From: Methyloversatilis sp. RAC08
Lineage (GTDB): Bacteria; Pseudomonadota; Gammaproteobacteria; Burkholderiales; Rhodocyclaceae
Assembly (NCBI RefSeq): GCF_001713355.1
Contig: NZ_CP016448.1
Coordinates: 124,001 to 188,000 of the forward strand
Reading direction: 5' to 3'
Length of the DNA: 64,000 bases
Position 1 is the stretch's first letter, and each line of letters opens with the position of its first letter. Below are positions 1 to 64,000 of this stretch, piece after piece. Under the pieces are notes generated by a model. That model was not told the DNA's origin. It saw only the letters and a program-made list of their open reading frames with translations, and made no database searches. The position numbers were made by a program, and so were the translations under genes.

Positions 1-141
1 GCTGCTGTGCACAAAAAAGGGCATGAAGCACGGCTCAAGCACCAGGGGATACGAGGGTCTATTCAGGGATAACAAACACAAACTCTTTTATTTCATGAGC
101 TTGGGAAATATTCTCGAACCCTGCCTCTGGATGGATCCAAA

Positions 142-157
142 CGGCACGTTGCTTGCT
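142..157 (+). promoter_or_regulatory. Putative sigma-54 (RpoN) -24/-12 promoter
   Basis: The sequence CGGCACG-TTGC-TTGCT matches the RpoN consensus TGGCACG-N4-TTGCW at every position except the first, with the essential GG and GC doublets at the right spacing. It lies about 155 bp before the PEP-CTERM gene start, so the leader would be long. In floc-forming relatives, PEP-CTERM genes are known to be driven by RpoN with the PrsK/PrsR two-component system. Bases 1-141 hold nothing else I can recognise. Confidence 0.6.
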
Positions 158-313
158 TATCAACCTTCGGGATCGACCGCCTGTCACCCGAGGCAATCAC
201 AGAGAGTCCGGTTTCATGCAGTTGCAATTGAAATTGGTTCAAATGGTTGTGTCAGACAGTCGTTCTTGCAAAAATTTGTTTTGCGATCTGTCACTTTCTT
301 GAAAGGTACGGAA

Positions 314-805
314 ATGAAGAAATCTCTACTGGCAGTAGCCGTAACCGGCCTGTTCGCCGTATCAGGCGCCCAGGCTGCAACAGACTGGGGTGTTCACGCT
401 CCGGTCGAAACCGGTATCGCATCACTGACCGGTTCCTTCTCCGAAATTTTCACTTTTTCGCTGAGCGCCCCCACCACGACGCTCTCGACGATCGCGATAT
501 CTTTCGAATCAACGCCCGTCTTCGGTCTGAGTGCCGACAGCATGGTGTGGCTGTACAAGGAAACGGGTGCTGTTGACACGTTCACGGCTGCATACAGCTT
601 TGGCACGTTGTTCACAGCCAATAACCTGCTTGCCGGCGACTACTACTACAAGGTCACCGGTTCGACGACCGGCAGCCTCGGCGGTGTATTCGCCCTGACT
701 TCCACCACCGCTCCCATCACAGTGGTTCCGGAAGCGGACACCTACCTGATGATGCTGGCTGGTCTGGGCATGATCGGTCTGATGGCAAAGCGTCGCATGA
801 GCTGA
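314..805 (+). CDS. FxDxF-like PEP-CTERM exported protein
   Basis: A 163-residue secreted protein. An N-terminal Sec signal peptide (MKKSLLAVAVTGLFAVSGAQA) is followed by a beta-rich Ser/Thr/Ala-rich body and a C-terminal sorting tail: the motif VPEAD (a PEP variant) near residue 140, a hydrophobic helix and a basic end (KRRMS). Such tails are recognised by exosortase, which links surface proteins to exopolysaccharide and floc formation. I chose the ATG at 314 because the signal peptide starts there and AAAGG precedes it. The frame is open back to 23, but that extension contains the promoter-like site and no protein-like sequence. No exosortase gene is in the window. Confidence 0.85.
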   Translation: MKKSLLAVAVTGLFAVSGAQAATDWGVHAPVETGIASLTGSFSEIFTFSLSAPTTTLSTIAISFESTPVFGLSADSMVWLYKETGAVDTFTAAYSFGTLFTANNLLAGDYYYKVTGSTTGSLGGVFALTSTTAPITVVPEADTYLMMLAGLGMIGLMAKRRMS

Positions 806-820
806 TCGGCTTCAGCCGTT

Positions 821-854
821 CAACAAGAAAGCACCTTCGGGTGCTTTTTTGTTG
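821..854 (+). terminator. Rho-independent terminator after the PEP-CTERM gene
   Basis: The stem AAGCACC (829-835) / GGTGCTT (840-846) has a TTCG tetraloop and a following T-run. The flanks CAACAA / TTGTTG extend the pairing. This is a textbook intrinsic terminator 16 bp past the stop codon. Confidence 0.92.
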
Positions 855-1102
855 CCTGGATGATCCAGGAAAAGTTCGCTGCAATGCAGCACTGTCAGAA
901 ACCTCGACGCTCGGATGCATGACCTAAGTCGTAGGGCACAGATCGCCACAAAGAGTTGCAACCATCCAAGTTAAATGAAAATTCATTATTTTTCATACAC
1001 TTGAAAATACTTCTCTTTTAAAAAAGCCATCTCCTGTGTATCTGCGCGCCAATTTTGACGTGTAACAAATCTCGACAATCCATCTTCCGCAGTGCAAAGC
1101 GC
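855..1102. other. Intergenic stretch without a recognisable gene
   Basis: There is no convincing coding sequence between the PEP-CTERM terminator and the lexA promoter. The only structure seen is an AT-rich inverted repeat, ATGAAAA (975-981) / TTTTCAT (990-996), of unknown meaning. Confidence 0.5.
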
Positions 1103-1129
1103 TTGCAGGACAGCTGGTAACTGTATAAA
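1103..1129 (+). promoter_or_regulatory. Probable lexA promoter
   Basis: A -35-like TTGCAG (1103-1108) and a -10-like TATAAA (1124-1129) are separated by only 15 bp, so the match is imperfect. The -10 lies inside the LexA operator, as expected for SOS autoregulation. Confidence 0.45.
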
Positions 1130-1136
1130 AATACAG
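1121..1136 (+). promoter_or_regulatory. LexA operator (SOS box)
   Basis: CTGTATAAAAATACAG fits the CTG-N10-CAG LexA box, with near-perfect dyad symmetry. It lies 25 bp before lexA and so should repress lexA-imuA-imuB until DNA damage triggers LexA self-cleavage. Confidence 0.92.
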
Positions 1137-1161
1137 TCCACGAACATTCCTGTACCGAACC

Positions 1162-1770
1162 ATGGTCTCAAGCGTCCTGACGGCCCGTCAGCAACAGATC
1201 CTGCAACTGATACGCGATGCCGTCAGCGAACGCGGCAGCCCGCCCACCCGGGCAGAAATCGCACAGGCCTTCGGCTTCCGCTCCCCCAATGCCGCAGAAA
1301 GCCATCTGCGGGCGCTGGCGCGCAAGGGCGTCATCAGTCTGGATGAAGGTCGTGCACGCGGCATCCGGCTGACCGAATCTCCCGGCATCCCGCTGATCGG
1401 CCGGGTGGCGGCGGGCAGCCCGATACTGGCCGATGCGCATGTGCAGGGCCGCTACCAGCTCGATCCGGCAATGTTTTCACCCCGCGCCGACTACCTGCTG
1501 CGGGTGTGCGGCCAGAGCATGCGCGACGCCGGCATCCTCGATGGCGACCTGCTCGCCATCCACGCCACGAACGAAGCGGTGAATGGCCAGATCATCGTCG
1601 CCCGCCTGAGCGAAGAAGTGACCGTGAAGCGTTTGAAACGGCTCGGCTCACGCGTCGAACTGCTGCCAGAAAATCCGGAGTTCCAACCCATCGTGATCGA
1701 TGCGCAGCGCGATCCGCTGGTGATCGAGGGCGTGGTGGTCGGCCTGATCCGCAACGGCAGTCCGGTCTGA
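1162..1770 (+). CDS. lexA: LexA, SOS repressor/autopeptidase
   Basis: Repressor of the SOS regulon, 202 residues, the usual LexA length. The N-terminal winged helix-turn-helix (about 1-70; [14 protein letters not shown] and [13 protein letters not shown]) binds the operator. The self-cleavage site is Ala84-Gly85 in RVAAGSP. The C-terminal S24 peptidase domain has the catalytic Ser119 (GQSM) and Lys156 (VTVKRL) dyad. RecA-ssDNA filaments stimulate cleavage. The start ATG lies 25 bp after the SOS box. imuA begins 4 bp after the stop, so the genes are one transcription unit and the mutagenesis genes are damage-inducible. Confidence 0.97.
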
Positions 1771-1774
1771 CGCG

Positions 1775-2464
1775 ATGAGCACGCAAGCGCTGAATCTCTT
1801 CCGGCATCCGTCACTCTGGCGTGCCGGCGACGTGTCACCAGCAGTGCCGAATGGCATCCCGACCGGTCACGCCGCACTGAATGCCGCTCTGCCGGGTCAG
1901 GGCTGGCCGGTCGGCGAAATGACCGAATTGCTGACCGACTGCAGCGGCCACGGCGAACTGTCGCTGTTGATGCCTTTGCTGGCCGGAGCCGAAGCAGAGG
2001 GCAACTGGCGGGTCTGGGTGGCGCCGCCACATCTGCCCGGCGTGTCTGCGCTGGCGGCAGCCGGCGTAAGGCCCCGGCAATTGATCGTGGTACGGGCAGA
2101 CACGGCGGGCGAGCGGGTGTGGGCGATCCGCCAGGCATTGCGTTCAGGCGTCTGTTCGGTTGTCGTCGGCTGGCTCGACCGCGTCGACAATGCATTGCTG
2201 CGACGGCTGCAGCTGGCGGTACGTGAGGCGGCGATTCCGCTGATCCTGTTCCGTCCGCTGCAGCAGGCACAGCACGCCTCGCCTGCGGCACTGCGGCTGC
2301 AGCTGTCGGCCCGCGCAGCCGGCGTGCTGCGCATCGACATCCTGAAACGGCGCGGTGCGCCGGCAAACCAGCCGCTCTACCTGCAGGGAGCAGGTTTCGA
2401 AGCGCCGCCGGCCATGGCAGCGATGCGCTGTGCCGCTCCACCCGTGCTGGCGCTGACCGCATGA
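1775..2464 (+). CDS. imuA: ImuA, translesion-synthesis accessory protein (RecA-like)
   Basis: A 229-residue SulA/RecA-like protein of the ImuA family, found with ImuB in SOS mutagenesis cassettes. The opening segment (IPTGHAALNAALPGQGWPVG) and the core with EMTELLTDCSGHGELSLL, a degenerate P-loop region, are typical of the family. It begins 4 bp after lexA. In the known ImuA-ImuB-DnaE2 mutasome, ImuA is thought to support DnaE2-dependent lesion bypass. No dnaE2 follows here, so any DnaE2 partner must be encoded elsewhere. Confidence 0.9.
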   Translation: MSTQALNLFRHPSLWRAGDVSPAVPNGIPTGHAALNAALPGQGWPVGEMTELLTDCSGHGELSLLMPLLAGAEAEGNWRVWVAPPHLPGVSALAAAGVRPRQLIVVRADTAGERVWAIRQALRSGVCSVVVGWLDRVDNALLRRLQLAVREAAIPLILFRPLQQAQHASPAALRLQLSARAAGVLRIDILKRRGAPANQPLYLQGAGFEAPPAMAAMRCAAPPVLALTA

Positions 2465-2486
2465 AGCCACTGACGTCGCAAATCAT

Positions 2487-2663
2487 CCTGAGAACGCCAG
2501 CTGATCAGCGTCGTGAGCATGCTTCGCGGGGCGCCCCTCCAGCCGTGCACGCGGCATCGAAGCGTTCGCAGCCGAAGGGTGGCGCTCCGGAATACGACGA
2601 CAGTGTCGCCGGCGAAAACTTTCAATTCAAAAGCATGGTGAGCGGTCAAATGAGGTTTTCAGG
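2487..2663. mobile_element. MITE-like element, copy A (imuA-imuB junction)
   Basis: A 177-bp non-coding element. Its left end CCTGAGAACGCCAGCTGATC and the reverse complement of its right end, CCTGAAAACCTCATTTGACC, are related terminal inverted repeats. It is flanked by a perfect 5-bp direct repeat ATCAT (2482-2486 and 2664-2668), which looks like a target-site duplication. Internal bases 2539-2564 match, inverted, 4742-4767 of copy B at 22 of 26 positions. The right end carries GAGG (2652-2655), the only Shine-Dalgarno-like sequence before imuB, and the right-hand duplication includes the first two bases of the imuB ATG. No transposase is encoded. Confidence 0.72.
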
Positions 2664-2666
2664 ATC

Positions 2667-4124
2667 ATGCGCTGGCTGGCACTCGTCTTTCCCGACTGGC
2701 CCATGCAGGCCCTGTTCCGCAACCCTTCGCACACCCGTCCGCTGGCTGTGGCGCACCGGCAGCGCGTGTGCGCGCTGGACGCGATGGCACTGGCACAGGG
2801 CGTGCGCCCCGGACAGGGTGTGGCCGACGCACTGGCAATAGCCCCGGACCTGCTCGTAAGAACGAAATCCTCCGAGGCCGAGCGCTCTGCGCTGCGTGAA
2901 GCTGCAGGCTGCACACTGCGCTATACGCCGCGGGTGGTGCTGGAAGATGACGGGCTGCTGCTCGACATCGCCGGCAGCATGCGGCTGTTCGGCGGACTGG
3001 ATGCCCTGCTCCGCCATCTGCGCAGCGATCTGGCTGCGGCAGGCTTTCGGGCGCTGAGCGCCTGCGCCCCCACCCCACGCGCGGCACGCTGGCTGGCGCG
3101 CGCCGCGCCTGGTCAGTGCGTGGCAGACGACGATCATGCTCTGGCAGAAGCACTGGCTGCGTTGCCGCTGCGCGCGATGGAAGCCGATGCTTCCCTGCTC
3201 GCCCTGCTTGCTGACAGCGGCCTGCGTACCGTGGGCGAAGTGATGAAACTGCCGCGCGACGCCCTGGCGCGACGCGACGCGGCCGGACTGCGTCGTCTGC
3301 TTGATCAGGCGCTCGGCCAGCGACCTGACCCGCGGCCGTATTTCGAGGCAGCACCGCAGATCGACAGCCGACTCGAACTGCCGGTACCGCGACACGACAG
3401 TGACGTGCTGCTGTTCGCGGCCAATCGGCTGTTCAACGCCTGCTGCACGCAGCTGGCCGCCGTGCATGCCGGCATCGAAAGCTGTCGGCTCGAACTGGAA
3501 CATGAACACCATCCGCCGACCGTGCTGACGCTGACACTGGGCACGCCGTCACGTGACGCCCATCGCATGGCGCTGCTGACGCGCGAACACCTGGCACGGC
3601 TTGCCTTGCCCGAAGCCGTCGGCGCGCTGCGCCTGAAGGCTGCGCACTGGATCGAACTGGCCGGGCGCAGCGAAGACCTGTTCGGTCCGCAGGCCCCCTC
3701 GCCCGCCCGGCGGCAGGAAGCCGGCAGGCTGTTGATCGAACACCTGCGGGCCCGACTCGGACCGGACCGGGTGTACGCGCTGTCCGCCTGTGCCGACCAC
3801 CGGCCGGAACGGTCGCAGCAGCAGGTCGAACCCGGTCCGGGCGCGACCGCCGCTGGACAGGTCGGCAGACGCCCGCTCTGGCTGCTGCCTGAACCCCGGT
3901 TGCTGCAGACCGTCCGCGACCAGCCCTGGCGCGCCGGACCGCTTCAACTGGTCAGTGGCCCCGAACGCATCGAATCCGGCTGGTGGGACACCGATGGTGA
4001 AGCCAGTCCGGGCGACACGCTGCGCGACTACTTCGTCGCGCTGGGCACCGATCACGCCCGGTTGTGGATCTACCGCGAGCATCTTCCGCCGCACCGCTGG
4101 TATCTGCACGGGCTGTTCGCGTGA
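2667..4124 (+). CDS. imuB: ImuB, Y-family polymerase-like mutasome subunit
   Basis: A 485-residue protein related to DNA polymerase IV/V (N-terminal palm and fingers, then thumb and little-finger regions). It begins with LALVFPDWPMQ, where active Y-family enzymes have an acidic catalytic residue, consistent with ImuB being a catalytically inactive hub that bridges the beta clamp and DnaE2. The C-terminus (RIESGWWDTDGEA, DYFVALG, LWIYREH, WYLHGLFA) is characteristic of ImuB. It probably belongs to the lexA-imuA unit, but is separated from imuA by 202 bp containing MITE-like copy A. Immediate dnaE2 linkage is absent. Confidence 0.92.
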   Translation: MRWLALVFPDWPMQALFRNPSHTRPLAVAHRQRVCALDAMALAQGVRPGQGVADALAIAPDLLVRTKSSEAERSALREAAGCTLRYTPRVVLEDDGLLLDIAGSMRLFGGLDALLRHLRSDLAAAGFRALSACAPTPRAARWLARAAPGQCVADDDHALAEALAALPLRAMEADASLLALLADSGLRTVGEVMKLPRDALARRDAAGLRRLLDQALGQRPDPRPYFEAAPQIDSRLELPVPRHDSDVLLFAANRLFNACCTQLAAVHAGIESCRLELEHEHHPPTVLTLTLGTPSRDAHRMALLTREHLARLALPEAVGALRLKAAHWIELAGRSEDLFGPQAPSPARRQEAGRLLIEHLRARLGPDRVYALSACADHRPERSQQQVEPGPGATAAGQVGRRPLWLLPEPRLLQTVRDQPWRAGPLQLVSGPERIESGWWDTDGEASPGDTLRDYFVALGTDHARLWIYREHLPPHRWYLHGLFA

Positions 4125-4163
4125 AGTAGCATCCACCTGATCGATCGATATCCGCGAGCGCAC

Positions 4164-4646
4164 ATGAATACCCTGGAAACATTGAAATCCACCTTCGCCC
4201 AGCCGGGCTGCGTGACCTGGATCGGGGTGCGGCCGGCGCGCCTGAAGCCGCTGCAGCCGGTCGAATCGGTACAGGCCATAGAAGCGCTCGGGCTGGAAGG
4301 CGACCACTACGCCAGCCCGGGCGGCAAGCGCCAGGTCACGCTGATACAGGCCGAGCACCTGCAGACGGTAGCCGGCCTGCTCGGCGCGGACACGATCAGC
4401 CCTGATCAAGTGCGGCGCAACATCGTGGTCAGCGGCATCAATCTTCTGGCACTCAAGGGCCGACGTTTCCAGTTGGGCGAAGCGCTGCTGGAATACACCG
4501 GCACCTGCGACCCCTGCTCGCGCATGGAAAGCAATCTGGGCCGTGGCGGCTACAACGCGATGCGCGGGCATGGCGGCATCACCGCACGGGTGCTGCGCAG
4601 CGGTCGCGTCGGCCTGGGTGACGCCGTACTTGCCGGCGACGATTGA
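4164..4646 (+). CDS. MOSC-domain protein
   Basis: A 160-residue single-domain MOSC protein. MOSC domains (molybdenum cofactor sulfurase C-terminal) bind the molybdenum cofactor and act in sulfur transfer or reduction of N-hydroxylated compounds. Seen here are GLEGDHYASPGGKRQVTLIQ and the conserved cysteine region TGTCDPCSRME, followed by GGITARVL and a terminal glycine-rich strand. The gene starts 39 bp after imuB on the same strand and may be read through from it. Its substrate is unknown. The MITE-like copy B begins 1 bp after the stop codon. Confidence 0.85.
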   Translation: MNTLETLKSTFAQPGCVTWIGVRPARLKPLQPVESVQAIEALGLEGDHYASPGGKRQVTLIQAEHLQTVAGLLGADTISPDQVRRNIVVSGINLLALKGRRFQLGEALLEYTGTCDPCSRMESNLGRGGYNAMRGHGGITARVLRSGRVGLGDAVLAGDD

Positions 4647-4647
4647 A

Positions 4648-4864
4648 CCTGAAGACCCCAATTGACCGCTTGCCATGTTGCTTCGAGCCTCGCGCATCAT
4701 GAAGATCGGTGCTTTGTGCTCCCTCACACACCCGGTGAGACCGCTTCGACGTCGCGTGCGCGGCCGGCAGGGTGCCATCCTGCCGCGTCCTCGCGGCTTG
4801 CCGGACACTCCACCGACCCTGCCCTTCATCCTCCACCACGCGCCGATCAACTGAGGTTTTCAGG
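4648..4864. mobile_element. MITE-like element, copy B
   Basis: A 217-bp element with termini CCTGAAGACCCCAATTGACC (left) and, as reverse complement of the right end, CCTGAAAACCTCAGTTGATC. These match copy A's ends to a shared consensus CCTGAAAACCTCA-N-TTGAYC. The flanking pentamers TTGAA (4643-4647) and TCGAA (4865-4869) differ at one base and fit a decayed 5-bp target duplication that overlaps the MOSC stop codon. The internal region is only partly alike between the copies, and no transposase gene is present. Confidence 0.68.
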
Positions 4865-4930
4865 TCGAATGCATCCGGCGGCGAACCGAGCAGGCCATAA
4901 TCCGTTCAACAAAGACAGGGAGACAGCCGG

Positions 4931-5593
4931 ATGGACAGACGACGCATGCTCACGCGCTTGCTGGTGGCCGGCAGCGCCGCCCCACTTGCACTGGACTCGT
5001 TGGTGCGCGAGGCCCTGGCCCGCGACGACCGCCCCGGGCTGCGCGGCTTCCGCGGCAACGTGACGATCAATGGTGTGCCGGCGAAATTCGGCATGCCGGT
5101 GCATCCGGGCGACACGGTGCGCACCGGCGCGGGGTCGGAAGCCATTTACGTGATAGGCCGCGACGCGTTCATGCAACGTGGTGACTCGCACGTCGCCTTC
5201 GGCAGCGGCGTTGCCGCCGACCTGATGCGCGTCATCACCGGCCGCCTGCTGTCGGTGTTCGACCGCGGTCAGCGGCGCATCGCAACCCCGGTTGCCACGA
5301 TAGGCATCCGGGGTACCGGCTGCTACATCGAAACGGCCGAGGACCAGACCTATTTCTGTCTGTGCTACGGCGAAGCCGTTATCGCGCGCACCGGTAATCC
5401 GGACCAGACCGAAACCATCCAGACCCGCCATCACGACAAGCCGATGTGGCTGCGCGACAAGCCGGGTGGCGACATGATGTCGGCCGCCAAGCTGATCAAC
5501 CACACGGATGCTGAGCTGACCTTGCTCGAAGGGCTGGTCGGCCGCAAGCCTCCCTTCGTCGGTGTCGGCTGGCCACCGGGCGAAGGTTACTGA
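4931..5593 (+). CDS. FecR-domain protein with twin-arginine-like leader
   Basis: A 220-residue exported protein. The N-terminus MDRRRMLTRLLVAGSAAPLA has a twin-arginine-like pattern and a hydrophobic stretch. The middle resembles a FecR domain: VHPGDTVRTGAGSEAIYVIG, then VFDRGQRRIATPVATIGIRG-TGCY, the ATPVATIGIRGT pattern being typical of FecR-type beta-helical domains. There is no adjacent fecI sigma factor or TonB receptor, so classic iron signalling is not supported. AGGGAGA precedes the ATG. It converges with the GspE-type gene. Its function is unknown. Confidence 0.7.
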   Translation: MDRRRMLTRLLVAGSAAPLALDSLVREALARDDRPGLRGFRGNVTINGVPAKFGMPVHPGDTVRTGAGSEAIYVIGRDAFMQRGDSHVAFGSGVAADLMRVITGRLLSVFDRGQRRIATPVATIGIRGTGCYIETAEDQTYFCLCYGEAVIARTGNPDQTETIQTRHHDKPMWLRDKPGGDMMSAAKLINHTDAELTLLEGLVGRKPPFVGVGWPPGEGY

Positions 5594-5615
5594 GCACCGG
5601 GGCGCCCACCCGGCT

Positions 5616-7406
5616 TCAGGCCGGCGGCGCCACCTTCATCACTTCGCCCAGCGTGGTCACGCCTTGGGCAATCTTCAGTGCGCCGGACACGCGCAGCGGG
5701 TACATGCCTTCGCGATAAGCCTGTTCGCGCAGCGCGGCAATGTCGGCACTGGCCGAAATCAGGTTCTTGATCTCCGGCGACATCAGCAGGATTTCATAGA
5801 TGCCGATGCGGCCTGAGTAGCCCGTCATGCGGCATTCGAGGCAGCCGACCGACTGCATGAAACGCTCCGGACGGCTCGCCTTCCATGGCGACACAAGTTC
5901 GTTCCAGGCCTGCGGATCGGTTTCCTGCGGCGTGGCCGGCTTGCGGCAGTGCGGACACAGCGTACGTACCAGCCGTTGCGCCATCACGCCGAGCACGGTG
6001 GCGTTCAGCAGATAGCTGGGTACGCCCAGATCCATCAGGCGGGTAATCGCCGACGGCGCATCGTTGGTGTGCAGTGTCGACAGCACGAGGTGACCGGTCA
6101 GCGCCGCCTGGATCGCCATTTCGGCGGTTTCCAGGTCGCGTATCTCGCCCACCATGATGATGTCCGGGTCCTGCCGCATCAGCGACCGGATGCCGGCCGA
6201 GAACGTGACGCCGATGTCGGCCGACACCTGCACCTGATTGAACGACGGTTCGATCATTTCGATCGGGTCTTCGAGCGTGCACACATTGACCTCGGGCGTG
6301 GCGAGGTTCTTCAGTGTCGAGTACAGCGTGGTGGTCTTGCCCGAGCCGGTCGGGCCGGTCACCAGCACGATGCCGTTCGGCTGCGTCGTCATGTTCTTCC
6401 AGCGCCGCGCGTCCTCGTCGGAAAAGCCCAGATCGCGGAAATCGCGCACCAGCACCTCCGGGTCGAACACCCGCATCACCAGCTTTTCGCCGAAGGCGGT
6501 CGGCAGCGTGGACAGACGCAGCTCGATTTCCTGGCCGTCGGGTGCGCGCGTCTTGATCCGCCCGTCCTGCGGCCGACGTTTCTCGACCACGTCCATGCGG
6601 CCCAGTATCTTGATGCGTGAGGTCATCGCACCCAGCACCGGCATCGGAATCTGATAGACCTGATGCAGCACGCCATCGATCCGGAAGCGCACGACGCCGA
6701 AGTCGCGCCGCGGTTCGATGTGGATGTCGCTGGCGCGCTGCTCGAAAGCGTATTGCCACAGCCAGTCGACGATGGTGACGATGTGCTGGTCATTGGCATC
6801 GAGCGGCCGGTTGCTGCGGCCCAGTTCGACCAGCTGTTCGAAGTTCGATGCACCGACCCCGCTGACGTCACCCCGCTTGGCCGCGCCCTTGACCGACTTG
6901 GCCAGGCTGTAGAACTCGACCACATAACGGGCGATGTCGTCCGGGTTGGCGATGACGCGCCGGATCGGCCGGCGCAGTATCGGCGCCAGCTCCTTTTCCC
7001 ACTCGTTCATGAAGGGCTCGGCGGTCGCGATCACCACCTCGCGCGCCGAAGCCTGGACCGGCAGGATGCGGAACCGGTTCGCGTAGGCGCTCGACACCAC
7101 TTCGGTCACGGCTGCGAAATCAACCTTCAACGGGTCGATGTGGTAGTACTCGTGACCGCTCCAGCCGGCCATCCATTCGGTCAACGCATCCAGATTGAGC
7201 GGGCGGTGCGGTGGATGCAGCGAACGCCATTTCTGCTGTGCCAGCACGACGAGCGGATGCTCTCCGCCTCGCCAGTAGCGGCGGTCGTGCATGAAGGTAC
7301 GCGCCACCGCATCGCCCAGCAGGCCATCGGCCACCATGGCGTCGACAAGCTCCTGCAGGGTCAGTTTGTGTTCGCGCTGCTCGGTGCCGGATGCGGCTGC
7401 TGTCAT
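5616..7406 (-). CDS. GspE/PilB-family secretion or pilus ATPase (orphan)
   Basis: A 596-residue hexameric ATPase of the type II secretion/type IV pilus family. The N-terminal domain (about 1-200) includes the FYSLAK helix. The nucleotide-binding core has Walker A GPTGSGKTTT (about 351-360), an Asp box and Walker B (DIIMVGEIRDLETA), and the His box (GHLVLSTLHTNDA). C-terminal Cys motifs CPHCR and CLECR fit the zinc-binding CM domain. AGGAGG 6 bp before the ATG at 7406 fixes the start, although the frame is open further upstream. No secretin, pseudopilin or gspF gene is adjacent, so it probably serves a system encoded elsewhere. Confidence 0.9.
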   Translation of the reverse strand: MTAAASGTEQREHKLTLQELVDAMVADGLLGDAVARTFMHDRRYWRGGEHPLVVLAQQKWRSLHPPHRPLNLDALTEWMAGWSGHEYYHIDPLKVDFAAVTEVVSSAYANRFRILPVQASAREVVIATAEPFMNEWEKELAPILRRPIRRVIANPDDIARYVVEFYSLAKSVKGAAKRGDVSGVGASNFEQLVELGRSNRPLDANDQHIVTIVDWLWQYAFEQRASDIHIEPRRDFGVVRFRIDGVLHQVYQIPMPVLGAMTSRIKILGRMDVVEKRRPQDGRIKTRAPDGQEIELRLSTLPTAFGEKLVMRVFDPEVLVRDFRDLGFSDEDARRWKNMTTQPNGIVLVTGPTGSGKTTTLYSTLKNLATPEVNVCTLEDPIEMIEPSFNQVQVSADIGVTFSAGIRSLMRQDPDIIMVGEIRDLETAEMAIQAALTGHLVLSTLHTNDAPSAITRLMDLGVPSYLLNATVLGVMAQRLVRTLCPHCRKPATPQETDPQAWNELVSPWKASRPERFMQSVGCLECRMTGYSGRIGIYEILLMSPEIKNLISASADIAALREQAYREGMYPLRVSGALKIAQGVTTLGEVMKVAPPA

Positions 7407-7644
7407 CGATTCCTCCTGTTGCGTCCGACTATAGCCGAGCAGCCGATTGATCCCCGGCAGGTGCAATCAAAATTTCAAGCAAAAAATTCTCGTGTTGTCG
7501 TAACATGTGCTTACAGGGTCAGACTCTGTCTGGAATCGTGCACCGGACAGCAGGAATAAAAGGCAAATAAATGCCTCTCCAGTTCGCCTGATTGGCGACG
7601 TTTTTCAGCATGCTTTTTTGTCGGCTATTCCGACGGAGGCTGAA

Positions 7645-8679
7645 ATGGATCTGTTGACCCCGTGCAACACGGAGCGCACGTCGTGCGCGCCGTTTGAAGC
7701 TTCGATTCCGAACACCGCTGACTCAACTGACACTCATTCTCTGCCTGTCTGCATCGCCAGGGCGGATGCCCCACTGCAGCTGCAAGAAAAACCGCGCGTA
7801 CATATCGACAATGTCGTGCAGTTCGGTGCCGCTCCGCGCGGACCGCGCCTGCTGTCGACGCCCCTGGTGACTTCGCGCTACGACGCGGATACCCGTGCGC
7901 TGTGGATGTATGCGCATCCGGTCGGCCGCCCCTGCTTCACGCCTGAACTGCTGGCGGACGTCGTTGCTCAGCAGCAGGAAGTGGAACTGGCCCCCGGTAC
8001 GGTGGATTTCTTCCTGAATTGCTCATCCGTTCCTGGCGTCTACAACCTTGGGGGCGACCTCGACCTGTTCCGCCGGCTGGTCGAAGCCGGTGACCAGCAG
8101 GCGCTGATGCATTACGCCCAGGCCTGCATCCGCGCCATCAACAACAATGTATCCGGTCTGCATGCCGATGCGGTGTCGATGGCGGTCATTCAGGGGGATG
8201 CGCTCGGGGGCGGTTTCGAGGCGGCGCTGTCCTGCCACGTGGTGATTGCCGAGCGCGGCAGCAAGCTCGGCTTTCCGGAAATGATGTTCAACCTGTTCCC
8301 GGGCATGGGCGCCTACAGCCTCGTCGCGCGCAAGGCCGGGCCGCGGATCGCCGAGGATCTCATCCTGAACGCCCGCATCATGAGTGCCGAAGAGATGCAC
8401 GCGCTCGGTCTCGTCGATCACCTGGCCGAGCCCGGCACCGGAGAGCAGGTGGCGCGCAACGTGATGCGCTCGATGAGCTCACAGCTCAAGGGTTTCCGTG
8501 CTTTCCAGCGCGCCAAGATGCACGCCTTCATCCGCCTGACCTACCAGGAACTCGAGGACGTGGTGCGCGAATGGGTGCGTGGCGCGATGAAGCTCGACCG
8601 GCGCGACCTGCGTACGATGGAGCGGCTGGTCAAGGCACAGAACCGGCTGCACGCCGGGCCGGAAATCGTCAGCGCCTGA
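7645..8679 (+). CDS. rpfF: RpfF-like crotonase, probable DSF/BDSF signal synthase
   Basis: A 344-residue enoyl-CoA hydratase-fold enzyme closest in pattern to RpfF, which makes cis-2-unsaturated fatty-acid quorum signals (DSF/BDSF) from acyl-ACP. Visible family features are GGDLDLFRRLVEAGD, then GDALGGGFEAALSC with Glu192 and KLGFPEMMFNLFPGMGAYS with Glu212. The 20-residue spacing equals that of the two catalytic glutamates of Xanthomonas RpfF. The ATG at 7645 follows GGAGG; the frame is open to 7507 but that part is not protein-like. The first ~50 residues are poorly conserved. No rpfC, rpfG or rpfR sensor gene is adjacent. Confidence 0.85.
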   Translation: MDLLTPCNTERTSCAPFEASIPNTADSTDTHSLPVCIARADAPLQLQEKPRVHIDNVVQFGAAPRGPRLLSTPLVTSRYDADTRALWMYAHPVGRPCFTPELLADVVAQQQEVELAPGTVDFFLNCSSVPGVYNLGGDLDLFRRLVEAGDQQALMHYAQACIRAINNNVSGLHADAVSMAVIQGDALGGGFEAALSCHVVIAERGSKLGFPEMMFNLFPGMGAYSLVARKAGPRIAEDLILNARIMSAEEMHALGLVDHLAEPGTGEQVARNVMRSMSSQLKGFRAFQRAKMHAFIRLTYQELEDVVREWVRGAMKLDRRDLRTMERLVKAQNRLHAGPEIVSA

Positions 8680-8770
8680 TGATCTGTCATACCGGGGCAC
8701 GACGGTGCCCCGGCTGCATTTATTCCAAACGGCATGGGCCTGCGGGCAGAGCGCTTCTGCAAGCGCGCGC

Positions 8771-9391
8771 TCAGTTCGCGTACTTCACCGAGCAGCCATA
8801 GGCGCGTGTCACTGGTTTGGTGACCGGCTTGCCGTCCAGCACCTGATTGATCGCCAGCCGCGCCAGCGGCTCGGCCTTCGGAATGTCGGCCGGATCGGTC
8901 GATGCGATGCTGTCGATGCCGCCCATATAGGCCAGCTTGCCATCCGGCGCGATCACATACATGTGCGGCGTGACCTGCGCACCGTAGGCGCGACCGATGA
9001 CGCCCTTGGGGTCGAGCACGAAATGGGTCGGTGACGCATTTCTGTCCGCCGTCTGCCTGAGCGCCGTTTCGCCGTCGACATGGCCCTGCTCGCCTGGCGC
9101 CGAGCTGGCCACGGTAAGCCATACGGCGCCCTTCGTGGTCACGTCGCGCTGCAGCTTCTGCATTTCGCCGCTCTTGTACCACTTGACGACGTACGGGCAG
9201 CCGTCGTTCATCCATTCCAGCACCACCGTCTTGCCGGCGAGTCCGGACAGCGTGACGGTCTTGCCGTGGGCATCCACACCCGTAAAGGCAGGCGCAGGTT
9301 CGCCGACCTTTGGCGCAGCGAGCGCAGCCGCCGGCAGCAGTGCAACCGCCGCCGACATCAGCAGGCGGGACGTTCGGGAACTGAAGAGCAT
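8771..9391 (-). CDS. Exported redoxin/thioredoxin-fold protein
   Basis: A 206-residue protein with a signal peptide (MSAAVALLPAAALAAPK) and an AhpC/TSA-redoxin-like thioredoxin fold: VGEPAPAFTGVDAHGKTV, then NDGCPYVVKWY, which has a single N-terminal cysteine instead of CxxC, and VTPHMYVIAPDGK with the cis-Pro. A second cysteine lies near the C-terminus (YGCSVKY), so it may act as a two-Cys peroxiredoxin-like enzyme. The second of two close ATGs (9391) is preferred because GGAGG lies 7 bp upstream. It lies 21 bp after the DsbD-like gene and is probably its redox partner. Confidence 0.8.
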   Translation of the reverse strand: MLFSSRTSRLLMSAAVALLPAAALAAPKVGEPAPAFTGVDAHGKTVTLSGLAGKTVVLEWMNDGCPYVVKWYKSGEMQKLQRDVTTKGAVWLTVASSAPGEQGHVDGETALRQTADRNASPTHFVLDPKGVIGRAYGAQVTPHMYVIAPDGKLAYMGGIDSIASTDPADIPKAEPLARLAINQVLDGKPVTKPVTRAYGCSVKYAN

Positions 9392-9412
9392 GGTCATTCC
9401 TCCGTGAAAGGA

Positions 9413-11518
9413 TCAGGAACCGATCCGGTCGAGCACGATCTGCTCGGTCAGGATCTGCGGAAGCACCGCCGGCGGTGCGCCATCCGGCGGGAAATAGACA
9501 TAGAGCGGCACGCCATCGCGGCCATGCTGGCGTAGAAAATCGGTGATCAGCGGATCGCTGCGCGTCCAGTCACCCTTCATGTAGGTGATGCCGCGCGTCG
9601 CGAAGGCCTGCTGCACGCCGGTCGTCGACAGCGCCACCTTTTCGTTCATCAGGCAGGTGACGCACCAGGCAGCCGTCATGTTGATGAATACCGGCCTGCC
9701 GGCTGCGCGCAGTTCGCTCAGGCGCGCGGGCGCGTACGGTTCCGATCCGGCCACTGCAATGCCAGCCGACGGTCCGGTGCCGGCTGGCTCGGGCGCGCGA
9801 GCGATGCCGACTGTGGCAAGCAGTGCCGCCAACAGTGCGCCGGTACGCCAGGCGCCAGCGCTTGAAGCCCCACCCTGCGCAACCCCCAGCAACCACCCCG
9901 CCAGCGCCAGCAACAACAGCACGACCAGCGCCATCAGCACGCCATCGGCACCGGATTGCTGGCTCAGCACCCAGACCAGCCACGCGGCCGCTGCATACAT
10001 CGGGAAGGCCAGCGCCTGCTTCAGGCGGTCCATCCAAGGCCCGGGTCGCGGCATGCGGCGCGCCAGACCCGGCACGAACGCGAGCAGCGCATAGGGCAGT
10101 GCCAGACCGACCCCCATCGCGACGAATACCGCGACCGTCTGTGCCGCCGGCGCCGCGAGTGCGAACGCCAGCGCACCGCCCATGAAAGGTGCGGTGCACG
10201 GCGTGGCGACGACGACCGCCAGAGCACCGGTGAAAAAACTGCCGGACAGACCCGGTCGTGATGCCAGCGCATCCCCGGCGGACGCGAATCCACTGCCGAA
10301 ACCGAACACGCCGGACAGATTCAGTCCGATGACGAACAGCAGCCCCGCCATGGCGGTCACGAACACCGGTGACTGGAACTGGAAGCCCCAGCCGGCCTGC
10401 AACCCTGCCGTGCGCAGTGCGAGCAGCACGCCGGCCAGCAGCAGGAAAGTGAACACGACACCGGCGCAGTAGGCGAGCGACTGCGCGCGCACCGTGCGCT
10501 GCGCATGGCCGCCCAGCTGGGCGAATGACAGGGCCTTGATCGCCAGCACCGGAAACACACAGGGCATCAGGTTGAGCAGCAGGCCGCCCACCAGCGCGAA
10601 CAGTACGGCCCACGCGAGGCCGAATGCGTCAGATGGTGGCGTCGCCTCCGATGGCGCCGGTGGCGGTGCGCTCCCGCTGGCGAGCACGACAGACGGCGCA
10701 CGGTCAACAGCCAATCCGGGCGTCGACACCCACAGCGCCCGGGCAACGCCATCGCGGTCGCGCACATGGAGCACGCCGGACAGCGCGCGTGCCGGGTCGA
10801 ACGCGGCGCCCGGCTTGAATGCGATCGCCGCGCGGCCGTCGGCGACCGTCAGCGTCTGTGGCGCACCATGTTCGACCGGCCCCCACTCTGCCGGCAGGAA
10901 GTCAGCGTCGACGATGGCATCGGCGCCCGGGCCGCTCAACGTGAGCACGGCGTCGGCGCTCACCGCCGCCTGCCAGCGGGCCGGCCCCGGTAGCGCGTCG
11001 CCTGCCGCATCGAACAACACGGCTTCGGCGCTGCGGATCGATTCGCCCGCCGGCAGCGTCAGCCTGAACACGCCCTCTTCCGGAATGCAGATGTCCTTGC
11101 ACACCAGCCAGCCGGCTTTCGCAGTGAGCGTCTGCGGGCCTTCAAGGCCAGCCGGCAATGTCACGCTGAAGGGCAGCAGCAACTCACCTTCGTGAATGAA
11201 GGTGGTCACCGGCCCGTCGACGTGGCGCTTCGGCGTCGGCCAGCGGATGTCCGACACCGTGCTGCCGGCCGGCGCAAACAGTTCGATGCGCGGCGGCTGT
11301 CCGGCATCGCCCGGGTTCATCCAGTAGATGTGCCAGCCTTCGGCCAGGCGCAGATGCAAGGCGAGATCGACCGTATCGCCGGCACGCGCAGCATCCTGTG
11401 CCGACACCAACGTGACGGTGGCGCGCGAGCTGACGCCCGCTCCGCTCTCCAGCGCCGATGCAGGCGATTGGACGAGCACGGCGAGCAGAAGCAGCAGACG
11501 GATGAAAGTGGCGCGCAT
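9413..11518 (-). CDS. DsbD/ScsB-family thiol:disulfide interchange protein
   Basis: A 701-residue inner-membrane electron transporter. A signal peptide precedes a periplasmic DsbD-alpha/ScsB-like domain (about 25-270, with GWHIYWMNPGDAG and CKDICIPEEG). Next come about eight membrane helices with the paired cysteines of the DsbD core (MPCVFPVL and VATPCTAPFMG), and a C-terminal thioredoxin-like domain with WCVTC (LMNEK follows). It carries cytosolic thioredoxin electrons to the periplasm. The long N-terminal domain is more like ScsB (copper-stress) than E. coli DsbD. A TTG lies two codons upstream; I prefer the ATG. It forms an operon with the downstream redoxin. Confidence 0.88.
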   Translation of the reverse strand: MRATFIRLLLLLAVLVQSPASALESGAGVSSRATVTLVSAQDAARAGDTVDLALHLRLAEGWHIYWMNPGDAGQPPRIELFAPAGSTVSDIRWPTPKRHVDGPVTTFIHEGELLLPFSVTLPAGLEGPQTLTAKAGWLVCKDICIPEEGVFRLTLPAGESIRSAEAVLFDAAGDALPGPARWQAAVSADAVLTLSGPGADAIVDADFLPAEWGPVEHGAPQTLTVADGRAAIAFKPGAAFDPARALSGVLHVRDRDGVARALWVSTPGLAVDRAPSVVLASGSAPPPAPSEATPPSDAFGLAWAVLFALVGGLLLNLMPCVFPVLAIKALSFAQLGGHAQRTVRAQSLAYCAGVVFTFLLLAGVLLALRTAGLQAGWGFQFQSPVFVTAMAGLLFVIGLNLSGVFGFGSGFASAGDALASRPGLSGSFFTGALAVVVATPCTAPFMGGALAFALAAPAAQTVAVFVAMGVGLALPYALLAFVPGLARRMPRPGPWMDRLKQALAFPMYAAAAWLVWVLSQQSGADGVLMALVVLLLLALAGWLLGVAQGGASSAGAWRTGALLAALLATVGIARAPEPAGTGPSAGIAVAGSEPYAPARLSELRAAGRPVFINMTAAWCVTCLMNEKVALSTTGVQQAFATRGITYMKGDWTRSDPLITDFLRQHGRDGVPLYVYFPPDGAPPAVLPQILTEQIVLDRIGS

Positions 11519-11721
11519 GGTCAAGCAAGGGATCGTTTTCAGAGTCGTCGGTTCCTGAAGCGGTGTCCAGCCAAGTGGTGAAAGTCGTCACCGCGGCAGA
11601 AAAGCATGCATCCCGTCGCGGTGAAGTTTGTGTGAGGACTCGGTGATACGGGCTGCCTAGCATCCGGGCACCGGTCAGCAGTTCAGTGTCCGGCTCACCT
11701 CACATCTCCCGGAGAGTCCTC

Positions 11722-12507
11722 ATGTTTCCTTCTTCATTGCGCAAGTCCCGTATGGCCGCAGCCATGATGCTGCTGGGTCTCACCTCGTCGGCCCAGGCGG
11801 CCCTCGTCGATATCACGGTCACCGTCGAAAACCTCGTATCCGCCAACGGCATCAGCTTCGCCCCCCTGCACTTCGGATTCAACAACGGCAGCTTCGACGC
11901 CTTCAATCTGGGCAGCGTCGCGACCGAGCCCATCATTTCAGTCGCCGAGGGCGGTGCAGGTGGCGCATGGCAGGCGGCCTTCGCTGCAGCCGACCCGACA
12001 GCAACCCGCGGCACGCTGGGCGGCTTGTTGCAGCCAGGTGGCACGAGCAGCGCCACCTTCACCGTTGACAGCTCGCTGAACCGGTTCTTCACGTTCGCGG
12101 CAATGGTCGTGCCGAGCAACGATTTCTTCATCGGCAACGATTCGCCGATGCGCTACCAGTTGTTCGACGCAGCAGGCAATCTGGTCGTCAATTCGATCAA
12201 CCAGACCGCCCGGCAGATCTGGGATGCCGGCTCCGAGGTATTCGACCCCGCCGCGTCGGCGTTTGTCGGCAACAACGACCTGCGCGCGCCGCAAAATTCG
12301 GTGGTTGCGTTCAATTTCGCCGAACTCGCTGCCTACAACGGCCTCACGACTGCGACTGGCTATACGCTCGACAGCACACTCGCGGCCGACACCAACGTCT
12401 ATCGCATTTCGTTTGCGGTGGCGCCGGTCCCGGAGCCGGAAACCTACGCCATGATGCTGGCAGGCCTGGTCATGATCGGCAGCATCGCGCGCCGGCGACT
12501 GGGCTGA
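11722..12507 (+). CDS. Spondin-domain PEP-CTERM exported protein
   Basis: A 261-residue secreted protein. The signal peptide (MAAAMMLLGLTSSAQA) is followed by a spondin_N-like domain of about 190 residues (DITVTVENLVSANGISFAPL, the core SFAPLHFGFNNG, FNFAELAAYNG). The C-terminal sorting signal is VPEPETYAMMLAGL, then a hydrophobic helix and RRR. It should be processed by exosortase and displayed on or released from the surface. GGAGAG lies just before the ATG at 11722. It is followed by a two-component pair whose gene starts 89 bp downstream, so the two may be functionally linked. Confidence 0.87.
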   Translation: MFPSSLRKSRMAAAMMLLGLTSSAQAALVDITVTVENLVSANGISFAPLHFGFNNGSFDAFNLGSVATEPIISVAEGGAGGAWQAAFAAADPTATRGTLGGLLQPGGTSSATFTVDSSLNRFFTFAAMVVPSNDFFIGNDSPMRYQLFDAAGNLVVNSINQTARQIWDAGSEVFDPAASAFVGNNDLRAPQNSVVAFNFAELAAYNGLTTATGYTLDSTLAADTNVYRISFAVAPVPEPETYAMMLAGLVMIGSIARRRLG

Positions 12508-12521
12508 ACGCTGTCGACAAG

Positions 12522-12539
12522 CTTCACGCCGGCGTGAAG
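12522..12539. promoter_or_regulatory. Perfect 18-bp palindrome before the response regulator
   Basis: CTTCACGCC/GGCGTGAAG is a perfect palindrome 15 bp after the PEP-CTERM stop and 57 bp before the response regulator ATG. It has no loop and no T-run, so an operator fits better than a terminator. GTGAAGT recurs at about 11631 upstream of the PEP-CTERM gene. A -10-like TAGTCT follows at about 12560. Confidence 0.4.
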
Positions 12540-12595
12540 TCAGTCGCCGGCAGACCTGCTAGTCTCGATTTTTCAGCCTGCCGGGCGCCAGACCG

Positions 12596-13297
12596 ATGAA
12601 CGAGCATGTTTTGCTTGTCGAGGACGACAATGCCATCGCGGGTACCCTGCGTCTCCATCTGGAAGGCGCAGGGTACCGCCTGCACCGCGAATCGGACGGC
12701 CTGCAGGCCATCGCCGCCATCGATCGCCGTCGCTGGGATCTCGTGCTGCTCGACCTGATGTTGCCGGGTGCGGATGGCTGGGATGTCTGTCGCCACCTCA
12801 AGGCACGGCATGCCGATATTCCGGTCATCATGCTGAGCGCCCGTTCGGCGGAGGCTCACCGCGTGCTCGGACTCGAACTCGGTGCCGACGACTACCTCGC
12901 CAAACCGTTCTCCATGCTCGAACTGGTGGCGCGCATTCGCGCACTGCTGCGCCGCGTCGAGCAGCTACGCAGCGCACCGTCGGTCTCCGTTGACCTGCGC
13001 TTCGGATCGTTTCGACTCGACACGCAGCGACGCGAACTGGCGCGCGATGACGTGCCGATCCCGCTCACCCTGCGCGAATTCGATCTGCTGCACTTTCTGG
13101 CACGGCATCCCGGACAGGCTTTCAGTCGCGGCAGTCTGTTGCAGCGCGTCTGGGGACCCGGCTTCGATGGTTATGAACACACGGTCAATTCGCACATCAA
13201 CCGCTTGCGCAACAAGATCGAGGACGACCCGAGAAATCCGCAGCGCATCGTGACGGTCTGGGGCGTGGGCTATCGATTCGAGGACACCGTGCCGTGA
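12596..13297 (+). CDS. OmpR/PhoB-family response regulator
   Basis: A 233-residue DNA-binding response regulator. The receiver domain has the acidic pair ED-D (9-11), the phospho-acceptor Asp53 (LLDLMLPG), a conserved Ser81 (LSAR) and Lys103 (LAKPFS). The C-terminal winged helix (about 140-230) contains LTLREFDLLHFLARHPGQ and HTVNSHINRLRNKIE. It overlaps the kinase start by 4 bp (GTGA), so the two are translationally coupled. The adjacent palindrome and PEP-CTERM gene are candidate targets. The stimulus is unknown. Confidence 0.93.
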   Translation: MNEHVLLVEDDNAIAGTLRLHLEGAGYRLHRESDGLQAIAAIDRRRWDLVLLDLMLPGADGWDVCRHLKARHADIPVIMLSARSAEAHRVLGLELGADDYLAKPFSMLELVARIRALLRRVEQLRSAPSVSVDLRFGSFRLDTQRRELARDDVPIPLTLREFDLLHFLARHPGQAFSRGSLLQRVWGPGFDGYEHTVNSHINRLRNKIEDDPRNPQRIVTVWGVGYRFEDTVP

Positions 13298-14787
13298 TCC
13301 GTTCGCCCTCCTTCGCGACACGTCTCATTGTCACCATGGCGGTGCTGCTGCTCGCCTATGGCGCATTTGTCGGCCTGCTCGGACGACATGTCGCGGCACA
13401 ACACGAAAAGGAGTCGCTGCAACGACTGTCGCACGGGCTGGCCCGTCACATCATCGAACACTGGCCGGACATTGCACGGGCTGAGACGGACGCCGCCGAC
13501 CGGTCGGCCCGCGAAACCCTGCTGTCGATGCTGATGGTCGTCAATCCAGGTGTTCAGGTCTATGTTCTGGACGCCGACGGACGCGTCGCCCACTACATCG
13601 GCGAGCCCGGCATGGTGCGGCAGCCGCAGGTCGATCTGGCTCCGGTTCAGCAGTTTCTCGACGGCGCACCCTTGCCGCTGTTCGGCACCGATCCGATGGA
13701 CGTCGGCGTGTCCCGCATTTTCAGCGTTGCGATGTTTGCACCGCGACCCGGCGACCCCAAGCCGCCCGGTTACCTCTACATCGTGCTCGACGGTCAGGCG
13801 CGCACGCTTGTTGCCGGTCAATCCAGCCTGCAGCGCGTCTGGCAGGGCGCAGCGATCGCGGCGACGCTGGGACTGCTGCTCGCGGTCGCGAGCGGGGTGA
13901 TCGCATTCCATCGGCTGACACGGCCACTGCATCGTATCGCGCACCGCATGCGCAGTTTCGGCAAGGACGAAACCGATGCAGCTGTCGTCGGCGATGTCGT
14001 GGCGACACAGGTGGGTGACGAAGTGCAGGCAATCAAGCGCGCTTTCGAGGACATGACCGAAAGGCTGAAGGCACAGGCTGCGCGGGAACAGCAACAAAGC
14101 GATTCGCATCGGGAAATGATGGCGGGCGTGGCGCATGATCTGCGCTCTCCCCTTACCGCGCTTCACGGTCTGCTTGAGGCACTTGCCGGACAGCGGTCGT
14201 CGTCGCCTGCAACGTTCGATCGCATCCTGTCGACTGCGTTGGCGCAAAGCGACAAGGTGCGCCGGCTTTCGCAACAGCTGTTCGAGCTGTGCGCGTTGCA
14301 GTCGAGCGGTCAGGCGCTCAATCGTGAGCGGTTCCGGCTCGACGAACTGGTGACCGACGCCGTGCAGAAATTCGATCTCACCGACAGCGCCCGCCCGCCC
14401 GTCATGCTTCAGGGACCGCCGCCCGGCAAACTTGAACTTGACGGAGACCTGCAATTGATCGAACGCGCGTTGTCCAATCTTATCGACAACGCCATGCGCC
14501 ACGCGCCGGGCACCGAACCGGTTCATGTCAGCCTGAGTCGCAACGGCATGCTGGCGCAGATCGTTGTGGAAGATGCCGGTCCCGGGCTGCCCCAGGATCT
14601 GATAGACAGGCTCGACCGCGGACAGTCTTTGCGCGATCCGCCGCTTCAGCGAAAAAGCGGCGGCATCGGCGGACTGGGCCTTGCCATCGCACAGCGTGTG
14701 GCGGATCTGCATGGCGGCAGCCTGAAACTGTTGCCGACCCGAAGCGGGGGCACACGCCTGTGCCTGGCGCTGCCCTTGAGCATCTGA
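13294..14787 (+). CDS. HAMP-type sensor histidine kinase
   Basis: A 497-residue membrane sensor kinase starting at GTG, overlapping the response regulator stop. A first membrane helix (about 9-28) and a second near 185-205 enclose a periplasmic sensor of about 150 residues that includes VYVLDADGRVAHYIGEPG. A HAMP domain follows, then HisKA with the phospho-accepting His281 (GVAHDLRSPLTALHG), and a GHKL ATPase with N-box NLIDNAMRH, G1 EDAGPGLP and G2 GIGGLGLAIAQ. It pairs with the upstream regulator. Confidence 0.93.
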   Translation: MIRSPSFATRLIVTMAVLLLAYGAFVGLLGRHVAAQHEKESLQRLSHGLARHIIEHWPDIARAETDAADRSARETLLSMLMVVNPGVQVYVLDADGRVAHYIGEPGMVRQPQVDLAPVQQFLDGAPLPLFGTDPMDVGVSRIFSVAMFAPRPGDPKPPGYLYIVLDGQARTLVAGQSSLQRVWQGAAIAATLGLLLAVASGVIAFHRLTRPLHRIAHRMRSFGKDETDAAVVGDVVATQVGDEVQAIKRAFEDMTERLKAQAAREQQQSDSHREMMAGVAHDLRSPLTALHGLLEALAGQRSSSPATFDRILSTALAQSDKVRRLSQQLFELCALQSSGQALNRERFRLDELVTDAVQKFDLTDSARPPVMLQGPPPGKLELDGDLQLIERALSNLIDNAMRHAPGTEPVHVSLSRNGMLAQIVVEDAGPGLPQDLIDRLDRGQSLRDPPLQRKSGGIGGLGLAIAQRVADLHGGSLKLLPTRSGGTRLCLALPLSI

Positions 14788-14809
14788 TGTGGTCTGAACG
14801 AGGCGACGC

Positions 14810-15673
14810 CTACTTCGTCCGTCCGAGAAAAGCAGCTACGTCATCAATGACCGGCGCCAGTCCGCGCAGCGGGCGACCGAAGGCACCGACGAGGGTCAGG
14901 TGATTCACCCCGTCGTAGTAGCGCTCATCGACTGCAACGCCTGCACCGCGCAAGGCCTGAGCCAGCCCGCCGGTGTTGCGCTGCGGATTGACCAGATCGT
15001 CTTTCCGCGCGGCGATCAGCAGGCTGCGCGGCGCCGCGGCCGACACGTGCCGGAGCGGCTGCGAATCGGCGGGCGCCGGATCTTCGACACCCGGGCGATT
15101 GAATACCGGTTTGACGTCCGGATTGACGATGGGCAGGAAATCGTAGGGGCCGGCCAGACCGACCAGTCCGGCCAGCCGATCGGTCCGGCGGCCGAGTTTG
15201 CCGAGCCAGCGCGCGTCCAGCGCCAGCATGGCGGCGTTGTAGGCGCCCGCGCTGTGACCGGCCACATGCAGCCGATCGGCATCTGCGCCATGCACCGCGG
15301 CGTTGTCCATCGTCCAGGCGACGGCGGCGGCACAGTCGTCGAGAAAGGCCGGATACACCACTTCGGGGTATAGCCGGTAATCCGGAATCACCGTGACGAT
15401 GCCGCGCTCGGCCAGCGCGGCGCCGACGAACAGGTAATCCTCGCGCCGACCGGCATTCCAGCTGCCGCCGTAGAAGAACACGACGACCGGCGCCGGGCCC
15501 GAGGTGTCGAGCGGACGATAGACATCCAGCTTCATGCGCCGGTGCGGGCCGTAGGCGATGTCGGCGTCGCGCCGGTGCGCCGATGGCGCCAGCAGATTCA
15601 GCAGACCGGTGGCGGAACAGCCGGCGAGCAGCGGCAGGCCAGCCAGCAGGCCAAGCATGGGGCGTCTGTTCAT
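14810..15673 (-). CDS. Lipoprotein alpha/beta hydrolase (esterase-like)
   Basis: A 287-residue predicted lipoprotein with lipobox LLAGC (Cys19). The fold is an alpha/beta hydrolase of the BD-FAE/esterase-lipase type: oxyanion motif FYGGSWNAG, the tyrosine-rich PDYRLYPE, nucleophile elbow GHSAGAYN, a likely acidic residue in RKDDLVNP, and the catalytic His in GVNHLTLVG. All three triad members can be placed. It probably acts on a carboxyl ester in the periplasm; the substrate is unknown. It converges with the histidine kinase gene, 22 bp apart. Confidence 0.85.
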   Translation of the reverse strand: MNRRPMLGLLAGLPLLAGCSATGLLNLLAPSAHRRDADIAYGPHRRMKLDVYRPLDTSGPAPVVVFFYGGSWNAGRREDYLFVGAALAERGIVTVIPDYRLYPEVVYPAFLDDCAAAVAWTMDNAAVHGADADRLHVAGHSAGAYNAAMLALDARWLGKLGRRTDRLAGLVGLAGPYDFLPIVNPDVKPVFNRPGVEDPAPADSQPLRHVSAAAPRSLLIAARKDDLVNPQRNTGGLAQALRGAGVAVDERYYDGVNHLTLVGAFGRPLRGLAPVIDDVAAFLGRTK

Positions 15674-15737
15674 AGGGCGAATACGGTCGGTCGAGTGCGT
15701 CTGCTACCCGCGCCGACGGCTGGCGGATGCATCCGCA

Positions 15738-17777
<2,040 letters not shown>

Positions 17778-17940
17778 GTTAGAATTTTGCGTTGCACAAG
17801 ACGTACTGACAAGGACTGCCGAAGCATCGCACGAGTTCGCATACCTGCAGACAGCACGCCGTTTCAAGCCTATCTTTCAAGCACATGACGCATCCGCCTC
17901 AGTTCGAGGCATCCACCTCACGCACTCCGGAGCACCACGC

Positions 17941-19146
17941 ATGAACCCGTCTGTCTTCTCGTCCGTCGACATGGCACCGCGCGACCCCATCCTGGGTCTG
18001 ACCGAAGCTTTCAACACCGACACCCGCACGACCAAGGTCAATCTGGGCGTCGGCGTGTATTACGACGACGCAGGCAAGCTGCCGCTGCTGCGCGCAGTGC
18101 GTACGGCCGAAGAGGCGCGCATGAAGAATGCCCCGCCGCGCGGCTATCAGCCGATCGAAGGCTCACCGGCCTACAACAAGGCGGTGCAGGACCTGCTGTT
18201 CGGCGCCGGCGCGGCACTGACCGCCGACGGACGCGTGGTCACCGCCCAGGCGCTGGGCGGTACCGGCGCGCTGAAGATCGGTGCCGACTTCCTGAAGCGG
18301 CTGCTGCCGCAAGCCAAGGTATATATCAGCGATCCGAGCTGGGAGAACCATCGCGCGCTGTTCGAAGCGGCCGGGTTCGAGGTCGACACCTATCCGTATT
18401 TCGACGCCGACACGCGCGGCGTGCGGTTCGACGCGATGATCGCCCATCTCAAGGCGCTGCCGGCCCACGCCATCGTGCTGCTGCACGCCTGCTGCCACAA
18501 CCCGACCGGCGCCGACCTGACCGATGCGCAGTGGGGCGAAGTGGTGGAGGTGTGCAACTCGCGCAACCTGGTGCCCTTCCTCGACATGGCTTATCAGGGC
18601 TTCGCCGACGACATCGAGAAGGACGCCGTGGCGGTGCGCCTGTTCGTGCAGTCGGGTCTGAGCTTCGTCATTTCCAGTTCGTTCTCGAAGTCGTTCTCGC
18701 TGTACGGCGAGCGCGTCGGCGCGCTGTCCATCGTGACCGCGAGCAAGGACGAAGCCGGCCGCGTGCTGAGCCAGTTGAAGCGCACCATCCGCACCAACTA
18801 CTCCAACCCGCCGACACACGGCGGCGCGGTGGTCGCGGCCGTGCTGTCGACGCCGGAACTGCGTGCCATGTGGGAACAGGAACTGGGTGAAATGCGCGAC
18901 CGCATCCGCGCCATGCGCACCGGCCTGGTCGACAAGCTCGCCGCACGCGGCGTGGCGCGCGACTTCTCCTTCGTCGTGCGTCAGCGCGGCATGTTCAGCT
19001 ACACCGGCCTCAACGCTGCACAGGTCGATCGCCTGCGCGACGAATTCGGCATCTACGCGGTCGGCACCGGCCGCATCTGCCTGGCTGCGCTGAATTCGAA
19101 GAATATCGACTACGTGGCCGATTCTCTGGCAACCATCCTGAAGTAA
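17941..19146 (+). CDS. Aspartate/aromatic amino acid aminotransferase (class I)
   Basis: A 401-residue PLP-dependent transaminase of the AspC/TyrB type. Seen are the N-terminal segment DPILGLTEAF, NLGVGVYYDD, the substrate-loop region GYQPIEGSPAYN, HNPTGADLT, DMAYQGFADD, the PLP-binding Lys250 in SSSFSKSFSLYGERVG, and the C-terminal arginine region TGRICLAALN. It transfers the amino group of aspartate, phenylalanine or tyrosine to 2-oxoglutarate; the exact preference cannot be read from the sequence. The ATG at 17941 matches the family N-terminus, though the frame is open to 17734. Confidence 0.92.
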   Translation: MNPSVFSSVDMAPRDPILGLTEAFNTDTRTTKVNLGVGVYYDDAGKLPLLRAVRTAEEARMKNAPPRGYQPIEGSPAYNKAVQDLLFGAGAALTADGRVVTAQALGGTGALKIGADFLKRLLPQAKVYISDPSWENHRALFEAAGFEVDTYPYFDADTRGVRFDAMIAHLKALPAHAIVLLHACCHNPTGADLTDAQWGEVVEVCNSRNLVPFLDMAYQGFADDIEKDAVAVRLFVQSGLSFVISSSFSKSFSLYGERVGALSIVTASKDEAGRVLSQLKRTIRTNYSNPPTHGGAVVAAVLSTPELRAMWEQELGEMRDRIRAMRTGLVDKLAARGVARDFSFVVRQRGMFSYTGLNAAQVDRLRDEFGIYAVGTGRICLAALNSKNIDYVADSLATILK

Positions 19147-19187
19147 GCAAGCGCTGCCGCGCTTCCAAGGCGCGGATCAGCGACCGC

Positions 19188-19220
19188 CGCGCCGCGACTC
19201 CGGACGGGGTCCGCGGCGCG
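19188..19220. terminator. GC-rich hairpin between convergent genes
   Basis: CGCGCCGCG (19188-19196) and CGCGGCGCG (19212-19220) form a 9-bp perfect stem with a 15-nt loop, just 3 bp past the stop of the convergent gene. There is no T-run, so bidirectional termination is only plausible. Confidence 0.4.
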
Positions 19221-19222
19221 CT

Positions 19223-20200
19223 TCAGTCTGCCGCAGCACGTTCTGCCGCGATGCGCAGACTGTCCCGGCACTCCGCCACCATGCGTGCGATCAACACACT
19301 GCAGGTCGGAATGTCGTGGATCAGCCCCACCACCTGCCCGGCCGTGATGATGCCGCCGTCGATGTCGCCATCGGCCAGCGCCGCGGCGCCACGGGCGCCG
19401 CTGACCAGCGGCCGGATGTCTTCGAACTGGCAGCCGCCTGGCCGGCTTTCCGCCGCTGCAACCTCTTCCGACACGGCATTGCGGAAAACCCGCGCGGTGT
19501 TGTGCAGGCTGCGCAGAATGAGCCGGGTATCGCGCTCAGTGGCATTCACCAGCGCCTGCTTGATGTTGTCGTGGATCGGCGCCTCCTGCGTCGCGCAGAA
19601 GCGCGTCCCCATGTTGACGCCTTCGGCGCCGAGAGCGAGCGCGGCGGCCATGCCGCGACCGTCACCGATGCCGCCCGAGGCGATGACCGGCACGTCGAGC
19701 GCCTGCACCGCAAGCGGAATCAGCACCAGACCGGGTACGTCGTCTTCGCCCGGGTGGCCGGCGCACTCGAAGCCGTCGATGCTGATGATGTCCACGCCGT
19801 TGCGCTGCGCCGACAGCGCATGGCGCACCGCCACACATTTGTGGATCAGCGTCACGCCGCGTGCCTTGGCCTTGTCTATGAACGCTTTCGGATTATTGCC
19901 GGCGGTTTCCAGAATGCGGATGCCGGCATCGAGAATCACGTCGAGGTAGGCTTCGTACGGCGGCGGCTTGATCGCCGGCAGGATCGTCAGATTGACGCCG
20001 AACGGCGCATCGGTCATGCCGTGGCAGCGCTCGATCTCCCTCGCCAGCGCCTCGGGTGTCGGCTGGGTCAGCGCGGTCAGGATGCCGAGGCCGCCGGCAT
20101 TCGACACCGCCGACGACAGTTCTGCAGTGCCCACCCACATCATGCCGCCCTGCACGATGGGGTAGCGGATGCCCAGCATGTCGGTGATGCGTGTCTTCAT
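19223..20200 (-). CDS. Nitronate monooxygenase-family flavoprotein
   Basis: A 325-residue FMN-dependent TIM-barrel enzyme of the NMO/2-nitropropane dioxygenase family. Visible features are YPIVQGGMMWVGTAELSSAV, the glycine-rich SNAGGLGIL, FGVNLT, GFECAGHPGEDD with a histidine at the usual catalytic place, ASGGIGDGRGMAAALALGAEG and the phosphate-binding MGTRF. True NMOs oxidise alkyl nitronates, but the family also contains enoyl-reductase-like and uncharacterised members. It stands alone, converging with the aminotransferase gene. Confidence 0.85.
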   Translation of the reverse strand: MKTRITDMLGIRYPIVQGGMMWVGTAELSSAVSNAGGLGILTALTQPTPEALAREIERCHGMTDAPFGVNLTILPAIKPPPYEAYLDVILDAGIRILETAGNNPKAFIDKAKARGVTLIHKCVAVRHALSAQRNGVDIISIDGFECAGHPGEDDVPGLVLIPLAVQALDVPVIASGGIGDGRGMAAALALGAEGVNMGTRFCATQEAPIHDNIKQALVNATERDTRLILRSLHNTARVFRNAVSEEVAAAESRPGGCQFEDIRPLVSGARGAAALADGDIDGGIITAGQVVGLIHDIPTCSVLIARMVAECRDSLRIAAERAAAD

Positions 20201-20277
20201 GATTCAAGCTCCTGACGATCGTGGCCCGAGAGCCCGGATGATGCCTGCGCGCGGCGAGGACAGGGCGTTTGAAACGC

Positions 20278-21016
20278 GCTGGATGGCTAGGTCGTTGGGC
20301 ATCGCTGCGCTGACGGGCGTCAGGCGCGCGCGGGATGCCGGGGGCTGTTGGGCATCGCTGCGCTCACCCCAACCTACCCGCCGTCCTTGCGCTGTCGGGC
20401 GTCGCGGTGCTCACCTCGACGTGTGCGCTCAACGGGCGTCTTGTACGCGCTGGATGCCGGGGCTGTTGGGCATCGCTGCGCTCACCCCAACCTACCCGCC
20501 GTCCTCGCGCTGTCGGGCGTCGCGGTGCTCACCTCGACGTGTGCGCTCAACGGCGTCTTGTACGCGCTGGATGCCGGGGCTGTTGGGCATCGCTGCGCTC
20601 ACCCCAACCTACCCGCCGTCCTCGCGCTGTCGGGCGTCGCGGTGCTCACCTCGACGTGTGCGCTCAACGGCGTCTTTTACGCGCTGGATGCCGGGGCTGT
20701 TGGGCATCGCTGCGCTCACCCCAACCTACGCGCCGTCCTCGCGCTGTCGGGCGTCGCGGTGCTCACCTCGACGTGTGCGCTCAACGGCGTCTTTTACGCG
20801 CTGGATGCCGGGGCTGTTGGGCATCGCTGCGCTCACCCCAACCTACGCGCCGTCCTTGCGCTGTCGGGCGTCGCGGTGCTCACCTCGACGTGTGCGCTCA
20901 CGGGGCGTCTTGTACGCGCTGGATGCCGGGGCTGTTGGGCATCGCTGCGCTCACCCCAACCTGCGCGTCCTCACGTCGCCTAAAGGTAGGTTGGGGTGAG
21001 CGCAGCGATGCCCAAC
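20278..21016. repeat. 117-bp tandem repeat array
   Basis: A unit starting GTTGGGCATCGCTGCGCTCA recurs at 20347, 20465, 20582, 20699, 20816 and 20934 (spacings 118, 117, 117, 117, 118), with a degenerate short copy at about 20293. Copies differ by single substitutions and one-base indels. Each unit contains a short core of the form GGGCATCGCTGCG...CACCCCAACCTA, similar to the REP-like repeats scattered in many proteobacteria. The period is 39 codons, so all forward frames stay open and give spurious 211-276 residue reading frames. No protein-like sequence is visible. Confidence 0.9.
20934..21016. repeat. 29-bp perfect inverted repeat closing the array
   Basis: The arm at 20934-20962 is the exact reverse complement of 20988-21016, separated by 25 bp. 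The last array unit is thus followed by one inverted core, forming a very stable hairpin 17 bp beyond the ETF-ubiquinone oxidoreductase stop. It probably ends that transcript. Confidence 0.88.
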
Positions 21017-21032
21017 AACGGCCTGCGCAAAC

Positions 21033-22679
21033 TCACATGCCGTTGTAGATCGGTCCCTCGCCGCCCTGCGGCGTCACCCAGTGGATGTTCTGCGTCGGAT
21101 CCTTGATGTCGCAGGATTTGCAGTGCACGCAGTTCTGCGCATTGATCTGCAATCGCGGACCATTCGTTTCGCGCACGATTTCGTATACGCCGGCCGGGCA
21201 GTAGCGCTGTTCCGGTGACTCGTAGGCCGCCAGATTGACGGTGATCGCCACGCCGGCATCCTTCAGCGTCAGATGACAGGGCTGGTCCTCTTCATGGTTG
21301 GTGCTGGACAGGAAGACCGAAGACAGCCGGTCGAAGGTCAGCACGCCATCGGGCTTCGGGTAGTCGATCGGCGTGCGCGTCGCTGCCGGCGCCAGCGCGG
21401 TGTGGTCGGCTTCGTTGCGCAGCGTCCACGGCACATTGCCCTTGAACAGCAGTTGCTCGGCGCCGAACAGGAAGGACCCGAGCCATAACCCGCTTTTCAT
21501 GTAGGGCTTGAAGTTGCGGGTCCGGTGCAGTTCTTCCCTGAGCCAGCTGATGCGAAAGGCGGCCGGGTAGGCATCGAGCGCGTCCTGCGCGCGACCGGCG
21601 GCCAGCGCCTCGACCGCGGCATCGGCGGCCAGCATGCCGCTCTTGATCGCCGCATGGCTGCCCTTGATGCGTGCTGCGTTCAGGAAGCCGGCGTCGTCAC
21701 CGATCAGCGCGCCGCCCGGGAATACCAGCTTCGGCAGGCTCTGCAGGCCGCCCGCCGCGATGGCACGGGCACCGTACGCCAGCCGCGTGCCACCTTCGAT
21801 GTGGCTGCGGATGGTCGGGTGCGTCTTGTAGCGCTGGAATTCCTCGTACGGCGACAGCCACGGGTTGCTGTAATTGAGGCCGACCACGTAGCCGATGGCG
21901 ACCAGATTGTCCTTAAGGTGATAGATGAAGCCGCCGCCGTAGGTATCGTTGTCGAGCGGCCAGCCGGCCGTGTGGACGACGAGCCCGGGCTGGCTCTGCG
22001 CCGCGGGTACTTCCCACAGCTCCTTGATGCCCAGACCATAGGTCTGCGGATCGACACCGTCACGCAGGTTGTAGCGCGCCTCCAGCTGCTTGCCCAGATG
22101 ACCGCGGCAGCCTTCGGCGAACAGCGTGTATTTCGCGCGCAGCGCCATACCGGGCTGGTAGGCACTGCCCGGCGTGCCGTCCCGCCCGACGCCCATGTCG
22201 CCGGTGATGACGCCGGCCACCCGGTTGTCGTCATCGAACAGCAACGCGCTGCCGGCAAAGCCCGGGAAGATGTCGACGCCCAGCGCCTCGGCCTGCTCGC
22301 CCAGCCACTTCACGACATGACCCAGCCGCACGATGTAATTGCCATCGTTGTGAAAGCTTTGCGGCAGCAGTCCGCCGGGCACCGCGCGCGCACCTGTTTC
22401 GGACAGGAAGTACATCCTGTCCTGCGTGACCGGCGTGTGCAGCGGCGCGCCCTGCGCCTGCCAGTCGGGCAGCAGTTCGGTCAGCGCGCGCGGGTCCATG
22501 ACGGCACCTGACAGGATGTGTGCGCCCACTTCCGCGGCCTTGTCGATGACGCAGACCGACAGCTCGTGGCCCGCCTCGATCGCTTTCTGCTTCGCGCGGA
22601 TCGCCGCCGCCAGTCCGGCCGGACCGGCGCCAACGACCAGCAGGTCGAAGTCCATGGATTCGCGTTCGATGTCGGACAT
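21033..22679 (-). CDS. Electron transfer flavoprotein-ubiquinone oxidoreductase
   Basis: A 548-residue FAD and 4Fe-4S membrane-associated enzyme that passes electrons from ETF (fatty-acid and amine oxidation) to ubiquinone. The N-terminus has the FAD dinucleotide fold DLLVVGAGPAGLAAAIRAKQ. The middle has GAHILSGAVMDPRAL and FAEGCRGHLGKQL. The C-terminal cluster ligands are YCPAGVYE and CVHCKSCDIKDP, with the closing WVTPQGGEGPIYNGM typical of the family. The length is normal. No etfAB genes are adjacent. Confidence 0.96.
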   Translation of the reverse strand: MSDIERESMDFDLLVVGAGPAGLAAAIRAKQKAIEAGHELSVCVIDKAAEVGAHILSGAVMDPRALTELLPDWQAQGAPLHTPVTQDRMYFLSETGARAVPGGLLPQSFHNDGNYIVRLGHVVKWLGEQAEALGVDIFPGFAGSALLFDDDNRVAGVITGDMGVGRDGTPGSAYQPGMALRAKYTLFAEGCRGHLGKQLEARYNLRDGVDPQTYGLGIKELWEVPAAQSQPGLVVHTAGWPLDNDTYGGGFIYHLKDNLVAIGYVVGLNYSNPWLSPYEEFQRYKTHPTIRSHIEGGTRLAYGARAIAAGGLQSLPKLVFPGGALIGDDAGFLNAARIKGSHAAIKSGMLAADAAVEALAAGRAQDALDAYPAAFRISWLREELHRTRNFKPYMKSGLWLGSFLFGAEQLLFKGNVPWTLRNEADHTALAPAATRTPIDYPKPDGVLTFDRLSSVFLSSTNHEEDQPCHLTLKDAGVAITVNLAAYESPEQRYCPAGVYEIVRETNGPRLQINAQNCVHCKSCDIKDPTQNIHWVTPQGGEGPIYNGM

Positions 22680-22829
22680 AGGTGAAGTTTTCCGGAAAGC
22701 TGAACCGCCGATCGAAGCGGATCAGTTAAATGCTGTTTGCCCGGGCAGCGCGAGAAACCCGCGTTTCAAGCGCCCCGTGCGATCTCATCCGCCGCGATCC
22801 GCTGTTGCAGCGGCCATCCGCGGCGACAA

Positions 22830-23690
22830 CTATTTTCCCTGAGCACGCGCAAAGATGCCGGCCACCGCGTCCTGCAGGTCGGCCGGCAGCACGACGATCT
22901 TCGCATTCGGCGACTCGCCCAGCTTGCTCAGTGCAGCCACGTACTTTTCGCCCAGCAGATACATCATGGGCAGCTGCTGCTCGCCCAGCGACGCCGTGAC
23001 GCGACGGATCGACTCGGCACTGGCCTCGGCCAGCGTCACCTGCGCCGCGGCATCGCGTTTGGCCGACTCGAGCCGTGCTTCGGCTTCAAGAATCATCGAC
23101 TGCTTCTGTCCTTCGGAGCGGGTCACCATGGCCTTGCGTTCGCGTTCCGCGCTGGCTTGCTGTTCCATCGCGCGCTGCATCGAGTCGGACGGATTGATGT
23201 CCTGGATTTCCACCGACTTGACGGTCAGGCCCCAGTCGATCGCCTCGTCGGCGATGCTTTCGCGCAGCCGGATCTTGATCTTGTCGCGGCTCGACAGCGC
23301 CTGATCGAGATCCATTTCGCCGACGATGGAACGCAGCGTGGTCATGATCAGGTTGCGGATGGCTTCGGAAAAGTCGGTCACGCCATAGACCGCCTTGACC
23401 GGGTCGGTCACCTTGATGAATGCGACGGCATTGGTGCGGATCACCGCGTTGTCGCGCGTGATCACCTCCTGCTCCTGCACGTCGAGGATGATGTCCTTGG
23501 TGATCACCTTGTAGGCCACGTCATCGAGGTAGGGAATGATGATGTTCAGCCCCGGCAGCAGTGTGCTCTGGTACTTGCCCAGGCGCTGCACGATCCACTC
23601 CTCGCCCTGCGGCACGATGCGCAGGCCCTTGGCCAGCGTGACGAAAGCGAAAACCAGTATCGCGATGGCGACGACGATGCCCGAACTCAT
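22830..23690 (-). CDS. SPFH/band-7 protein (QmcA/stomatin-like)
   Basis: A 286-residue membrane-anchored SPFH protein: one N-terminal helix (IVVAIAILVFAFVTLAKG), the band-7 domain (VPQGEEWIVQRLGKYQSTL, TRDNAVIRTNAVAFIKV, VGEMDLDQALSSRD) and a coiled coil rich in Glu/Arg/Ala (about 180-245). These proteins oligomerise in membrane microdomains and often influence FtsH-type proteolysis. The ATG at 23690 overlaps the NfeD stop (ATGA), so the two are co-translated. The open frame upstream of 23690 is only an overlap with nfeD. Confidence 0.92.
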   Translation of the reverse strand: MSSGIVVAIAILVFAFVTLAKGLRIVPQGEEWIVQRLGKYQSTLLPGLNIIIPYLDDVAYKVITKDIILDVQEQEVITRDNAVIRTNAVAFIKVTDPVKAVYGVTDFSEAIRNLIMTTLRSIVGEMDLDQALSSRDKIKIRLRESIADEAIDWGLTVKSVEIQDINPSDSMQRAMEQQASAERERKAMVTRSEGQKQSMILEAEARLESAKRDAAAQVTLAEASAESIRRVTASLGEQQLPMMYLLGEKYVAALSKLGESPNAKIVVLPADLQDAVAGIFARAQGK

Positions 23691-24148
23691 GCCGAAACTC
23701 CCTTGTTGATCAGCCCCACCTTGAGCAGCGAGCCTTCCACCGACAGCACCTTCACCCGTTCGCCGGCCGCGATGGTGTCGTCGGCGATGCACTCCCACAC
23801 GTCGCTGCCGAGCAGCGGCTTCTGGAAACGCACCCTGCCGCGGCCGTAAGGCGTCACCTCCCCGACCAGCAGACCGATCTCGCCGATCTGCTCGCCGTCG
23901 GACATGCCGGCATGCGTCTTGTGCTGATCGGTGCGGAACACCCTGAACCAGACGAACACGAGCACACAGGACAATGCCGTCCACAATCCGAGCAGCAGCG
24001 TCAGGGACAGCGTCGGCGAGGCCGCCACGAGCAGGCCGATCGCCACCGCCGCCACGCCGAACCACACCAGCACCATGCCGGGCACCGCAAGTTCGAGCAG
24101 GATCAGCGCCAGACCTGCGACCAGCCAGTGCCACCATTCGATATTCAT
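23687..24148 (-). CDS. NfeD-family membrane protein
   Basis: A 153-residue short NfeD protein, the usual partner of SPFH proteins. It starts with WWHWLVAGLALILLELAVPG, followed by two or three further membrane helices to about residue 85, then a soluble OB-fold domain (GEIGLLVGEVTPYGRGRVRF, IAAGERVKVLSVEGSLLKV). The ATG at 24148 begins the family-like sequence; an upstream in-frame ATG at 24208 would overlap the deacetylase gene. It likely forms a membrane complex with the SPFH protein. Confidence 0.9.
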   Translation of the reverse strand: MNIEWWHWLVAGLALILLELAVPGMVLVWFGVAAVAIGLLVAASPTLSLTLLLGLWTALSCVLVFVWFRVFRTDQHKTHAGMSDGEQIGEIGLLVGEVTPYGRGRVRFQKPLLGSDVWECIADDTIAAGERVKVLSVEGSLLKVGLINKGVSA

Positions 24149-24188
24149 GCCTTCAGTCCATCTCCAGTGCTGCGCCCAGTGTAGCGGC

Positions 24189-25115
24189 TCAGCGGCTGCA
24201 GTCGCCAAGCGCCATCAGATGCGCCGCCACGGCCGCGCCGATATTGCCCAGACCGTAGCCGCCTTCCAGCGTCGAAATGATGCGGCCCTTGCCTGACGCT
24301 TCGGCGATGTCGCGCAACGCGTGCGTGAGCCAGCGGTAATCGGCGGCTTCAAGCTGGATGTTGGCCAGCGGATCATCGCGGTGGGCATCGAAGCCGGCCG
24401 AAATGAACACGATCTGCGGCTTGAAGGCTCGCAGCGCGGGCAGTGCGTTCTGCGTCCAGTGTCGGCGAAAAGCGTCGCTGCCGTCACCTGCCGCCAGACG
24501 CATGGGCAGATAACCGGCCCGCTCTGGGAAGTTGCCCTGCGGGTAATAAGGATGCTGGAAGCTGTCGGCCATAAGCACGCGCGGCTCGCGCCGGAACATG
24601 CTTTCGGTGCCGTTGCCGCGATGGACGTCGAAATCGGCCACCGCGACGCGCTCGATGCCATGTGCCGCCAGTGCGTGCGCCATGCCGACCGCCACATTTC
24701 CATAGATGCAGAAACCCATCGCATCGCCGGCGCGCGCGTGGTGACCGGGCGGGCGCGTGGCGCAGAACACGCTGCGCGTCCGGCCACCCATCACGAGATC
24801 GACCGCATGCACCACGGCGCCGGCTGCGCGCGACGCAGCCGCAAGCGAACCGGGCGACATGACCGTATCGGCATCGAGTCTGTGCAGGCCGGACGCGGGC
24901 GCGACGTTCTCTACCTCATCCAGATAGGCCGGGTGATGCACGCGTTCGAGTTGCTCGCGGGTGACCCGGGGTGCATCGATGCGCTGCCAGGTGCGCAGCA
25001 GGCCGGCTGCGGCGATGCCATCAAGCACCGCGGTCAGCCGCGCCGGTGCTTCCGGGTGACGCTCGCCGGGTTGGTGGCCGAGACAATCGGCGTGAGTGAG
25101 CAGTACGCAGTCCAT
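24189..25115 (-). CDS. Histone deacetylase-family (class II-type) hydrolase
   Basis: A 308-residue zinc-dependent deacetylase of the arginase/HDAC fold, acting in bacteria on acetylpolyamines or other acetylated small molecules or proteins. Visible features are HADCLGHQPGERHPEAPARL, the active-site His pair RPPGHHA, zinc ligands Asp and His in DFDVHRGNGT, the second Asp in SAGFDAHRDDPLA, and EGGYGLGNIG. I chose the ATG at 25115 (MDCVLLTH), where family similarity begins. The gene ends 40 bp before nfeD on the same strand. Its substrate is unknown. Confidence 0.9.
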   Translation of the reverse strand: MDCVLLTHADCLGHQPGERHPEAPARLTAVLDGIAAAGLLRTWQRIDAPRVTREQLERVHHPAYLDEVENVAPASGLHRLDADTVMSPGSLAAASRAAGAVVHAVDLVMGGRTRSVFCATRPPGHHARAGDAMGFCIYGNVAVGMAHALAAHGIERVAVADFDVHRGNGTESMFRREPRVLMADSFQHPYYPQGNFPERAGYLPMRLAAGDGSDAFRRHWTQNALPALRAFKPQIVFISAGFDAHRDDPLANIQLEAADYRWLTHALRDIAEASGKGRIISTLEGGYGLGNIGAAVAAHLMALGDCSR

Positions 25116-25238
25116 GCGGCGAGGGGCGGCGGGCAAACCTTCGAAGGCCACGACCGGCACGATGACGGAGACAGACCGGATGATAGCGGCAAGCATCGTC
25201 CTCATGACCTACGACACGCTGCGCATCCGGTTTGCGGG

Positions 25239-25267
25239 TTTTCAAGGCGTTTGCAAGCGCCTAGACT
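25239..25267 (+). promoter_or_regulatory. Possible promoter of the TIR-CHAT module
   Basis: A -35-like TTTTCA (25239-25244) and a -10-like TAGACT (25262-25267) are spaced by 17 bp. Each has two mismatches to the sigma-70 consensus. It is the best candidate in the 358 bp between the divergent deacetylase and TIR genes. Confidence 0.35.
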
Positions 25268-25335
25268 CCCCACGTCGCCCGAAAACCGACCCTGCACGGA
25301 CGTTCGTGATGCCGCGCAGGCCCGTGGAGCACACC

Positions 25336-25464
25336 ATGAGCAACGTCGCCCCGTGCATCGGCATCAATGACGGTCCTGTCACCGGCACGGCCCCTCGTGG
25401 CAGCCCGGATGCGAGCGCCTTGGCGTGGCGCCGCATGGCCTTCATCCCCCGCAGTGTGAACTGA
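25336..25464 (+). CDS. Small open reading frame of 42 residues upstream of the TIR gene
   Basis: ATG at 25336 with GGAG 6 bp upstream, ending 9 bp before the TIR gene start. The predicted peptide begins MSNVAPCIGINDGPVTG and ends FIPRSVN; no known family is recognised. It could be a genuine small protein of the module, a leader peptide coupled to TIR translation, or chance. The spacing and ribosome-binding site favour real translation only weakly. Confidence 0.35.
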   Translation: MSNVAPCIGINDGPVTGTAPRGSPDASALAWRRMAFIPRSVN

Positions 25465-25473
25465 GCCCATCCC

Positions 25474-26658
25474 ATGGCACGCCTGTTCATTTCGTACCGT
25501 CGCAAGGACAGCAGTGGCTACGCGCAGACGCTGCACGAGGACCTGTTGCAGGCCTTTCCGGGCATGGAGGTTTTTCGCGACCTTGAGAGCATCGCCGCCG
25601 GTGAAGACTTCGTCGACGCCATCGAGCGTGAACTCGACCGCTGCAACGTCGTGCTCGTACTGGTCGGTCCGCACTGGCTGTCGATGACCGACGCCCAGGG
25701 CAAGCGCCGGCTCGACAATCCGAATGACCCGGTACGCATGGAGATTGCCCGCGCGCTGACCCGGCGCGGTGTACGCGTCATACCCGTGCTGGTCGGCGGT
25801 GCCGTCATGCCGGACGCAGCCGAACTGCCGGAAGAACTGTCGGCACTGGGCCGGCGCAACGCGCACGAAATGACCGACAAGCGCTGGCAGTATGACTTCG
25901 GCGAATTGTGCGGCGTGCTCGAAAAGCTGCCGGGCATGCCGATGCGCAGCACGGCGTCGGACAGCACGACCCACTCCAGCTCGAACAAGAATGCTGCCGG
26001 CGACGACGATCTGCCGCTCCCGGAAAGCTTCAAGAAGCCGGTCGGCCGCGTTATCGGTGCCGCGCGCAAGCTCGTCTGGGGGGTCGGGATTTTTTTCACC
26101 TTCATCATCGTCGTCGCGATATTCGTTGGCGAGGAGGAGACGACGCCCCAACCAGCGCCCGCGCCTGCGCCATTCGCTGCCGATGACCCTGCTCCGGCGC
26201 CCGTGGCGCCTGTGGCACCCGTTGCGGTCGCCACCCTGCCGGCACCCGCCGCGCCCGCGCCGGAACCCGAGCGCGACCTGACCGGCAACTGGACGATGGT
26301 CGATGCACAGGGTGAGCGCATTCCGCTGACGCTGACCCGCCAGGGCAACGACCTGACGTTGCGCAGCCCGCGCATCAACGTCACGCAGCATCCGGTGTGG
26401 CAGGTGTACAACGCCGTGCTGATCCAGACCTACGGTCAGGGCGTGACCGACATCCATTTCGAAGGTGCGGGCGAAGCATACGAGCGCGACGTGAATTTCG
26501 CGCTGAACATCTTTGCCAACGGCAACGTGATGATCAACACCGGCAGCCTCAGCCTGCGCGTCGCCAACAGCAGCACGATGACCGGCACGCTGCGCTACAA
26601 CAGCGGTGAAACGTCGGTTGTCACCGTTTCCCGATCATCGGGGGCGGCCGCGAACTGA
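25474..26658 (+). CDS. TIR-domain protein with one membrane helix
   Basis: A 394-residue protein in three parts. Residues 1-155 are a TIR domain: LFISYRRKDSSGYAQTLHED, VFRDLESIAAGEDF, NVVLVLVGPHWL, and a possible catalytic Glu90 in VRMEIARAL, the place used by NAD-cleaving TIRs. One membrane helix follows (about 201-218, FFTFIIVVAIFV), then a Pro/Ala-rich linker (225-268). A C-terminal beta-rich domain of about 120 residues starts DLTGNWTMVDAQGE and looks like a small barrel. It leads a same-strand series with the CHAT protein 53 bp downstream. A role in NAD depletion or signalling is inference. Confidence 0.82.
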   Translation: MARLFISYRRKDSSGYAQTLHEDLLQAFPGMEVFRDLESIAAGEDFVDAIERELDRCNVVLVLVGPHWLSMTDAQGKRRLDNPNDPVRMEIARALTRRGVRVIPVLVGGAVMPDAAELPEELSALGRRNAHEMTDKRWQYDFGELCGVLEKLPGMPMRSTASDSTTHSSSNKNAAGDDDLPLPESFKKPVGRVIGAARKLVWGVGIFFTFIIVVAIFVGEEETTPQPAPAPAPFAADDPAPAPVAPVAPVAVATLPAPAAPAPEPERDLTGNWTMVDAQGERIPLTLTRQGNDLTLRSPRINVTQHPVWQVYNAVLIQTYGQGVTDIHFEGAGEAYERDVNFALNIFANGNVMINTGSLSLRVANSSTMTGTLRYNSGETSVVTVSRSSGAAAN

Positions 26659-26711
26659 GCGCCTGTCGAGGGCAGAGCGCGATACAAGAACAACAGCAGG
26701 AGGTCAGGACA

Positions 26712-29700
26712 ATGAAACAGTCGAAATACGAGCGTTTCAGCATCCGCGCGCGCAAGGGTGCGCCGGTCAGCACACCATCCGGATCGGAAGTGACGTTCAC
26801 CCCGCTGGGCGCCGTGCAACCGGGCGGCAGTCGTGCCGCTGCAACGGCCGAGCAAGCCGTCATCCCGGCTGATGCGATTGCCCGGGTCACGCTCGACAAC
26901 GGCTTCGAGCTCTGGATACGCGCCGACGACCTGATGCAGGAGGCGGGTTCGAAGGCCGAAACGCGCAGCGATGGTGAAGTGCTGTGGGACATCGGCGACC
27001 TGAACGCACACACCCCGGGCAGCCGCGGGCTGGGCAGCGCGCTCGGTCTGGCGACCCGGGTGATCGAATTCTTCGGCATCGACCTGAAGGACAAGGCACA
27101 GGAATTCGTCGCCCGCCGGCTCGCGACGCGCTTCGAGCGGAAAATCCTCGGCCGCGAGCCGGGGCTGTATCGCTGCGATATCGAGAATGCGGCGCTCGGC
27201 GCGAAGATCGACCGGATCGAGGCGGCGGACGATACGCCGCTGCTGGTGTTCCTGCATGGCACAGCATCGAGCTTCGACGGCAGCTTCGGCAAGCTGGCGG
27301 CTGACGACAACCCGCGCGGCAACGCCGCCTGCGCGCGACTGGCGAGTGTCTATGGCGAAGGCAGCTATGCCTTCGAGCACCGCACACTGACCGTCAGCCC
27401 GATCCAGAACGCGCTCGAACTGGCCGAATCGCTGCCGCAGGGCGCCACGCTGCATCTGGTCAGCCACTCGCGCGGTGGTCTGGTCGGCGAGTTGCTGTGC
27501 CTGGGGCAGCGTGTGCGCAGCAGCGACCCGTTGCGCGCCGAAGTACTGAAACGTCTGTTTGTCGGCGACGTGTCGATCGCGCAGCAGCTGAACATCGAAC
27601 CGCTGGACGAAGCCGGCGAAAAGCGGCTGAAGGAAGACTACGCCGCCGACCGCGACGCGCTGCTGAAGCTGGCCGAAGTGCTGGATGCGAAGCAGTTCCG
27701 GATCACGCGCTTCGTGCGCGTCGCCTGCCCGGCCATGGGCACAACGCTCGCGTCCGGCCGGCTGGATCGCTGGTTTTCGCTGCTGCTCAACGCCAGCCGC
27801 ATCGCCGGTCTGCAGCACGTGCCGCTGGCACCCGAGGCGCTCGACTTCATGGCCGCCGTGCTGCGCGAGCGCACCGATCCACGCGTACTGCCCGGCCTGG
27901 AAGCGATGATGCCCGGCTCGGCCGTCGTGCGCCTGCTGAACCATCCGGAAACGCGCACCGAGTCGGATCTGACGGTGATCGCCGGCGACATCGAGCGTGG
28001 CCACACCATCCTGTCGGCGCTGAAGGTGTTCGTGACCGACTGGTTCTACAAGGGCGAACACGATCTGGTGGTGAATACCGGATCGATGTTCGGCGGCATC
28101 AAGCGCCCGGAACACGGCGCCCGACAGCAGATGGACAAGGGCGACGCGGTCGATCACTTCAGCTATTTCCACAATGCCCGCTCGGTCGACTGGCTGCTGC
28201 AGGGTCTGACCCGCGCTGACGGCTCCGACGCTGGCTTTCGCCCGATCAGCGAGCGGCCGCCGATCCCGCCGGCCTGGCGCAGTGCAATTGCGCGCAGTCG
28301 CGCCGGCGGGCTGCCGAAACCCCTGGCAGTCGTGCTGCCGGGCACCATGGGCAGTTCGCTGAAGGCCGATGGTGATCGCGTGTGGCTGAACTACAAGTCT
28401 CTGGCGTTCGGCGGACTGGAAAAGATAGGCATCGATGCGGCACAGATCGAGGTCGATGGTCTGGTCGACAGCTTCTATGCGCCGCTGATGATGCATCTGG
28501 CGCAGACCCATAGGGTCGAGTTCTTCGCCTACGACTGGCGCAATTCGGTGCAGAGGGCTGCGCAGCAGCTGGCCGAACAGCTCACGCTGTGGCTGCCTGA
28601 CCTGCAGGCACAGAAGCAACCGCTGCACCTCGTGGCGCACTCGATGGGTGGCCTCGTGGTGCGCGCCATGATCGCCGACCGCAAGGGCGCAGAAGTGTGG
28701 CGGCGCATCTGCGAGTTGCCGAACAGCCGCCTGTTGATGCTGGGCACGCCCAATCATGGCTCGCATGAAGCGGTGCGCTGGCTGACCGGACGCAACCCGA
28801 CGCAGTTCAAGCTGATGCTGCTCGATCTGTTGAACAGCCGCGACGGCATCATCGACATCGTCCGGCGCTACCCCGGGCTGGTCGAACTGCTGCCCTTCCC
28901 CGCCGACGGATCGGCGCTGCGTTATGACGATCCCTCTCTGTGGGCCGGCCTGCGCGAAGGACTCGGCGAGCGCTGGAAGCTGGCCGATGCGGGCGTGCTG
29001 CGCGGTGCGCGGCGCACCTGGGACGCGCTGGCCGGCGCAGTCGATGCGCAGCACATGATCTATGTCGCCGGCGTGCAGCCGGAAACAGTGTGCGGCCACG
29101 AACTGATCGACGACGATGGCGCCTTCCGCTTCAACCGTCGAAAGCTGGTGTTTCCGCACACGCCGGAAGGCGACGGCACGGTCACCTGGGCGTCCGGCCG
29201 ACTGCCCGGCGTACCGATGTATTTTGCCGAGAACACCGCGCACGACGCGCTGTGTTCGTACGACTTCGGCCGCAAGACTTTCGCCGGCTACACCGATCTG
29301 CTGCTGAAGGGCTCGACCACGCGCTTGCCGCGCAGCATGGGTGCGGCGCGCAGTGCGCGTGCGACGGTCACCGGCAGCGCGCACGGCGCATCGCCCCCCG
29401 TGCTCGACTCGATTCCGACGGCGGCCGAGGTCGAGCGTCTGGGTTTCGGCCCCGGCAGCCCGCAGCCCACCGAAGCCCCTGCGCAGCCCGGACTCGAGGT
29501 CCAGCTTACCCACGGCGACCTGAGCTACGTGAAGCATCCGCTGATGGTGGGCCACTATCTGGGCGACAGCATCGTCAGTGCCGAACGCGCGCTCGACAAG
29601 CAACTGACACGCCCAGGTGAGCAGGTCGGGCCGCTTACGCAACGCATGGATCTGGGCCTTTATCCCGGACAGATCGGCAGCAGCGCGTTGTTCTACAACG

Positions 29701-32360
29701 ACACGCCCGAAGCACGTCCGGTCGCAGCCATCGTGGTCGGCCTGGGAGAACTGGGCTCCTTGTCGCCCGGACGGCTCGAGTCCACGGTGTCGGACGCACT
29801 GCTGACCTACTGTTTCGAACTGGTGCAGATGCCGGAGGGGAAACGCCCGATCCGCGCCGCCGACATGCGTTCGATGGGGCTGAGCACGGTATTGATCGGC
29901 AGCGGTGCCGGCGGCATGACCTTGCGCGATTCGATCGAGGCGCTGCTGCGCGCGGTCGTGAACACCAATCGCCGGCTGATCGACGCAGGTCTGGGGGACC
30001 GCATCTACCTGTCGAAACTGCAGCTGATCGAACTGTTCCAGGACGTGACCATCAATGCCGCCGACGCGCTGGATGACGTGCTGGCGTCGGTCGACTTCGG
30101 CGCCGATGTGCGCTGGCCGGAACAGACCGTGCACGCGGGCGACGGCGGTCGCCGCCGGGTCAGCTTCGACAGCGACGGTGACTGGTGGCACCGGCTGGAA
30201 ATATGCACCGACCCGGAAGACACGCGGCTGCGTTTCGTGTCGTCGACCAACCGTGCGCGTGCCGAGGAAACCATTGGCCTGGGCCAGCTGTCGCTGGCCG
30301 CCAGGTTCATCGAGCGCGCGTGCACGCAACCCGGTCGCAATCGCGAAGCGGCACGCACGCTGTTCGACATGCTGCTGCCCAACCGGCTCAAGGAGCTGGC
30401 GCCGGAAAATCACAACCTGCTGCTGGTGCTCGACGAAAAATCGGCCGCCTACCCGTGGGAATTGCTGGAAGATCGCTGGGCGACCAACCCGCTGCCGCCC
30501 GCCGCCCGCAGCGGCCTGCTGCGCACACTCAGAACACCGGAATTCCGGGCACAACCGGTGCACGGCACCGAACTGTCGGCACTGGTCATCGGCCACCCGG
30601 ATCTGGAAGGCTGGGACAAGTTCATCGACCTGCCGGGCGCGCGCGACGAAGCGCAGCATGTCGCCGAATGTCTTACCGAACTGGGCTACCAGACCGACGC
30701 GTGCATCGACGCGACCCATACCGACATTCTCGAAAGCCTGCACCGGCGCCGCTGGCGCATCCTGCATCTGGCCGGTCACGGCGAACACGACTACCGGGTC
30801 GAGGGCCACCGCGGCGCACCGACGTCAGCCGGTGACAGGCCACTGTCAGGCATGGTGATCGGGCACGGCGTGCTGCTCACGCCGGGCGATGTCGAACAGA
30901 TGCGCTACGTACCCGAACTGGTGTTCATCAACTGCTGTCACCTCGGCAAGACACGCTCGCAGGACAAGCAGGCCTTCCCCGCCCTGGCCGCCAATCTGGG
31001 TGTGCAGTTCATCCGCATGGGGGTGAAGGCGGTGGTGGCAGCCGGCTGGGCGGTCGATGACGATGCTGCCAAGACCTTTGCCGCGACGTTCTACCAGCGC
31101 ATGCTGGCCGGCGACCCGTTCGGCGAGTCCGTGCGGGCGGCGCGACGCGCCTGCGTGCAGCAGCATCCGCAGTCGAATACATTTGGCGCCTACCAGTGCT
31201 ACGGTGATCCGGGCTTTCGCCTGCTGCGTGCGCAGGGCGACGGTTCGCGCTCGACCGCCCGCCCGCCCGGACCGCTGCACTCGCATGCCGAGCTGGTCAG
31301 CAATCTGGACAATATGCGCGAATCGGTGCGCATGCAGTCGTCTGCGACCGACGGCAGGTGGCTGCAGGGCAGCGTCGACGCTCTGTTCGACCGCGTGCCC
31401 GACGCCAGCCGAGAAAGATGGCTGGCCCGCGCCGATGTGCGCGCAGCACTCGGCTTTCTGTGGGGCGAGATCGGTGACTACGCGCGGGCGATCGAACACC
31501 TCGACGCTGCACTGTCGGCCAGCAAGGGCGATTGCCCGATCCGGGTGGTCGAACAGTGCGCGAATTTCCGCGTTCGGCTGGCGGGACGACGCTGGCTGGA
31601 ATCCCTCGCCGGCGACGCACCGGACGAAGCCCTGCGCGAATCGCTGCGCACCTCGATCATCGCCGCCATCATGGAACTGGACCTGCTGATCCAGCGCGCC
31701 CGCACGCCGGAACGCCTGAACATGATGGGTGCCGCATGCAAGCGGCTTGCGCTGGTAACCACGGGGCAGGAGCGCCAGGAGTCGCTGGTCAACATGGCCA
31801 CCTACTATCGCGACGCCTTCGAAATGGAGGGCAGCAGCAGCGCCTACCCCTTCGTCAACAGCGCACTGGCCGACCTGTTCGCCACGGCAGGCGATCCGGA
31901 TTACACACCGCTGTGGGCGCGTGATGCGCTGCTCAGCGAGGCGGAACGCATCCGTGTCGCCTGCGAGGCCGAACATTGCGACGAACCCGGCCTGTGGCTG
32001 GCGACCGGCATCGCCGATTGCCGGTTGCTGTCGATGATCGCCGAAGCCCTGCCGGCGCCGCCCGACAAGCCGGCCGCCAAACGGCCGCGCGCGCCGGCCC
32101 GCAAGCCGGCGAAGCGCGCGCCAGTCCGTGATGACGCCATCGATGAGAAATTCGACCGCGTGCTGAACGAGTACCTGAATGCCTTTCGCCGCGGCGCCAG
32201 CCCGCGCGAACGCGCATCGATCACCGAAAACTTCGATTTCCTGGTTGCGCTGCTCGATGGCGCTGATGCTGCGCCGTCGGTACGCAGTGACGACTCCGGA
32301 CTCAAGCCGGTGATTGCGGCACTGGTCAACATGCGCAACCGCTTCCGGGAGCTGCCATGA
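26712..32360 (+). CDS. Giant alpha/beta-hydrolase - CHAT protease - TPR-like fusion
   Basis: A protein of 1882 residues. In order: a first alpha/beta-hydrolase unit (about 170-480) with FLHGTASSFDGSF and nucleophile Ser253 (SHSRGGL); a second, LCAT/PGAP1-like unit (about 535-870) with LPGTMGSSLK and Ser644 (AHSMGGLVVR); a region of about 930-1130 containing GDLSYVKHPLMVGHYLGD and LGLYPGQIGSS, seen before CHAT domains elsewhere; a CHAT caspase-like protease (about 1300-1500) with His1356 (AGHGEH) and Cys1409 (INCCH) as the likely dyad; and a helical TPR-like tail (about 1530-1830) with a Lys/Arg/Pro/Ala-rich insert. AGCAGGAGG precedes the start. It overlaps the next gene by 4 bp. It looks like an effector combining lipid-ester hydrolysis with proteolysis; no function is proven. 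Confidence 0.85.
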   Translation: MKQSKYERFSIRARKGAPVSTPSGSEVTFTPLGAVQPGGSRAAATAEQAVIPADAIARVTLDNGFELWIRADDLMQEAGSKAETRSDGEVLWDIGDLNAHTPGSRGLGSALGLATRVIEFFGIDLKDKAQEFVARRLATRFERKILGREPGLYRCDIENAALGAKIDRIEAADDTPLLVFLHGTASSFDGSFGKLAADDNPRGNAACARLASVYGEGSYAFEHRTLTVSPIQNALELAESLPQGATLHLVSHSRGGLVGELLCLGQRVRSSDPLRAEVLKRLFVGDVSIAQQLNIEPLDEAGEKRLKEDYAADRDALLKLAEVLDAKQFRITRFVRVACPAMGTTLASGRLDRWFSLLLNASRIAGLQHVPLAPEALDFMAAVLRERTDPRVLPGLEAMMPGSAVVRLLNHPETRTESDLTVIAGDIERGHTILSALKVFVTDWFYKGEHDLVVNTGSMFGGIKRPEHGARQQMDKGDAVDHFSYFHNARSVDWLLQGLTRADGSDAGFRPISERPPIPPAWRSAIARSRAGGLPKPLAVVLPGTMGSSLKADGDRVWLNYKSLAFGGLEKIGIDAAQIEVDGLVDSFYAPLMMHLAQTHRVEFFAYDWRNSVQRAAQQLAEQLTLWLPDLQAQKQPLHLVAHSMGGLVVRAMIADRKGAEVWRRICELPNSRLLMLGTPNHGSHEAVRWLTGRNPTQFKLMLLDLLNSRDGIIDIVRRYPGLVELLPFPADGSALRYDDPSLWAGLREGLGERWKLADAGVLRGARRTWDALAGAVDAQHMIYVAGVQPETVCGHELIDDDGAFRFNRRKLVFPHTPEGDGTVTWASGRLPGVPMYFAENTAHDALCSYDFGRKTFAGYTDLLLKGSTTRLPRSMGAARSARATVTGSAHGASPPVLDSIPTAAEVERLGFGPGSPQPTEAPAQPGLEVQLTHGDLSYVKHPLMVGHYLGDSIVSAERALDKQLTRPGEQVGPLTQRMDLGLYPGQIGSSALFYNDTPEARPVAAIVVGLGELGSLSPGRLESTVSDALLTYCFELVQMPEGKRPIRAADMRSMGLSTVLIGSGAGGMTLRDSIEALLRAVVNTNRRLIDAGLGDRIYLSKLQLIELFQDVTINAADALDDVLASVDFGADVRWPEQTVHAGDGGRRRVSFDSDGDWWHRLEICTDPEDTRLRFVSSTNRARAEETIGLGQLSLAARFIERACTQPGRNREAARTLFDMLLPNRLKELAPENHNLLLVLDEKSAAYPWELLEDRWATNPLPPAARSGLLRTLRTPEFRAQPVHGTELSALVIGHPDLEGWDKFIDLPGARDEAQHVAECLTELGYQTDACIDATHTDILESLHRRRWRILHLAGHGEHDYRVEGHRGAPTSAGDRPLSGMVIGHGVLLTPGDVEQMRYVPELVFINCCHLGKTRSQDKQAFPALAANLGVQFIRMGVKAVVAAGWAVDDDAAKTFAATFYQRMLAGDPFGESVRAARRACVQQHPQSNTFGAYQCYGDPGFRLLRAQGDGSRSTARPPGPLHSHAELVSNLDNMRESVRMQSSATDGRWLQGSVDALFDRVPDASRERWLARADVRAALGFLWGEIGDYARAIEHLDAALSASKGDCPIRVVEQCANFRVRLAGRRWLESLAGDAPDEALRESLRTSIIAAIMELDLLIQRARTPERLNMMGAACKRLALVTTGQERQESLVNMATYYRDAFEMEGSSSAYPFVNSALADLFATAGDPDYTPLWARDALLSEAERIRVACEAEHCDEPGLWLATGIADCRLLSMIAEALPAPPDKPAAKRPRAPARKPAKRAPVRDDAIDEKFDRVLNEYLNAFRRGASPRERASITENFDFLVALLDGADAAPSVRSDDSGLKPVIAALVNMRNRFRELP

Positions 32361-32932
32361 GTGACCGCGATCTGGCAAAGGTGGCGCTCGGCGCGCTGCA
32401 CATCGCCGGCTGCCAGTCGCGGGACAAGGTGTCGCCGCACTTCCGGCTGTACGAACTGACACGCTCCGACATCGCCTCCCGACAGGGCATTCCGAACGCC
32501 TTTCCGTCGGATGCCGAGTTCCGCGCCGCAGTGCATCTGGCGCGCGAGGTACTCGAGCCGGTGCGCGCCAAGTTCGGCAGCTTCACGCCGAACAGCGTGT
32601 TCCGCAGCCAGGCCCTCGAACGCGCCCTCAAGCGCAAACCGTCGAGCTGGGTCAGCAGCAGCCAGCACGCGCGCGGGGAAGCGTGCGACATCGAAATCGT
32701 AGGTGTCGCCACGATCGCACTCGCCGAGTGGGTGGCGGAGCACATCAAGGTGTTCGATCAGATCATCTGCGAATGCTACGACCCGGCCAAGGGCCCGAAT
32801 TCGGGTTGGGTGCACGTGTCGCTGCGCCCCCCGGGCGGCGCGCCGAACCGTCGTCAGCTGCTGAGCTACGTACGTGATCCGCGCTCCGGCGCCTACCGTT
32901 ACGTACCGGGGCTGACCAGCGATACGGCATGA
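32357..32932 (+). CDS. Peptidase M15-type (D-Ala-D-Ala carboxypeptidase-like) protein
   Basis: A 191-residue protein with the fold of phage endolysin-like and VanX-like M15 metallopeptidases. The N-terminal VSPHFRLYELTRSD is typical. Zinc ligands can be placed at His104 and Asp111 (SSQHARGEACDIEI) and His153 (SGWVHVSL). There is no signal peptide, so it would not reach peptidoglycan without lysis, export or damage to the membrane. It overlaps the CHAT gene stop (ATGA), which ties it to the same module. No other phage genes are nearby. Confidence 0.8.
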   Translation: MSDRDLAKVALGALHIAGCQSRDKVSPHFRLYELTRSDIASRQGIPNAFPSDAEFRAAVHLAREVLEPVRAKFGSFTPNSVFRSQALERALKRKPSSWVSSSQHARGEACDIEIVGVATIALAEWVAEHIKVFDQIICECYDPAKGPNSGWVHVSLRPPGGAPNRRQLLSYVRDPRSGAYRYVPGLTSDTA

Positions 32933-32972
32933 TGCGGCGCGTCGAATCCACTTTTCCGCCGCAGCGCACGCG

Positions 32973-33536
32973 ATGACCACCTTCCTGTTCAGCGGTCACC
33001 TGATGGACCGTCCCGACCGCGCGGCAGCGCGCTTTCCACCGGCGATGGAGCCCGCGGCGGCGGCCGCGATCGCCGCTGCGCTGGACCGCCACGGCGCCAG
33101 TGCCGGCGACATCGCATTCAGTCAGGCCGCATCCGGCGGTGACCTGCTGTTCCTCGAGGCATGCGCCGAACGCGGGGTGAGACGCCGCATCCTGCTGCCC
33201 TTCGACATCGCCACCTTCGAACAGACCTCGGTCAGGCCGTCGCTGGACGGCGAACGCTGGGTCGAACGCTATCGCCGGGCGCTCGCAGCACCCGGCGCAG
33301 CGGTACAGGACATGCCGACGGCGCTCGGCCCGCTGGCCGATGGCCGCGATCCCTACGAGGCCTGCAATCGGTGGCTGGTGGACGAAGCGCTCGCGCATGC
33401 CAGTGGTGCGCTCTGCTTCATCTGCCTGTGGAATGGCGACGGACCCGAGGGCCCGGGCGGCACGGCTCACATGGTGGCCGAAGTCGGCGCGCACGGCGGC
33501 CTGATCGAGCACATCGACACGCGCCTGCTCGTCTGA
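32973..33536 (+). CDS. SLOG-like Rossmannoid protein
   Basis: A 187-residue soluble protein. It starts with a hydrophobic strand and a Gly-His turn (TFLFSGHLMDRPDR), has the pattern SQAASGGDLLFLEACAERG, then ILLPFDIATFEQTSV, WVERYRRAL and ICLWNGDGPEGPGGTAHMV. This pattern matches domains found beside TPR, cyclase and CHAT genes and resembles SLOG nucleotide-binding proteins. It lies 40 bp after the M15 gene on the same strand and is the last member of the module. A sensor role for a nucleotide signal is inference; similarity could not be measured. Confidence 0.55.
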   Translation: MTTFLFSGHLMDRPDRAAARFPPAMEPAAAAAIAAALDRHGASAGDIAFSQAASGGDLLFLEACAERGVRRRILLPFDIATFEQTSVRPSLDGERWVERYRRALAAPGAAVQDMPTALGPLADGRDPYEACNRWLVDEALAHASGALCFICLWNGDGPEGPGGTAHMVAEVGAHGGLIEHIDTRLLV

Positions 33537-33638
33537 CGCAAAGCCCCGAATCCGGGCTGACGCAAGGGAAACAAGCGGGAACATTTCCCGGCGCCCTTCG
33601 CATTAGCATGCAAGCCCTGCCCCGACCGGATTACCCGC

Positions 33639-34994
33639 ATGAGTCTGCGCATCAGACTCACCCTCATCATTGCATCGCTGATGACCTTGCTGGTCGTTGC
33701 CGACAGCGTGCGCAGGCTGTACGACGCCCACGATGACGCAGTCGCCGAGATGGAATCGGTCGCCCGGCTGGCGCACGCGCTGCTGCCCAGCGCGCTGTCG
33801 CCGCCGCCGATCGGCGTCACGGCCGAGACACTTCTCGCCCGCATCCAGCTCACCCACGAGCTGAGCAGCCTGCGCCATCTGACCGTGGAAGTGCGGTCGG
33901 CGAGCGGCCAGCTGATACTGAGCTCACGCACCGGTCCGCAGCAATCCGCGCCCTTTGCGCTGGGCTGGATGGGTGAGCGTCTGCGCAGCCGCTCGCCGCT
34001 GCGCAAGGACATTCTGGTGGGCCAGCAGGTCATCGGCTACTACCTGCTGGTGCCCAATGCCGACGACGAATTGCGCGAGATATGGAACGACTACGTCAAG
34101 CAGACCTCGATGGTCGCCGCGATCGGACTGATCGCCTGCCTGATGGTGTTCTGGGCGGTCGGTCGTGCGCTGCATCCTTTGGGCAGCGTGATGCGTGCGC
34201 TGTCGGCGATCGGCGAAGGACGGCTCGACGCAAGGCTGGAAAATGTCGGTCCGGGTGATCTTGCGCCGCTGTCGGAATCGTTCAACAGCATGGCGTCCAC
34301 CCTTGAAGCGGCGGTCGACGAACGCGCACGGCTGCTGCGCAAGCTGATTACGCACGAAGAAGAAATCCGCCACGCGCTGGCGCGCGACCTGCACGATGAG
34401 CTGAGCCCCTATCTGGTGGCGATACACCCGCATGCACGGCTGCTGGCGGACGCCTGCGAAGGCCGGCCGGAACTGGCCGAGCATCGCGAATCGGCACGCT
34501 GGATGTCGGAACAGGTCGGCCACATGCTGCGTCTGGTGCGCAATCTGCTCGAACACCTGCGCCCGCCCGACATCGAAGAGCTCGGTCTGGGACACGCGCT
34601 TCGAGAGCTGGGCAAGCAGCGCAGCCGCTGTGCCGACGCGGCCCAGGTGAATTTCGATCTGCACGAGGATCTGGGACAGTTGTCGGCGATGCACGACATC
34701 ACGCTGTACCGCATCGTGCAGGAGTGCATGACCAACACCGTCAAGCATGCGCGCTGCACCCGCATCGACATCGCGCTCGACATCGATCCCGTTGCAGGCC
34801 GTGTATCGCTGCGCGTGCGCGACGATGGTGAGCCAAGGCCGCACGCCACGCCCGAGAGCGGCTTCGGTCTGGTCGGCATGCGCGAACGCGCACTGGCGCT
34901 GGGCGGCGACTGCCGTGCCGGCCCGCGCCCCGAAGGTGGCTGGCAGGTTGACGCCTGGCTGCCGCTGAAAACTTCGATACTGGAAAAACCATGA
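33639..34994 (+). CDS. NarX-type sensor histidine kinase (MoxY-like)
   Basis: A 451-residue membrane kinase. One helix at the N-terminus (about 6-22), a periplasmic part of about 130 residues, a second helix (about 155-172), HAMP, HisKA_3 with His252 (ALARDLHDELSPYL) and a GHKL ATPase (QECMTNTVKHA, GFGLVGMRERA). The short N-terminal sensor looks like the LapD/MoxY type, seen in methanol-oxidation regulators and others. It overlaps the response regulator by 4 bp. The ligand is unknown. Confidence 0.9.
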   Translation: MSLRIRLTLIIASLMTLLVVADSVRRLYDAHDDAVAEMESVARLAHALLPSALSPPPIGVTAETLLARIQLTHELSSLRHLTVEVRSASGQLILSSRTGPQQSAPFALGWMGERLRSRSPLRKDILVGQQVIGYYLLVPNADDELREIWNDYVKQTSMVAAIGLIACLMVFWAVGRALHPLGSVMRALSAIGEGRLDARLENVGPGDLAPLSESFNSMASTLEAAVDERARLLRKLITHEEEIRHALARDLHDELSPYLVAIHPHARLLADACEGRPELAEHRESARWMSEQVGHMLRLVRNLLEHLRPPDIEELGLGHALRELGKQRSRCADAAQVNFDLHEDLGQLSAMHDITLYRIVQECMTNTVKHARCTRIDIALDIDPVAGRVSLRVRDDGEPRPHATPESGFGLVGMRERALALGGDCRAGPRPEGGWQVDAWLPLKTSILEKP

Positions 34995-35674
34995 GCCTGC
35001 ACAACCCGATCCGCGTCCTGCTCGTCGACGACCATGCAGTCGTGCGCGCCGGCTATCGTCGTTTTCTCGAACACAACCGGGCGATGGAGGTGGTCGGCGA
35101 AGCCGGTACCTCGGACGAGGCCTATCAGCTGTTCCGCATGCTCAAGCCGGATGTGGTGGTGATGGACATTTCGCTGCCCGGTGCCAGCGGGATCGAAGCC
35201 ACGCGCCGCATGCTGGCGCTGGACAACCGCGCCCGCGTGCTGATGTTCTCGATGCATGCACAACCTGCGTTCGCGCGCCAGGCGCTGGAAGCCGGTGCGA
35301 TAGGCTTCCTGACCAAGGACACCGAACCCGAAGCGCTGGTGCAGGCCGTGCTCGCCGCGGCGCAGGGGCGACGCACGCTCAGTCCGCGCGTGGCCGAGCA
35401 ACTGGCGCTGGACAATGTGATGCCGGACGAAAAGCGGCTCGACGTGCTGACGCCGCGCGAATTCGAAATCTGCCGCCTCCTGCTGGCCGGCATGTCGGTC
35501 GACGAAATCGCCGACGCGCTCAAGCTCAGTCCGAAGACGATATCGAACCGCATGAGCGAAATCCGCCAGAAGCTCGACGTGCGCAGCGATGTCGAACTGG
35601 TGCGCCTGGCCACCGCAGCCGGACTGGTGCCCTGGGCGGCGCGGCCGGACGCTGCGGGCGATTTTGGTCAATGA
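34991..35674 (+). CDS. NarL/FixJ-family response regulator
   Basis: A 227-residue regulator. The receiver contains LLVDDHAVVRAGYRRFLE, the phospho-acceptor Asp59 (VVMDISLPG), a Ser (MFSMH) and Lys (FLTKDTEPE). The C-terminal LuxR-type helix-turn-helix is LTPREFEICRLLLAGMSV followed by DEIADALKLSPKTISNRM. It is translationally coupled to the kinase (ATGA). Targets cannot be told from the window. Confidence 0.93.
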   Translation: MSLHNPIRVLLVDDHAVVRAGYRRFLEHNRAMEVVGEAGTSDEAYQLFRMLKPDVVVMDISLPGASGIEATRRMLALDNRARVLMFSMHAQPAFARQALEAGAIGFLTKDTEPEALVQAVLAAAQGRRTLSPRVAEQLALDNVMPDEKRLDVLTPREFEICRLLLAGMSVDEIADALKLSPKTISNRMSEIRQKLDVRSDVELVRLATAAGLVPWAARPDAAGDFGQ

Positions 35675-35710
35675 GCCGTCAATGAGCGGTCAGCGGGCGC
35701 TCACTGGCCG

Positions 35711-36487
35711 TCAGCAAGGCTCGCGCTGACGTACCTGCTCGAACAGACAGACCGTCGCCGCCATGGCCACGTTCAGCGACTCGGCGGCTCCGGGCATCGG
35801 AATCCGTACCGCGTCGCTGGCCAGCGCACTGATCGTCGGCGACAGACCGGCGCCTTCATTGCCGAACAGCCAGGCGACCGGTCCGCGCAGGTCCAGCGCA
35901 TACGGCGAAGTCTGCGCATCCAGCCGCGTCGCAACGACCTTGCCGGAGAAATCTTTCAGCACCTCGGCCACATCGCAGTGTTCCCGGATGCGCAGGCTGA
36001 AATGGGCGCCCTGCCCGGCGCGCAGCACTTTCGGGCTCCAGGCCTGGGCGCAACCGGTGGTCAGCAGCACGTCCGCGACACCAGTCGCCCAGGCGGCGCG
36101 CAGCAGCGTGCCCAGATTGCCGCTGTCCTGTACCGCGTCGAGCACCAGACAGTCACCGCGCACCGGCCCGGACGCTGCGCCGGGAATGTCGATCAGGCCG
36201 AGCAGCCCGGTCGGCGTGTCGGTCGGGCTCAATTCGTCGAACAGGCCATCAGCCAGCAGCAGCACGGCGTCGCGGTACTCCGCCAGCAGCGCCGACACAT
36301 CGGGATGATGCAAGGCCCGTTCGGCAACGATGGCGAGTGAAGGTCGGTGCCCGGCATCCAGCGCACTGCGGAACAGGTGCAGGCCGTCTATCAGTGTGCT
36401 TGTGGTGTCGCGCCGTTCCTTCGACGACGTGGCGAGCTTGCGCAACTGCTTGAACTGCGCGTTTTCGCGCGACTGGATGTGCTTCAT
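35711..36487 (-). CDS. TrmH/SpoU-family RNA 2'-O-methyltransferase
   Basis: A 258-residue SPOUT-class methyltransferase using S-adenosylmethionine, with the trefoil knot motifs LDAVQDSGNLGTLLRAAWATG, LFGNEGAGLS and IPMPGAAESLNVAMAA. The N-terminal substrate-binding domain starts IQSRENAQFKQLRKL. It acts on rRNA or tRNA; the exact nucleotide is not predictable here. The ATG at 36487 overlaps the CopD-like stop (ATGA). In related genomes such a gene often lies next to rnhB, which here is 7.7 kb away. Confidence 0.9.
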   Translation of the reverse strand: MKHIQSRENAQFKQLRKLATSSKERRDTTSTLIDGLHLFRSALDAGHRPSLAIVAERALHHPDVSALLAEYRDAVLLLADGLFDELSPTDTPTGLLGLIDIPGAASGPVRGDCLVLDAVQDSGNLGTLLRAAWATGVADVLLTTGCAQAWSPKVLRAGQGAHFSLRIREHCDVAEVLKDFSGKVVATRLDAQTSPYALDLRGPVAWLFGNEGAGLSPTISALASDAVRIPMPGAAESLNVAMAATVCLFEQVRQREPC

Positions 36488-36951
36488 CCGGCCACCAGCC
36501 AGCGCCCCAGCGTCGCTGTCGCGATGGTGACGAAACCCAGCACGGTATTGAAGCCGACCAGCTTGCGTATCTGCGCCAGCGCCGCGCCGCCGGCCGGCCA
36601 GTCGGAGGCATCCACCGCACGCAAAAGTCGCCGATAAGGCGCGAAGAACACGTGCATGAAAACCGCCATCATGATCAGGCCTGCCGCCAGCATCAGATGC
36701 CAGTGCAGCGGTGCGTCCTTCATGCCGACCGCCAGCATCATGATCAGTCCGCTGGCAAGGATGGCTGCAACGGCCGCCCACACCCACGGGAAAAACCGGC
36801 CGAACACCGCGCGCCACAGGCGCAGCCGGGCCGGCGGTTCAAGCTGGACCGCCGCGACCGGGCGCAGGCAGACATAGGCGAAAAACATCCCGCCGACCCA
36901 GATGGAGACGGCGGCAATATGGACGAACAGCAACAGCGGCGTGAGCGACAT
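36484..36951 (-). CDS. CopD-like four-helix membrane protein
   Basis: A 155-residue integral membrane protein with four predicted helices: LLLFVHIAAVSIWVGGMFF, VWAAVAAILASGLIMML, LMLAAGLIMMAVFMHVFF and LVGFNTVLGFVTIATATLG. The first has the His and Trp-Gly-Gly pattern of CopD-type copper/heme-linked proteins. Function is uncertain; copper resistance is the family label, not shown here. It is translationally coupled to the methyltransferase gene. Confidence 0.8.
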   Translation of the reverse strand: MSLTPLLLFVHIAAVSIWVGGMFFAYVCLRPVAAVQLEPPARLRLWRAVFGRFFPWVWAAVAAILASGLIMMLAVGMKDAPLHWHLMLAAGLIMMAVFMHVFFAPYRRLLRAVDASDWPAGGAALAQIRKLVGFNTVLGFVTIATATLGRWLVAG

Positions 36952-37042
36952 GGCGGTGGATTCCGGTAATCGTCCGCCGCGCCGTGACGACGCGGTCGGA
37001 CGGTCGACATCTTACCGCCACCAATCAATGCCGCCCGGGCCC

Positions 37043-38632
37043 TCAGGCCGCGGCGGCCGCCTCCGGCGCCGAATGGCGTATCAGGTAATCGAACGCGCTG
37101 ATCGCCGCCTTCGACCCTTCACCCATGGCGATGATGATCTGCTTGTACGGCACGGTGGTCACGTCACCTGCCGCGAACACGCCCGCAATCGACGTTTCGC
37201 AGCGTGCATCGATGTCGATTTCACCGTACTTGGTCAGCGCCATCGAGGAGCCCTTCAGCCACTCGGTGTTCGGTACCAGACCGATCTGGATGAACACGCC
37301 CTCCAGATCGACATGGTTGAGGTCGCCGCTCGCGCGATCGATGTAGTTCAGGCCATTGACCTTCTTGCCGTCGCCGACGATGTCCTTCGTCTGCGCATGC
37401 GTGATGACCTTGACGTTCGGCAGGCTGTGCAGCTTGCGCTGCAGCACGGCATCGGCACGCAGCTGCTTGTCGAATTCGATCAGCGTCACATGACCCACCA
37501 CGCCGGCCAGGTCGATCGCCGCCTCGACACCGGAATTGCCACCACCGATCACGGCGACGTTCTTGCCCTTGAACAGCGGGCCATCGCAGTGCGGGCAGTA
37601 GGCCACGCCGTGATTGCGGTATTCGCGCTCGCCCGGCACGTTGATTTCGCGCCAGCGTGCGCCGGTCGACAGGATGACCGAGCGGCTCTTCAGCTTGGCG
37701 CCACTGGCCAGCGTCAGGTGGATGTAACCGTCGCCCGACTCCGCTGCCGGCACGAGCTTTTCGACCCGCTGCAGGTTCATCACGTCAATGTCGTAGGCCT
37801 TCACGTGCTCTTCCAGCGCGGCGACCAGCTTGGGCCCTTCGGTTTCCTTCACCGAAATGAAGTTCTCGATGCCCAGCGTGTCCATCACCTGACCGCCGAA
37901 GCGCTCGGCAACCAGCCCGGTGCGGATGCCCTTGCGCGCCGCGTAGATCGCCGCTGCCGTACCGGCCGGACCGCCGCCGACGACCAGCACGTCGAACGGT
38001 GCGCGGGCCGACACCTTTTCGGCTTCGCGCTCGGCGACCTTGGTGTCCAGCTTGGGCAGGATTTCCTCGATCGTCATGCGGCCCTGACCGAAGTGCTGAC
38101 CGTTCAGGAAGATCATCGGAACCGCCATGATCTGGCGCTCTTCAACTTCCTTCTGGAACAGCGCACCGTCGATCGTGACCGCACTGACGCGCGGGTTCAG
38201 CACAGCCATCAGGTTGAGCGCCTGCACCACGTCAGGGCAGTTGTGGCAGGACAGACTCATGAAGACTTCGAAGTGGAAGTCGGCGTCGAGCGCCTTGATC
38301 TGATCGATCACTTCCTGATCCACCTTGGGTGGATGGCCGCCGGCCTGCAGCAGCGCCAGCACCAGCGACGTGAATTCATGGCCGAGCGGGATGGCCGCGA
38401 AGCGCAGGCTCATGTCGCCGCCCTTGCGATTGATCGAGAACGAGGGCTTGCGCTCGTCGTCGTCGCGCTTCTCGACCAGCGTGATCAGGTTCGACAGTTC
38501 GGCGATTTCCGCCAGCAGTGATTGCAGTTCGCGCGAAGCATCGCTGTCGTCCAGCGACGCCACCAGCTCTATCGGGTGGACAAGCTTCGTGAGGTAGGCC
38601 TGCAACTGGCCCTTGAGGGTGGCATCGAGCAT
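37043..38632 (-). CDS. ahpF: AhpF, alkyl hydroperoxide reductase flavoprotein subunit
   Basis: A 529-residue NADH-dependent flavoprotein that reduces AhpC. The N-terminal double thioredoxin-like domain has CHNC ([10 protein letters not shown]). The FAD/NAD part has [20 protein letters not shown], the redox pair CPHC ([13 protein letters not shown]), [17 protein letters not shown] and [14 protein letters not shown]. The ATG at 38632 begins the family sequence ([14 protein letters not shown]). It follows ahpC on the same strand, with a hairpin in the 96-bp gap. Confidence 0.97.
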
Positions 38633-38672
38633 GGTCTGTTCAGCTTCCTGTGTTCGGACTGACAAAATGAAA

Positions 38673-38710
38673 CGCCCGGGCCAGGCGGATGAAACTCCTG
38701 GACCCGGGCG
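38673..38710 (-). terminator. Hairpin between ahpC and ahpF (partial terminator)
   Basis: CGCCCGGG-CCAGG (38673-38685) pairs with CCTGG-A-CCCGGGCG (38697-38710) with one bulged base and an 11-nt loop. On the minus strand it is followed by GTTTCATTTTG, a weak U-rich tail. It lies 18 bp past the ahpC stop and would lower ahpF transcript relative to ahpC. Confidence 0.65.
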
Positions 38711-38728
38711 CGTGCAACGGTGAAACTT

Positions 38729-39292
38729 TTAGATCTTGCCGACCAGGTCAAGCGACGGGGTCATCGACTGAGCGCCCGGCGTCCACTTGGCGGGGCAGAC
38801 TTCGCCCGGATGCGACGTCACGTACTGGGCAGCCTGCACCTTGCGCAGCAGTTCCTTTGCATCGCGACCAATGCCGAGTTCGACGATTTCGGCCATGCGG
38901 ATCTTGCCTTCCGGGTCGATCACGAAGGTACCGCGCAGCGCCAGACCGGCTTCTTCGATCATGACGTCGAAGTTGCGGGTGATGGCACCGGTCGGGTCAC
39001 CGATCATCGGGTACTTGATCTTGCGGATGGTGTCCGACGCATCGGCCCAGCCCTTGTGCACGAAGTGCGTATCGGTCGAGACCGAATAGATTTCGCAACC
39101 GATCTTCTGGAACTCGCCGTACATGTCGGCCAGGTCACCCAGTTCGGTCGGGCACACGAATGTGAAGTCAGCCGGGTAGAACACGAAAGCCGACCACTTG
39201 CCCTTCAGGTCTGCTTCGGTGATGTCTACAAACTTGCCGTTGTGATAAGTGGTTGCCTTGAAGGGTTTAACGGTTGTTCCGACGAGGGACAT
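38729..39292 (-). CDS. ahpC: AhpC, alkyl hydroperoxide reductase peroxiredoxin
   Basis: A 187-residue typical 2-Cys peroxiredoxin. The peroxidatic cysteine is in ADFTFVCPTELGDL, the resolving cysteine in HPGEVCPAKW, and the fold-typical GTFVIDPEGKIR is present. It reduces organic and hydrogen peroxides and is recycled by AhpF. AGGAAA lies before the ATG at 39292. The palindrome at 39357-39377 is a likely control site. Confidence 0.97.
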   Translation of the reverse strand: MSLVGTTVKPFKATTYHNGKFVDITEADLKGKWSAFVFYPADFTFVCPTELGDLADMYGEFQKIGCEIYSVSTDTHFVHKGWADASDTIRKIKYPMIGDPTGAITRNFDVMIEEAGLALRGTFVIDPEGKIRMAEIVELGIGRDAKELLRKVQAAQYVTSHPGEVCPAKWTPGAQSMTPSLDLVGKI

Positions 39293-39356
39293 CTGTATTT
39301 CCTTTCTTTCTTCGTGGGTGGAGGAAAACATCTTATTTTCTAACCGAGCGGATCAG

Positions 39357-39377
39357 ATTTTAGACTTAATCTAAAAT
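39357..39377. promoter_or_regulatory. AT-rich 21-bp palindrome upstream of ahpC
   Basis: ATTTTAGA and TCTAAAAT are perfect 8-bp arms around CTTAA, 65 to 85 bp before the ahpC ATG. It does not fit the OxyR ATAG-N7-CTAT pattern and looks more like a Fur/PerR-type or other dimeric repressor site. The surrounding 39293-39593 stretch holds no gene. Confidence 0.5.
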
Positions 39378-39560
39378 TTTTTCCACCCGTCACACACCGG
39401 CAGGTTCAACGCCTGCAAATTCCCGGATGACATGCCGGCCGAGCCGCGGAACGCGTCCACAATTCGATTGTACCCAATATATCAACGCGTGCAGAAACCC
39501 TGCATCCACATTGCGTCACCCGTGCACGTTGGGGCGCGACATGAACAGATCAAGACCTCA

Positions 39561-39582
39561 TTGCGGAAATCCGGTTCCGCAA
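39561..39582 (-). terminator. Possible terminator hairpin after acr3
   Basis: TTGCGGAA (39561-39568) and TTCCGCAA (39575-39582) are perfect arms around a 6-bp loop, 11 bp beyond the acr3 stop on the minus strand. No U-run follows, so its strength is uncertain. Confidence 0.35.
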
Positions 39583-39593
39583 CCAGTGATGAC

Positions 39594-40604
39594 TCAGACA
39601 GGAAAGCAGTGCCTGTTCCGGTTGGTGAACGCCACCAGCGACAGCATGACCGGCACTTCGACCAGAACGCCCACCACGGTGGCCAGCGCAGCGCCGGAGT
39701 GAAGACCGAACAGCGAAATCGCCACCGCAACCGCCAGCTCGAAGAAATTCGAGGTGCCGATCAAGCAGGCCGGCGCCGCCACGCCATACGACAACTTCAT
39801 GCGACGCGCTGCGATGAAGGCAATGGCGAAGATGCCGTAGGTCTGGATGATCAGCGGAATCGCGATCAGACCGATCACCAGCGGCTGTGCCCAGATCGTC
39901 TCCGCCTGGAAGCCGAAAAGAAGCACGACCGTGGCCAGAAGACCGACGATGGAAGCCGGTTTCAGGCGAGCCACGAAACGCGCCAGCACATCACCTTCGC
40001 GCAGCACGCGTCGTGTCAGCACGCCGGCGACCAGCGGCAGCACCACATACAGCAGCGTCGACAGCAGCAGCGTCTCCCAGGGCACGGCCACATCGGTCAC
40101 GCCGAGCAGAAAGGCCGCGATGGGCGCGAACGCGAACACCATGACCAGATCATTCACCGATACCTGCACCAGCGTGTAGGCGGGGTCACCCTTCGTCAAT
40201 TGGCTCCATACGAACACCATCGCCGTACAGGGCGCGACACCGAGCAGGATCATGCCGGCGATGTATTCGCTCGCCGACTGCGGATCGACCCAGGGCGCAA
40301 ACAGGTACCGGAAGAACAGCACGCCGAGCGCCGCCATCGTGAACGGCTTGACCAGCCAGTTGATGACCAGCGTGAGCACCAGGCCCTGCGGCCGGCGACC
40401 GACATCGCGCACGGCAGCAAAATCGATCTGGATCATCATCGGGTAGATCATCACCCAGATGAGTACAGCGACCACCAGATTGACGTGCGCGAATTCCAGC
40501 GCCGCAACCGCCTCGAACGCGCGCGGCGCCAGCAGGCCGAGCCCCACGCCCGCCACAATGCACGCTGCCACCCAGACGCTCAGCCAACGTTCGAACAGTC
40601 CCAT
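39594..40604 (-). CDS. acr3: Acr3-type arsenite efflux permease
   Basis: A 336-residue membrane permease with about ten helices that exports arsenite. Family features are [16 protein letters not shown], the conserved cysteine in [12 protein letters not shown], the segment [20 protein letters not shown] and [15 protein letters not shown]. It is the last gene of a minus-strand operon (arsR, arsI, arsC, acr3), 9 bp after arsC. The C-terminus is a little shorter than most relatives, ending at NRHCFPV. Confidence 0.94.
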
Positions 40605-40613
40605 GGCGTGGCC

Positions 40614-41105
40614 TCAGCGGTCGGCCAGACTGCGCGCGGTCTGTTCAATGCGAAGCGCGTCCAGGCGTTCGCCAGGCAGCGCGACCAGTATTTCGAGCCG
40701 TCGGCGGATCAGCGTCATCGTGTCGCGGAAGGCCATCAGCCTTGCCGCGTCCGGACCGGTCGTGGCGGACGGGTCGGCGTAACCCCAATGTGCCGTCGCG
40801 GGATGGCCCGGCCATACCGGGCACAGCTCGCCGGCTGCGCTGTCGCAGACGGTGATGATGAGATCCATCTCCGGCGCACCGGGTTCGGCGAACGTGTCCC
40901 AGCTCTTGCTGCACACACCGGTCGTATCCACGCCCGCTTCGGCCAGCGCCTGCAGCGCAAACGGATTCACCCGCCCCGAGGGCTGGCTGCCGGCCGAAAA
41001 CGCGCGGAAACGGCCGGCGCCCAGATGGTTCAGCAGGCACTCGGCGAGCACGCTGCGCGCCGAATTGTGGGTGCACAGAAACAGCACGTTCAGTGGCGCG
41101 CCCAT
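40614..41105 (-). CDS. arsC: ArsC, thioredoxin-type arsenate reductase
   Basis: A 163-residue low-molecular-weight phosphatase-fold enzyme reducing arsenate to arsenite for Acr3. The P-loop-like VLFLCTHNSARSVLAE supplies the nucleophilic Cys11; further redox cysteines occur in GVCSKSWDTF and TVCDSAAGELCPVW. The ATG at 41105 begins the family sequence and lies 1 bp after the arsI stop. The open frame further upstream overlaps arsI and is not used. Confidence 0.92.
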   Translation of the reverse strand: MGAPLNVLFLCTHNSARSVLAECLLNHLGAGRFRAFSAGSQPSGRVNPFALQALAEAGVDTTGVCSKSWDTFAEPGAPEMDLIITVCDSAAGELCPVWPGHPATAHWGYADPSATTGPDAARLMAFRDTMTLIRRRLEILVALPGERLDALRIEQTARSLADR

Positions 41106-41106
41106 G

Positions 41107-41598
41107 TCAGCAACACCCGGAACCGGACGACTTGACCCCGATGGCAAGCGGCTTGCCGCGCGTGACGGGCGCCTTGGGCGCACAGCAGGCTGATGTCGCT
41201 GCATCGGCCGCCACAGCCGGCGCTTCGTTGAACACCGGAATGTCGCCCAGCGTATGAAAGTGTTCCCATGCAATGCCCTGCGGATCGGTGATCCAGTGCT
41301 TTTCGCTGCGCGCGTAGCAGCAGCTGGTGGCACCTTCGTCCAGCAGCGCCATGTCGGCCGCTTCGGCGCTCGCCTTCATCGCTGCCAGTTCGGTCGGGTC
41401 ATCGGTCTGGATGCCCAGATGATCGATGCCCGGCTGACTGCCGCGGGTGGAAATCGCGAAATTGACCGGCGGATCTTCCAGCATCCATTTGGCGTAGTCC
41501 GCCTCGTGGCGCGCAGGTTGCGCGGAAAAGAGCTGGTTGTAGAAGGCGATGCTCCGTGCGAGATCGTCGACGTGCAGATGAACGTGAAAGCGCTTCAT
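41107..41598 (-). CDS. arsI: ArsI/CadI-family C-As lyase
   Basis: A 163-residue extradiol-dioxygenase/glyoxalase-fold enzyme that splits the C-As bond of trivalent organoarsenicals. Seen are HVHLHVDDLARSIAFYNQLF, His60 (GIDHLGIQ) and Glu112 (AWEHFH) as iron ligands, and the substrate-binding vicinal Cys93-Cys94 (SCCYARSEKHW), the hallmark of ArsI. The C-terminus has extra Cys residues (SACCAPK, GSGCC). It lies between arsR and arsC. The Cys pair supports ArsI over a CadI-only role. Confidence 0.88.
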   Translation of the reverse strand: MKRFHVHLHVDDLARSIAFYNQLFSAQPARHEADYAKWMLEDPPVNFAISTRGSQPGIDHLGIQTDDPTELAAMKASAEAADMALLDEGATSCCYARSEKHWITDPQGIAWEHFHTLGDIPVFNEAPAVAADAATSACCAPKAPVTRGKPLAIGVKSSGSGCC

Positions 41599-41610
41599 GG
41601 CGGACTCCTT

Positions 41611-41937
41611 TCAGCAGGTTTTGCAGACAGGTGCTACCGGTTCGGCACAGGACGTGCCGCGGCAGCAGTTTTCGGTCAGATAGCCGAGCAGCGCGTTCAT
41701 CTGCGCATAGTCGGCGCGGTAGATCAGGTGACGGCCATCGCGCGTCGGCACGATCAGTCCGGCGTGGCTCAGTTCCTTCAGATGAAACGACAACGTGGTC
41801 GGCGCGACATCCAGCGCCTCGCCCAGCGCACCGGGCGTCATGCCGTCAGGACCGGCGACGACAAGGGCGCGAAACACGCGCAGGCGGATTTCCTGGGCAA
41901 GCGCCGACAGCGAGCGGATGACGTTCTGTTCTTCCAT
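41611..41937 (-). CDS. arsR: ArsR-type arsenic-responsive repressor
   Basis: A 108-residue winged-helix repressor. The helix-turn-helix is TPGALGEALDVAPTTLSFHL followed by KELSHAGLI. It lacks the ELCVCDL metal loop of classic ArsR; instead the C-terminus carries Cys91-Cys92 and Cys97 (NCCRGTSC), the arrangement of the Acidithiobacillus ArsR group that binds As(III) and methylarsenite. The AT-rich inverted site upstream is its likely operator. Confidence 0.92.
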   Translation of the reverse strand: MEEQNVIRSLSALAQEIRLRVFRALVVAGPDGMTPGALGEALDVAPTTLSFHLKELSHAGLIVPTRDGRHLIYRADYAQMNALLGYLTENCCRGTSCAEPVAPVCKTC

Positions 41938-41939
41938 AA

Positions 41940-41968
41940 TTCAATAATACTTGAAATATGAAATTGAA
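41940..41968. promoter_or_regulatory. Probable ArsR operator in the divergent promoter region
   Basis: TTCAA (41940-41944) and TTGAA (41951-41955) form an inverted pair with 6-bp spacing, and a further TTGAA lies at 41964-41968. They sit between arsR (minus) and the cupin genes (plus), so one site could control both directions. Confidence 0.6.
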
Positions 41969-42088
41969 CAAGCAGCCGGTGCCGGGCAGACGCTGCGTCA
42001 GGTTGAATCCGGTCGTAACATGATGACCTGTCCGTACGCATCATCATCATGCCGGAGCGCGCCCACAGCTGACGTCGATGAAAACCCG

Positions 42089-42460
42089 ATGAAAACCACC
42101 CGCACCGACATTTCTGCCTACATCACGAAGGATGGCTCCCAGATCCGCGAACTGATGCATCCGTCGCTGCATGGCGGGCACGCACAAAGCCTGGCGGAAG
42201 CGACCATCCCCGCCGGCACGCGCACCCTGCTGCATCGGCACGGCGTGACCGAAGAGCTTTATCACGTGACCGCCGGCCAGGGCAGCATGATCTTGGGCGA
42301 CGCTTGTTTTGACGTGGCGGCAGGAGATACCGTACTCATTGCACCCGGCACGCCGCACTGCATCGAAGCCACCGGCGCCGGAGCATTGGTCATCCTGTGC
42401 TGCTGCAGTCCGGCGTATGCGCATGCCGACACTGAACTGCTGGAGGACGGCGCGCCATGA
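42089..42460 (+). CDS. Cupin-fold protein, ars-linked (first)
   Basis: A 123-residue single-domain cupin: RTLLHRHGVTEELYHVTAGQ gives the metal-binding His residues, and APGTPHCIEATG gives the second motif. The unusual LVILCCCSPAY has three adjacent cysteines. The frame is open to 41951, but the family sequence begins at the ATG at 42089. It overlaps the next cupin by 4 bp. Its function in arsenic handling is not known; location beyond the arsR operator suggests arsenic control. Confidence 0.75.
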   Translation: MKTTRTDISAYITKDGSQIRELMHPSLHGGHAQSLAEATIPAGTRTLLHRHGVTEELYHVTAGQGSMILGDACFDVAAGDTVLIAPGTPHCIEATGAGALVILCCCSPAYAHADTELLEDGAP

Positions 42461-42789
42461 GCGGCAATCTGTTCGACGACCTGCCGCCAGGTTCGCATGG
42501 AACGGAGCGCATCGACACGCTGTGCGCCCGGCCCGGCGTGCGCATCGAACGCATCGTGTCGACCGGCCAGTGCAGTCCGTCCGGATTCTGGTACGACCAG
42601 CCGGACGACGAATGGGTGGCCTTGCTGAGCGGTTCGGCGGCACTGCGCTTCGCCGACGAGGACATGCCACGCGCCCTTCAGCCGGGCGACTGGATCTTCA
42701 TCCCGGCGCACCGCCGTCACCGTGTGGAACAGACCGATGCCGACGTCGCCTCGGTCTGGCTGGCGGTGCATGTGAGCCCGCCGGGCTGA
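42457..42789 (+). CDS. Cupin-fold protein, ars-linked (second)
   Basis: A 110-residue cupin with WVALLSGSAALRFADED and GDWIFIPAHRRHRVEQTD as the two motif regions. The first motif lacks the usual His-x-His, so the metal site may be incomplete. It begins within the stop of the preceding cupin (ATGA) and converges with the small thioredoxin gene. No substrate can be inferred. Confidence 0.78.
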   Translation: MSGNLFDDLPPGSHGTERIDTLCARPGVRIERIVSTGQCSPSGFWYDQPDDEWVALLSGSAALRFADEDMPRALQPGDWIFIPAHRRHRVEQTDADVASVWLAVHVSPPG

Positions 42790-42795
42790 GCGGCT

Positions 42796-43035
42796 TCAGT
42801 CGGCCTTGCCGAGCAATCCGGCGATTTCCTGCTGGCTCAGCACCTTGCCTGCCGACACCAGCTTGCCGTCGATCACCAGCGCCGGTGTCGACATGACGCC
42901 GTGGGCGGCGATCTCCGCAAAGTCGGTCACCTTGACGATGTCTGCCTGCTGGCCGCGCGCATCGAGCGCCTTGCGCGTGTTGTCGGCCAGTTCAATGCAC
43001 TTGCGACACCCGCTGCCCAGTACCTTGATGATCAT
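42796..43035 (-). CDS. Small thioredoxin-like protein (MTH895/TM0996 type)
   Basis: A 79-residue glutaredoxin-like redox protein with the active-site CxxC in GSGCRKCIEL and the cis-Pro region VMSTPALVIDGKLV. Such proteins often lie beside ArsP-type permeases, as here: it begins 21 bp after the permease stop. It probably supplies thiol reduction for arsenic export or for ArsC. Confidence 0.87.
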   Translation of the reverse strand: MIIKVLGSGCRKCIELADNTRKALDARGQQADIVKVTDFAEIAAHGVMSTPALVIDGKLVSAGKVLSQQEIAGLLGKAD

Positions 43036-43056
43036 GTGCGTCTCCTCGTTGAAGCG

Positions 43057-44061
43057 TCAGACGAATGCGCCTGCAAAGGCGTTGAACAGGAAGCCGATCA
43101 GCACGATGCCGCTGGCCACGATGCCGACGAATACCGCCAGCAGCGGCGTGCGGACAACACGCTTGAGCATGATGATGGAAGGCAGCGACAGCGCAGTGAC
43201 CGACATCATGAATGCCAGCGCCGTACCCAGCCCCACCCCGCGCGCCACCAGCGCCTCGGCGATCGGCAGGGTGCCGAAGATGTCGGCATACATCGGGATA
43301 CCGATCAGCGTGGCGAGCGGCACCGACCATGGCTTGTCCTGACCGAGCAATCCATCGATCAGGCTGCCCGGTATCCAGTTGTGAATCGCGGCGCCGATGC
43401 CGACACCGATCAGGATGTACAGCCAGACCCGACGGACGATGTCGATGACCTGATCGCGCGCGAACAGCAGGCGTTCGCGCACGCCGGGCTCGCTGTCCTC
43501 GAGCTGGATGACCGGGCTGTTGAACACGAAAGATTCGATATGGCGTTCCATCCCGGCACGGCTGATCAAGGTGCCGCCGATCACCGCAAGAACGACGCCG
43601 ACAGTCACGTAGGCGATCGCGATCGGCCAGTTGAAAATGCTTGCCAGCAGGATGACCGACGCCAGATCGACCAGCGGCGACGAAATCAGAAAGGAAAACG
43701 TGACACCTATCGGCAGGCCCGCGCTGGTAAAGCCGATGAACAGCGGGATGGACGAGCAGGAGCAGAAAGGCGTCACCGTTCCCAGCAGCGCCGCCAGCAC
43801 ATTGCCGCGCACACCGGTGAAGCGGCCCAGGATGCGGCGCGTGCGTTCCGGTGGGAAGTGGCTCTGCACATATGAAATGGCAAAGATGAGCACGGCCAGC
43901 AGTATGAAAATCTTCACCGTGTCGTAGATGAAGAAATGCACGCTGCCGCCGACGCGCCCGCTGACCGGCAGTCCCATGCCCTGCTCCACCAGCTGGCGAA
44001 CAAGATCCGACAGCCACTGCATGCGCAGCAACTGGTCATTGAGCCAGCCGAAAATGGTCAC
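43057..44061 (-). CDS. arsP: ArsP-type organoarsenical permease
   Basis: A 334-residue permease with about eight to ten helices. The signature TPFCSCSSIPLFIGF and the symmetric TLIGIPMYADIFGTLP segment are those of the ArsP/DUF318 family, whose ArsP members export trivalent methylarsenite and aromatic arsenicals. The start is GTG with no clear Shine-Dalgarno. With ArsI in the same cluster, organoarsenical resistance is likely. Confidence 0.85.
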   Translation of the reverse strand: MTIFGWLNDQLLRMQWLSDLVRQLVEQGMGLPVSGRVGGSVHFFIYDTVKIFILLAVLIFAISYVQSHFPPERTRRILGRFTGVRGNVLAALLGTVTPFCSCSSIPLFIGFTSAGLPIGVTFSFLISSPLVDLASVILLASIFNWPIAIAYVTVGVVLAVIGGTLISRAGMERHIESFVFNSPVIQLEDSEPGVRERLLFARDQVIDIVRRVWLYILIGVGIGAAIHNWIPGSLIDGLLGQDKPWSVPLATLIGIPMYADIFGTLPIAEALVARGVGLGTALAFMMSVTALSLPSIIMLKRVVRTPLLAVFVGIVASGIVLIGFLFNAFAGAFV

Positions 44062-44161
44062 ATGGGGAACGAGCAGAAACGCATGACCCGCATATTAGTC
44101 TGCTGAAGCACGCGCGCCTTGTGCGCGATCAATAACGAGGCACTGCGACTCGGAACCTCAG

Positions 44162-44761
44162 TCAGTCCGGCGTACCGAAATCCAGCGCGCACTGCGCCAC
44201 CGGCGCAAAGCTGCGGCGATGGATGGGCGATGGGCCGTGCTCGCGCAGCGCCGCCAGATGTTCCGGCGTGGGATAACCCTTGTGACGCGCGATGCCGTAC
44301 TGCGGATAGCGCTGCGCGAGCGCCTTCATTTCTTGATCGCGGCCGGTCTTGGCGAGGATGGATGCGGCGGAAATCGCCGCCTCGCTGGCGTCTCCGCCGA
44401 CAATGGCGCGCGCCGGCACGGCCAGCCCGGGCGGCACGCGGTTGCCGTCGACCAGCACTTCGTCCGGCGGCACCCCCAGCGCTTCGACGGCTCGCCGCAT
44501 GGCCAGCATCGTGGCGTGCAGGATGTTCAGGCGATCGATTTCCTCGACCGTCGCCACGCCGACGGCCCAGGCCAGCGCGCGCTCGCGGATCAGCGGCGCC
44601 AGCGCCTCGCGCTTCTTTTCGGACAGCTTCTTGGAGTCGTTCAGACCGTCGATCGGCCGCGCCGGGTCGAGGATGACGGCCGCCGCATAGACCGGCCCGC
44701 ACAGCGGCCCCCGGCCCGCTTCATCGACGCCTGCGACCTTCCATGCGACGACGTCCGTCAC
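44162..44761 (-). CDS. rnhB: RnhB, ribonuclease HII
   Basis: A 199-residue enzyme that cuts the RNA strand of RNA-DNA hybrids and single ribonucleotides in DNA. Motif [15 protein letters not shown] holds catalytic Asp13 and Glu14; ILVDGN-like VLVDGNRVP and IAAASILAK-like ISAASILAK are present, and [10 protein letters not shown] follows. It overlaps lpxB by 4 bp and ends the conserved envelope operon. Confidence 0.96.
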
Positions 44762-45915
44762 GGTACGGCCGCCGGCAGATGCGGCAGGATGGCGGCCGCT
44801 GCGCGCGCCGCCGTGCCCTGCCTCAGTACGCTGTGGATGCGTTCGAATTCGGCGATCTGCGCATCGCGCGCTGCGTCATCGTTGAGCAGGGTTTCGAGCG
44901 CATCCGCCAGTTCGCGCGGCGTCGCCGCGTCCTGCAACCGTTCCGGCACGACGAAACGACCGGCCATGATGTTCGGCAGGCTGCCCCAGGGCTGGTAGGC
45001 CATGCGCTTCATGATCTGCCAGCTCAGCGCATGCATGCGGTAGGCCATCACGTGCGGTGCGCGACACAGGGCGGCTTCGAGCGTCGCGGTGCCGCTGGCC
45101 ACCAGTGCCGCGTCGCAGGCCATCAGCGCGTCACGCGCGTGACCGAACAGGATGGTGATCGGAAGCTCCGTCGCCTTGCAGGTCCACAGCGCCTGCTCAA
45201 ACAGGGCGCGCGTCTCGCGCGTGGCCAGCGGCACGAGAAAGCGCAGCTCCGGATGGCGTTCGTGCAGCAGCCGCGCGGTCTCTATCCATACGGTCGCGTG
45301 ATAGCGCAGCTCCGACTGCCGGCTGCCCGGCAACAGCGCAACGATATGCGCAGCCTGCGGCAGCGCGAGCCGCTCGCGTGCGTCGATACGTTGTGGCAGC
45401 GGAGAAATTTCGTCGGCGAAGGGATGCCCGACATAGCTGACCGGCACGCCTGCCTTTTCGTACAGCGCGGGCTCGAACGGGAACAGGCACAACATGCGCG
45501 ACACGCTGCGCGCGATGCCCTTGATGCGTCCGCCGCGCCAGGCCCAGATCGATGGGCTGACGTAATGAATGGCCGGCACACCGGCATCGCGCAGGCGACG
45601 TTCGAGCCACAGGTTGAAATCCGGCGCATCGACGCCGATGAAGGCGGCCGGCGGTGTCTCCAGCAGGCGTGCGAGCAGCGCGCGGCGGATGCCCGACAGT
45701 TCGCGGTAGTGTCGCAGCACTTCGAAATAGCCGCGCACCGACAGCTTTTCGGCGGGCCACCAGGCGTCAAAGCCGGCAGAACCCATGCGCGGGCCGCCGA
45801 TGCCGACGAAATCGATGTCCGGCCGGACGTCGCGCAGCGCCTTGATGAGGTGCGCGGCCAACTGGTCACCGGATGCCTCGCCGGCGACCATGGCCACCGT
45901 GATGCGGGCAGACAT
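44758..45915 (-). CDS. lpxB: LpxB, lipid-A-disaccharide synthase
   Basis: A 385-residue GT19 glycosyltransferase that condenses UDP-2,3-diacylglucosamine with lipid X. Family segments are [70 protein letters not shown] and [11 protein letters not shown]. It follows lpxA by 0-1 bp and overlaps rnhB. Confidence 0.97.
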
Positions 45916-46694
45916 TATCGGATGATGCCGCGACCGCCTGAAGCGAGGAAGTCGGACAGCACTGCGACTTCGGGGGTCGCTTTCGCCGCCTCGGCGATGG
46001 CCGCCCTGGCGTCGTCCAGGCTCAGTCCTTCGCGATAAAGCGTCTTGTAGGCCCGCTTGATCGCCGAGATGGCGTCACTGCTGTAGCCGCGGCGGCGCAG
46101 GCCTTCGCTGTTGATGCCATGCGGCGTTGCCGGCACGCCGTTCGCCAGCACGAAGGGCGGCACGTCCTGCAACACGCTGGAATGCACGCCGCAGAAGCTG
46201 TGTGCCCCCACGCGCACGAACTGGTGTACGCCGGTGAAGCCGCCGAGAATGACCCAGTCTCCCACATGCACGTGGCCGGCGAGCGCCGTGTTGTTGGCCA
46301 TGATGGTGTGGCTGCCGACCTGGCAGTCGTGCGCCACATGCACATAGGCCATGATCCAGTTGTCGTTGCCGACCCGGGTGATGCCGACATCCTGCGTGGT
46401 GCCGCAATTCATCGTCACGTATTCGCGCAGCGTGTTGCGGTCACCGATTTCCAGGCGTGTCGGTTCGCCGGCGTATTTCTTGTCCTGCGGATCACCGCCG
46501 ATCGAGCAGAACGGATGGATCTGGTTGTCAAGACCGATGCGCGTGTGGCCGGCGATCACCACGTGCGGATGCACGCGCGTGCCTGCACCGATCTCGACAT
46601 GCGGGCCGATCACGCTGTAGGCGCCGATGTCGACGCCGTCAGCCAGCTGCGCCGCGGGATCGACGATGGCGGTCGGATGGACGGTGACAGCCAT
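45915..46694 (-). CDS. lpxA: LpxA, UDP-GlcNAc acyltransferase
   Basis: A 259-residue left-handed beta-helix protein performing the first step of lipid A synthesis. Hexapeptide repeats run from about 5 to 185, with [16 protein letters not shown] and the catalytic His in [10 protein letters not shown]. The ATG shares one base with the fabZ stop (TGATG). The reading frame upstream is an overlap only. Confidence 0.97.
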
Positions 46695-47128
46695 CAGCTG
46701 GGCCGAACTGCACAGAGCAGATCGCACTCGGTCACGACCTGGCCATCCACCTTGGCGCGGGCGTTGTACTTCCAGATGCCGCGTGAGTGGCGGATCAGGT
46801 CGACTTCAAGGATGAGCTGATCGCCTGCCATGACCGGCTTCTTGAAGCGCGTGTTGTCGACGCCGCACAGGTAATAGACCGAATCCGCGTCGGGGGTCGT
46901 GCCCAGCGTTTCGAAGGACAGGATGGCAGCCGCCTGAGCCAGCGCTTCGATGATCAGCACGCCCGGCATGACCGGATGGTTCGGAAAGTGCCCCGGAAAG
47001 AACGGCTCGTTGATGGTGACGTTCTTCAGCGCGTGGATGTACTTGTTCGCTTCGACGGCGAGCACCCGGTCCACCAGCAGGAACGGGAAGCGGTGCGGCA
47101 GCGACTTCAGCACCGCGTGGATGTCCAT
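46694..47128 (-). CDS. fabZ: FabZ, 3-hydroxyacyl-ACP dehydratase
   Basis: A 144-residue hot-dog fold dehydratase of fatty-acid synthesis. [13 protein letters not shown], catalytic His in [20 protein letters not shown] with the Glu of the same segment, and [11 protein letters not shown] are all present. The ATG at 47128 matches the family start. It sits 10 bp after lpxD, in the usual lpxD-fabZ-lpxA order. Confidence 0.97.
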
Positions 47129-47138
47129 GGATTTCAAG

Positions 47139-48179
47139 TCAGTCTTCCTTGCTGCTTTGCAGTGATTCGATCTGGCGCTCGAGCGCGCGCAGCCGATCGG
47201 CCATGGCGTCGAGCTGGCGGATGCGGACGAAGTTGCGCGACCACTCGGCGTGTTCCATCGACGGCAGCGAACCCGTATAGACGCCGGGCTTGCCGATGGA
47301 CTTGCTGGCGAAGCTGACGGCCGACACGACGACGTCGTCGACAATGTCGATGTGACCCATGATGTTCGACGAGCCGCCGATCATGCAGCGCTTGCCGATG
47401 TGCGTGCTGCCGGCCACACCGGAACAGGCCGCCATCGCCGTGTGGTCGCCGATGTGTACGTTGTGTGCGATCTGGATCAGGTTGTCGAGCTTCACACCAT
47501 CGCCGATCACCGTGTCGTCCAGCGCACCGCGATCGATGGTTGTATTGGCGCCGACTTCCACGTCATTGCCGATGCGCACACGGCCGATCTGCGGAATCTT
47601 GACCCAGCTCGCGTCGGCCTCGCGCGCGAAGCCGAAACCGTCGGCCCCGATGACCGCACCGGAATGCAGGATGCAGCGCTCGCCGATGACCGAGTGGGGA
47701 TACAGCGTGACGCGCGCATGCAGCCGCGTGCCGGCACCGATCGAACAGGCCTCGCCGACCACTGATCCGGCACCTATGGATACGCCCGGACCGATGACCG
47801 CCCCGGCCCCGATGACCGCACCGGCGGCAACCTCTGCGCTGTCGTCGACGAGCGCCGTGTCGTCGACCGATGCATCGGGGTGGGTGCCCGCGCGCACGGC
47901 AGGCTCAGGGTTCAGCAATTGCGCGACGCGTGCGAAATACAGCGATGGATTGCGAACGCGGATGTGCGGCCGGTCGAGATTTTCGCCGTCTGCCGGCGCT
48001 ACGATGAAAGCACCGCCACGGCTTGAATCCAGCGCACTGCGATACTTCGCCCCGGCCATGAAGGCAATTTGCCTGGGCCCAGCGGTGTCGAGAGAAGCAA
48101 CCTGTTCGATCAACAACCCGGGGTCACCGTGCAGCGTGCCGCCAAGTTGCTCGACCAGAGCGCCAAGTCTGGCTGGCAT
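47139..48179 (-). CDS. lpxD: LpxD, UDP-3-O-acylglucosamine N-acyltransferase
   Basis: A 346-residue lipid A enzyme. The N-terminal uridine-binding domain (to about 100) is followed by a hexapeptide beta-helix ([20 protein letters not shown]) with the catalytic His in [11 protein letters not shown], and a C-terminal helix ([20 protein letters not shown]). It is 6 bp after the skp gene. Confidence 0.97.
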
Positions 48180-48185
48180 GCGCAG

Positions 48186-48722
48186 TTACTTTCCCGGAGG
48201 GGGATCTGCGAGCGCCTTCAGCACCTTTTCGGTGATGTCGATACGCTGACTGCGATACACCACTTCCTGAAAGATGATGTCGTACTTCTCGGCCTCTGCA
48301 ATGGCCTTGATCGCCTTGTTGGCGCGATCCAGAACGCTGGCCAGTTCTTCGTTGCGCCGCTGATTCAGGTCTTCGCGGTACTCGCGCTCGCGCCGCTGCA
48401 TGTCACGGGTGAGATCGTTGAACTCACGCTCTTTCGCCCGCTTGTCGCTCTCGGACAAGGTGACCGCGTTCTTCTCCATGGTTTGCTGCATCGACTGCAG
48501 CTGCTTGGCCAGTTTTTCGAGTTCCTGGCTGCGCTTTTCGAATTCCTTTTCAAGCTTCTTCTGCGAACGGACGGCCGGCGCCGCTTCGCGCAGGATGCGT
48601 TCCGTATCCACGAAGCCGATCTTCACATCCGTTTCGGCATGCGAATTCTTCGCCAAACCCGCCATCACCAGTGAAATCAATGCGATAAAGGCGAAGCGTG
48701 AGAAAATACTTGAACTGTTCAT
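48186..48722 (-). CDS. skp: OmpH/Skp-family periplasmic chaperone
   Basis: A 178-residue exported chaperone holding unfolded outer-membrane proteins for BamA. The signal peptide ends near NSHA; DVKIGFVDTERILREAAPA is the body strand; a long charged coiled coil (about 55-125) forms the tentacles. It lies 16 bp after bamA. Confidence 0.93.
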   Translation of the reverse strand: MNSSSIFSRFAFIALISLVMAGLAKNSHAETDVKIGFVDTERILREAAPAVRSQKKLEKEFEKRSQELEKLAKQLQSMQQTMEKNAVTLSESDKRAKEREFNDLTRDMQRREREYREDLNQRRNEELASVLDRANKAIKAIAEAEKYDIIFQEVVYRSQRIDITEKVLKALADPPPGK

Positions 48723-48738
48723 TCGTGGTATTCGAGGT

Positions 48739-51030
48739 TCAGAAGGTACTGCCGAGCTGGAACTGGAAGCGCTGCAGGCGATCCGTGGGCTCCTTGTTGA
48801 GCGGTTGCGCGATGCTGAACTTCAACGGCCCCATGGGTGAGCTCCATGCCACGGAAAGGCCCGCACTATAACGCAAATCGCCCAGGCTCAGCGTGTCGCC
48901 GGACGCCCAGACCTGCCCTGCATCGATGAAGGTACCCAGCCGCAGCGTCTTGTCCTGCGACCCGGGCAACGGGAAAAGCAGCTCTGCGTTGCCGACAACC
49001 CGGCGATTGCCGCCGACCGTATTGAACAGGATGTTGCCGGCGCCGTCGCGATCACGCTCGCCGAGTGACGAGGTCTGGAAACCGCGCACCGATCCGATGC
49101 CGCCTGCGAAGTAGTTCTTGTAGAACGGCAGCGGCTTGTCGTTGTATCCATCGCCGTAGCCGATATCGCCATTGAGCATCAGGACGAAATCCCAGAACAG
49201 TGGAAAGTAGCGCTGATGCTGATACGACGCCTTGTAATAGCGCAGCGATCCCGGCGGCAGCGAAACTTCGACGTTCACCCGCTGCGTCGACCCCTTGGTC
49301 GGGTAGATCACGCTGTCGCGGGTGTCGCGAGCCCAGCCTATCGTGCCCACCAGGGAGTTGTTCGAGTCGCCGAATTCATTGACGAAATTCAGGTAGCGCT
49401 GCGGGCTGTTGCTGAACGTGTCGATGGACGTCTGGTCGATCGCGAGTCCGAAATTGATGCGGTCGTCTTCGCGGATCGGAAATCCCCAGCGCATGCCGGC
49501 GCCGATCGATGACGTGCGGTAGTTGCCGATGCGCAGACGCGACGGATCGACGTTGCGCAGATACACGTCAAAACCGCGCGATATGCCGTCCGGCGTGTAG
49601 TAAGGATCCGTGAAGGACAGCGAATAGGTCTTGTTGATGCTGCCGCTGTTCAAGCCCAGCGACAGCGACTTGCCGCTGCCGAACAGGTTCTGCTGCGACA
49701 CCGACGTGGACAGGATGAGGTTTTCCGAACTGGAAAAACCTGCGCCGAACGCCAGATTGCCGGTCGGCTTTTCCTTCACCGTCAAGTTGACATCGACCTG
49801 ATCGGTCGTTCCAGGGACGGCGGGCGTTTCGACGGTGACACCGTCGAAATAGCCCAGACGGTCGACCCGCGATTTCGAGCGGTTGATCCGTTCGCCGTCA
49901 TACCACGCGCCTTCCAGCTGGCGGAATTCCCGCCGTACCGCCTCGTCGCGCGTCTTGGTGTTTCCGGCAACGTTGATCCGCCGCACGTAGACCCGGCGGC
50001 CCGGATCGACAAATACGTTGAACGACACGGTGCGCTTTTCGCGATCCGGTTCCGGTACGGCATTCACGTTCGCGAAGGCATAGCCGTCGTTGCCCAGGCG
50101 ATCGCTGATCGCCTTGGTCGTTTCGGTGAGCTTCTTGCGCGAAAAATCCTCTCCGGCATTCAGCTTGACCAGACCCCGCAATTCTTCTTCGGGAATCAGC
50201 AACTCGCCGGACAGCTTGACACCGCCGACGGTGTACTTTTCGCCTTCGGTGATCGAAATCGTGATGTAGATGTCCTGCTTGTCCGGCGTGATCGACACCT
50301 GGGTCGAGTCGACGTTGAATTCGAGATATCCGCGGTCGAGATAATGGCTGCGCAGCGTTTCAACGTCGGCGCTCAGCTTCTGGCGCGAATACTGGTTGTT
50401 CTTGTTGTACCAGCTCAGCCAGTCGCCGGTGCTCTGGCTCAGCAGCTTAAGAAGATCCTTCTCGCTGAAGGATTTAGCGCCGACGATGTTGATCTGCTTG
50501 ATCTTGGCTGCCGCCCCCTCGTTGATTTCGAAGGTGACCGCCACGCGGTTGCGCTCCAGCGGCGTCGTCGTCGTCTTGACGTCAACCGAGTACAGCCCGC
50601 GCGTCAGGTACTGACGCTTCATTTCCTGCTCGGACCGCTCGAGCACGCTGCGGTCGAGGATGCGCGATTCGGCGAGGCCGAAATCCCGCATCGCCTTCTT
50701 GATAGTGTCCTTGTCGAATTCCTTCATGCCGATGAATTCGAGCGACGCAATGGCCGGCCGCTCGTCCACGACGACGACCAGCACATCACCTTCGACTTCG
50801 ACCCGCACATCCTTGAAGAAGCCGGTCGCGAACAGGGCCTTGATGGCTTCCGCCGCCTTGTCTTCGGTGAATTTCTCGCCGACCTTCACCGGCAGATAGC
50901 TGAATACCGTGCCCGCTTCGGTGCGCTGGATGCCTTCGACCCGGATGTCCCGCACCACGAAGGGCTCGAAGGCGAAAGCATGGGCTGACAACAATCCCGC
51001 GAGCACGGCGGGAAGCAAAAACTTGCGCAT
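48739..51030 (-). CDS. bamA: BamA, outer-membrane protein assembly factor
   Basis: A 763-residue Omp85 protein. The signal peptide is followed by five POTRA repeats (starting PFVVRDIRVEGIQRTEAGTV; about 25-425) and a 16-strand C-terminal barrel with GGIGSVRGFQTSSLG as the conserved lid-lock loop (VRGF). The final residues FQFQLGSTF end in Phe, as in beta-barrel signals. It is the core of the BAM complex. Confidence 0.98.
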   Translation of the reverse strand: MRKFLLPAVLAGLLSAHAFAFEPFVVRDIRVEGIQRTEAGTVFSYLPVKVGEKFTEDKAAEAIKALFATGFFKDVRVEVEGDVLVVVVDERPAIASLEFIGMKEFDKDTIKKAMRDFGLAESRILDRSVLERSEQEMKRQYLTRGLYSVDVKTTTTPLERNRVAVTFEINEGAAAKIKQINIVGAKSFSEKDLLKLLSQSTGDWLSWYNKNNQYSRQKLSADVETLRSHYLDRGYLEFNVDSTQVSITPDKQDIYITISITEGEKYTVGGVKLSGELLIPEEELRGLVKLNAGEDFSRKKLTETTKAISDRLGNDGYAFANVNAVPEPDREKRTVSFNVFVDPGRRVYVRRINVAGNTKTRDEAVRREFRQLEGAWYDGERINRSKSRVDRLGYFDGVTVETPAVPGTTDQVDVNLTVKEKPTGNLAFGAGFSSSENLILSTSVSQQNLFGSGKSLSLGLNSGSINKTYSLSFTDPYYTPDGISRGFDVYLRNVDPSRLRIGNYRTSSIGAGMRWGFPIREDDRINFGLAIDQTSIDTFSNSPQRYLNFVNEFGDSNNSLVGTIGWARDTRDSVIYPTKGSTQRVNVEVSLPPGSLRYYKASYQHQRYFPLFWDFVLMLNGDIGYGDGYNDKPLPFYKNYFAGGIGSVRGFQTSSLGERDRDGAGNILFNTVGGNRRVVGNAELLFPLPGSQDKTLRLGTFIDAGQVWASGDTLSLGDLRYSAGLSVAWSSPMGPLKFSIAQPLNKEPTDRLQRFQFQLGSTF

Positions 51031-51049
51031 TGGGGATTTCAGCGGGCAG

Positions 51050-52408
51050 TCAACCGAAAAGCCGATTGATATCGTTGTAGAAGGCGAACGCCATGAGCAT
51101 CAGCAGCAAGGCCAGACCGATCTGCTGACCGATTTCCATGACTCTTTCAGACACCGGACCGCCCTTGATAAATTCGACCGTATAGTACATCAAGTGTCCA
51201 CCGTCCAGCAGCGGCACCGGCAGCAGGTTCAGCACGCCCAGACTGATGCTGATGAGGGCGATGAACTTGATGTAATGCAGCGCGCCCATGGCGGCAGACT
51301 GCCCTGCGTAGTCGGCAATCGTGACCGGCCCGCTCAGGTTTTTCCACGACAGATCGCCGGTGATCATCCGGCCGAATGCCTTGAGGCTGAACAGCGCCGT
51401 GTCCCAGGTCTGCGTGACCGCAAGGCCGAAGGATTCGATCACCCCGTGCTGCGCCGTGACGAACAGCCGCTCGCGCAGTCCTTCCGGTGTTGCGGGTGTA
51501 ACGCCAAGCCGGCCGAAACGCTGGCCCCCCTCTTCCACCGCAGCCACGTCGGCATTCAGATCGAGGGCGACGCCATCGCGCAGCACCTGAATCACCACCA
51601 CGCGACCACCCAGTTCGCGGACGATGCCGACCATTGAAGCCCAGTCATCGACCGGCTTGCCGTCGATCGCAACGATGCGGTCACCCGGCCGCATGCCGGC
51701 CTTGCCGGCGGCACTGTCGTCGGCGACCGTTGCGACGACCGGATCGATGCGCGGCCGGAACAGCGTCAGACCGGCGCGCTCCATCAGGCTGGCGTCCACC
51801 TCGGAACCGATGCCCGCCAGGTCGATGCGCCGACTGTTGATTTCGCTTTGCTCGCTGATCGTTTCCATCACCAGCGTGCCACCCTGCAGAGCCGCCTGCG
51901 CAACACTCCAGCGAAGATCCTGCGCGGACACGATGTCCTTGCCATTGATCGAACGCACCAGTTCGCCTTCGGTCACGCCGGCCACCGCCGCTGGCGTACC
52001 GGCTGCCGGCGCGGCAAGCAGCGGACGCAGCTCTTCCATGCCGTTGATGAACAGGCCCCAGTAGATCAGGATGGCCAGCAGGAAGTTGGCGATCGGCCCG
52101 GCCGACACGATGGCGAAACGGCGTCCCACGCTCTGTCGATTGAAGGCACGCGGAAGCTCCGATGCCGCGACCTCGCCTTCGCGTTCGTCCAGCATCTTGA
52201 CGTAACCACCGAGCGGAAACAGCGCCAGTACCCACTCGGTCTGGTCCCGCCCGACGCGACGCGACAGCAGCGGCCGGCCGAAGCCGACCGAAAACCGCAG
52301 CACCTTGACGCCACACAGCCGGGCGATGCTGTAGTGACCCAGCTCGTGCACCGTGATGAGGATGCCGAGCGCCAGAACAAAGGCGCCGGCGTAGAAGAAG
52401 GGACTCAA
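51050..52408 (-). CDS. rseP: RseP, site-2 intramembrane metalloprotease
   Basis: A 452-residue membrane protease that cleaves anti-sigma factors and leftover signal peptides. Zinc site HELGH (His21, Glu22, His25), two PDZ domains (about 115-310; [17 protein letters not shown] is the second), and the third zinc ligand region [13 protein letters not shown] near the C-terminus. It overlaps dxr by 4 bp and precedes bamA by 19 bp. Confidence 0.97.
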
Positions 52409-53568
52409 GTGCGTGCCCTGATGGCGCGCTGCGCGATCTGGCGGGCAGCGGCGTCGGCGGCAAATACGTCGTCGAGTGTGGTGGCAGGCATGTCGGGCAG
52501 CGTATCCAGGGTTTCGGCAATCACATCCGCTATGGCACGGAAACCGAGCCGACGTTCCAGGAAAGCCGCGACCGCCACTTCATTGGCGGCATTCAGTACG
52601 GCCGGCGTACCGTGACCGGCAGCCAGCGCGGCGAACGCCAGCCGGAGGCAGGGAAAGCGGTCCAGATCAGGGCGTTCGAACACGAGGTTGGCCGACATGG
52701 CCAGATCGAGCGCGCCGACCCCGGACTCGATGCGTTCCGGCCACGCCAGTGCATGCGCAATCGGGGTGCGCATGTCCGGATTGCCCATCTGCGCGAGCAC
52801 CGAGCCGTCGACGTATTCCACCATCGAATGCACGATGCTCTGCGGATGGATCACCACATCGATGCGCTCGGCCGGCGTATCGAACAGCCAGTGCGCCTCG
52901 ATCACCTCGAGGCCCTTGTTCATCATGGTCGCCGAATCGACCGAAATCTTGCGCCCCATTTCCCAGTTCGGGTGGGCACACGCCTGATCCGGCGTCACGT
53001 GGTCGAGCTGGTCGAGCGGCGTGCAGCGGAACGGTCCGCCCGACGCCGTCAGCAGGACCCGCCGCACGCCCGCCCTGCCCTGCGCCGGCATGCACTGGAA
53101 AACCGCGTTGTGCTCGCTGTCGATGGGCAGCAGCGTGGCGCCGTTCGACGCCACCTCGTGCATGAACACCGCGCCGCACATGACCAGGCTTTCCTTGTTG
53201 GCCAGCAGGATGCGCTTGCCCGAGCGCGCAGCCGCCAGCGTCGGACGCAGGCCGGCCGCACCGACGATGGCTGCCATGACGGTATCGACCTCGGGCAGCG
53301 CAGCGATCATTTCGAGCGCTTCGCTGCCATGCAAGACTTCGGTCGACACCCGCCCTGCCAACATGCCGCGCAAGGCGCTGGCCGCATCCGCGTCCGCCAC
53401 GACGGCGACTTTCGGTGCAAAGGCGAGACATTGTTCGGCCAGCTTGTCGATCTGACGGTGACCCGACAGCGCCACCACCTCGAAACGATCGGGGTGCCGC
53501 GCCACGACATCCAGTGTGCTGACGCCGATCGATCCGGTGGCGCCAAGTATGGTCAGTCTGCGCATCAC
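52405..53568 (-). CDS. dxr: Dxr, 1-deoxy-D-xylulose 5-phosphate reductoisomerase
   Basis: A 387-residue enzyme of the MEP isoprenoid pathway. NADPH-binding [31 protein letters not shown], the metal-binding [19 protein letters not shown] and [20 protein letters not shown] are all recognised. It overlaps cdsA by 4 bp and supplies precursors used by the nearby uppS product. Confidence 0.98.
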
Positions 53569-54393
53569 GTCTGCGCTCCGGGAAGTAGGTTGAGCAGGGC
53601 AAATCCGATCAGCGGCAGCGTCGCCGTCAGGCTGTCCACCCGGTCGAGCACGCCGCCATGTCCGGGCAGCAACTGGCTGCTGTCCTTGATGCCGGCCTGG
53701 CGCTTCATCATCGATTCGAACAGGTCACCGACGATGCTGACCGCGGTGAGCAGCAGCAGTATCACCGACCAGACCAGCCAGGCGGGCATGTCCGCCTCCG
53801 CGAACAGTAACGGCTTTATCGCCAGACCATAGCATTGCACGGCGATCACCGCACCGAAGGCGCCTTCCCACGTCTTGCCCGGGCTGATCGCCGGCGCAAG
53901 CTTGTGGCGCCCGAATGCGCGACCCGTGAAATACGCGGCGATGTCGGCGATCCACACCACGGCCATCAGCAGCAGCAGCGGCACGAGGCCTTGCGCGCGC
54001 AGCTGTATCAGCGCCAGAGCGGGAGGCAGCAGCACGACCAGGCCGGTCAGTGCCATCCAGAAACCCGACGGACGTCCGCCGCGCCACATCCATACCGGCA
54101 CGACGATCAGCCAGAACACAATGGCGAGCGCGTGCAGCGCCGACAGCGGACGCATGGCCTGCGGCAACACGCCGGCCGGTCCGAAGGCAAACGCCGCTGC
54201 AGCGGCAACGAGCAGGAAGGTGATCAGTCCGGAGCCGATGGCACCGCCGGGGGCAAGACCGCTCAGACGACCCCACTCCCAGCCGGCCAGACCGAGAATG
54301 ACGGCCACCAGCCAGCCCCAGGCAGTGAGATCGAGCAGGGTGAGCGCAGCGTACAGACCTGCCAGCAGCGCAATGGCGGTCAGTACCCGCTGC

Positions 54394-54401
<8 letters not shown>
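53565..54401 (-). CDS. cdsA: CdsA, phosphatidate cytidylyltransferase
   Basis: A 278-residue membrane enzyme making CDP-diacylglycerol. Around eight helices, with the signature region [15 protein letters not shown] and the C-terminal [19 protein letters not shown]. The ATG at 54401 overlaps uppS by 8 bp. A longer frame upstream is an overlap. Confidence 0.95.
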
Positions 54402-55179
<778 letters not shown>

Positions 55180-55194
55180 GATGCGGGTTCGGCC

Positions 55195-55752
55195 TCAGAC
55201 CGCCATCAGGTCTTGTTCTTTCTGCGCCAGCAGCTTGTCGACCTCCGCAATGTAGCGGTCGGTCAGCTTCTGGATATCGTCTTGCGTACGCCGCTCGTCG
55301 TCTTCAGAAATGGTTTTGGCCTTGACTGCGTCCTTCAGCACGCTGTTCGCGTCACGGCGCAGGTTGCGCACCGCGATGCGGCCGTTTTCGGCCTCGCCGC
55401 GCACCACCTTGATCAGTTCCTTGCGCCGCTCTTCAGTCAGCGCAGGCATCGGCACGCGCACCACATCGCCCATCGCCGATGGGTTCAGGCCGAGATCGGA
55501 ATCGCGGATAGCCTTCTCGACCACCGGCAAAAGTTTCTTTTCCCACGGCTGCACACCGATGGCACGTGCGTCAATCAGCGTGACGTTGGCCACCTGGCTG
55601 AGCGGCACCATGGAGCCGTAGTAATCGATCTGGATGTGGTCGAGGATGCCCGTGTGGGCGCGTCCGGTACGCACCTTGCCGAAGTCGGCCTTGAGCGACT
55701 CCAGCGTCTTCTGCATCTTCTGTTCTGTGGTTTTCTTCAACTCGGGGATCAT
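55195..55752 (-). CDS. frr: Frr, ribosome recycling factor
   Basis: A 185-residue two-domain factor that, with EF-G, splits post-termination ribosomes. [48 protein letters not shown] and the C-terminal coiled helices are seen. The ATG at 55752 is the family start; the longer frame upstream is not used. Confidence 0.97.
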
Positions 55753-55828
55753 GAAGTCGCCTCTTGTTGGAAGTTGCGGCCGCTCGTCGGCAGCCTGTTG
55801 AGCCATGGCGAGCGCAATACACGCACCA

Positions 55829-56542
55829 CTATATATGGACCAGCGTACCCTCGTCTTCGCCCATCACCACGCGCTTGAGTGCGCCCGGCTTGAAAATGCT
55901 GAACACCTTGATCGGCAGTTGCTGGTCGCGGCACAACGCGAGCGCAGTGGCGTCCATCACCTTGAGGTCGCGGCTGATCGCCTCGTCGAAGCTGATGCGC
56001 TCGTAACGGGTCGCGTCGGGCACCTTCATCGGGTCGGCGCTGTACACGCCGTCGACCTTGGTCGCCTTGAGCACGATCTCTGCCTCGATCTCGCGTCCGC
56101 GCAGCGCAGCCGCCGTGTCGGTCGTGAAGAACGGGTTGCCCGTGCCGGCGGCGAAGATGACGACCTTGCCCTCTTCCAGATAGCGGATTGCCTTGCCACG
56201 GATGTAGAACTCGACGACCGGCTCGATGCTCAGCGCGGACTGCACCCGCGCCGCGACACCGGCCTGACGCATCGCGTCGCCGAGCGCCAGCGAGTTCATC
56301 ACCGTCGCCAGCATGCCCATGTAGTCGGCGGTGGCGCGGTCCATGCCGGCCGCGCCGCCCGCCACCCCGCGGAAAATGTTGCCACCGCCGATCACCACGC
56401 CCACTTCCACGCCCAGGGCGCGGATTTCGGCGATCTCCGCGACGATGCGGGCCAGCATGTCTCGGCTGATGCCGTAGTCGTCGTCGCCCATCAGGGCTTC
56501 ACCCGACAGTTTCAGCAGTATCCGGCGGTAGGCAACAGTCAT
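55829..56542 (-). CDS. pyrH: PyrH, UMP kinase
   Basis: A 237-residue hexameric UMP kinase of the amino-acid-kinase fold. [43 protein letters not shown] and [11 protein letters not shown] are conserved. It follows tsf by 10 bp and precedes frr by 76 bp, the usual order. Confidence 0.98.
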
Positions 56543-56552
56543 GCAGGCTCCT

Positions 56553-57452
56553 TCAGCGTGCTGCAGCGGCTGCAGCGGCCTGTGCGGCCACTTCGGCAGC
56601 GAAGTCGGTCGTCTTCTTCTCGATGCCTTCGCCGACCAGGTACAGCGTGAAGCCGGCGATCTTCGCCGACTTCGCCTTCAGCAGCTGTTCGATGGTCTGC
56701 TTGCCGTCTTCGGCCTTGACGAAAACCTGACCAAGCAACGTCACTTCCTTCAGGAATTTCTGCACCGAGCCTTCGGCGATCTTGGTGATCATGTCTTCCG
56801 CCTTGCCGGCTTCGCGCGCCTTTTCGATCGCGACGCGACGTTCGGCTTCGATCAGGTCGGCCGACACACCGCTCGAATCGAGCGACTTCGGCTTCGACGC
56901 GGCAATGTGCATTGCCAGGTCCTTGGCCAGCGCTTCGTCGCCGCCGACAACATCGACCAGCACGCCGATCTTAGAGCCGCCGTGCACGTAGCTGGCGACC
57001 TTGCCTTCGGCGGCAATGCGCACGAAACGGCGGATCGACATGTTTTCGCCGATCTTGCCCACCAGTGCAGCGCGCGTCGATTCGACCGTGCCTTCGCCCA
57101 TCGGCAGCGCCGACAGCGCGGCAACATCCGCCGGATTGTGCTCGGCGATCAGCTTTGCGCTGCCATTGACCAAGGCGAGGAAATCATCGTTCTTCGCCAC
57201 GAAATCGGTTTCGCAATTGACTTCTACCATCGCGGCAAGCTTGCCATCGGCCGACAGGTAGAGGCCGACGATGCCTTCGGCCGTCACGCGGGCGGCCGCC
57301 TTGCTGGCCTTGTTACCCAGTTTCACGCGGAGGATTTCTTCCGCCTTCTGCAGGTCGCCACCGGCTTCGGTCAGCGCCTTCTTGCATTCCATCATCGGAG
57401 CGTCGGTCTTCTCACGCAGCTCCTTGACCATTCCTGCGGTGATTTCCGCCAT
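56553..57452 (-). CDS. tsf: Tsf, elongation factor Ts
   Basis: A 299-residue nucleotide-exchange factor for EF-Tu. [20 protein letters not shown] is the N-terminal UBA-like domain; [13 protein letters not shown] is the classic core motif. The C-terminus has a short poly-Ala tail. The ATG at 57452 begins the family sequence. It is 81 bp after rpsB. Confidence 0.98.
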
Positions 57453-57533
57453 GCTGATTCCCGCCTTCCATCTGCTGTTCGTGCAATTCGTCAAACACCC
57501 GACGACCGCGCGAGCGGCCGCCGGGACGGTTCA

Positions 57534-58292
57534 TCAGGCCTGCGGTTCCGCTTCGGCTTCGACTTCGACGAATTCGTCGTCGCCCTTGAGCTGCGCAACC
57601 AGTTCCTGGGCGGCACTGTTGCGGCCTTCCAGGATGGCGTCTGCCACGCCCGATGCGTACAGGCGAATGGCACGGCTCGAGTCGTCGTTGCCCGGAATCA
57701 CGTAGTCCACGCCGAGCGGCGAGTGATTGGTATCGACCACGGCAATCACCGGAATGCCGAGCTTGTTGGCTTCGGTGATGGCAATCTTGTGGAAACCGAC
57801 GTCGATCACGAACAGCGCATCCGGCAGGCCGTTCATGTTCTTGATGCCGCCGATGCTCTTCTGCAGCTTGATCAGCTCGCGCTGCAACACCAGAGCTTCC
57901 TTCTTCGGCATGCGCTCCATGCTGCCGTCCTCGACCAGTTGCTCGAGGTCCTTCAGACGCTTGACCGACAGCTTCAGCGTCTTGAAGTTGGTCAGCATGC
58001 CGCCGAGCCAGCGCTCGTCGACATACGGCACGCCTGCGCGCTGTGCTTCTTCGGCCACGATTTCGCGGGCCTGGCGCTTGGTACCAACCAGCAGGACGGT
58101 GCCCTTGTTGGACGACATCCGGCGAATGAAGGCCATTGCCTCGTTGTAGCGGGCAACCGTCTTTTCGAGGTTGATGATGTGGATCTTGTTGCGATGGCCG
58201 AAAATGTACGGGGCCATCTTGGGGTTCCAGAAGCGGGTCTGATGTCCGAAATGGACACCCGCCTCCAGCATTTCACGCATGGATACGGACAT
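57534..58292 (-). CDS. rpsB: RpsB, ribosomal protein S2
   Basis: A 252-residue small-subunit protein. [49 protein letters not shown] and [20 protein letters not shown] are the family motifs; the C-terminus is acidic. It heads the minus-strand operon and has a leader of about 150 nt. Confidence 0.98.
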
Positions 58293-58449
58293 TGAAGTCT
58301 CCGATCAGGGTTTAACCTCCGCCCGGCCGTGTTCGCAGCCGCAACTTCCGGCTACGCACCCTATCGGTCGAGCTGCCGAATCGACGGCAGCACCGGGCGT
58401 GTGGATTTGTCTGACGTACCGGAAAGGTACTGGAATCAAACAGCCCATG

Positions 58450-58479
58450 ATTCTAGCAGCCGCACTGCAACAAACTCAA
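58450..58479 (-). promoter_or_regulatory. Probable rpsB promoter
   Basis: On the minus strand a -35-like TTGAGT (58474-58479) and a -10-like TAGAAT (58450-58455) are 18 bp apart. Transcription would start near 58443, giving a leader of about 150 nt before rpsB that may carry S2 autoregulation, as in other bacteria. Confidence 0.6.
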
Positions 58480-58566
58480 GCGCTCCAGCATGCAAGCGTT
58501 TGCCGCCGTCGGGCGCTTCGGCTAACCTGAGCGGTCCCCAAGCGTATTCGAAGAGCCGTTACTCCT

Positions 58567-59388
58567 ATGAGCGTCACCATCAAGACTGCGGAAGAAATCG
58601 AAAGCATGCGCGTCGCGTGCAGACTGGCGTCCGAGGTGCTCGATTTCATCGAACCGCATGTCCAGCCCGGCATCACGACGGAAGAACTTGACCGGTTGTG
58701 CCATGACTACATGGTGAATGAGCAGAAAACCATCCCGGCGCCGCTCAACTATGCGCCGCCGGGCTACAGCCCGTTCCCGAAGTCGATCTGCACGTCGGTC
58801 AACCATGTCGTGTGTCACGGCGTACCGGCTCCGCGTGCCCTGAAGAAGGGCGACATCGTCAATCTGGACATCACGGTGATCAAGGACGGCTTTCACGGCG
58901 ACACCAGCCGCATGTTCATGGTCGGCAGCGAGGTCAGCAAGCAGGCCAGCCGGCTGTGCCAGATCACCTTCGAATGTCTCTGGCTCGGCATTTCCCGCGT
59001 GCGGCCGGGCGCGCGCCTGGGAGATATCGGTCACGTGATCCAGCGGCATGCCGAAACGAACGGCTTTTCGGTGGTGCGCGAATTCTGCGGTCACGGCATC
59101 GGCCGCAAGTTCCACGAGGATCCGCAGGTGCTCCATTACGGCAAACCCGGCACCGGCATGGAACTGCAGCCCGGCATGATCTTCACGATCGAGCCGATGG
59201 TGAATGCCGGCCGTGCCGCCGTGTCCGAGCTGGCGGATGGCTGGACCATCGTCACGCGCGACCGCACGCTTTCTGCGCAGTGGGAGCATACGGTTGTCGT
59301 CACCGAAGAAGGATACGAGGTGCTGACGGTATCCGATGGCTGCCCACCGCCACCTGCGTTGATCGGCGACGTCCGCGGAGCGGCCTGA
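58567..59388 (+). CDS. map: Map, methionine aminopeptidase type I
   Basis: A 273-residue metallopeptidase removing N-terminal Met. Seen are SVNHVVCHGVPAPRALKKGD-like SVNHVVCHGVPAP, metal ligands in NLDITVIKDGFHGDTSRMF, GHGIGRKFHEDPQVLHYG, FTIEPMVNAG and SAQWEHTVVV. It is divergent from rpsB, the usual arrangement, and is followed by glnD after 3 bp. Confidence 0.97.
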   Translation: MSVTIKTAEEIESMRVACRLASEVLDFIEPHVQPGITTEELDRLCHDYMVNEQKTIPAPLNYAPPGYSPFPKSICTSVNHVVCHGVPAPRALKKGDIVNLDITVIKDGFHGDTSRMFMVGSEVSKQASRLCQITFECLWLGISRVRPGARLGDIGHVIQRHAETNGFSVVREFCGHGIGRKFHEDPQVLHYGKPGTGMELQPGMIFTIEPMVNAGRAAVSELADGWTIVTRDRTLSAQWEHTVVVTEEGYEVLTVSDGCPPPPALIGDVRGAA

Positions 59389-59391
59389 CGG

Positions 59392-61974
59392 GTGGATACC
59401 CCGGCCGGCACCGACGCGCTGCGCCTGCTTGCGGCCACGCTGCGTGCCGAACTGTCGGCTGCCCAGCAGCGCCTGCGTGAAACGTTCGAGCGTGACGGCA
59501 ACAGTCAGCGCCTGCTGCGTGACCGCGCCCGCGCCGTCGATGCCGCCCTGCGCCAACTCTGGGCGGCGGCCGGCATGCCGCGCACGGCGGCGCTGGTCGC
59601 TGTCGGCGGCTACGGTCGCGGCGAGCTCTATCCGGCGTCGGACGTCGATCTGCTGTTCCTGACCCCGCCGCAACTGTCGCCGGACACCGAGGCGCGGCTG
59701 GAAATGCTGGTCGGGCTGCTGTGGGACATCGGACTGGACATCGGCCACAGCGTGCGTTCGGTGGCCCAGTGCGTCGACGAGGCGTCGCGCGACATCACGG
59801 TCGAAACGACGCTGCTCGAAGCGCGTCTGCTGGCTGGCTCCCGCGGCATGTTCCGCGAGCTGAGCCAGGCGCTGGCAACCCAACTCGATCCGGGCAGCTT
59901 TTTCAAGGCCAAGCGCCTGGAGCAGGACGAACGCCACCAACGCTATCAGGAAACCCCCTACAGCCTGGAGCCGAACTGCAAGGAGAGCCCCGGCGGGCTG
60001 CGCGATCTGCAGGTGATCCAGTGGATCGCGCGCGCCAGCCGATTCGGCTCGACCTGGGCCGAACTGGCTGCGCGCGGTCTGATCACTCCGACCGAATCGC
60101 GCCAGTTGCACCGGATCGAACGCTTCATGCGCGATACCCGGGTCCGCCTGCATCTGATCGCACGCCGGCGCGAAGACCGGCTGATCTTCGACCACCAGGA
60201 AGCGCTCGCTGCGGCATTCGGCATGCCTGCCACACCGACGCGCCGCGCCTCCGAAGTGTTCATGCAGCGCTATTACCGCAGCGCGAAGATGATCACGCAG
60301 TTGAACACCATCCTGCTGCAGAACATTTCGGCTGCGCTGTTCCCGTCCGACGACACCGTCGTGCAGCCGATCAACGCACGCTTCCAGTCCAGTCGCGAAC
60401 TGCTCGACGTGGTGTCGGAGGACGTGTTCGAAAACACACCGAGCGCGCTGCTCGAATGTTTCACGCTGCTGCAGACGCACCGCGAGCTCAAGGGCATGAC
60501 GGCGCGCACGCTGCGCGCATTGTGGCGGGCGCGCCGCCTGATCGATGCGAAGTTCCGGCGCGACCCGAAGAACCGCATGCTGTTCCTGTCGCTGTTCCAG
60601 CAGACGCGCGGCCTGGTGCATGAAATCCGCCGCATGAACCAGTACGGCATTCTGGGTCGCTACCTGCCCGCCTTCGGCCGCATCGTCGGCCAGATGCAGC
60701 ACGACCTGTTCCATGTCTACACCGTCGATCAGCATATCCTGCAGGTGATGCGCAACGTGCGTCGCTTCACGATGGCCGAGCACGCGCATGAATACCCTCT
60801 GCTGTCGCGGCTGATCACCGCGTTCGAACGGCGCTGGCTGCTCTACCTGTCGGCGCTGTTCCACGACATCGCGAAGGGCCGCGGCGGCGACCATTCGCAG
60901 CTGGGCATGCGCGACGCACGCCAGTTCTGCATACAGCACGGCATCGATGCGGAAGACGCGGATCTGGTGGTGTTTCTGGTCGAGCACCACCTGTCGATGT
61001 CGTCGGTCGCGCAGAAGCAGGATCTGTCCGATCCCGACACCATCCGTGCCTTCGCCGCACTCGTGCGGACCGAACGCCGCCTGACGGCGCTGTACATACT
61101 GACCCATGCGGACATCCGCGGCACCAGCCCCAAGGTGTGGAACGCGTGGCGCGGCAAGCTGCTGGAAGATCTGTACTTCTCGACCCTGCGCGCGCTGCAG
61201 GGCGAAAGCCCTGGCGCCTCCGGCAGCCCGGACCGGCAGGAAGAAGCACGCCACCTGCTGCGCTACTTCGGCCTGCGCGAAGGCATCGAAAACGAGTTCT
61301 GGGCCAGGCTCGACACCGTCTACTTCATGCGGCACGAGGCGGACGAAATCGCCTGGCACACGCGCATGCTCTATTTCCAGGCCAACGCCAGCACGCCGGT
61401 CGTCAAGGCGCGGCCCAACCAGGTCGGCGACGGCCTGCAGGTGATGGTCTATGCGCCCGATCAGCCCGATCTGTTCATGCGGCTGTGCGGCTTCTTCGGC
61501 CGGCTCGGCTACAGCATCGCCGATGCCAAGATCCACACCACGACCGACCGGCACGCGCTGGACAGCTTCATCCTGCTCGATCCGAACCGGCACCTGAATT
61601 CGCGCGACATGATTGCGCTGATCGAAACCGGGCTGGCCGAACGGCTGCAGAACCAGACGCTGGCCGAGCAGCCCGTCACCGGCCGGCTGTCGCGCGAGGT
61701 CAGGCACTTCCCGATCACGCCCGAAGTGCTGATCAAGCCGGACGAACGCAAGCAGCACCACATCATGCACGTGACGGCCGCCGACCGGCCAGGCCTGCTC
61801 TACTCGGTGGCCCGCGTGCTGGCCGCGCACCACATCAATCTGCATACGGCCAAGATCACCACCCTCGGCGACCGGGTGGAAGACGTGTTCCTCGTTTCCG
61901 GTGCCGAACTGGAAAAAAGCACGACCCTGATCCGGCTCGAACAGGAACTGCTCGGAGAACTCGCTATTCTCTAG
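59392..61974 (+). CDS. glnD: GlnD, PII uridylyltransferase/uridylyl-removing enzyme
   Basis: An 860-residue nitrogen sensor that modifies PII proteins according to glutamine. The nucleotidyltransferase domain has GGYGRGELYPASDVDLLFL with the DxD pair; the HD domain has LFHDIAKGRGGDHSQLG; two ACT domains close the protein (QVMVYAPDQPDLFMRLCG and HVTAADRPGLLYSVARVL). The start is GTG, 3 bp after map. Confidence 0.97.
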   Translation: MDTPAGTDALRLLAATLRAELSAAQQRLRETFERDGNSQRLLRDRARAVDAALRQLWAAAGMPRTAALVAVGGYGRGELYPASDVDLLFLTPPQLSPDTEARLEMLVGLLWDIGLDIGHSVRSVAQCVDEASRDITVETTLLEARLLAGSRGMFRELSQALATQLDPGSFFKAKRLEQDERHQRYQETPYSLEPNCKESPGGLRDLQVIQWIARASRFGSTWAELAARGLITPTESRQLHRIERFMRDTRVRLHLIARRREDRLIFDHQEALAAAFGMPATPTRRASEVFMQRYYRSAKMITQLNTILLQNISAALFPSDDTVVQPINARFQSSRELLDVVSEDVFENTPSALLECFTLLQTHRELKGMTARTLRALWRARRLIDAKFRRDPKNRMLFLSLFQQTRGLVHEIRRMNQYGILGRYLPAFGRIVGQMQHDLFHVYTVDQHILQVMRNVRRFTMAEHAHEYPLLSRLITAFERRWLLYLSALFHDIAKGRGGDHSQLGMRDARQFCIQHGIDAEDADLVVFLVEHHLSMSSVAQKQDLSDPDTIRAFAALVRTERRLTALYILTHADIRGTSPKVWNAWRGKLLEDLYFSTLRALQGESPGASGSPDRQEEARHLLRYFGLREGIENEFWARLDTVYFMRHEADEIAWHTRMLYFQANASTPVVKARPNQVGDGLQVMVYAPDQPDLFMRLCGFFGRLGYSIADAKIHTTTDRHALDSFILLDPNRHLNSRDMIALIETGLAERLQNQTLAEQPVTGRLSREVRHFPITPEVLIKPDERKQHHIMHVTAADRPGLLYSVARVLAAHHINLHTAKITTLGDRVEDVFLVSGAELEKSTTLIRLEQELLGELAIL

Positions 61975-62113
61975 TGCTGCTGTTCTGCATGACGAGAATC
62001 GACGCCCCGCGCCACACGCCCCATTCAGACATCGCCCCGGACACCCGATATAGACCGCGCGCAGGCGCTCGATCGCGCCCTGAAAAAGTTTCCGCACGAA
62101 CCGGACCTGATCG

Positions 62114-64000
62114 TTGAGTTTCTCCACGTACAAACCGCGTCGCCTGTCCCTGCTTGACCGGAGCAAGCCGCTTGCGGTCGCCCTCGTCGCGCTGCTGTCC
62201 GGACTGGCGCTGACCGCCTACATCGCAGATGTCGAGGCCGATCAGATGCTGCAGCGCCAGCGCGACGAAGTGGCTGCACAAATCGGCGTAGTACGGGCGC
62301 GGCTGGAGAGCGAAATCAATAGCGCTGCCCACCTGTCACTCGGCCTGGTCAGCTACGTGGCAGCCAACCCCACCATCACGGAAGATGCCTTCTACCGGGT
62401 CAGCGAACGCATGCTGGCCTACGGACGCCACGTGCGCAGCATCGCTCTGGCACCCGACAACGTGCTGCGCTTCGTCCATCCGCTCGCCGGCAACGAAGCG
62501 GCGCTGGGCCTGCGCTATCTGGACCATCCGGCGCAACGCGATGCGGTACTCAAGATGATGGAAAGCCGGCGCTTCGTGCTCGCCGGCCCGCTCGAGCTGG
62601 TGCAGGGGGGCGTCGGACTGATCAACCGCTTTCCGATCTATCTGCCTGCAGGAGACGGCAGCCCAGAGAAGTACTGGGGACTGGCGTCCATCGTGCTGCA
62701 CTTTGACACCTTGCTCAAGGCGAGCGGTCTGCTCGATGCCGACCAGAACGTCCGCTACGCCCTGCGCGGTCGTGACGGCATGGGCGCGGCCGGCGAGGTC
62801 ATCCATGGCGATCCGGACATTTTCAGCCTCGACCCGGTCAAGGTCGACGTCGTGCTGCCGGACAACGCGCGCTGGCAGCTGGCCGCTGTGCCGATCGGCG
62901 GCTGGCGCGGCGCGCTGCAGGACACCCGCGTCATCAACATATGGATGGCCGGCAGCCTGGTTTCGCTTGCGATCGCCGGCTTGCTCGGGCTCGGGCAGTT
63001 GCAGATACGGCGCATCCATCTGAGAGACGCCGATCTGTCGCTGGCCGCCAGCGTGATCGAAAGTTCGAACGAAGCCATCGTGGTGACCGACGAAGGCGAT
63101 CGCATCGTGTCGGTCAATCCGGCGTTTTCAAAACTCACCGGCCAGACGCGCGAAGCGGTGCTCGGCAAGCTGGCGTCCGCTGTGGTGTCGACGCCTTACG
63201 ACGCTTCGAGTCACGCGTCTTTCGTGCAACGCATCGACGCCGGTGGCGACTGGTCGGGCGAACTCGATGACCGACGCGCCGATGGCGAAACCTATCCGAA
63301 GCGACTCAGCATCTACCCGGTCGGCGAGCAGGGCGGCGACGTCCATTACGTACACTCCTTCAGCGACATCAGCGAACGCAAGGCCGCAGAACGCAAGATC
63401 CACCATCTGGCTCACCACGACGCGCTGACCGGGCTTCCGAACAGGCTCAGCCTGCAGGGCCGCATGGAACAGGCCATGGCCGAAGCGCGCCGGCATGGCA
63501 CGCTGATCGCCGTGATGATGATAGACATGGACCACTTCAAGGACATCAACGACACGCTCGGTCATCACGTGGGTGACGCGCTGCTGGTCGATGTCGCGCA
63601 GCGGCTGCTCTGCTGCGTGCGCCTGAGCGATGTGGTGGCGCGGCTGGGCGGTGACGAATTCGTCGTACTGGTAACCGACATGGCGTCGACGCTCACGGCT
63701 GCGGCCGTGGCGGAAAAGATCGTGTCGGCGCTGTCGGCGCCCTACCAGGTCGAGGCCTACCGGCTGCATTCGACGCCCAGCGTCGGCATCGGCGTGTTCC
63801 CGAACGACGGCACCTCGGTCGATACCCTGCTGCGCAACGTGGACACCGCGATGTACCACGCGAAGGCTGCGGGCCGGAACAACTACCAGTTCTTCGACCA
63901 GAGCATGTCGGCCAATGCCAGCGAGCGGCTGGCGCTGCAGGGTAGCCTGCACCACGCGATCGAAACCCGTCAGTTCGTGCTGCACTACCAGCCGCAGATC
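62114..64000 (+). CDS. CHASE-PAS-GGDEF-EAL cyclic-di-GMP protein (3' end cut)
   Basis: At least 629 residues, open to the window end. A stop codon at 62108-62110 limits the start, so TTG at 62114 is the best candidate; the next ATG would remove the first membrane helix. Membrane helix (about 20-36), CHASE-like periplasmic sensor (about 45-270, ending YWGLASIVLHFDTLLKASG), second helix (about 275-295), PAS (EAIVVTDEGDRIVSVNPAF), GGDEF domain with intact RLGGDEF, and the beginning of an EAL domain (FVLHYQPQI). The cyclase half looks active; the EAL half cannot be judged. Confidence 0.88.
   Translation, partial: MSFSTYKPRRLSLLDRSKPLAVALVALLSGLALTAYIADVEADQMLQRQRDEVAAQIGVVRARLESEINSAAHLSLGLVSYVAANPTITEDAFYRVSERMLAYGRHVRSIALAPDNVLRFVHPLAGNEAALGLRYLDHPAQRDAVLKMMESRRFVLAGPLELVQGGVGLINRFPIYLPAGDGSPEKYWGLASIVLHFDTLLKASGLLDADQNVRYALRGRDGMGAAGEVIHGDPDIFSLDPVKVDVVLPDNARWQLAAVPIGGWRGALQDTRVINIWMAGSLVSLAIAGLLGLGQLQIRRIHLRDADLSLAASVIESSNEAIVVTDEGDRIVSVNPAFSKLTGQTREAVLGKLASAVVSTPYDASSHASFVQRIDAGGDWSGELDDRRADGETYPKRLSIYPVGEQGGDVHYVHSFSDISERKAAERKIHHLAHHDALTGLPNRLSLQGRMEQAMAEARRHGTLIAVMMIDMDHFKDINDTLGHHVGDALLVDVAQRLLCCVRLSDVVARLGGDEFVVLVTDMASTLTAAAVAEKIVSALSAPYQVEAYRLHSTPSVGIGVFPNDGTSVDTLLRNVDTAMYHAKAAGRNNYQFFDQSMSANASERLALQGSLHHAIETRQFVLHYQPQI

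Follow-up and report, generated by a model that had tools for sequence, protein, structure and literature searches.

The kind of system to which the locus studied here belongs is known in outline from type IV Thoeris, from the endolysin genes near bacterial gasdermin operons, and from TPR-S/CHAT conflict proteins. Burroughs and Aravind are said to have named the TPR-S domain (J Bacteriol, 2020) and to have predicted that it senses NAD-derived signals, and reportedly treated conflict proteins with TPR-S, CHAT, and DRHyd domains. Type IV Thoeris is described as a system in which N7-cADPR from a TIR protein activates a caspase-like protease, while in type II Thoeris His-ADPR acts on macro-domain effectors (PMC12847820). 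For bacterial gasdermin operons, PMC9612521 reports lysozymes and amidases nearby, counts both C14 and CHAT peptidases as caspase-like, and proposes a “holin-endolysin mimicry.” Three further sources are relevant: PMC7159879 describes conflict systems, one of them with lysozyme-type effectors, in text where the terms TPR-S, M15, and CHAT are absent, and cites a reference whose title identifies YpsA as a SLOG protein; PMC8195603 deals with TIR, caspase, and alpha/beta-hydrolase effectors in text where “chat” occurs and TPR-S, M15, and SLOG do not; and PMC13174449 presents a TIR-like NADase defence family in text that mentions neither CHAT nor TPR-S.

The window, i.e., the whole stretch of DNA analysed (64,000 nucleotides from the 3.94 Mb genome of Methyloversatilis sp. 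RAC08), contains four genes that an initial annotation, made from the sequence, had interpreted as a candidate undescribed conflict system. They encode a TIR protein, a protein of 1882 residues with hydrolase, CHAT, and TPR-S domains (here called the hub), an M15-type peptidase, and a SLOG-like protein. In the titles and abstracts searched neither the hub nor the four-gene set was described, although most subscription papers fall outside this coverage, so that their absence from the literature is unproven. “Undescribed” was nevertheless too strong a word, since TPR-S conflict proteins are already known. Signalling from TIR to a caspase has also been published (PMC12847820), as has the presence of endolysin genes in caspase/gasdermin operons (PMC9612521). 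The interpretation as a whole is partly supported by the results below.

The locus shares with type IV Thoeris an operon that pairs a TIR domain bearing a catalytic-type Glu with a protease of the caspase superfamily, and likely an NAD-derived signal. It differs in that the protease is a CHAT domain within a large multi-hydrolase hub, that the TIR protein is membrane-anchored, that an endolysin-type peptidase and a SLOG partner are present, and that the Thoeris models are not reached. With the bacterial gasdermin operons it has in common a caspase-like protease (C14, CHAT), a membrane breach, and a wall hydrolase nearby; here, however, opening the membrane would fall to lipase-like domains in the same polypeptide as the protease, with TIR or metacaspase as the trigger. 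None of the four proteins matches a gasdermin family (Pfam, E ≤ 1), and no CD-NTase or STAND NTPase, as in CBASS or in STAND systems (Avs, CARD-NLR), occurs among their Pfam matches. Our tentative reading, to which we give slightly less than an even chance, is that the four genes form a self-contained programmed-lysis module, probably directed against phages.

A Four-Gene Unit in Methyloversatilis

The genes occupy positions 25474-33536 of the window on the + strand, in the order TIR, hub, M15, SLOG-like (Table 1), and the strand and spacing initially given for them proved exact (gaps of 53 bp for TIR/hub, -4 bp for hub/M15, and 40 bp for M15/SLOG-like). The start of the locus had been placed at 25239, 235 bp 5′ of the first codon; no in-frame ATG, GTG, or TTG start was found upstream of 25474. 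Base composition of the module resembles that of its flanks, and promoter-like sites within it occur at chance level only.

All four genes, with their order kept and at 64-97% identity, are found in five other Methyloversatilis genomes between the deacetylase gene HDAC and the histidine-kinase gene HK, and the arrangement is, therefore, not a product of chance. The block is thus present as one unit in 6 of the 13 Methyloversatilis genomes and missing from the site in the other seven, for all of which the empty site was fetched. HDAC and HK lie 0.14-0.9 kb apart at five of these seven sites (match ends 135 bp from each other in G006 and 890-909 bp in G001, G002, G004, and G011); they are separated by 1772 bp in G005, and no HDAC match was found within the stretch fetched from G008. 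A close orthologue of HK is present in 13/13 genomes, and HK and RR stand together in the seven block-free ones. Because of this distribution of HK and the proximity of HDAC and HK at most block-free sites, the unit appears to consist of exactly the TIR, hub, M15, and SLOG-like genes, with the two-component pair outside it. HK/RR (33639-35674) had been considered as part of the module and were rejected on the same grounds.

The SLOG gene is followed, at a distance of 102 bp and in the same orientation, by the HK gene, which would suit a housekeeping role in envelope maintenance, with the TIR protein as a scaffold and the hub lipases and M15 remodelling the envelope under the neighbouring HK/RR. 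This is very unlikely, since HK orthologues are also present in the seven genomes without the block at the site and since the M15 protein carries no evident export signal.

Some features of the surroundings are recorded for completeness. The histone-deacetylase-like gene (24189-25205) is divergent from the module and lies near HK at five of the seven empty sister sites. Further downstream, within 38729-44061, the local G+C content dips to 0.56 at 39-40 kb, beside genes whose products carry SBF transporter, LMW phosphatase, glyoxalase, HTH_20 regulator, cupin, thioredoxin, and ArsP-type permease domains. Elsewhere in the same genome, an open frame of 915 aa contains another, distant CHAT-like match (G000:C1:1826817-1827206, locus L002), which several Methyloversatilis relatives also have.

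Table 1. Positions in the window of the four genes, their domains, and the evidence for each.
Feature	Position	Strand	Evidence
TIR protein, 394 aa	25474..26658	+	Pfam TIR_2, E 2e-13
TIR domain with Glu90	25486-25890	+	Pfam TIR_2
TM-like stretch, residues 200-218	about 26071-26127	+	Crude hydropathy
TIR C-terminal domain	about 26218-26637	+	Residues 249-388, matched also in L033
Hub, 1882 aa	26712..32360	+	Two alpha/beta-hydrolases, M17_N-like, CHAT, TPR-S
Hub domain 1, DUF7379 alpha/beta-hydrolase	27237..28211 (approximate)	+	Pfam, E 5.4e-32
Hub domain 2, LCAT/group XV phospholipase A2-like	28320..29351 (approximate)	+	Pfam LCAT, E 7.6e-6; PDB group XV PLA2, E 1.1e-8
Hub domain 3, M17_N-like (leucyl aminopeptidase N-terminal domain)	29532..29771	+	PDB 3jru N-domain, E 8.2e-6
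Hub domain 4, CHAT caspase-like protease, His1356/Cys1409	30345..31172	+	Pfam, E 2.2e-30
Hub domain 5, TPR-S (Tetratricopeptide Repeats-Sensor)	31476..31865	+	Pfam, E 4.8e-13
M15_3 peptidase, endolysin type, without evident leader	32357..32932	+	Pfam Peptidase_M15_3, E 5e-6, over cut-off
SLOG-fold protein, 187 aa	32973..33536	+	AlphaFold model; YpsA fold match

Domains and Candidate Active Sites

The proteins themselves largely bear out the initial description of a membrane-anchored TIR protein, a hydrolase-CHAT-TPR protein, a leaderless M15-type peptidase, and a Rossmannoid SLOG-like protein (Table 1). That annotation had also staked its reading on catalytic residues being kept in homologues, and in those aligned they are indeed conserved.

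The best PDB relatives of the TIR protein are SARM1 chains (E 6.4e-5). Its Glu90 aligns with a SARM1 Glu that we take to be the catalytic one, and it is kept in 14/14 hub-linked TIR domains in an alignment without the near-duplicates L031 and L032. The TIR protein may cut NAD. A single TM-like stretch would anchor it, and its charge pattern suggests that the C-terminal domain probably lies outside the inner membrane. The NCBIfam Thoeris models were not reached, the best being the type III model ThcB4 with 45.8 of the 220 bits required over residues 3-69 only; likewise, PADLOC gave ThsB at 30.8 bits for residues 3-69, and its Thoeris protein models were not matched.

For the hub, 32 of the 41 sequences collected were aligned. 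Ser253 (31/32), Asp451 (32/32), and His482 (32/32) form the candidate triad of the first hydrolase and Ser644 (31/32), Asp821 (32/32), and His844 (32/32) that of the second, both assigned by motif and conservation, and His1356 and Cys1409 of the CHAT domain are each present in 32/32. According to its PDB sequence matches, the second hydrolase belongs with LCAT and group XV phospholipase A2. The TPR-S domain scores above its Pfam cut-off (50.0 vs. 27.6 bits), a likeness to the TPR-S/CHAT/DRHyd conflict proteins. Pfam Peptidase_M17_N was found in 6/32 hub homologues (best E 5.2e-7), the hub of the window falling below it. M17_N has a macro-like fold, and this stretch of the hub thereby resembles the TM-macro effector that accompanies TIR in type II Thoeris; by sequence, however, M17_N is not a macro domain, and the effector is a different one. 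The structure model of hub residues 880-1740 is poor (pLDDT 43.8) and supports no fold claim beyond the TPR region, which alone is confidently helical; any account of the interplay of the hub domains is, therefore, guesswork.

The M15 protein exceeds the Pfam cut-off (27.1 vs. 23.2 bits) and matches PHROG 894, “endolysin,” at 1.4e-25; a PDB sequence match was not found at E ≤ 0.1. Its candidate zinc ligands His104, Asp111, and His153 are invariant in the five sequences aligned, four of which are from Methyloversatilis. A strongly hydrophobic N-terminus was not detected by crude hydropathy, which is not a signal-peptide predictor. A lipase and a wall hydrolase are commonly delivered together, and the two activities could accordingly be read as antibacterial effector cargo directed at rivals. 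We consider this extremely unlikely, as no secretion-system gene was seen in a non-exhaustive view of the annotated parts of the neighbourhood and both the CHAT-TPR-S hub and the TIR protein resemble intracellular signalling parts.

The fourth protein, small and apparently of a nucleotide-binding type, gave no Pfam match at E ≤ 1, and among PDB sequences it matched no SLOG protein. Its AlphaFold model (pLDDT 82.5, pTM 0.83), however, matched YpsA (2nx2) in Foldseek (E 4.4e-4, probability 1.00, TM 0.56), the only PDB match under E 0.001, and a profile comparison links its glycine-rich C-terminal motif (residues 147-182) to a YAcAr protein (score 44.2 vs. at most 16.8 in 50 shuffles; P 7e-7). 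With a Rossmannoid fold in the model and the glycine motif, the protein is placed in the SLOG superfamily, in likeness to YpsA (DUF1273) in fold and to YAcAr in motif; it differs in having only 14% identity to YpsA and a YAcAr match confined to the motif. Its initially proposed role as a sensor is unproved.

Hub Relatives and Their Partners

A search of 101 genomes, namely that of the window and 100 relatives, detected hub relatives at E ≤ 1.1e-100 in 28, including 13/13 Methyloversatilis; in a class sample, 10 of 369 genomes had one at E ≤ 1e-150. Plasmids carry them in Azotobacter, Ensifer, and Paracoccus and, at half length, in Rhizobium. Within Methyloversatilis the hub is found at at least three different places with differing partners: besides the module of the window, a TIR, a hub, and a 381-aa protein occur together in six other genomes beside a putative glutamyl-tRNA synthetase gene, and G002 has a metacaspase and a hub. 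Conservation of the neighbourhood, on which the initial annotation had relied, thus holds in part, i.e., the exact four-gene set was seen only in six of the 13 genus genomes, whereas the hub recurs widely with the same classes of partners.

Neighbouring genes were counted in 33 dereplicated loci, near ones being within two genes of the hub and far ones at the fourth or fifth position from it. This count leaves out Methyloversatilis loci that are nearly identical to others, L060, L093 (which shares its place with L119), and the part-hub loci L051, L052, and L121-L123. Among 125 near and 95 far proteins, 123 and 94, respectively, were scanned, leaving out three short ones. By Pfam, the near proteins include 17 with Peptidase_C14, 8 with TIR_2, and 3 with nSTAND1, families which are not among the 25 commonest of 201 for the far proteins. 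PADLOC caspase matches were present in 16/123 near and 0/94 far proteins (Fisher 9e-5; the far list covers all matches at E ≤ 1e-10). The enrichment of TIR over far neighbours is weak, with p 0.011 for no far TIR and 0.081 for one. Single restriction-, BREX-, Zorya-, and Fic-type matches are in the PADLOC far list, and defence-like genes are, therefore, not limited to the near set. The hub, M15, and SLOG-like proteins of the window matched no PADLOC model at E ≤ 0.1.

A metacaspase partner was recognized by BLAST in 16 loci, with both catalytic motifs in 16/16. L097 and L116 each hold both TIR and metacaspase, as do L045 and L119 with the two farther apart; consequently, they are not simple substitutes for each other. 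Locus L028 combines a metacaspase and a hub with the same M15 as in the window. STAND genes stand beside the hub relatives of L058, L061, and L119, a patatin phospholipase is found in two hub loci, and restriction genes also occur around hub relatives. Hub partners thus vary, comprising TIR and/or metacaspase, patatin, STAND receptors, and free or fused SLOG.

Seven loci (window, L027, L036, L045, L061, L097, and L102) have a free SLOG-like gene at 0.6-6.2 kb from the hub, on the opposite strand in L036 and L097. In L029, L038, and L093 the SLOG domain makes up the C-terminal portion of a protein of 660 aa, in which TPR-S was found in the two cases tested (L029 and L093). The N-terminal part of these proteins is presumably of the DRHyd type. 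In the class sample the hub was present in 4 of 13 genomes with SLOG, compared to 10/369 overall (p 1.8e-4; p 0.002 without the window's genome), one of the four having the hub on a different contig.

Mapped onto a hub tree with 37 rows, the label for the wall hydrolase switches 4 times and that for the trigger (TIR, C14, both, or none) 10 times, and the nearest relatives of the form in the window include L028, with a metacaspase instead of TIR and the same M15; this was a quick tree without a mixture model, which carries a long-branch warning and does not include L061 with its half-length hub.

Several proteins beside hub relatives deserve mention in their own right. A family of ~250 aa without useful Pfam match adjoins the hub in two distant loci (L029:13412-14182 and L061:11569-12315). 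On Paracoccus plasmids (L059:4190-7471 and L060:4369-7560) the gene before the hub encodes ~1,090 residues with a SBP_bac_3 solute-binding domain (tested in L059), possibly a different trigger. A 995-aa protein with a caspase domain (Pfam 5.1e-7) lies at L102:10079-13066, flanked on one side by a free SLOG gene and on the other by a pair of metacaspase and hub genes, so that this locus holds a second caspase. At L105:8999-10822 a SLOG domain is part of a 607-aa protein whose C-terminal part reads like a nucleotide cyclase, and L100, L104, and L109 contain further SLOG carriers of ~600 aa.

The occurrence of a hub relative in every Methyloversatilis genome is unusually regular for an anti-phage system. 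It would agree with regulated lysis outside immunity, built from immune-type parts and serving the release of DNA, gene-transfer agents, or biofilm matrix, or developmental autolysis. A precedent is described in PMC13236601, where an immune-like system, resembling CARD-NLR, drives lysis for gene-transfer agents in Caulobacter. We nonetheless judge this explanation rather unlikely: the several genus sites of the hub with their different partners are typical of exchanged defence modules, and STAND receptors, restriction genes, and plasmids surround hub relatives. Carriage by phages or prophages was rejected, as viral contigs gave one short partial match to the hub profile, in hydrolase 2 (L124), and nothing with the SLOG profile; phage records gave no SLOG match either.

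Wall Hydrolases Beside the Hub

At least 5 of the 33 loci encode, on the hub strand and no more than two genes from the hub, a wall hydrolase recognized by Pfam, i.e., M15_3 in the window and L028, GH108 with PG_binding_3 in L061, Amidase_2 with SH3 in L116, and GH46 with PG_binding_1, adjoining the metacaspase, in L044. This figure is without full control, since single hydrolases, near or far, could escape the lists of the 25 commonest families; among the 25 commonest of 234 Pfam families no wall hydrolase was found for the other 28 loci. The distances to the hub or its metacaspase are -4, 16, 33, 36, and 205 bp. The four Pfam families are unrelated to one another, and none of the five proteins has a strongly hydrophobic N-terminus by crude hydropathy. 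In PHROGs, M15, GH108, and Amidase_2 match phage endolysins or amidases over their catalytic part, GH46 via its binding domain only. As background, 13 of 31 genomes have M15_3, at 17 places in all, of which six are the present module. PG_binding_1 has two members near hubs, one of which was traced.

Two other candidates were not counted. The 381-aa partner found in the other Methyloversatilis clade (L030-L035) is only suggestive of a wall hydrolase: it resembles the GH46 protein of L044 (BLAST 3e-4, that pair only), has no useful Pfam match, a best PDB E of 0.7, a PHROG of unknown function, and a profile comparison with M15 at 3% probability. A 239-aa protein beside L097, lysozyme-like by eye, was dropped as it matched neither Pfam nor PHROGs.

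The wall hydrolases also bear on the similarity with type IV Thoeris. A Thoeris-like system, in which the TIR product activates CHAT and cells are killed by protein degradation, while the M15 and lipase-like parts serve as accessories or target infecting particles, would share the operon layout of a TIR and a caspase-like protease (PMC12847820), and it would accord with the invariant CHAT dyad and the intact motifs of the metacaspases. We regard it as somewhat unlikely, however, because both hydrolase triads are conserved nearly as well as the CHAT dyad, the recurring wall hydrolases would need a reason, and even the best NCBIfam Thoeris model covers a small part of the TIR protein far below its threshold.

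A Possible Mechanism of Lysis and Its Implications

Our preferred reading of the locus as a programmed-lysis module draws on the conservation of the predicted active-site residues of the TIR domain, both hydrolases, CHAT, and M15. It draws also on the metacaspases, TIR proteins, and wall hydrolases recurring near hubs, on the combination of genes in L028, on the presence or absence of the block as one unit, and on the co-occurrence of SLOG and hub. Points against it are that the hub, M15, and SLOG proteins match no PADLOC model, that TIR enrichment is weak, that TIR and metacaspase can occur in the same locus, that no wall hydrolase was found among the families listed for 28 loci, and that the hub model is poor. 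While gene content, domains, conserved active-site residues, unit borders, and partner variation are observed, the order of events is reconstructed from the parts. The TIR protein in the inner membrane would be triggered, perhaps via its outer domain, and convert NAD to an ADP-ribose-type signal. The hub would read this signal through its TPR-S and/or M17_N-like domain, and the SLOG protein would act as a second reader, an amplifier, or a brake. The CHAT protease would then be released and cleave other targets and/or the hub in which it sits; the two lipase-like domains, set free in this way, would attack membrane phospholipids. The resulting breach would let the cytosolic M15 endolysin onto the peptidoglycan, and the cell would lyse before phage maturation. 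A wall enzyme without leader needs a breach of the inner membrane, as in phage holin/endolysin lysis, and a cytosolic endolysin would, therefore, become lethal once the membrane is open. In relatives of the module a metacaspase takes the place of TIR, and other wall hydrolases that of M15.

A wider proposal, which we consider possible but hold with clear reserve, is that these loci represent a distinct form of lysis immunity. The hub would combine a caspase-like switch with membrane-opening lipases that replace the holin or gasdermin, unrelated phage-type endolysins would have been captured repeatedly as an exchangeable wall-cutter, and TIR and metacaspase would be alternative or stacked triggers. 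Since the module is small, with clear borders and candidate active sites for each enzyme, every step is open to tests with point mutants, and the presence of TIR and metacaspase before one hub offers a natural test of a shared switch. If true, the system would connect NAD signals derived from TIR with caspase-like proteases and with holin-endolysin lysis of the phage type, three subjects that have so far stood mostly apart.
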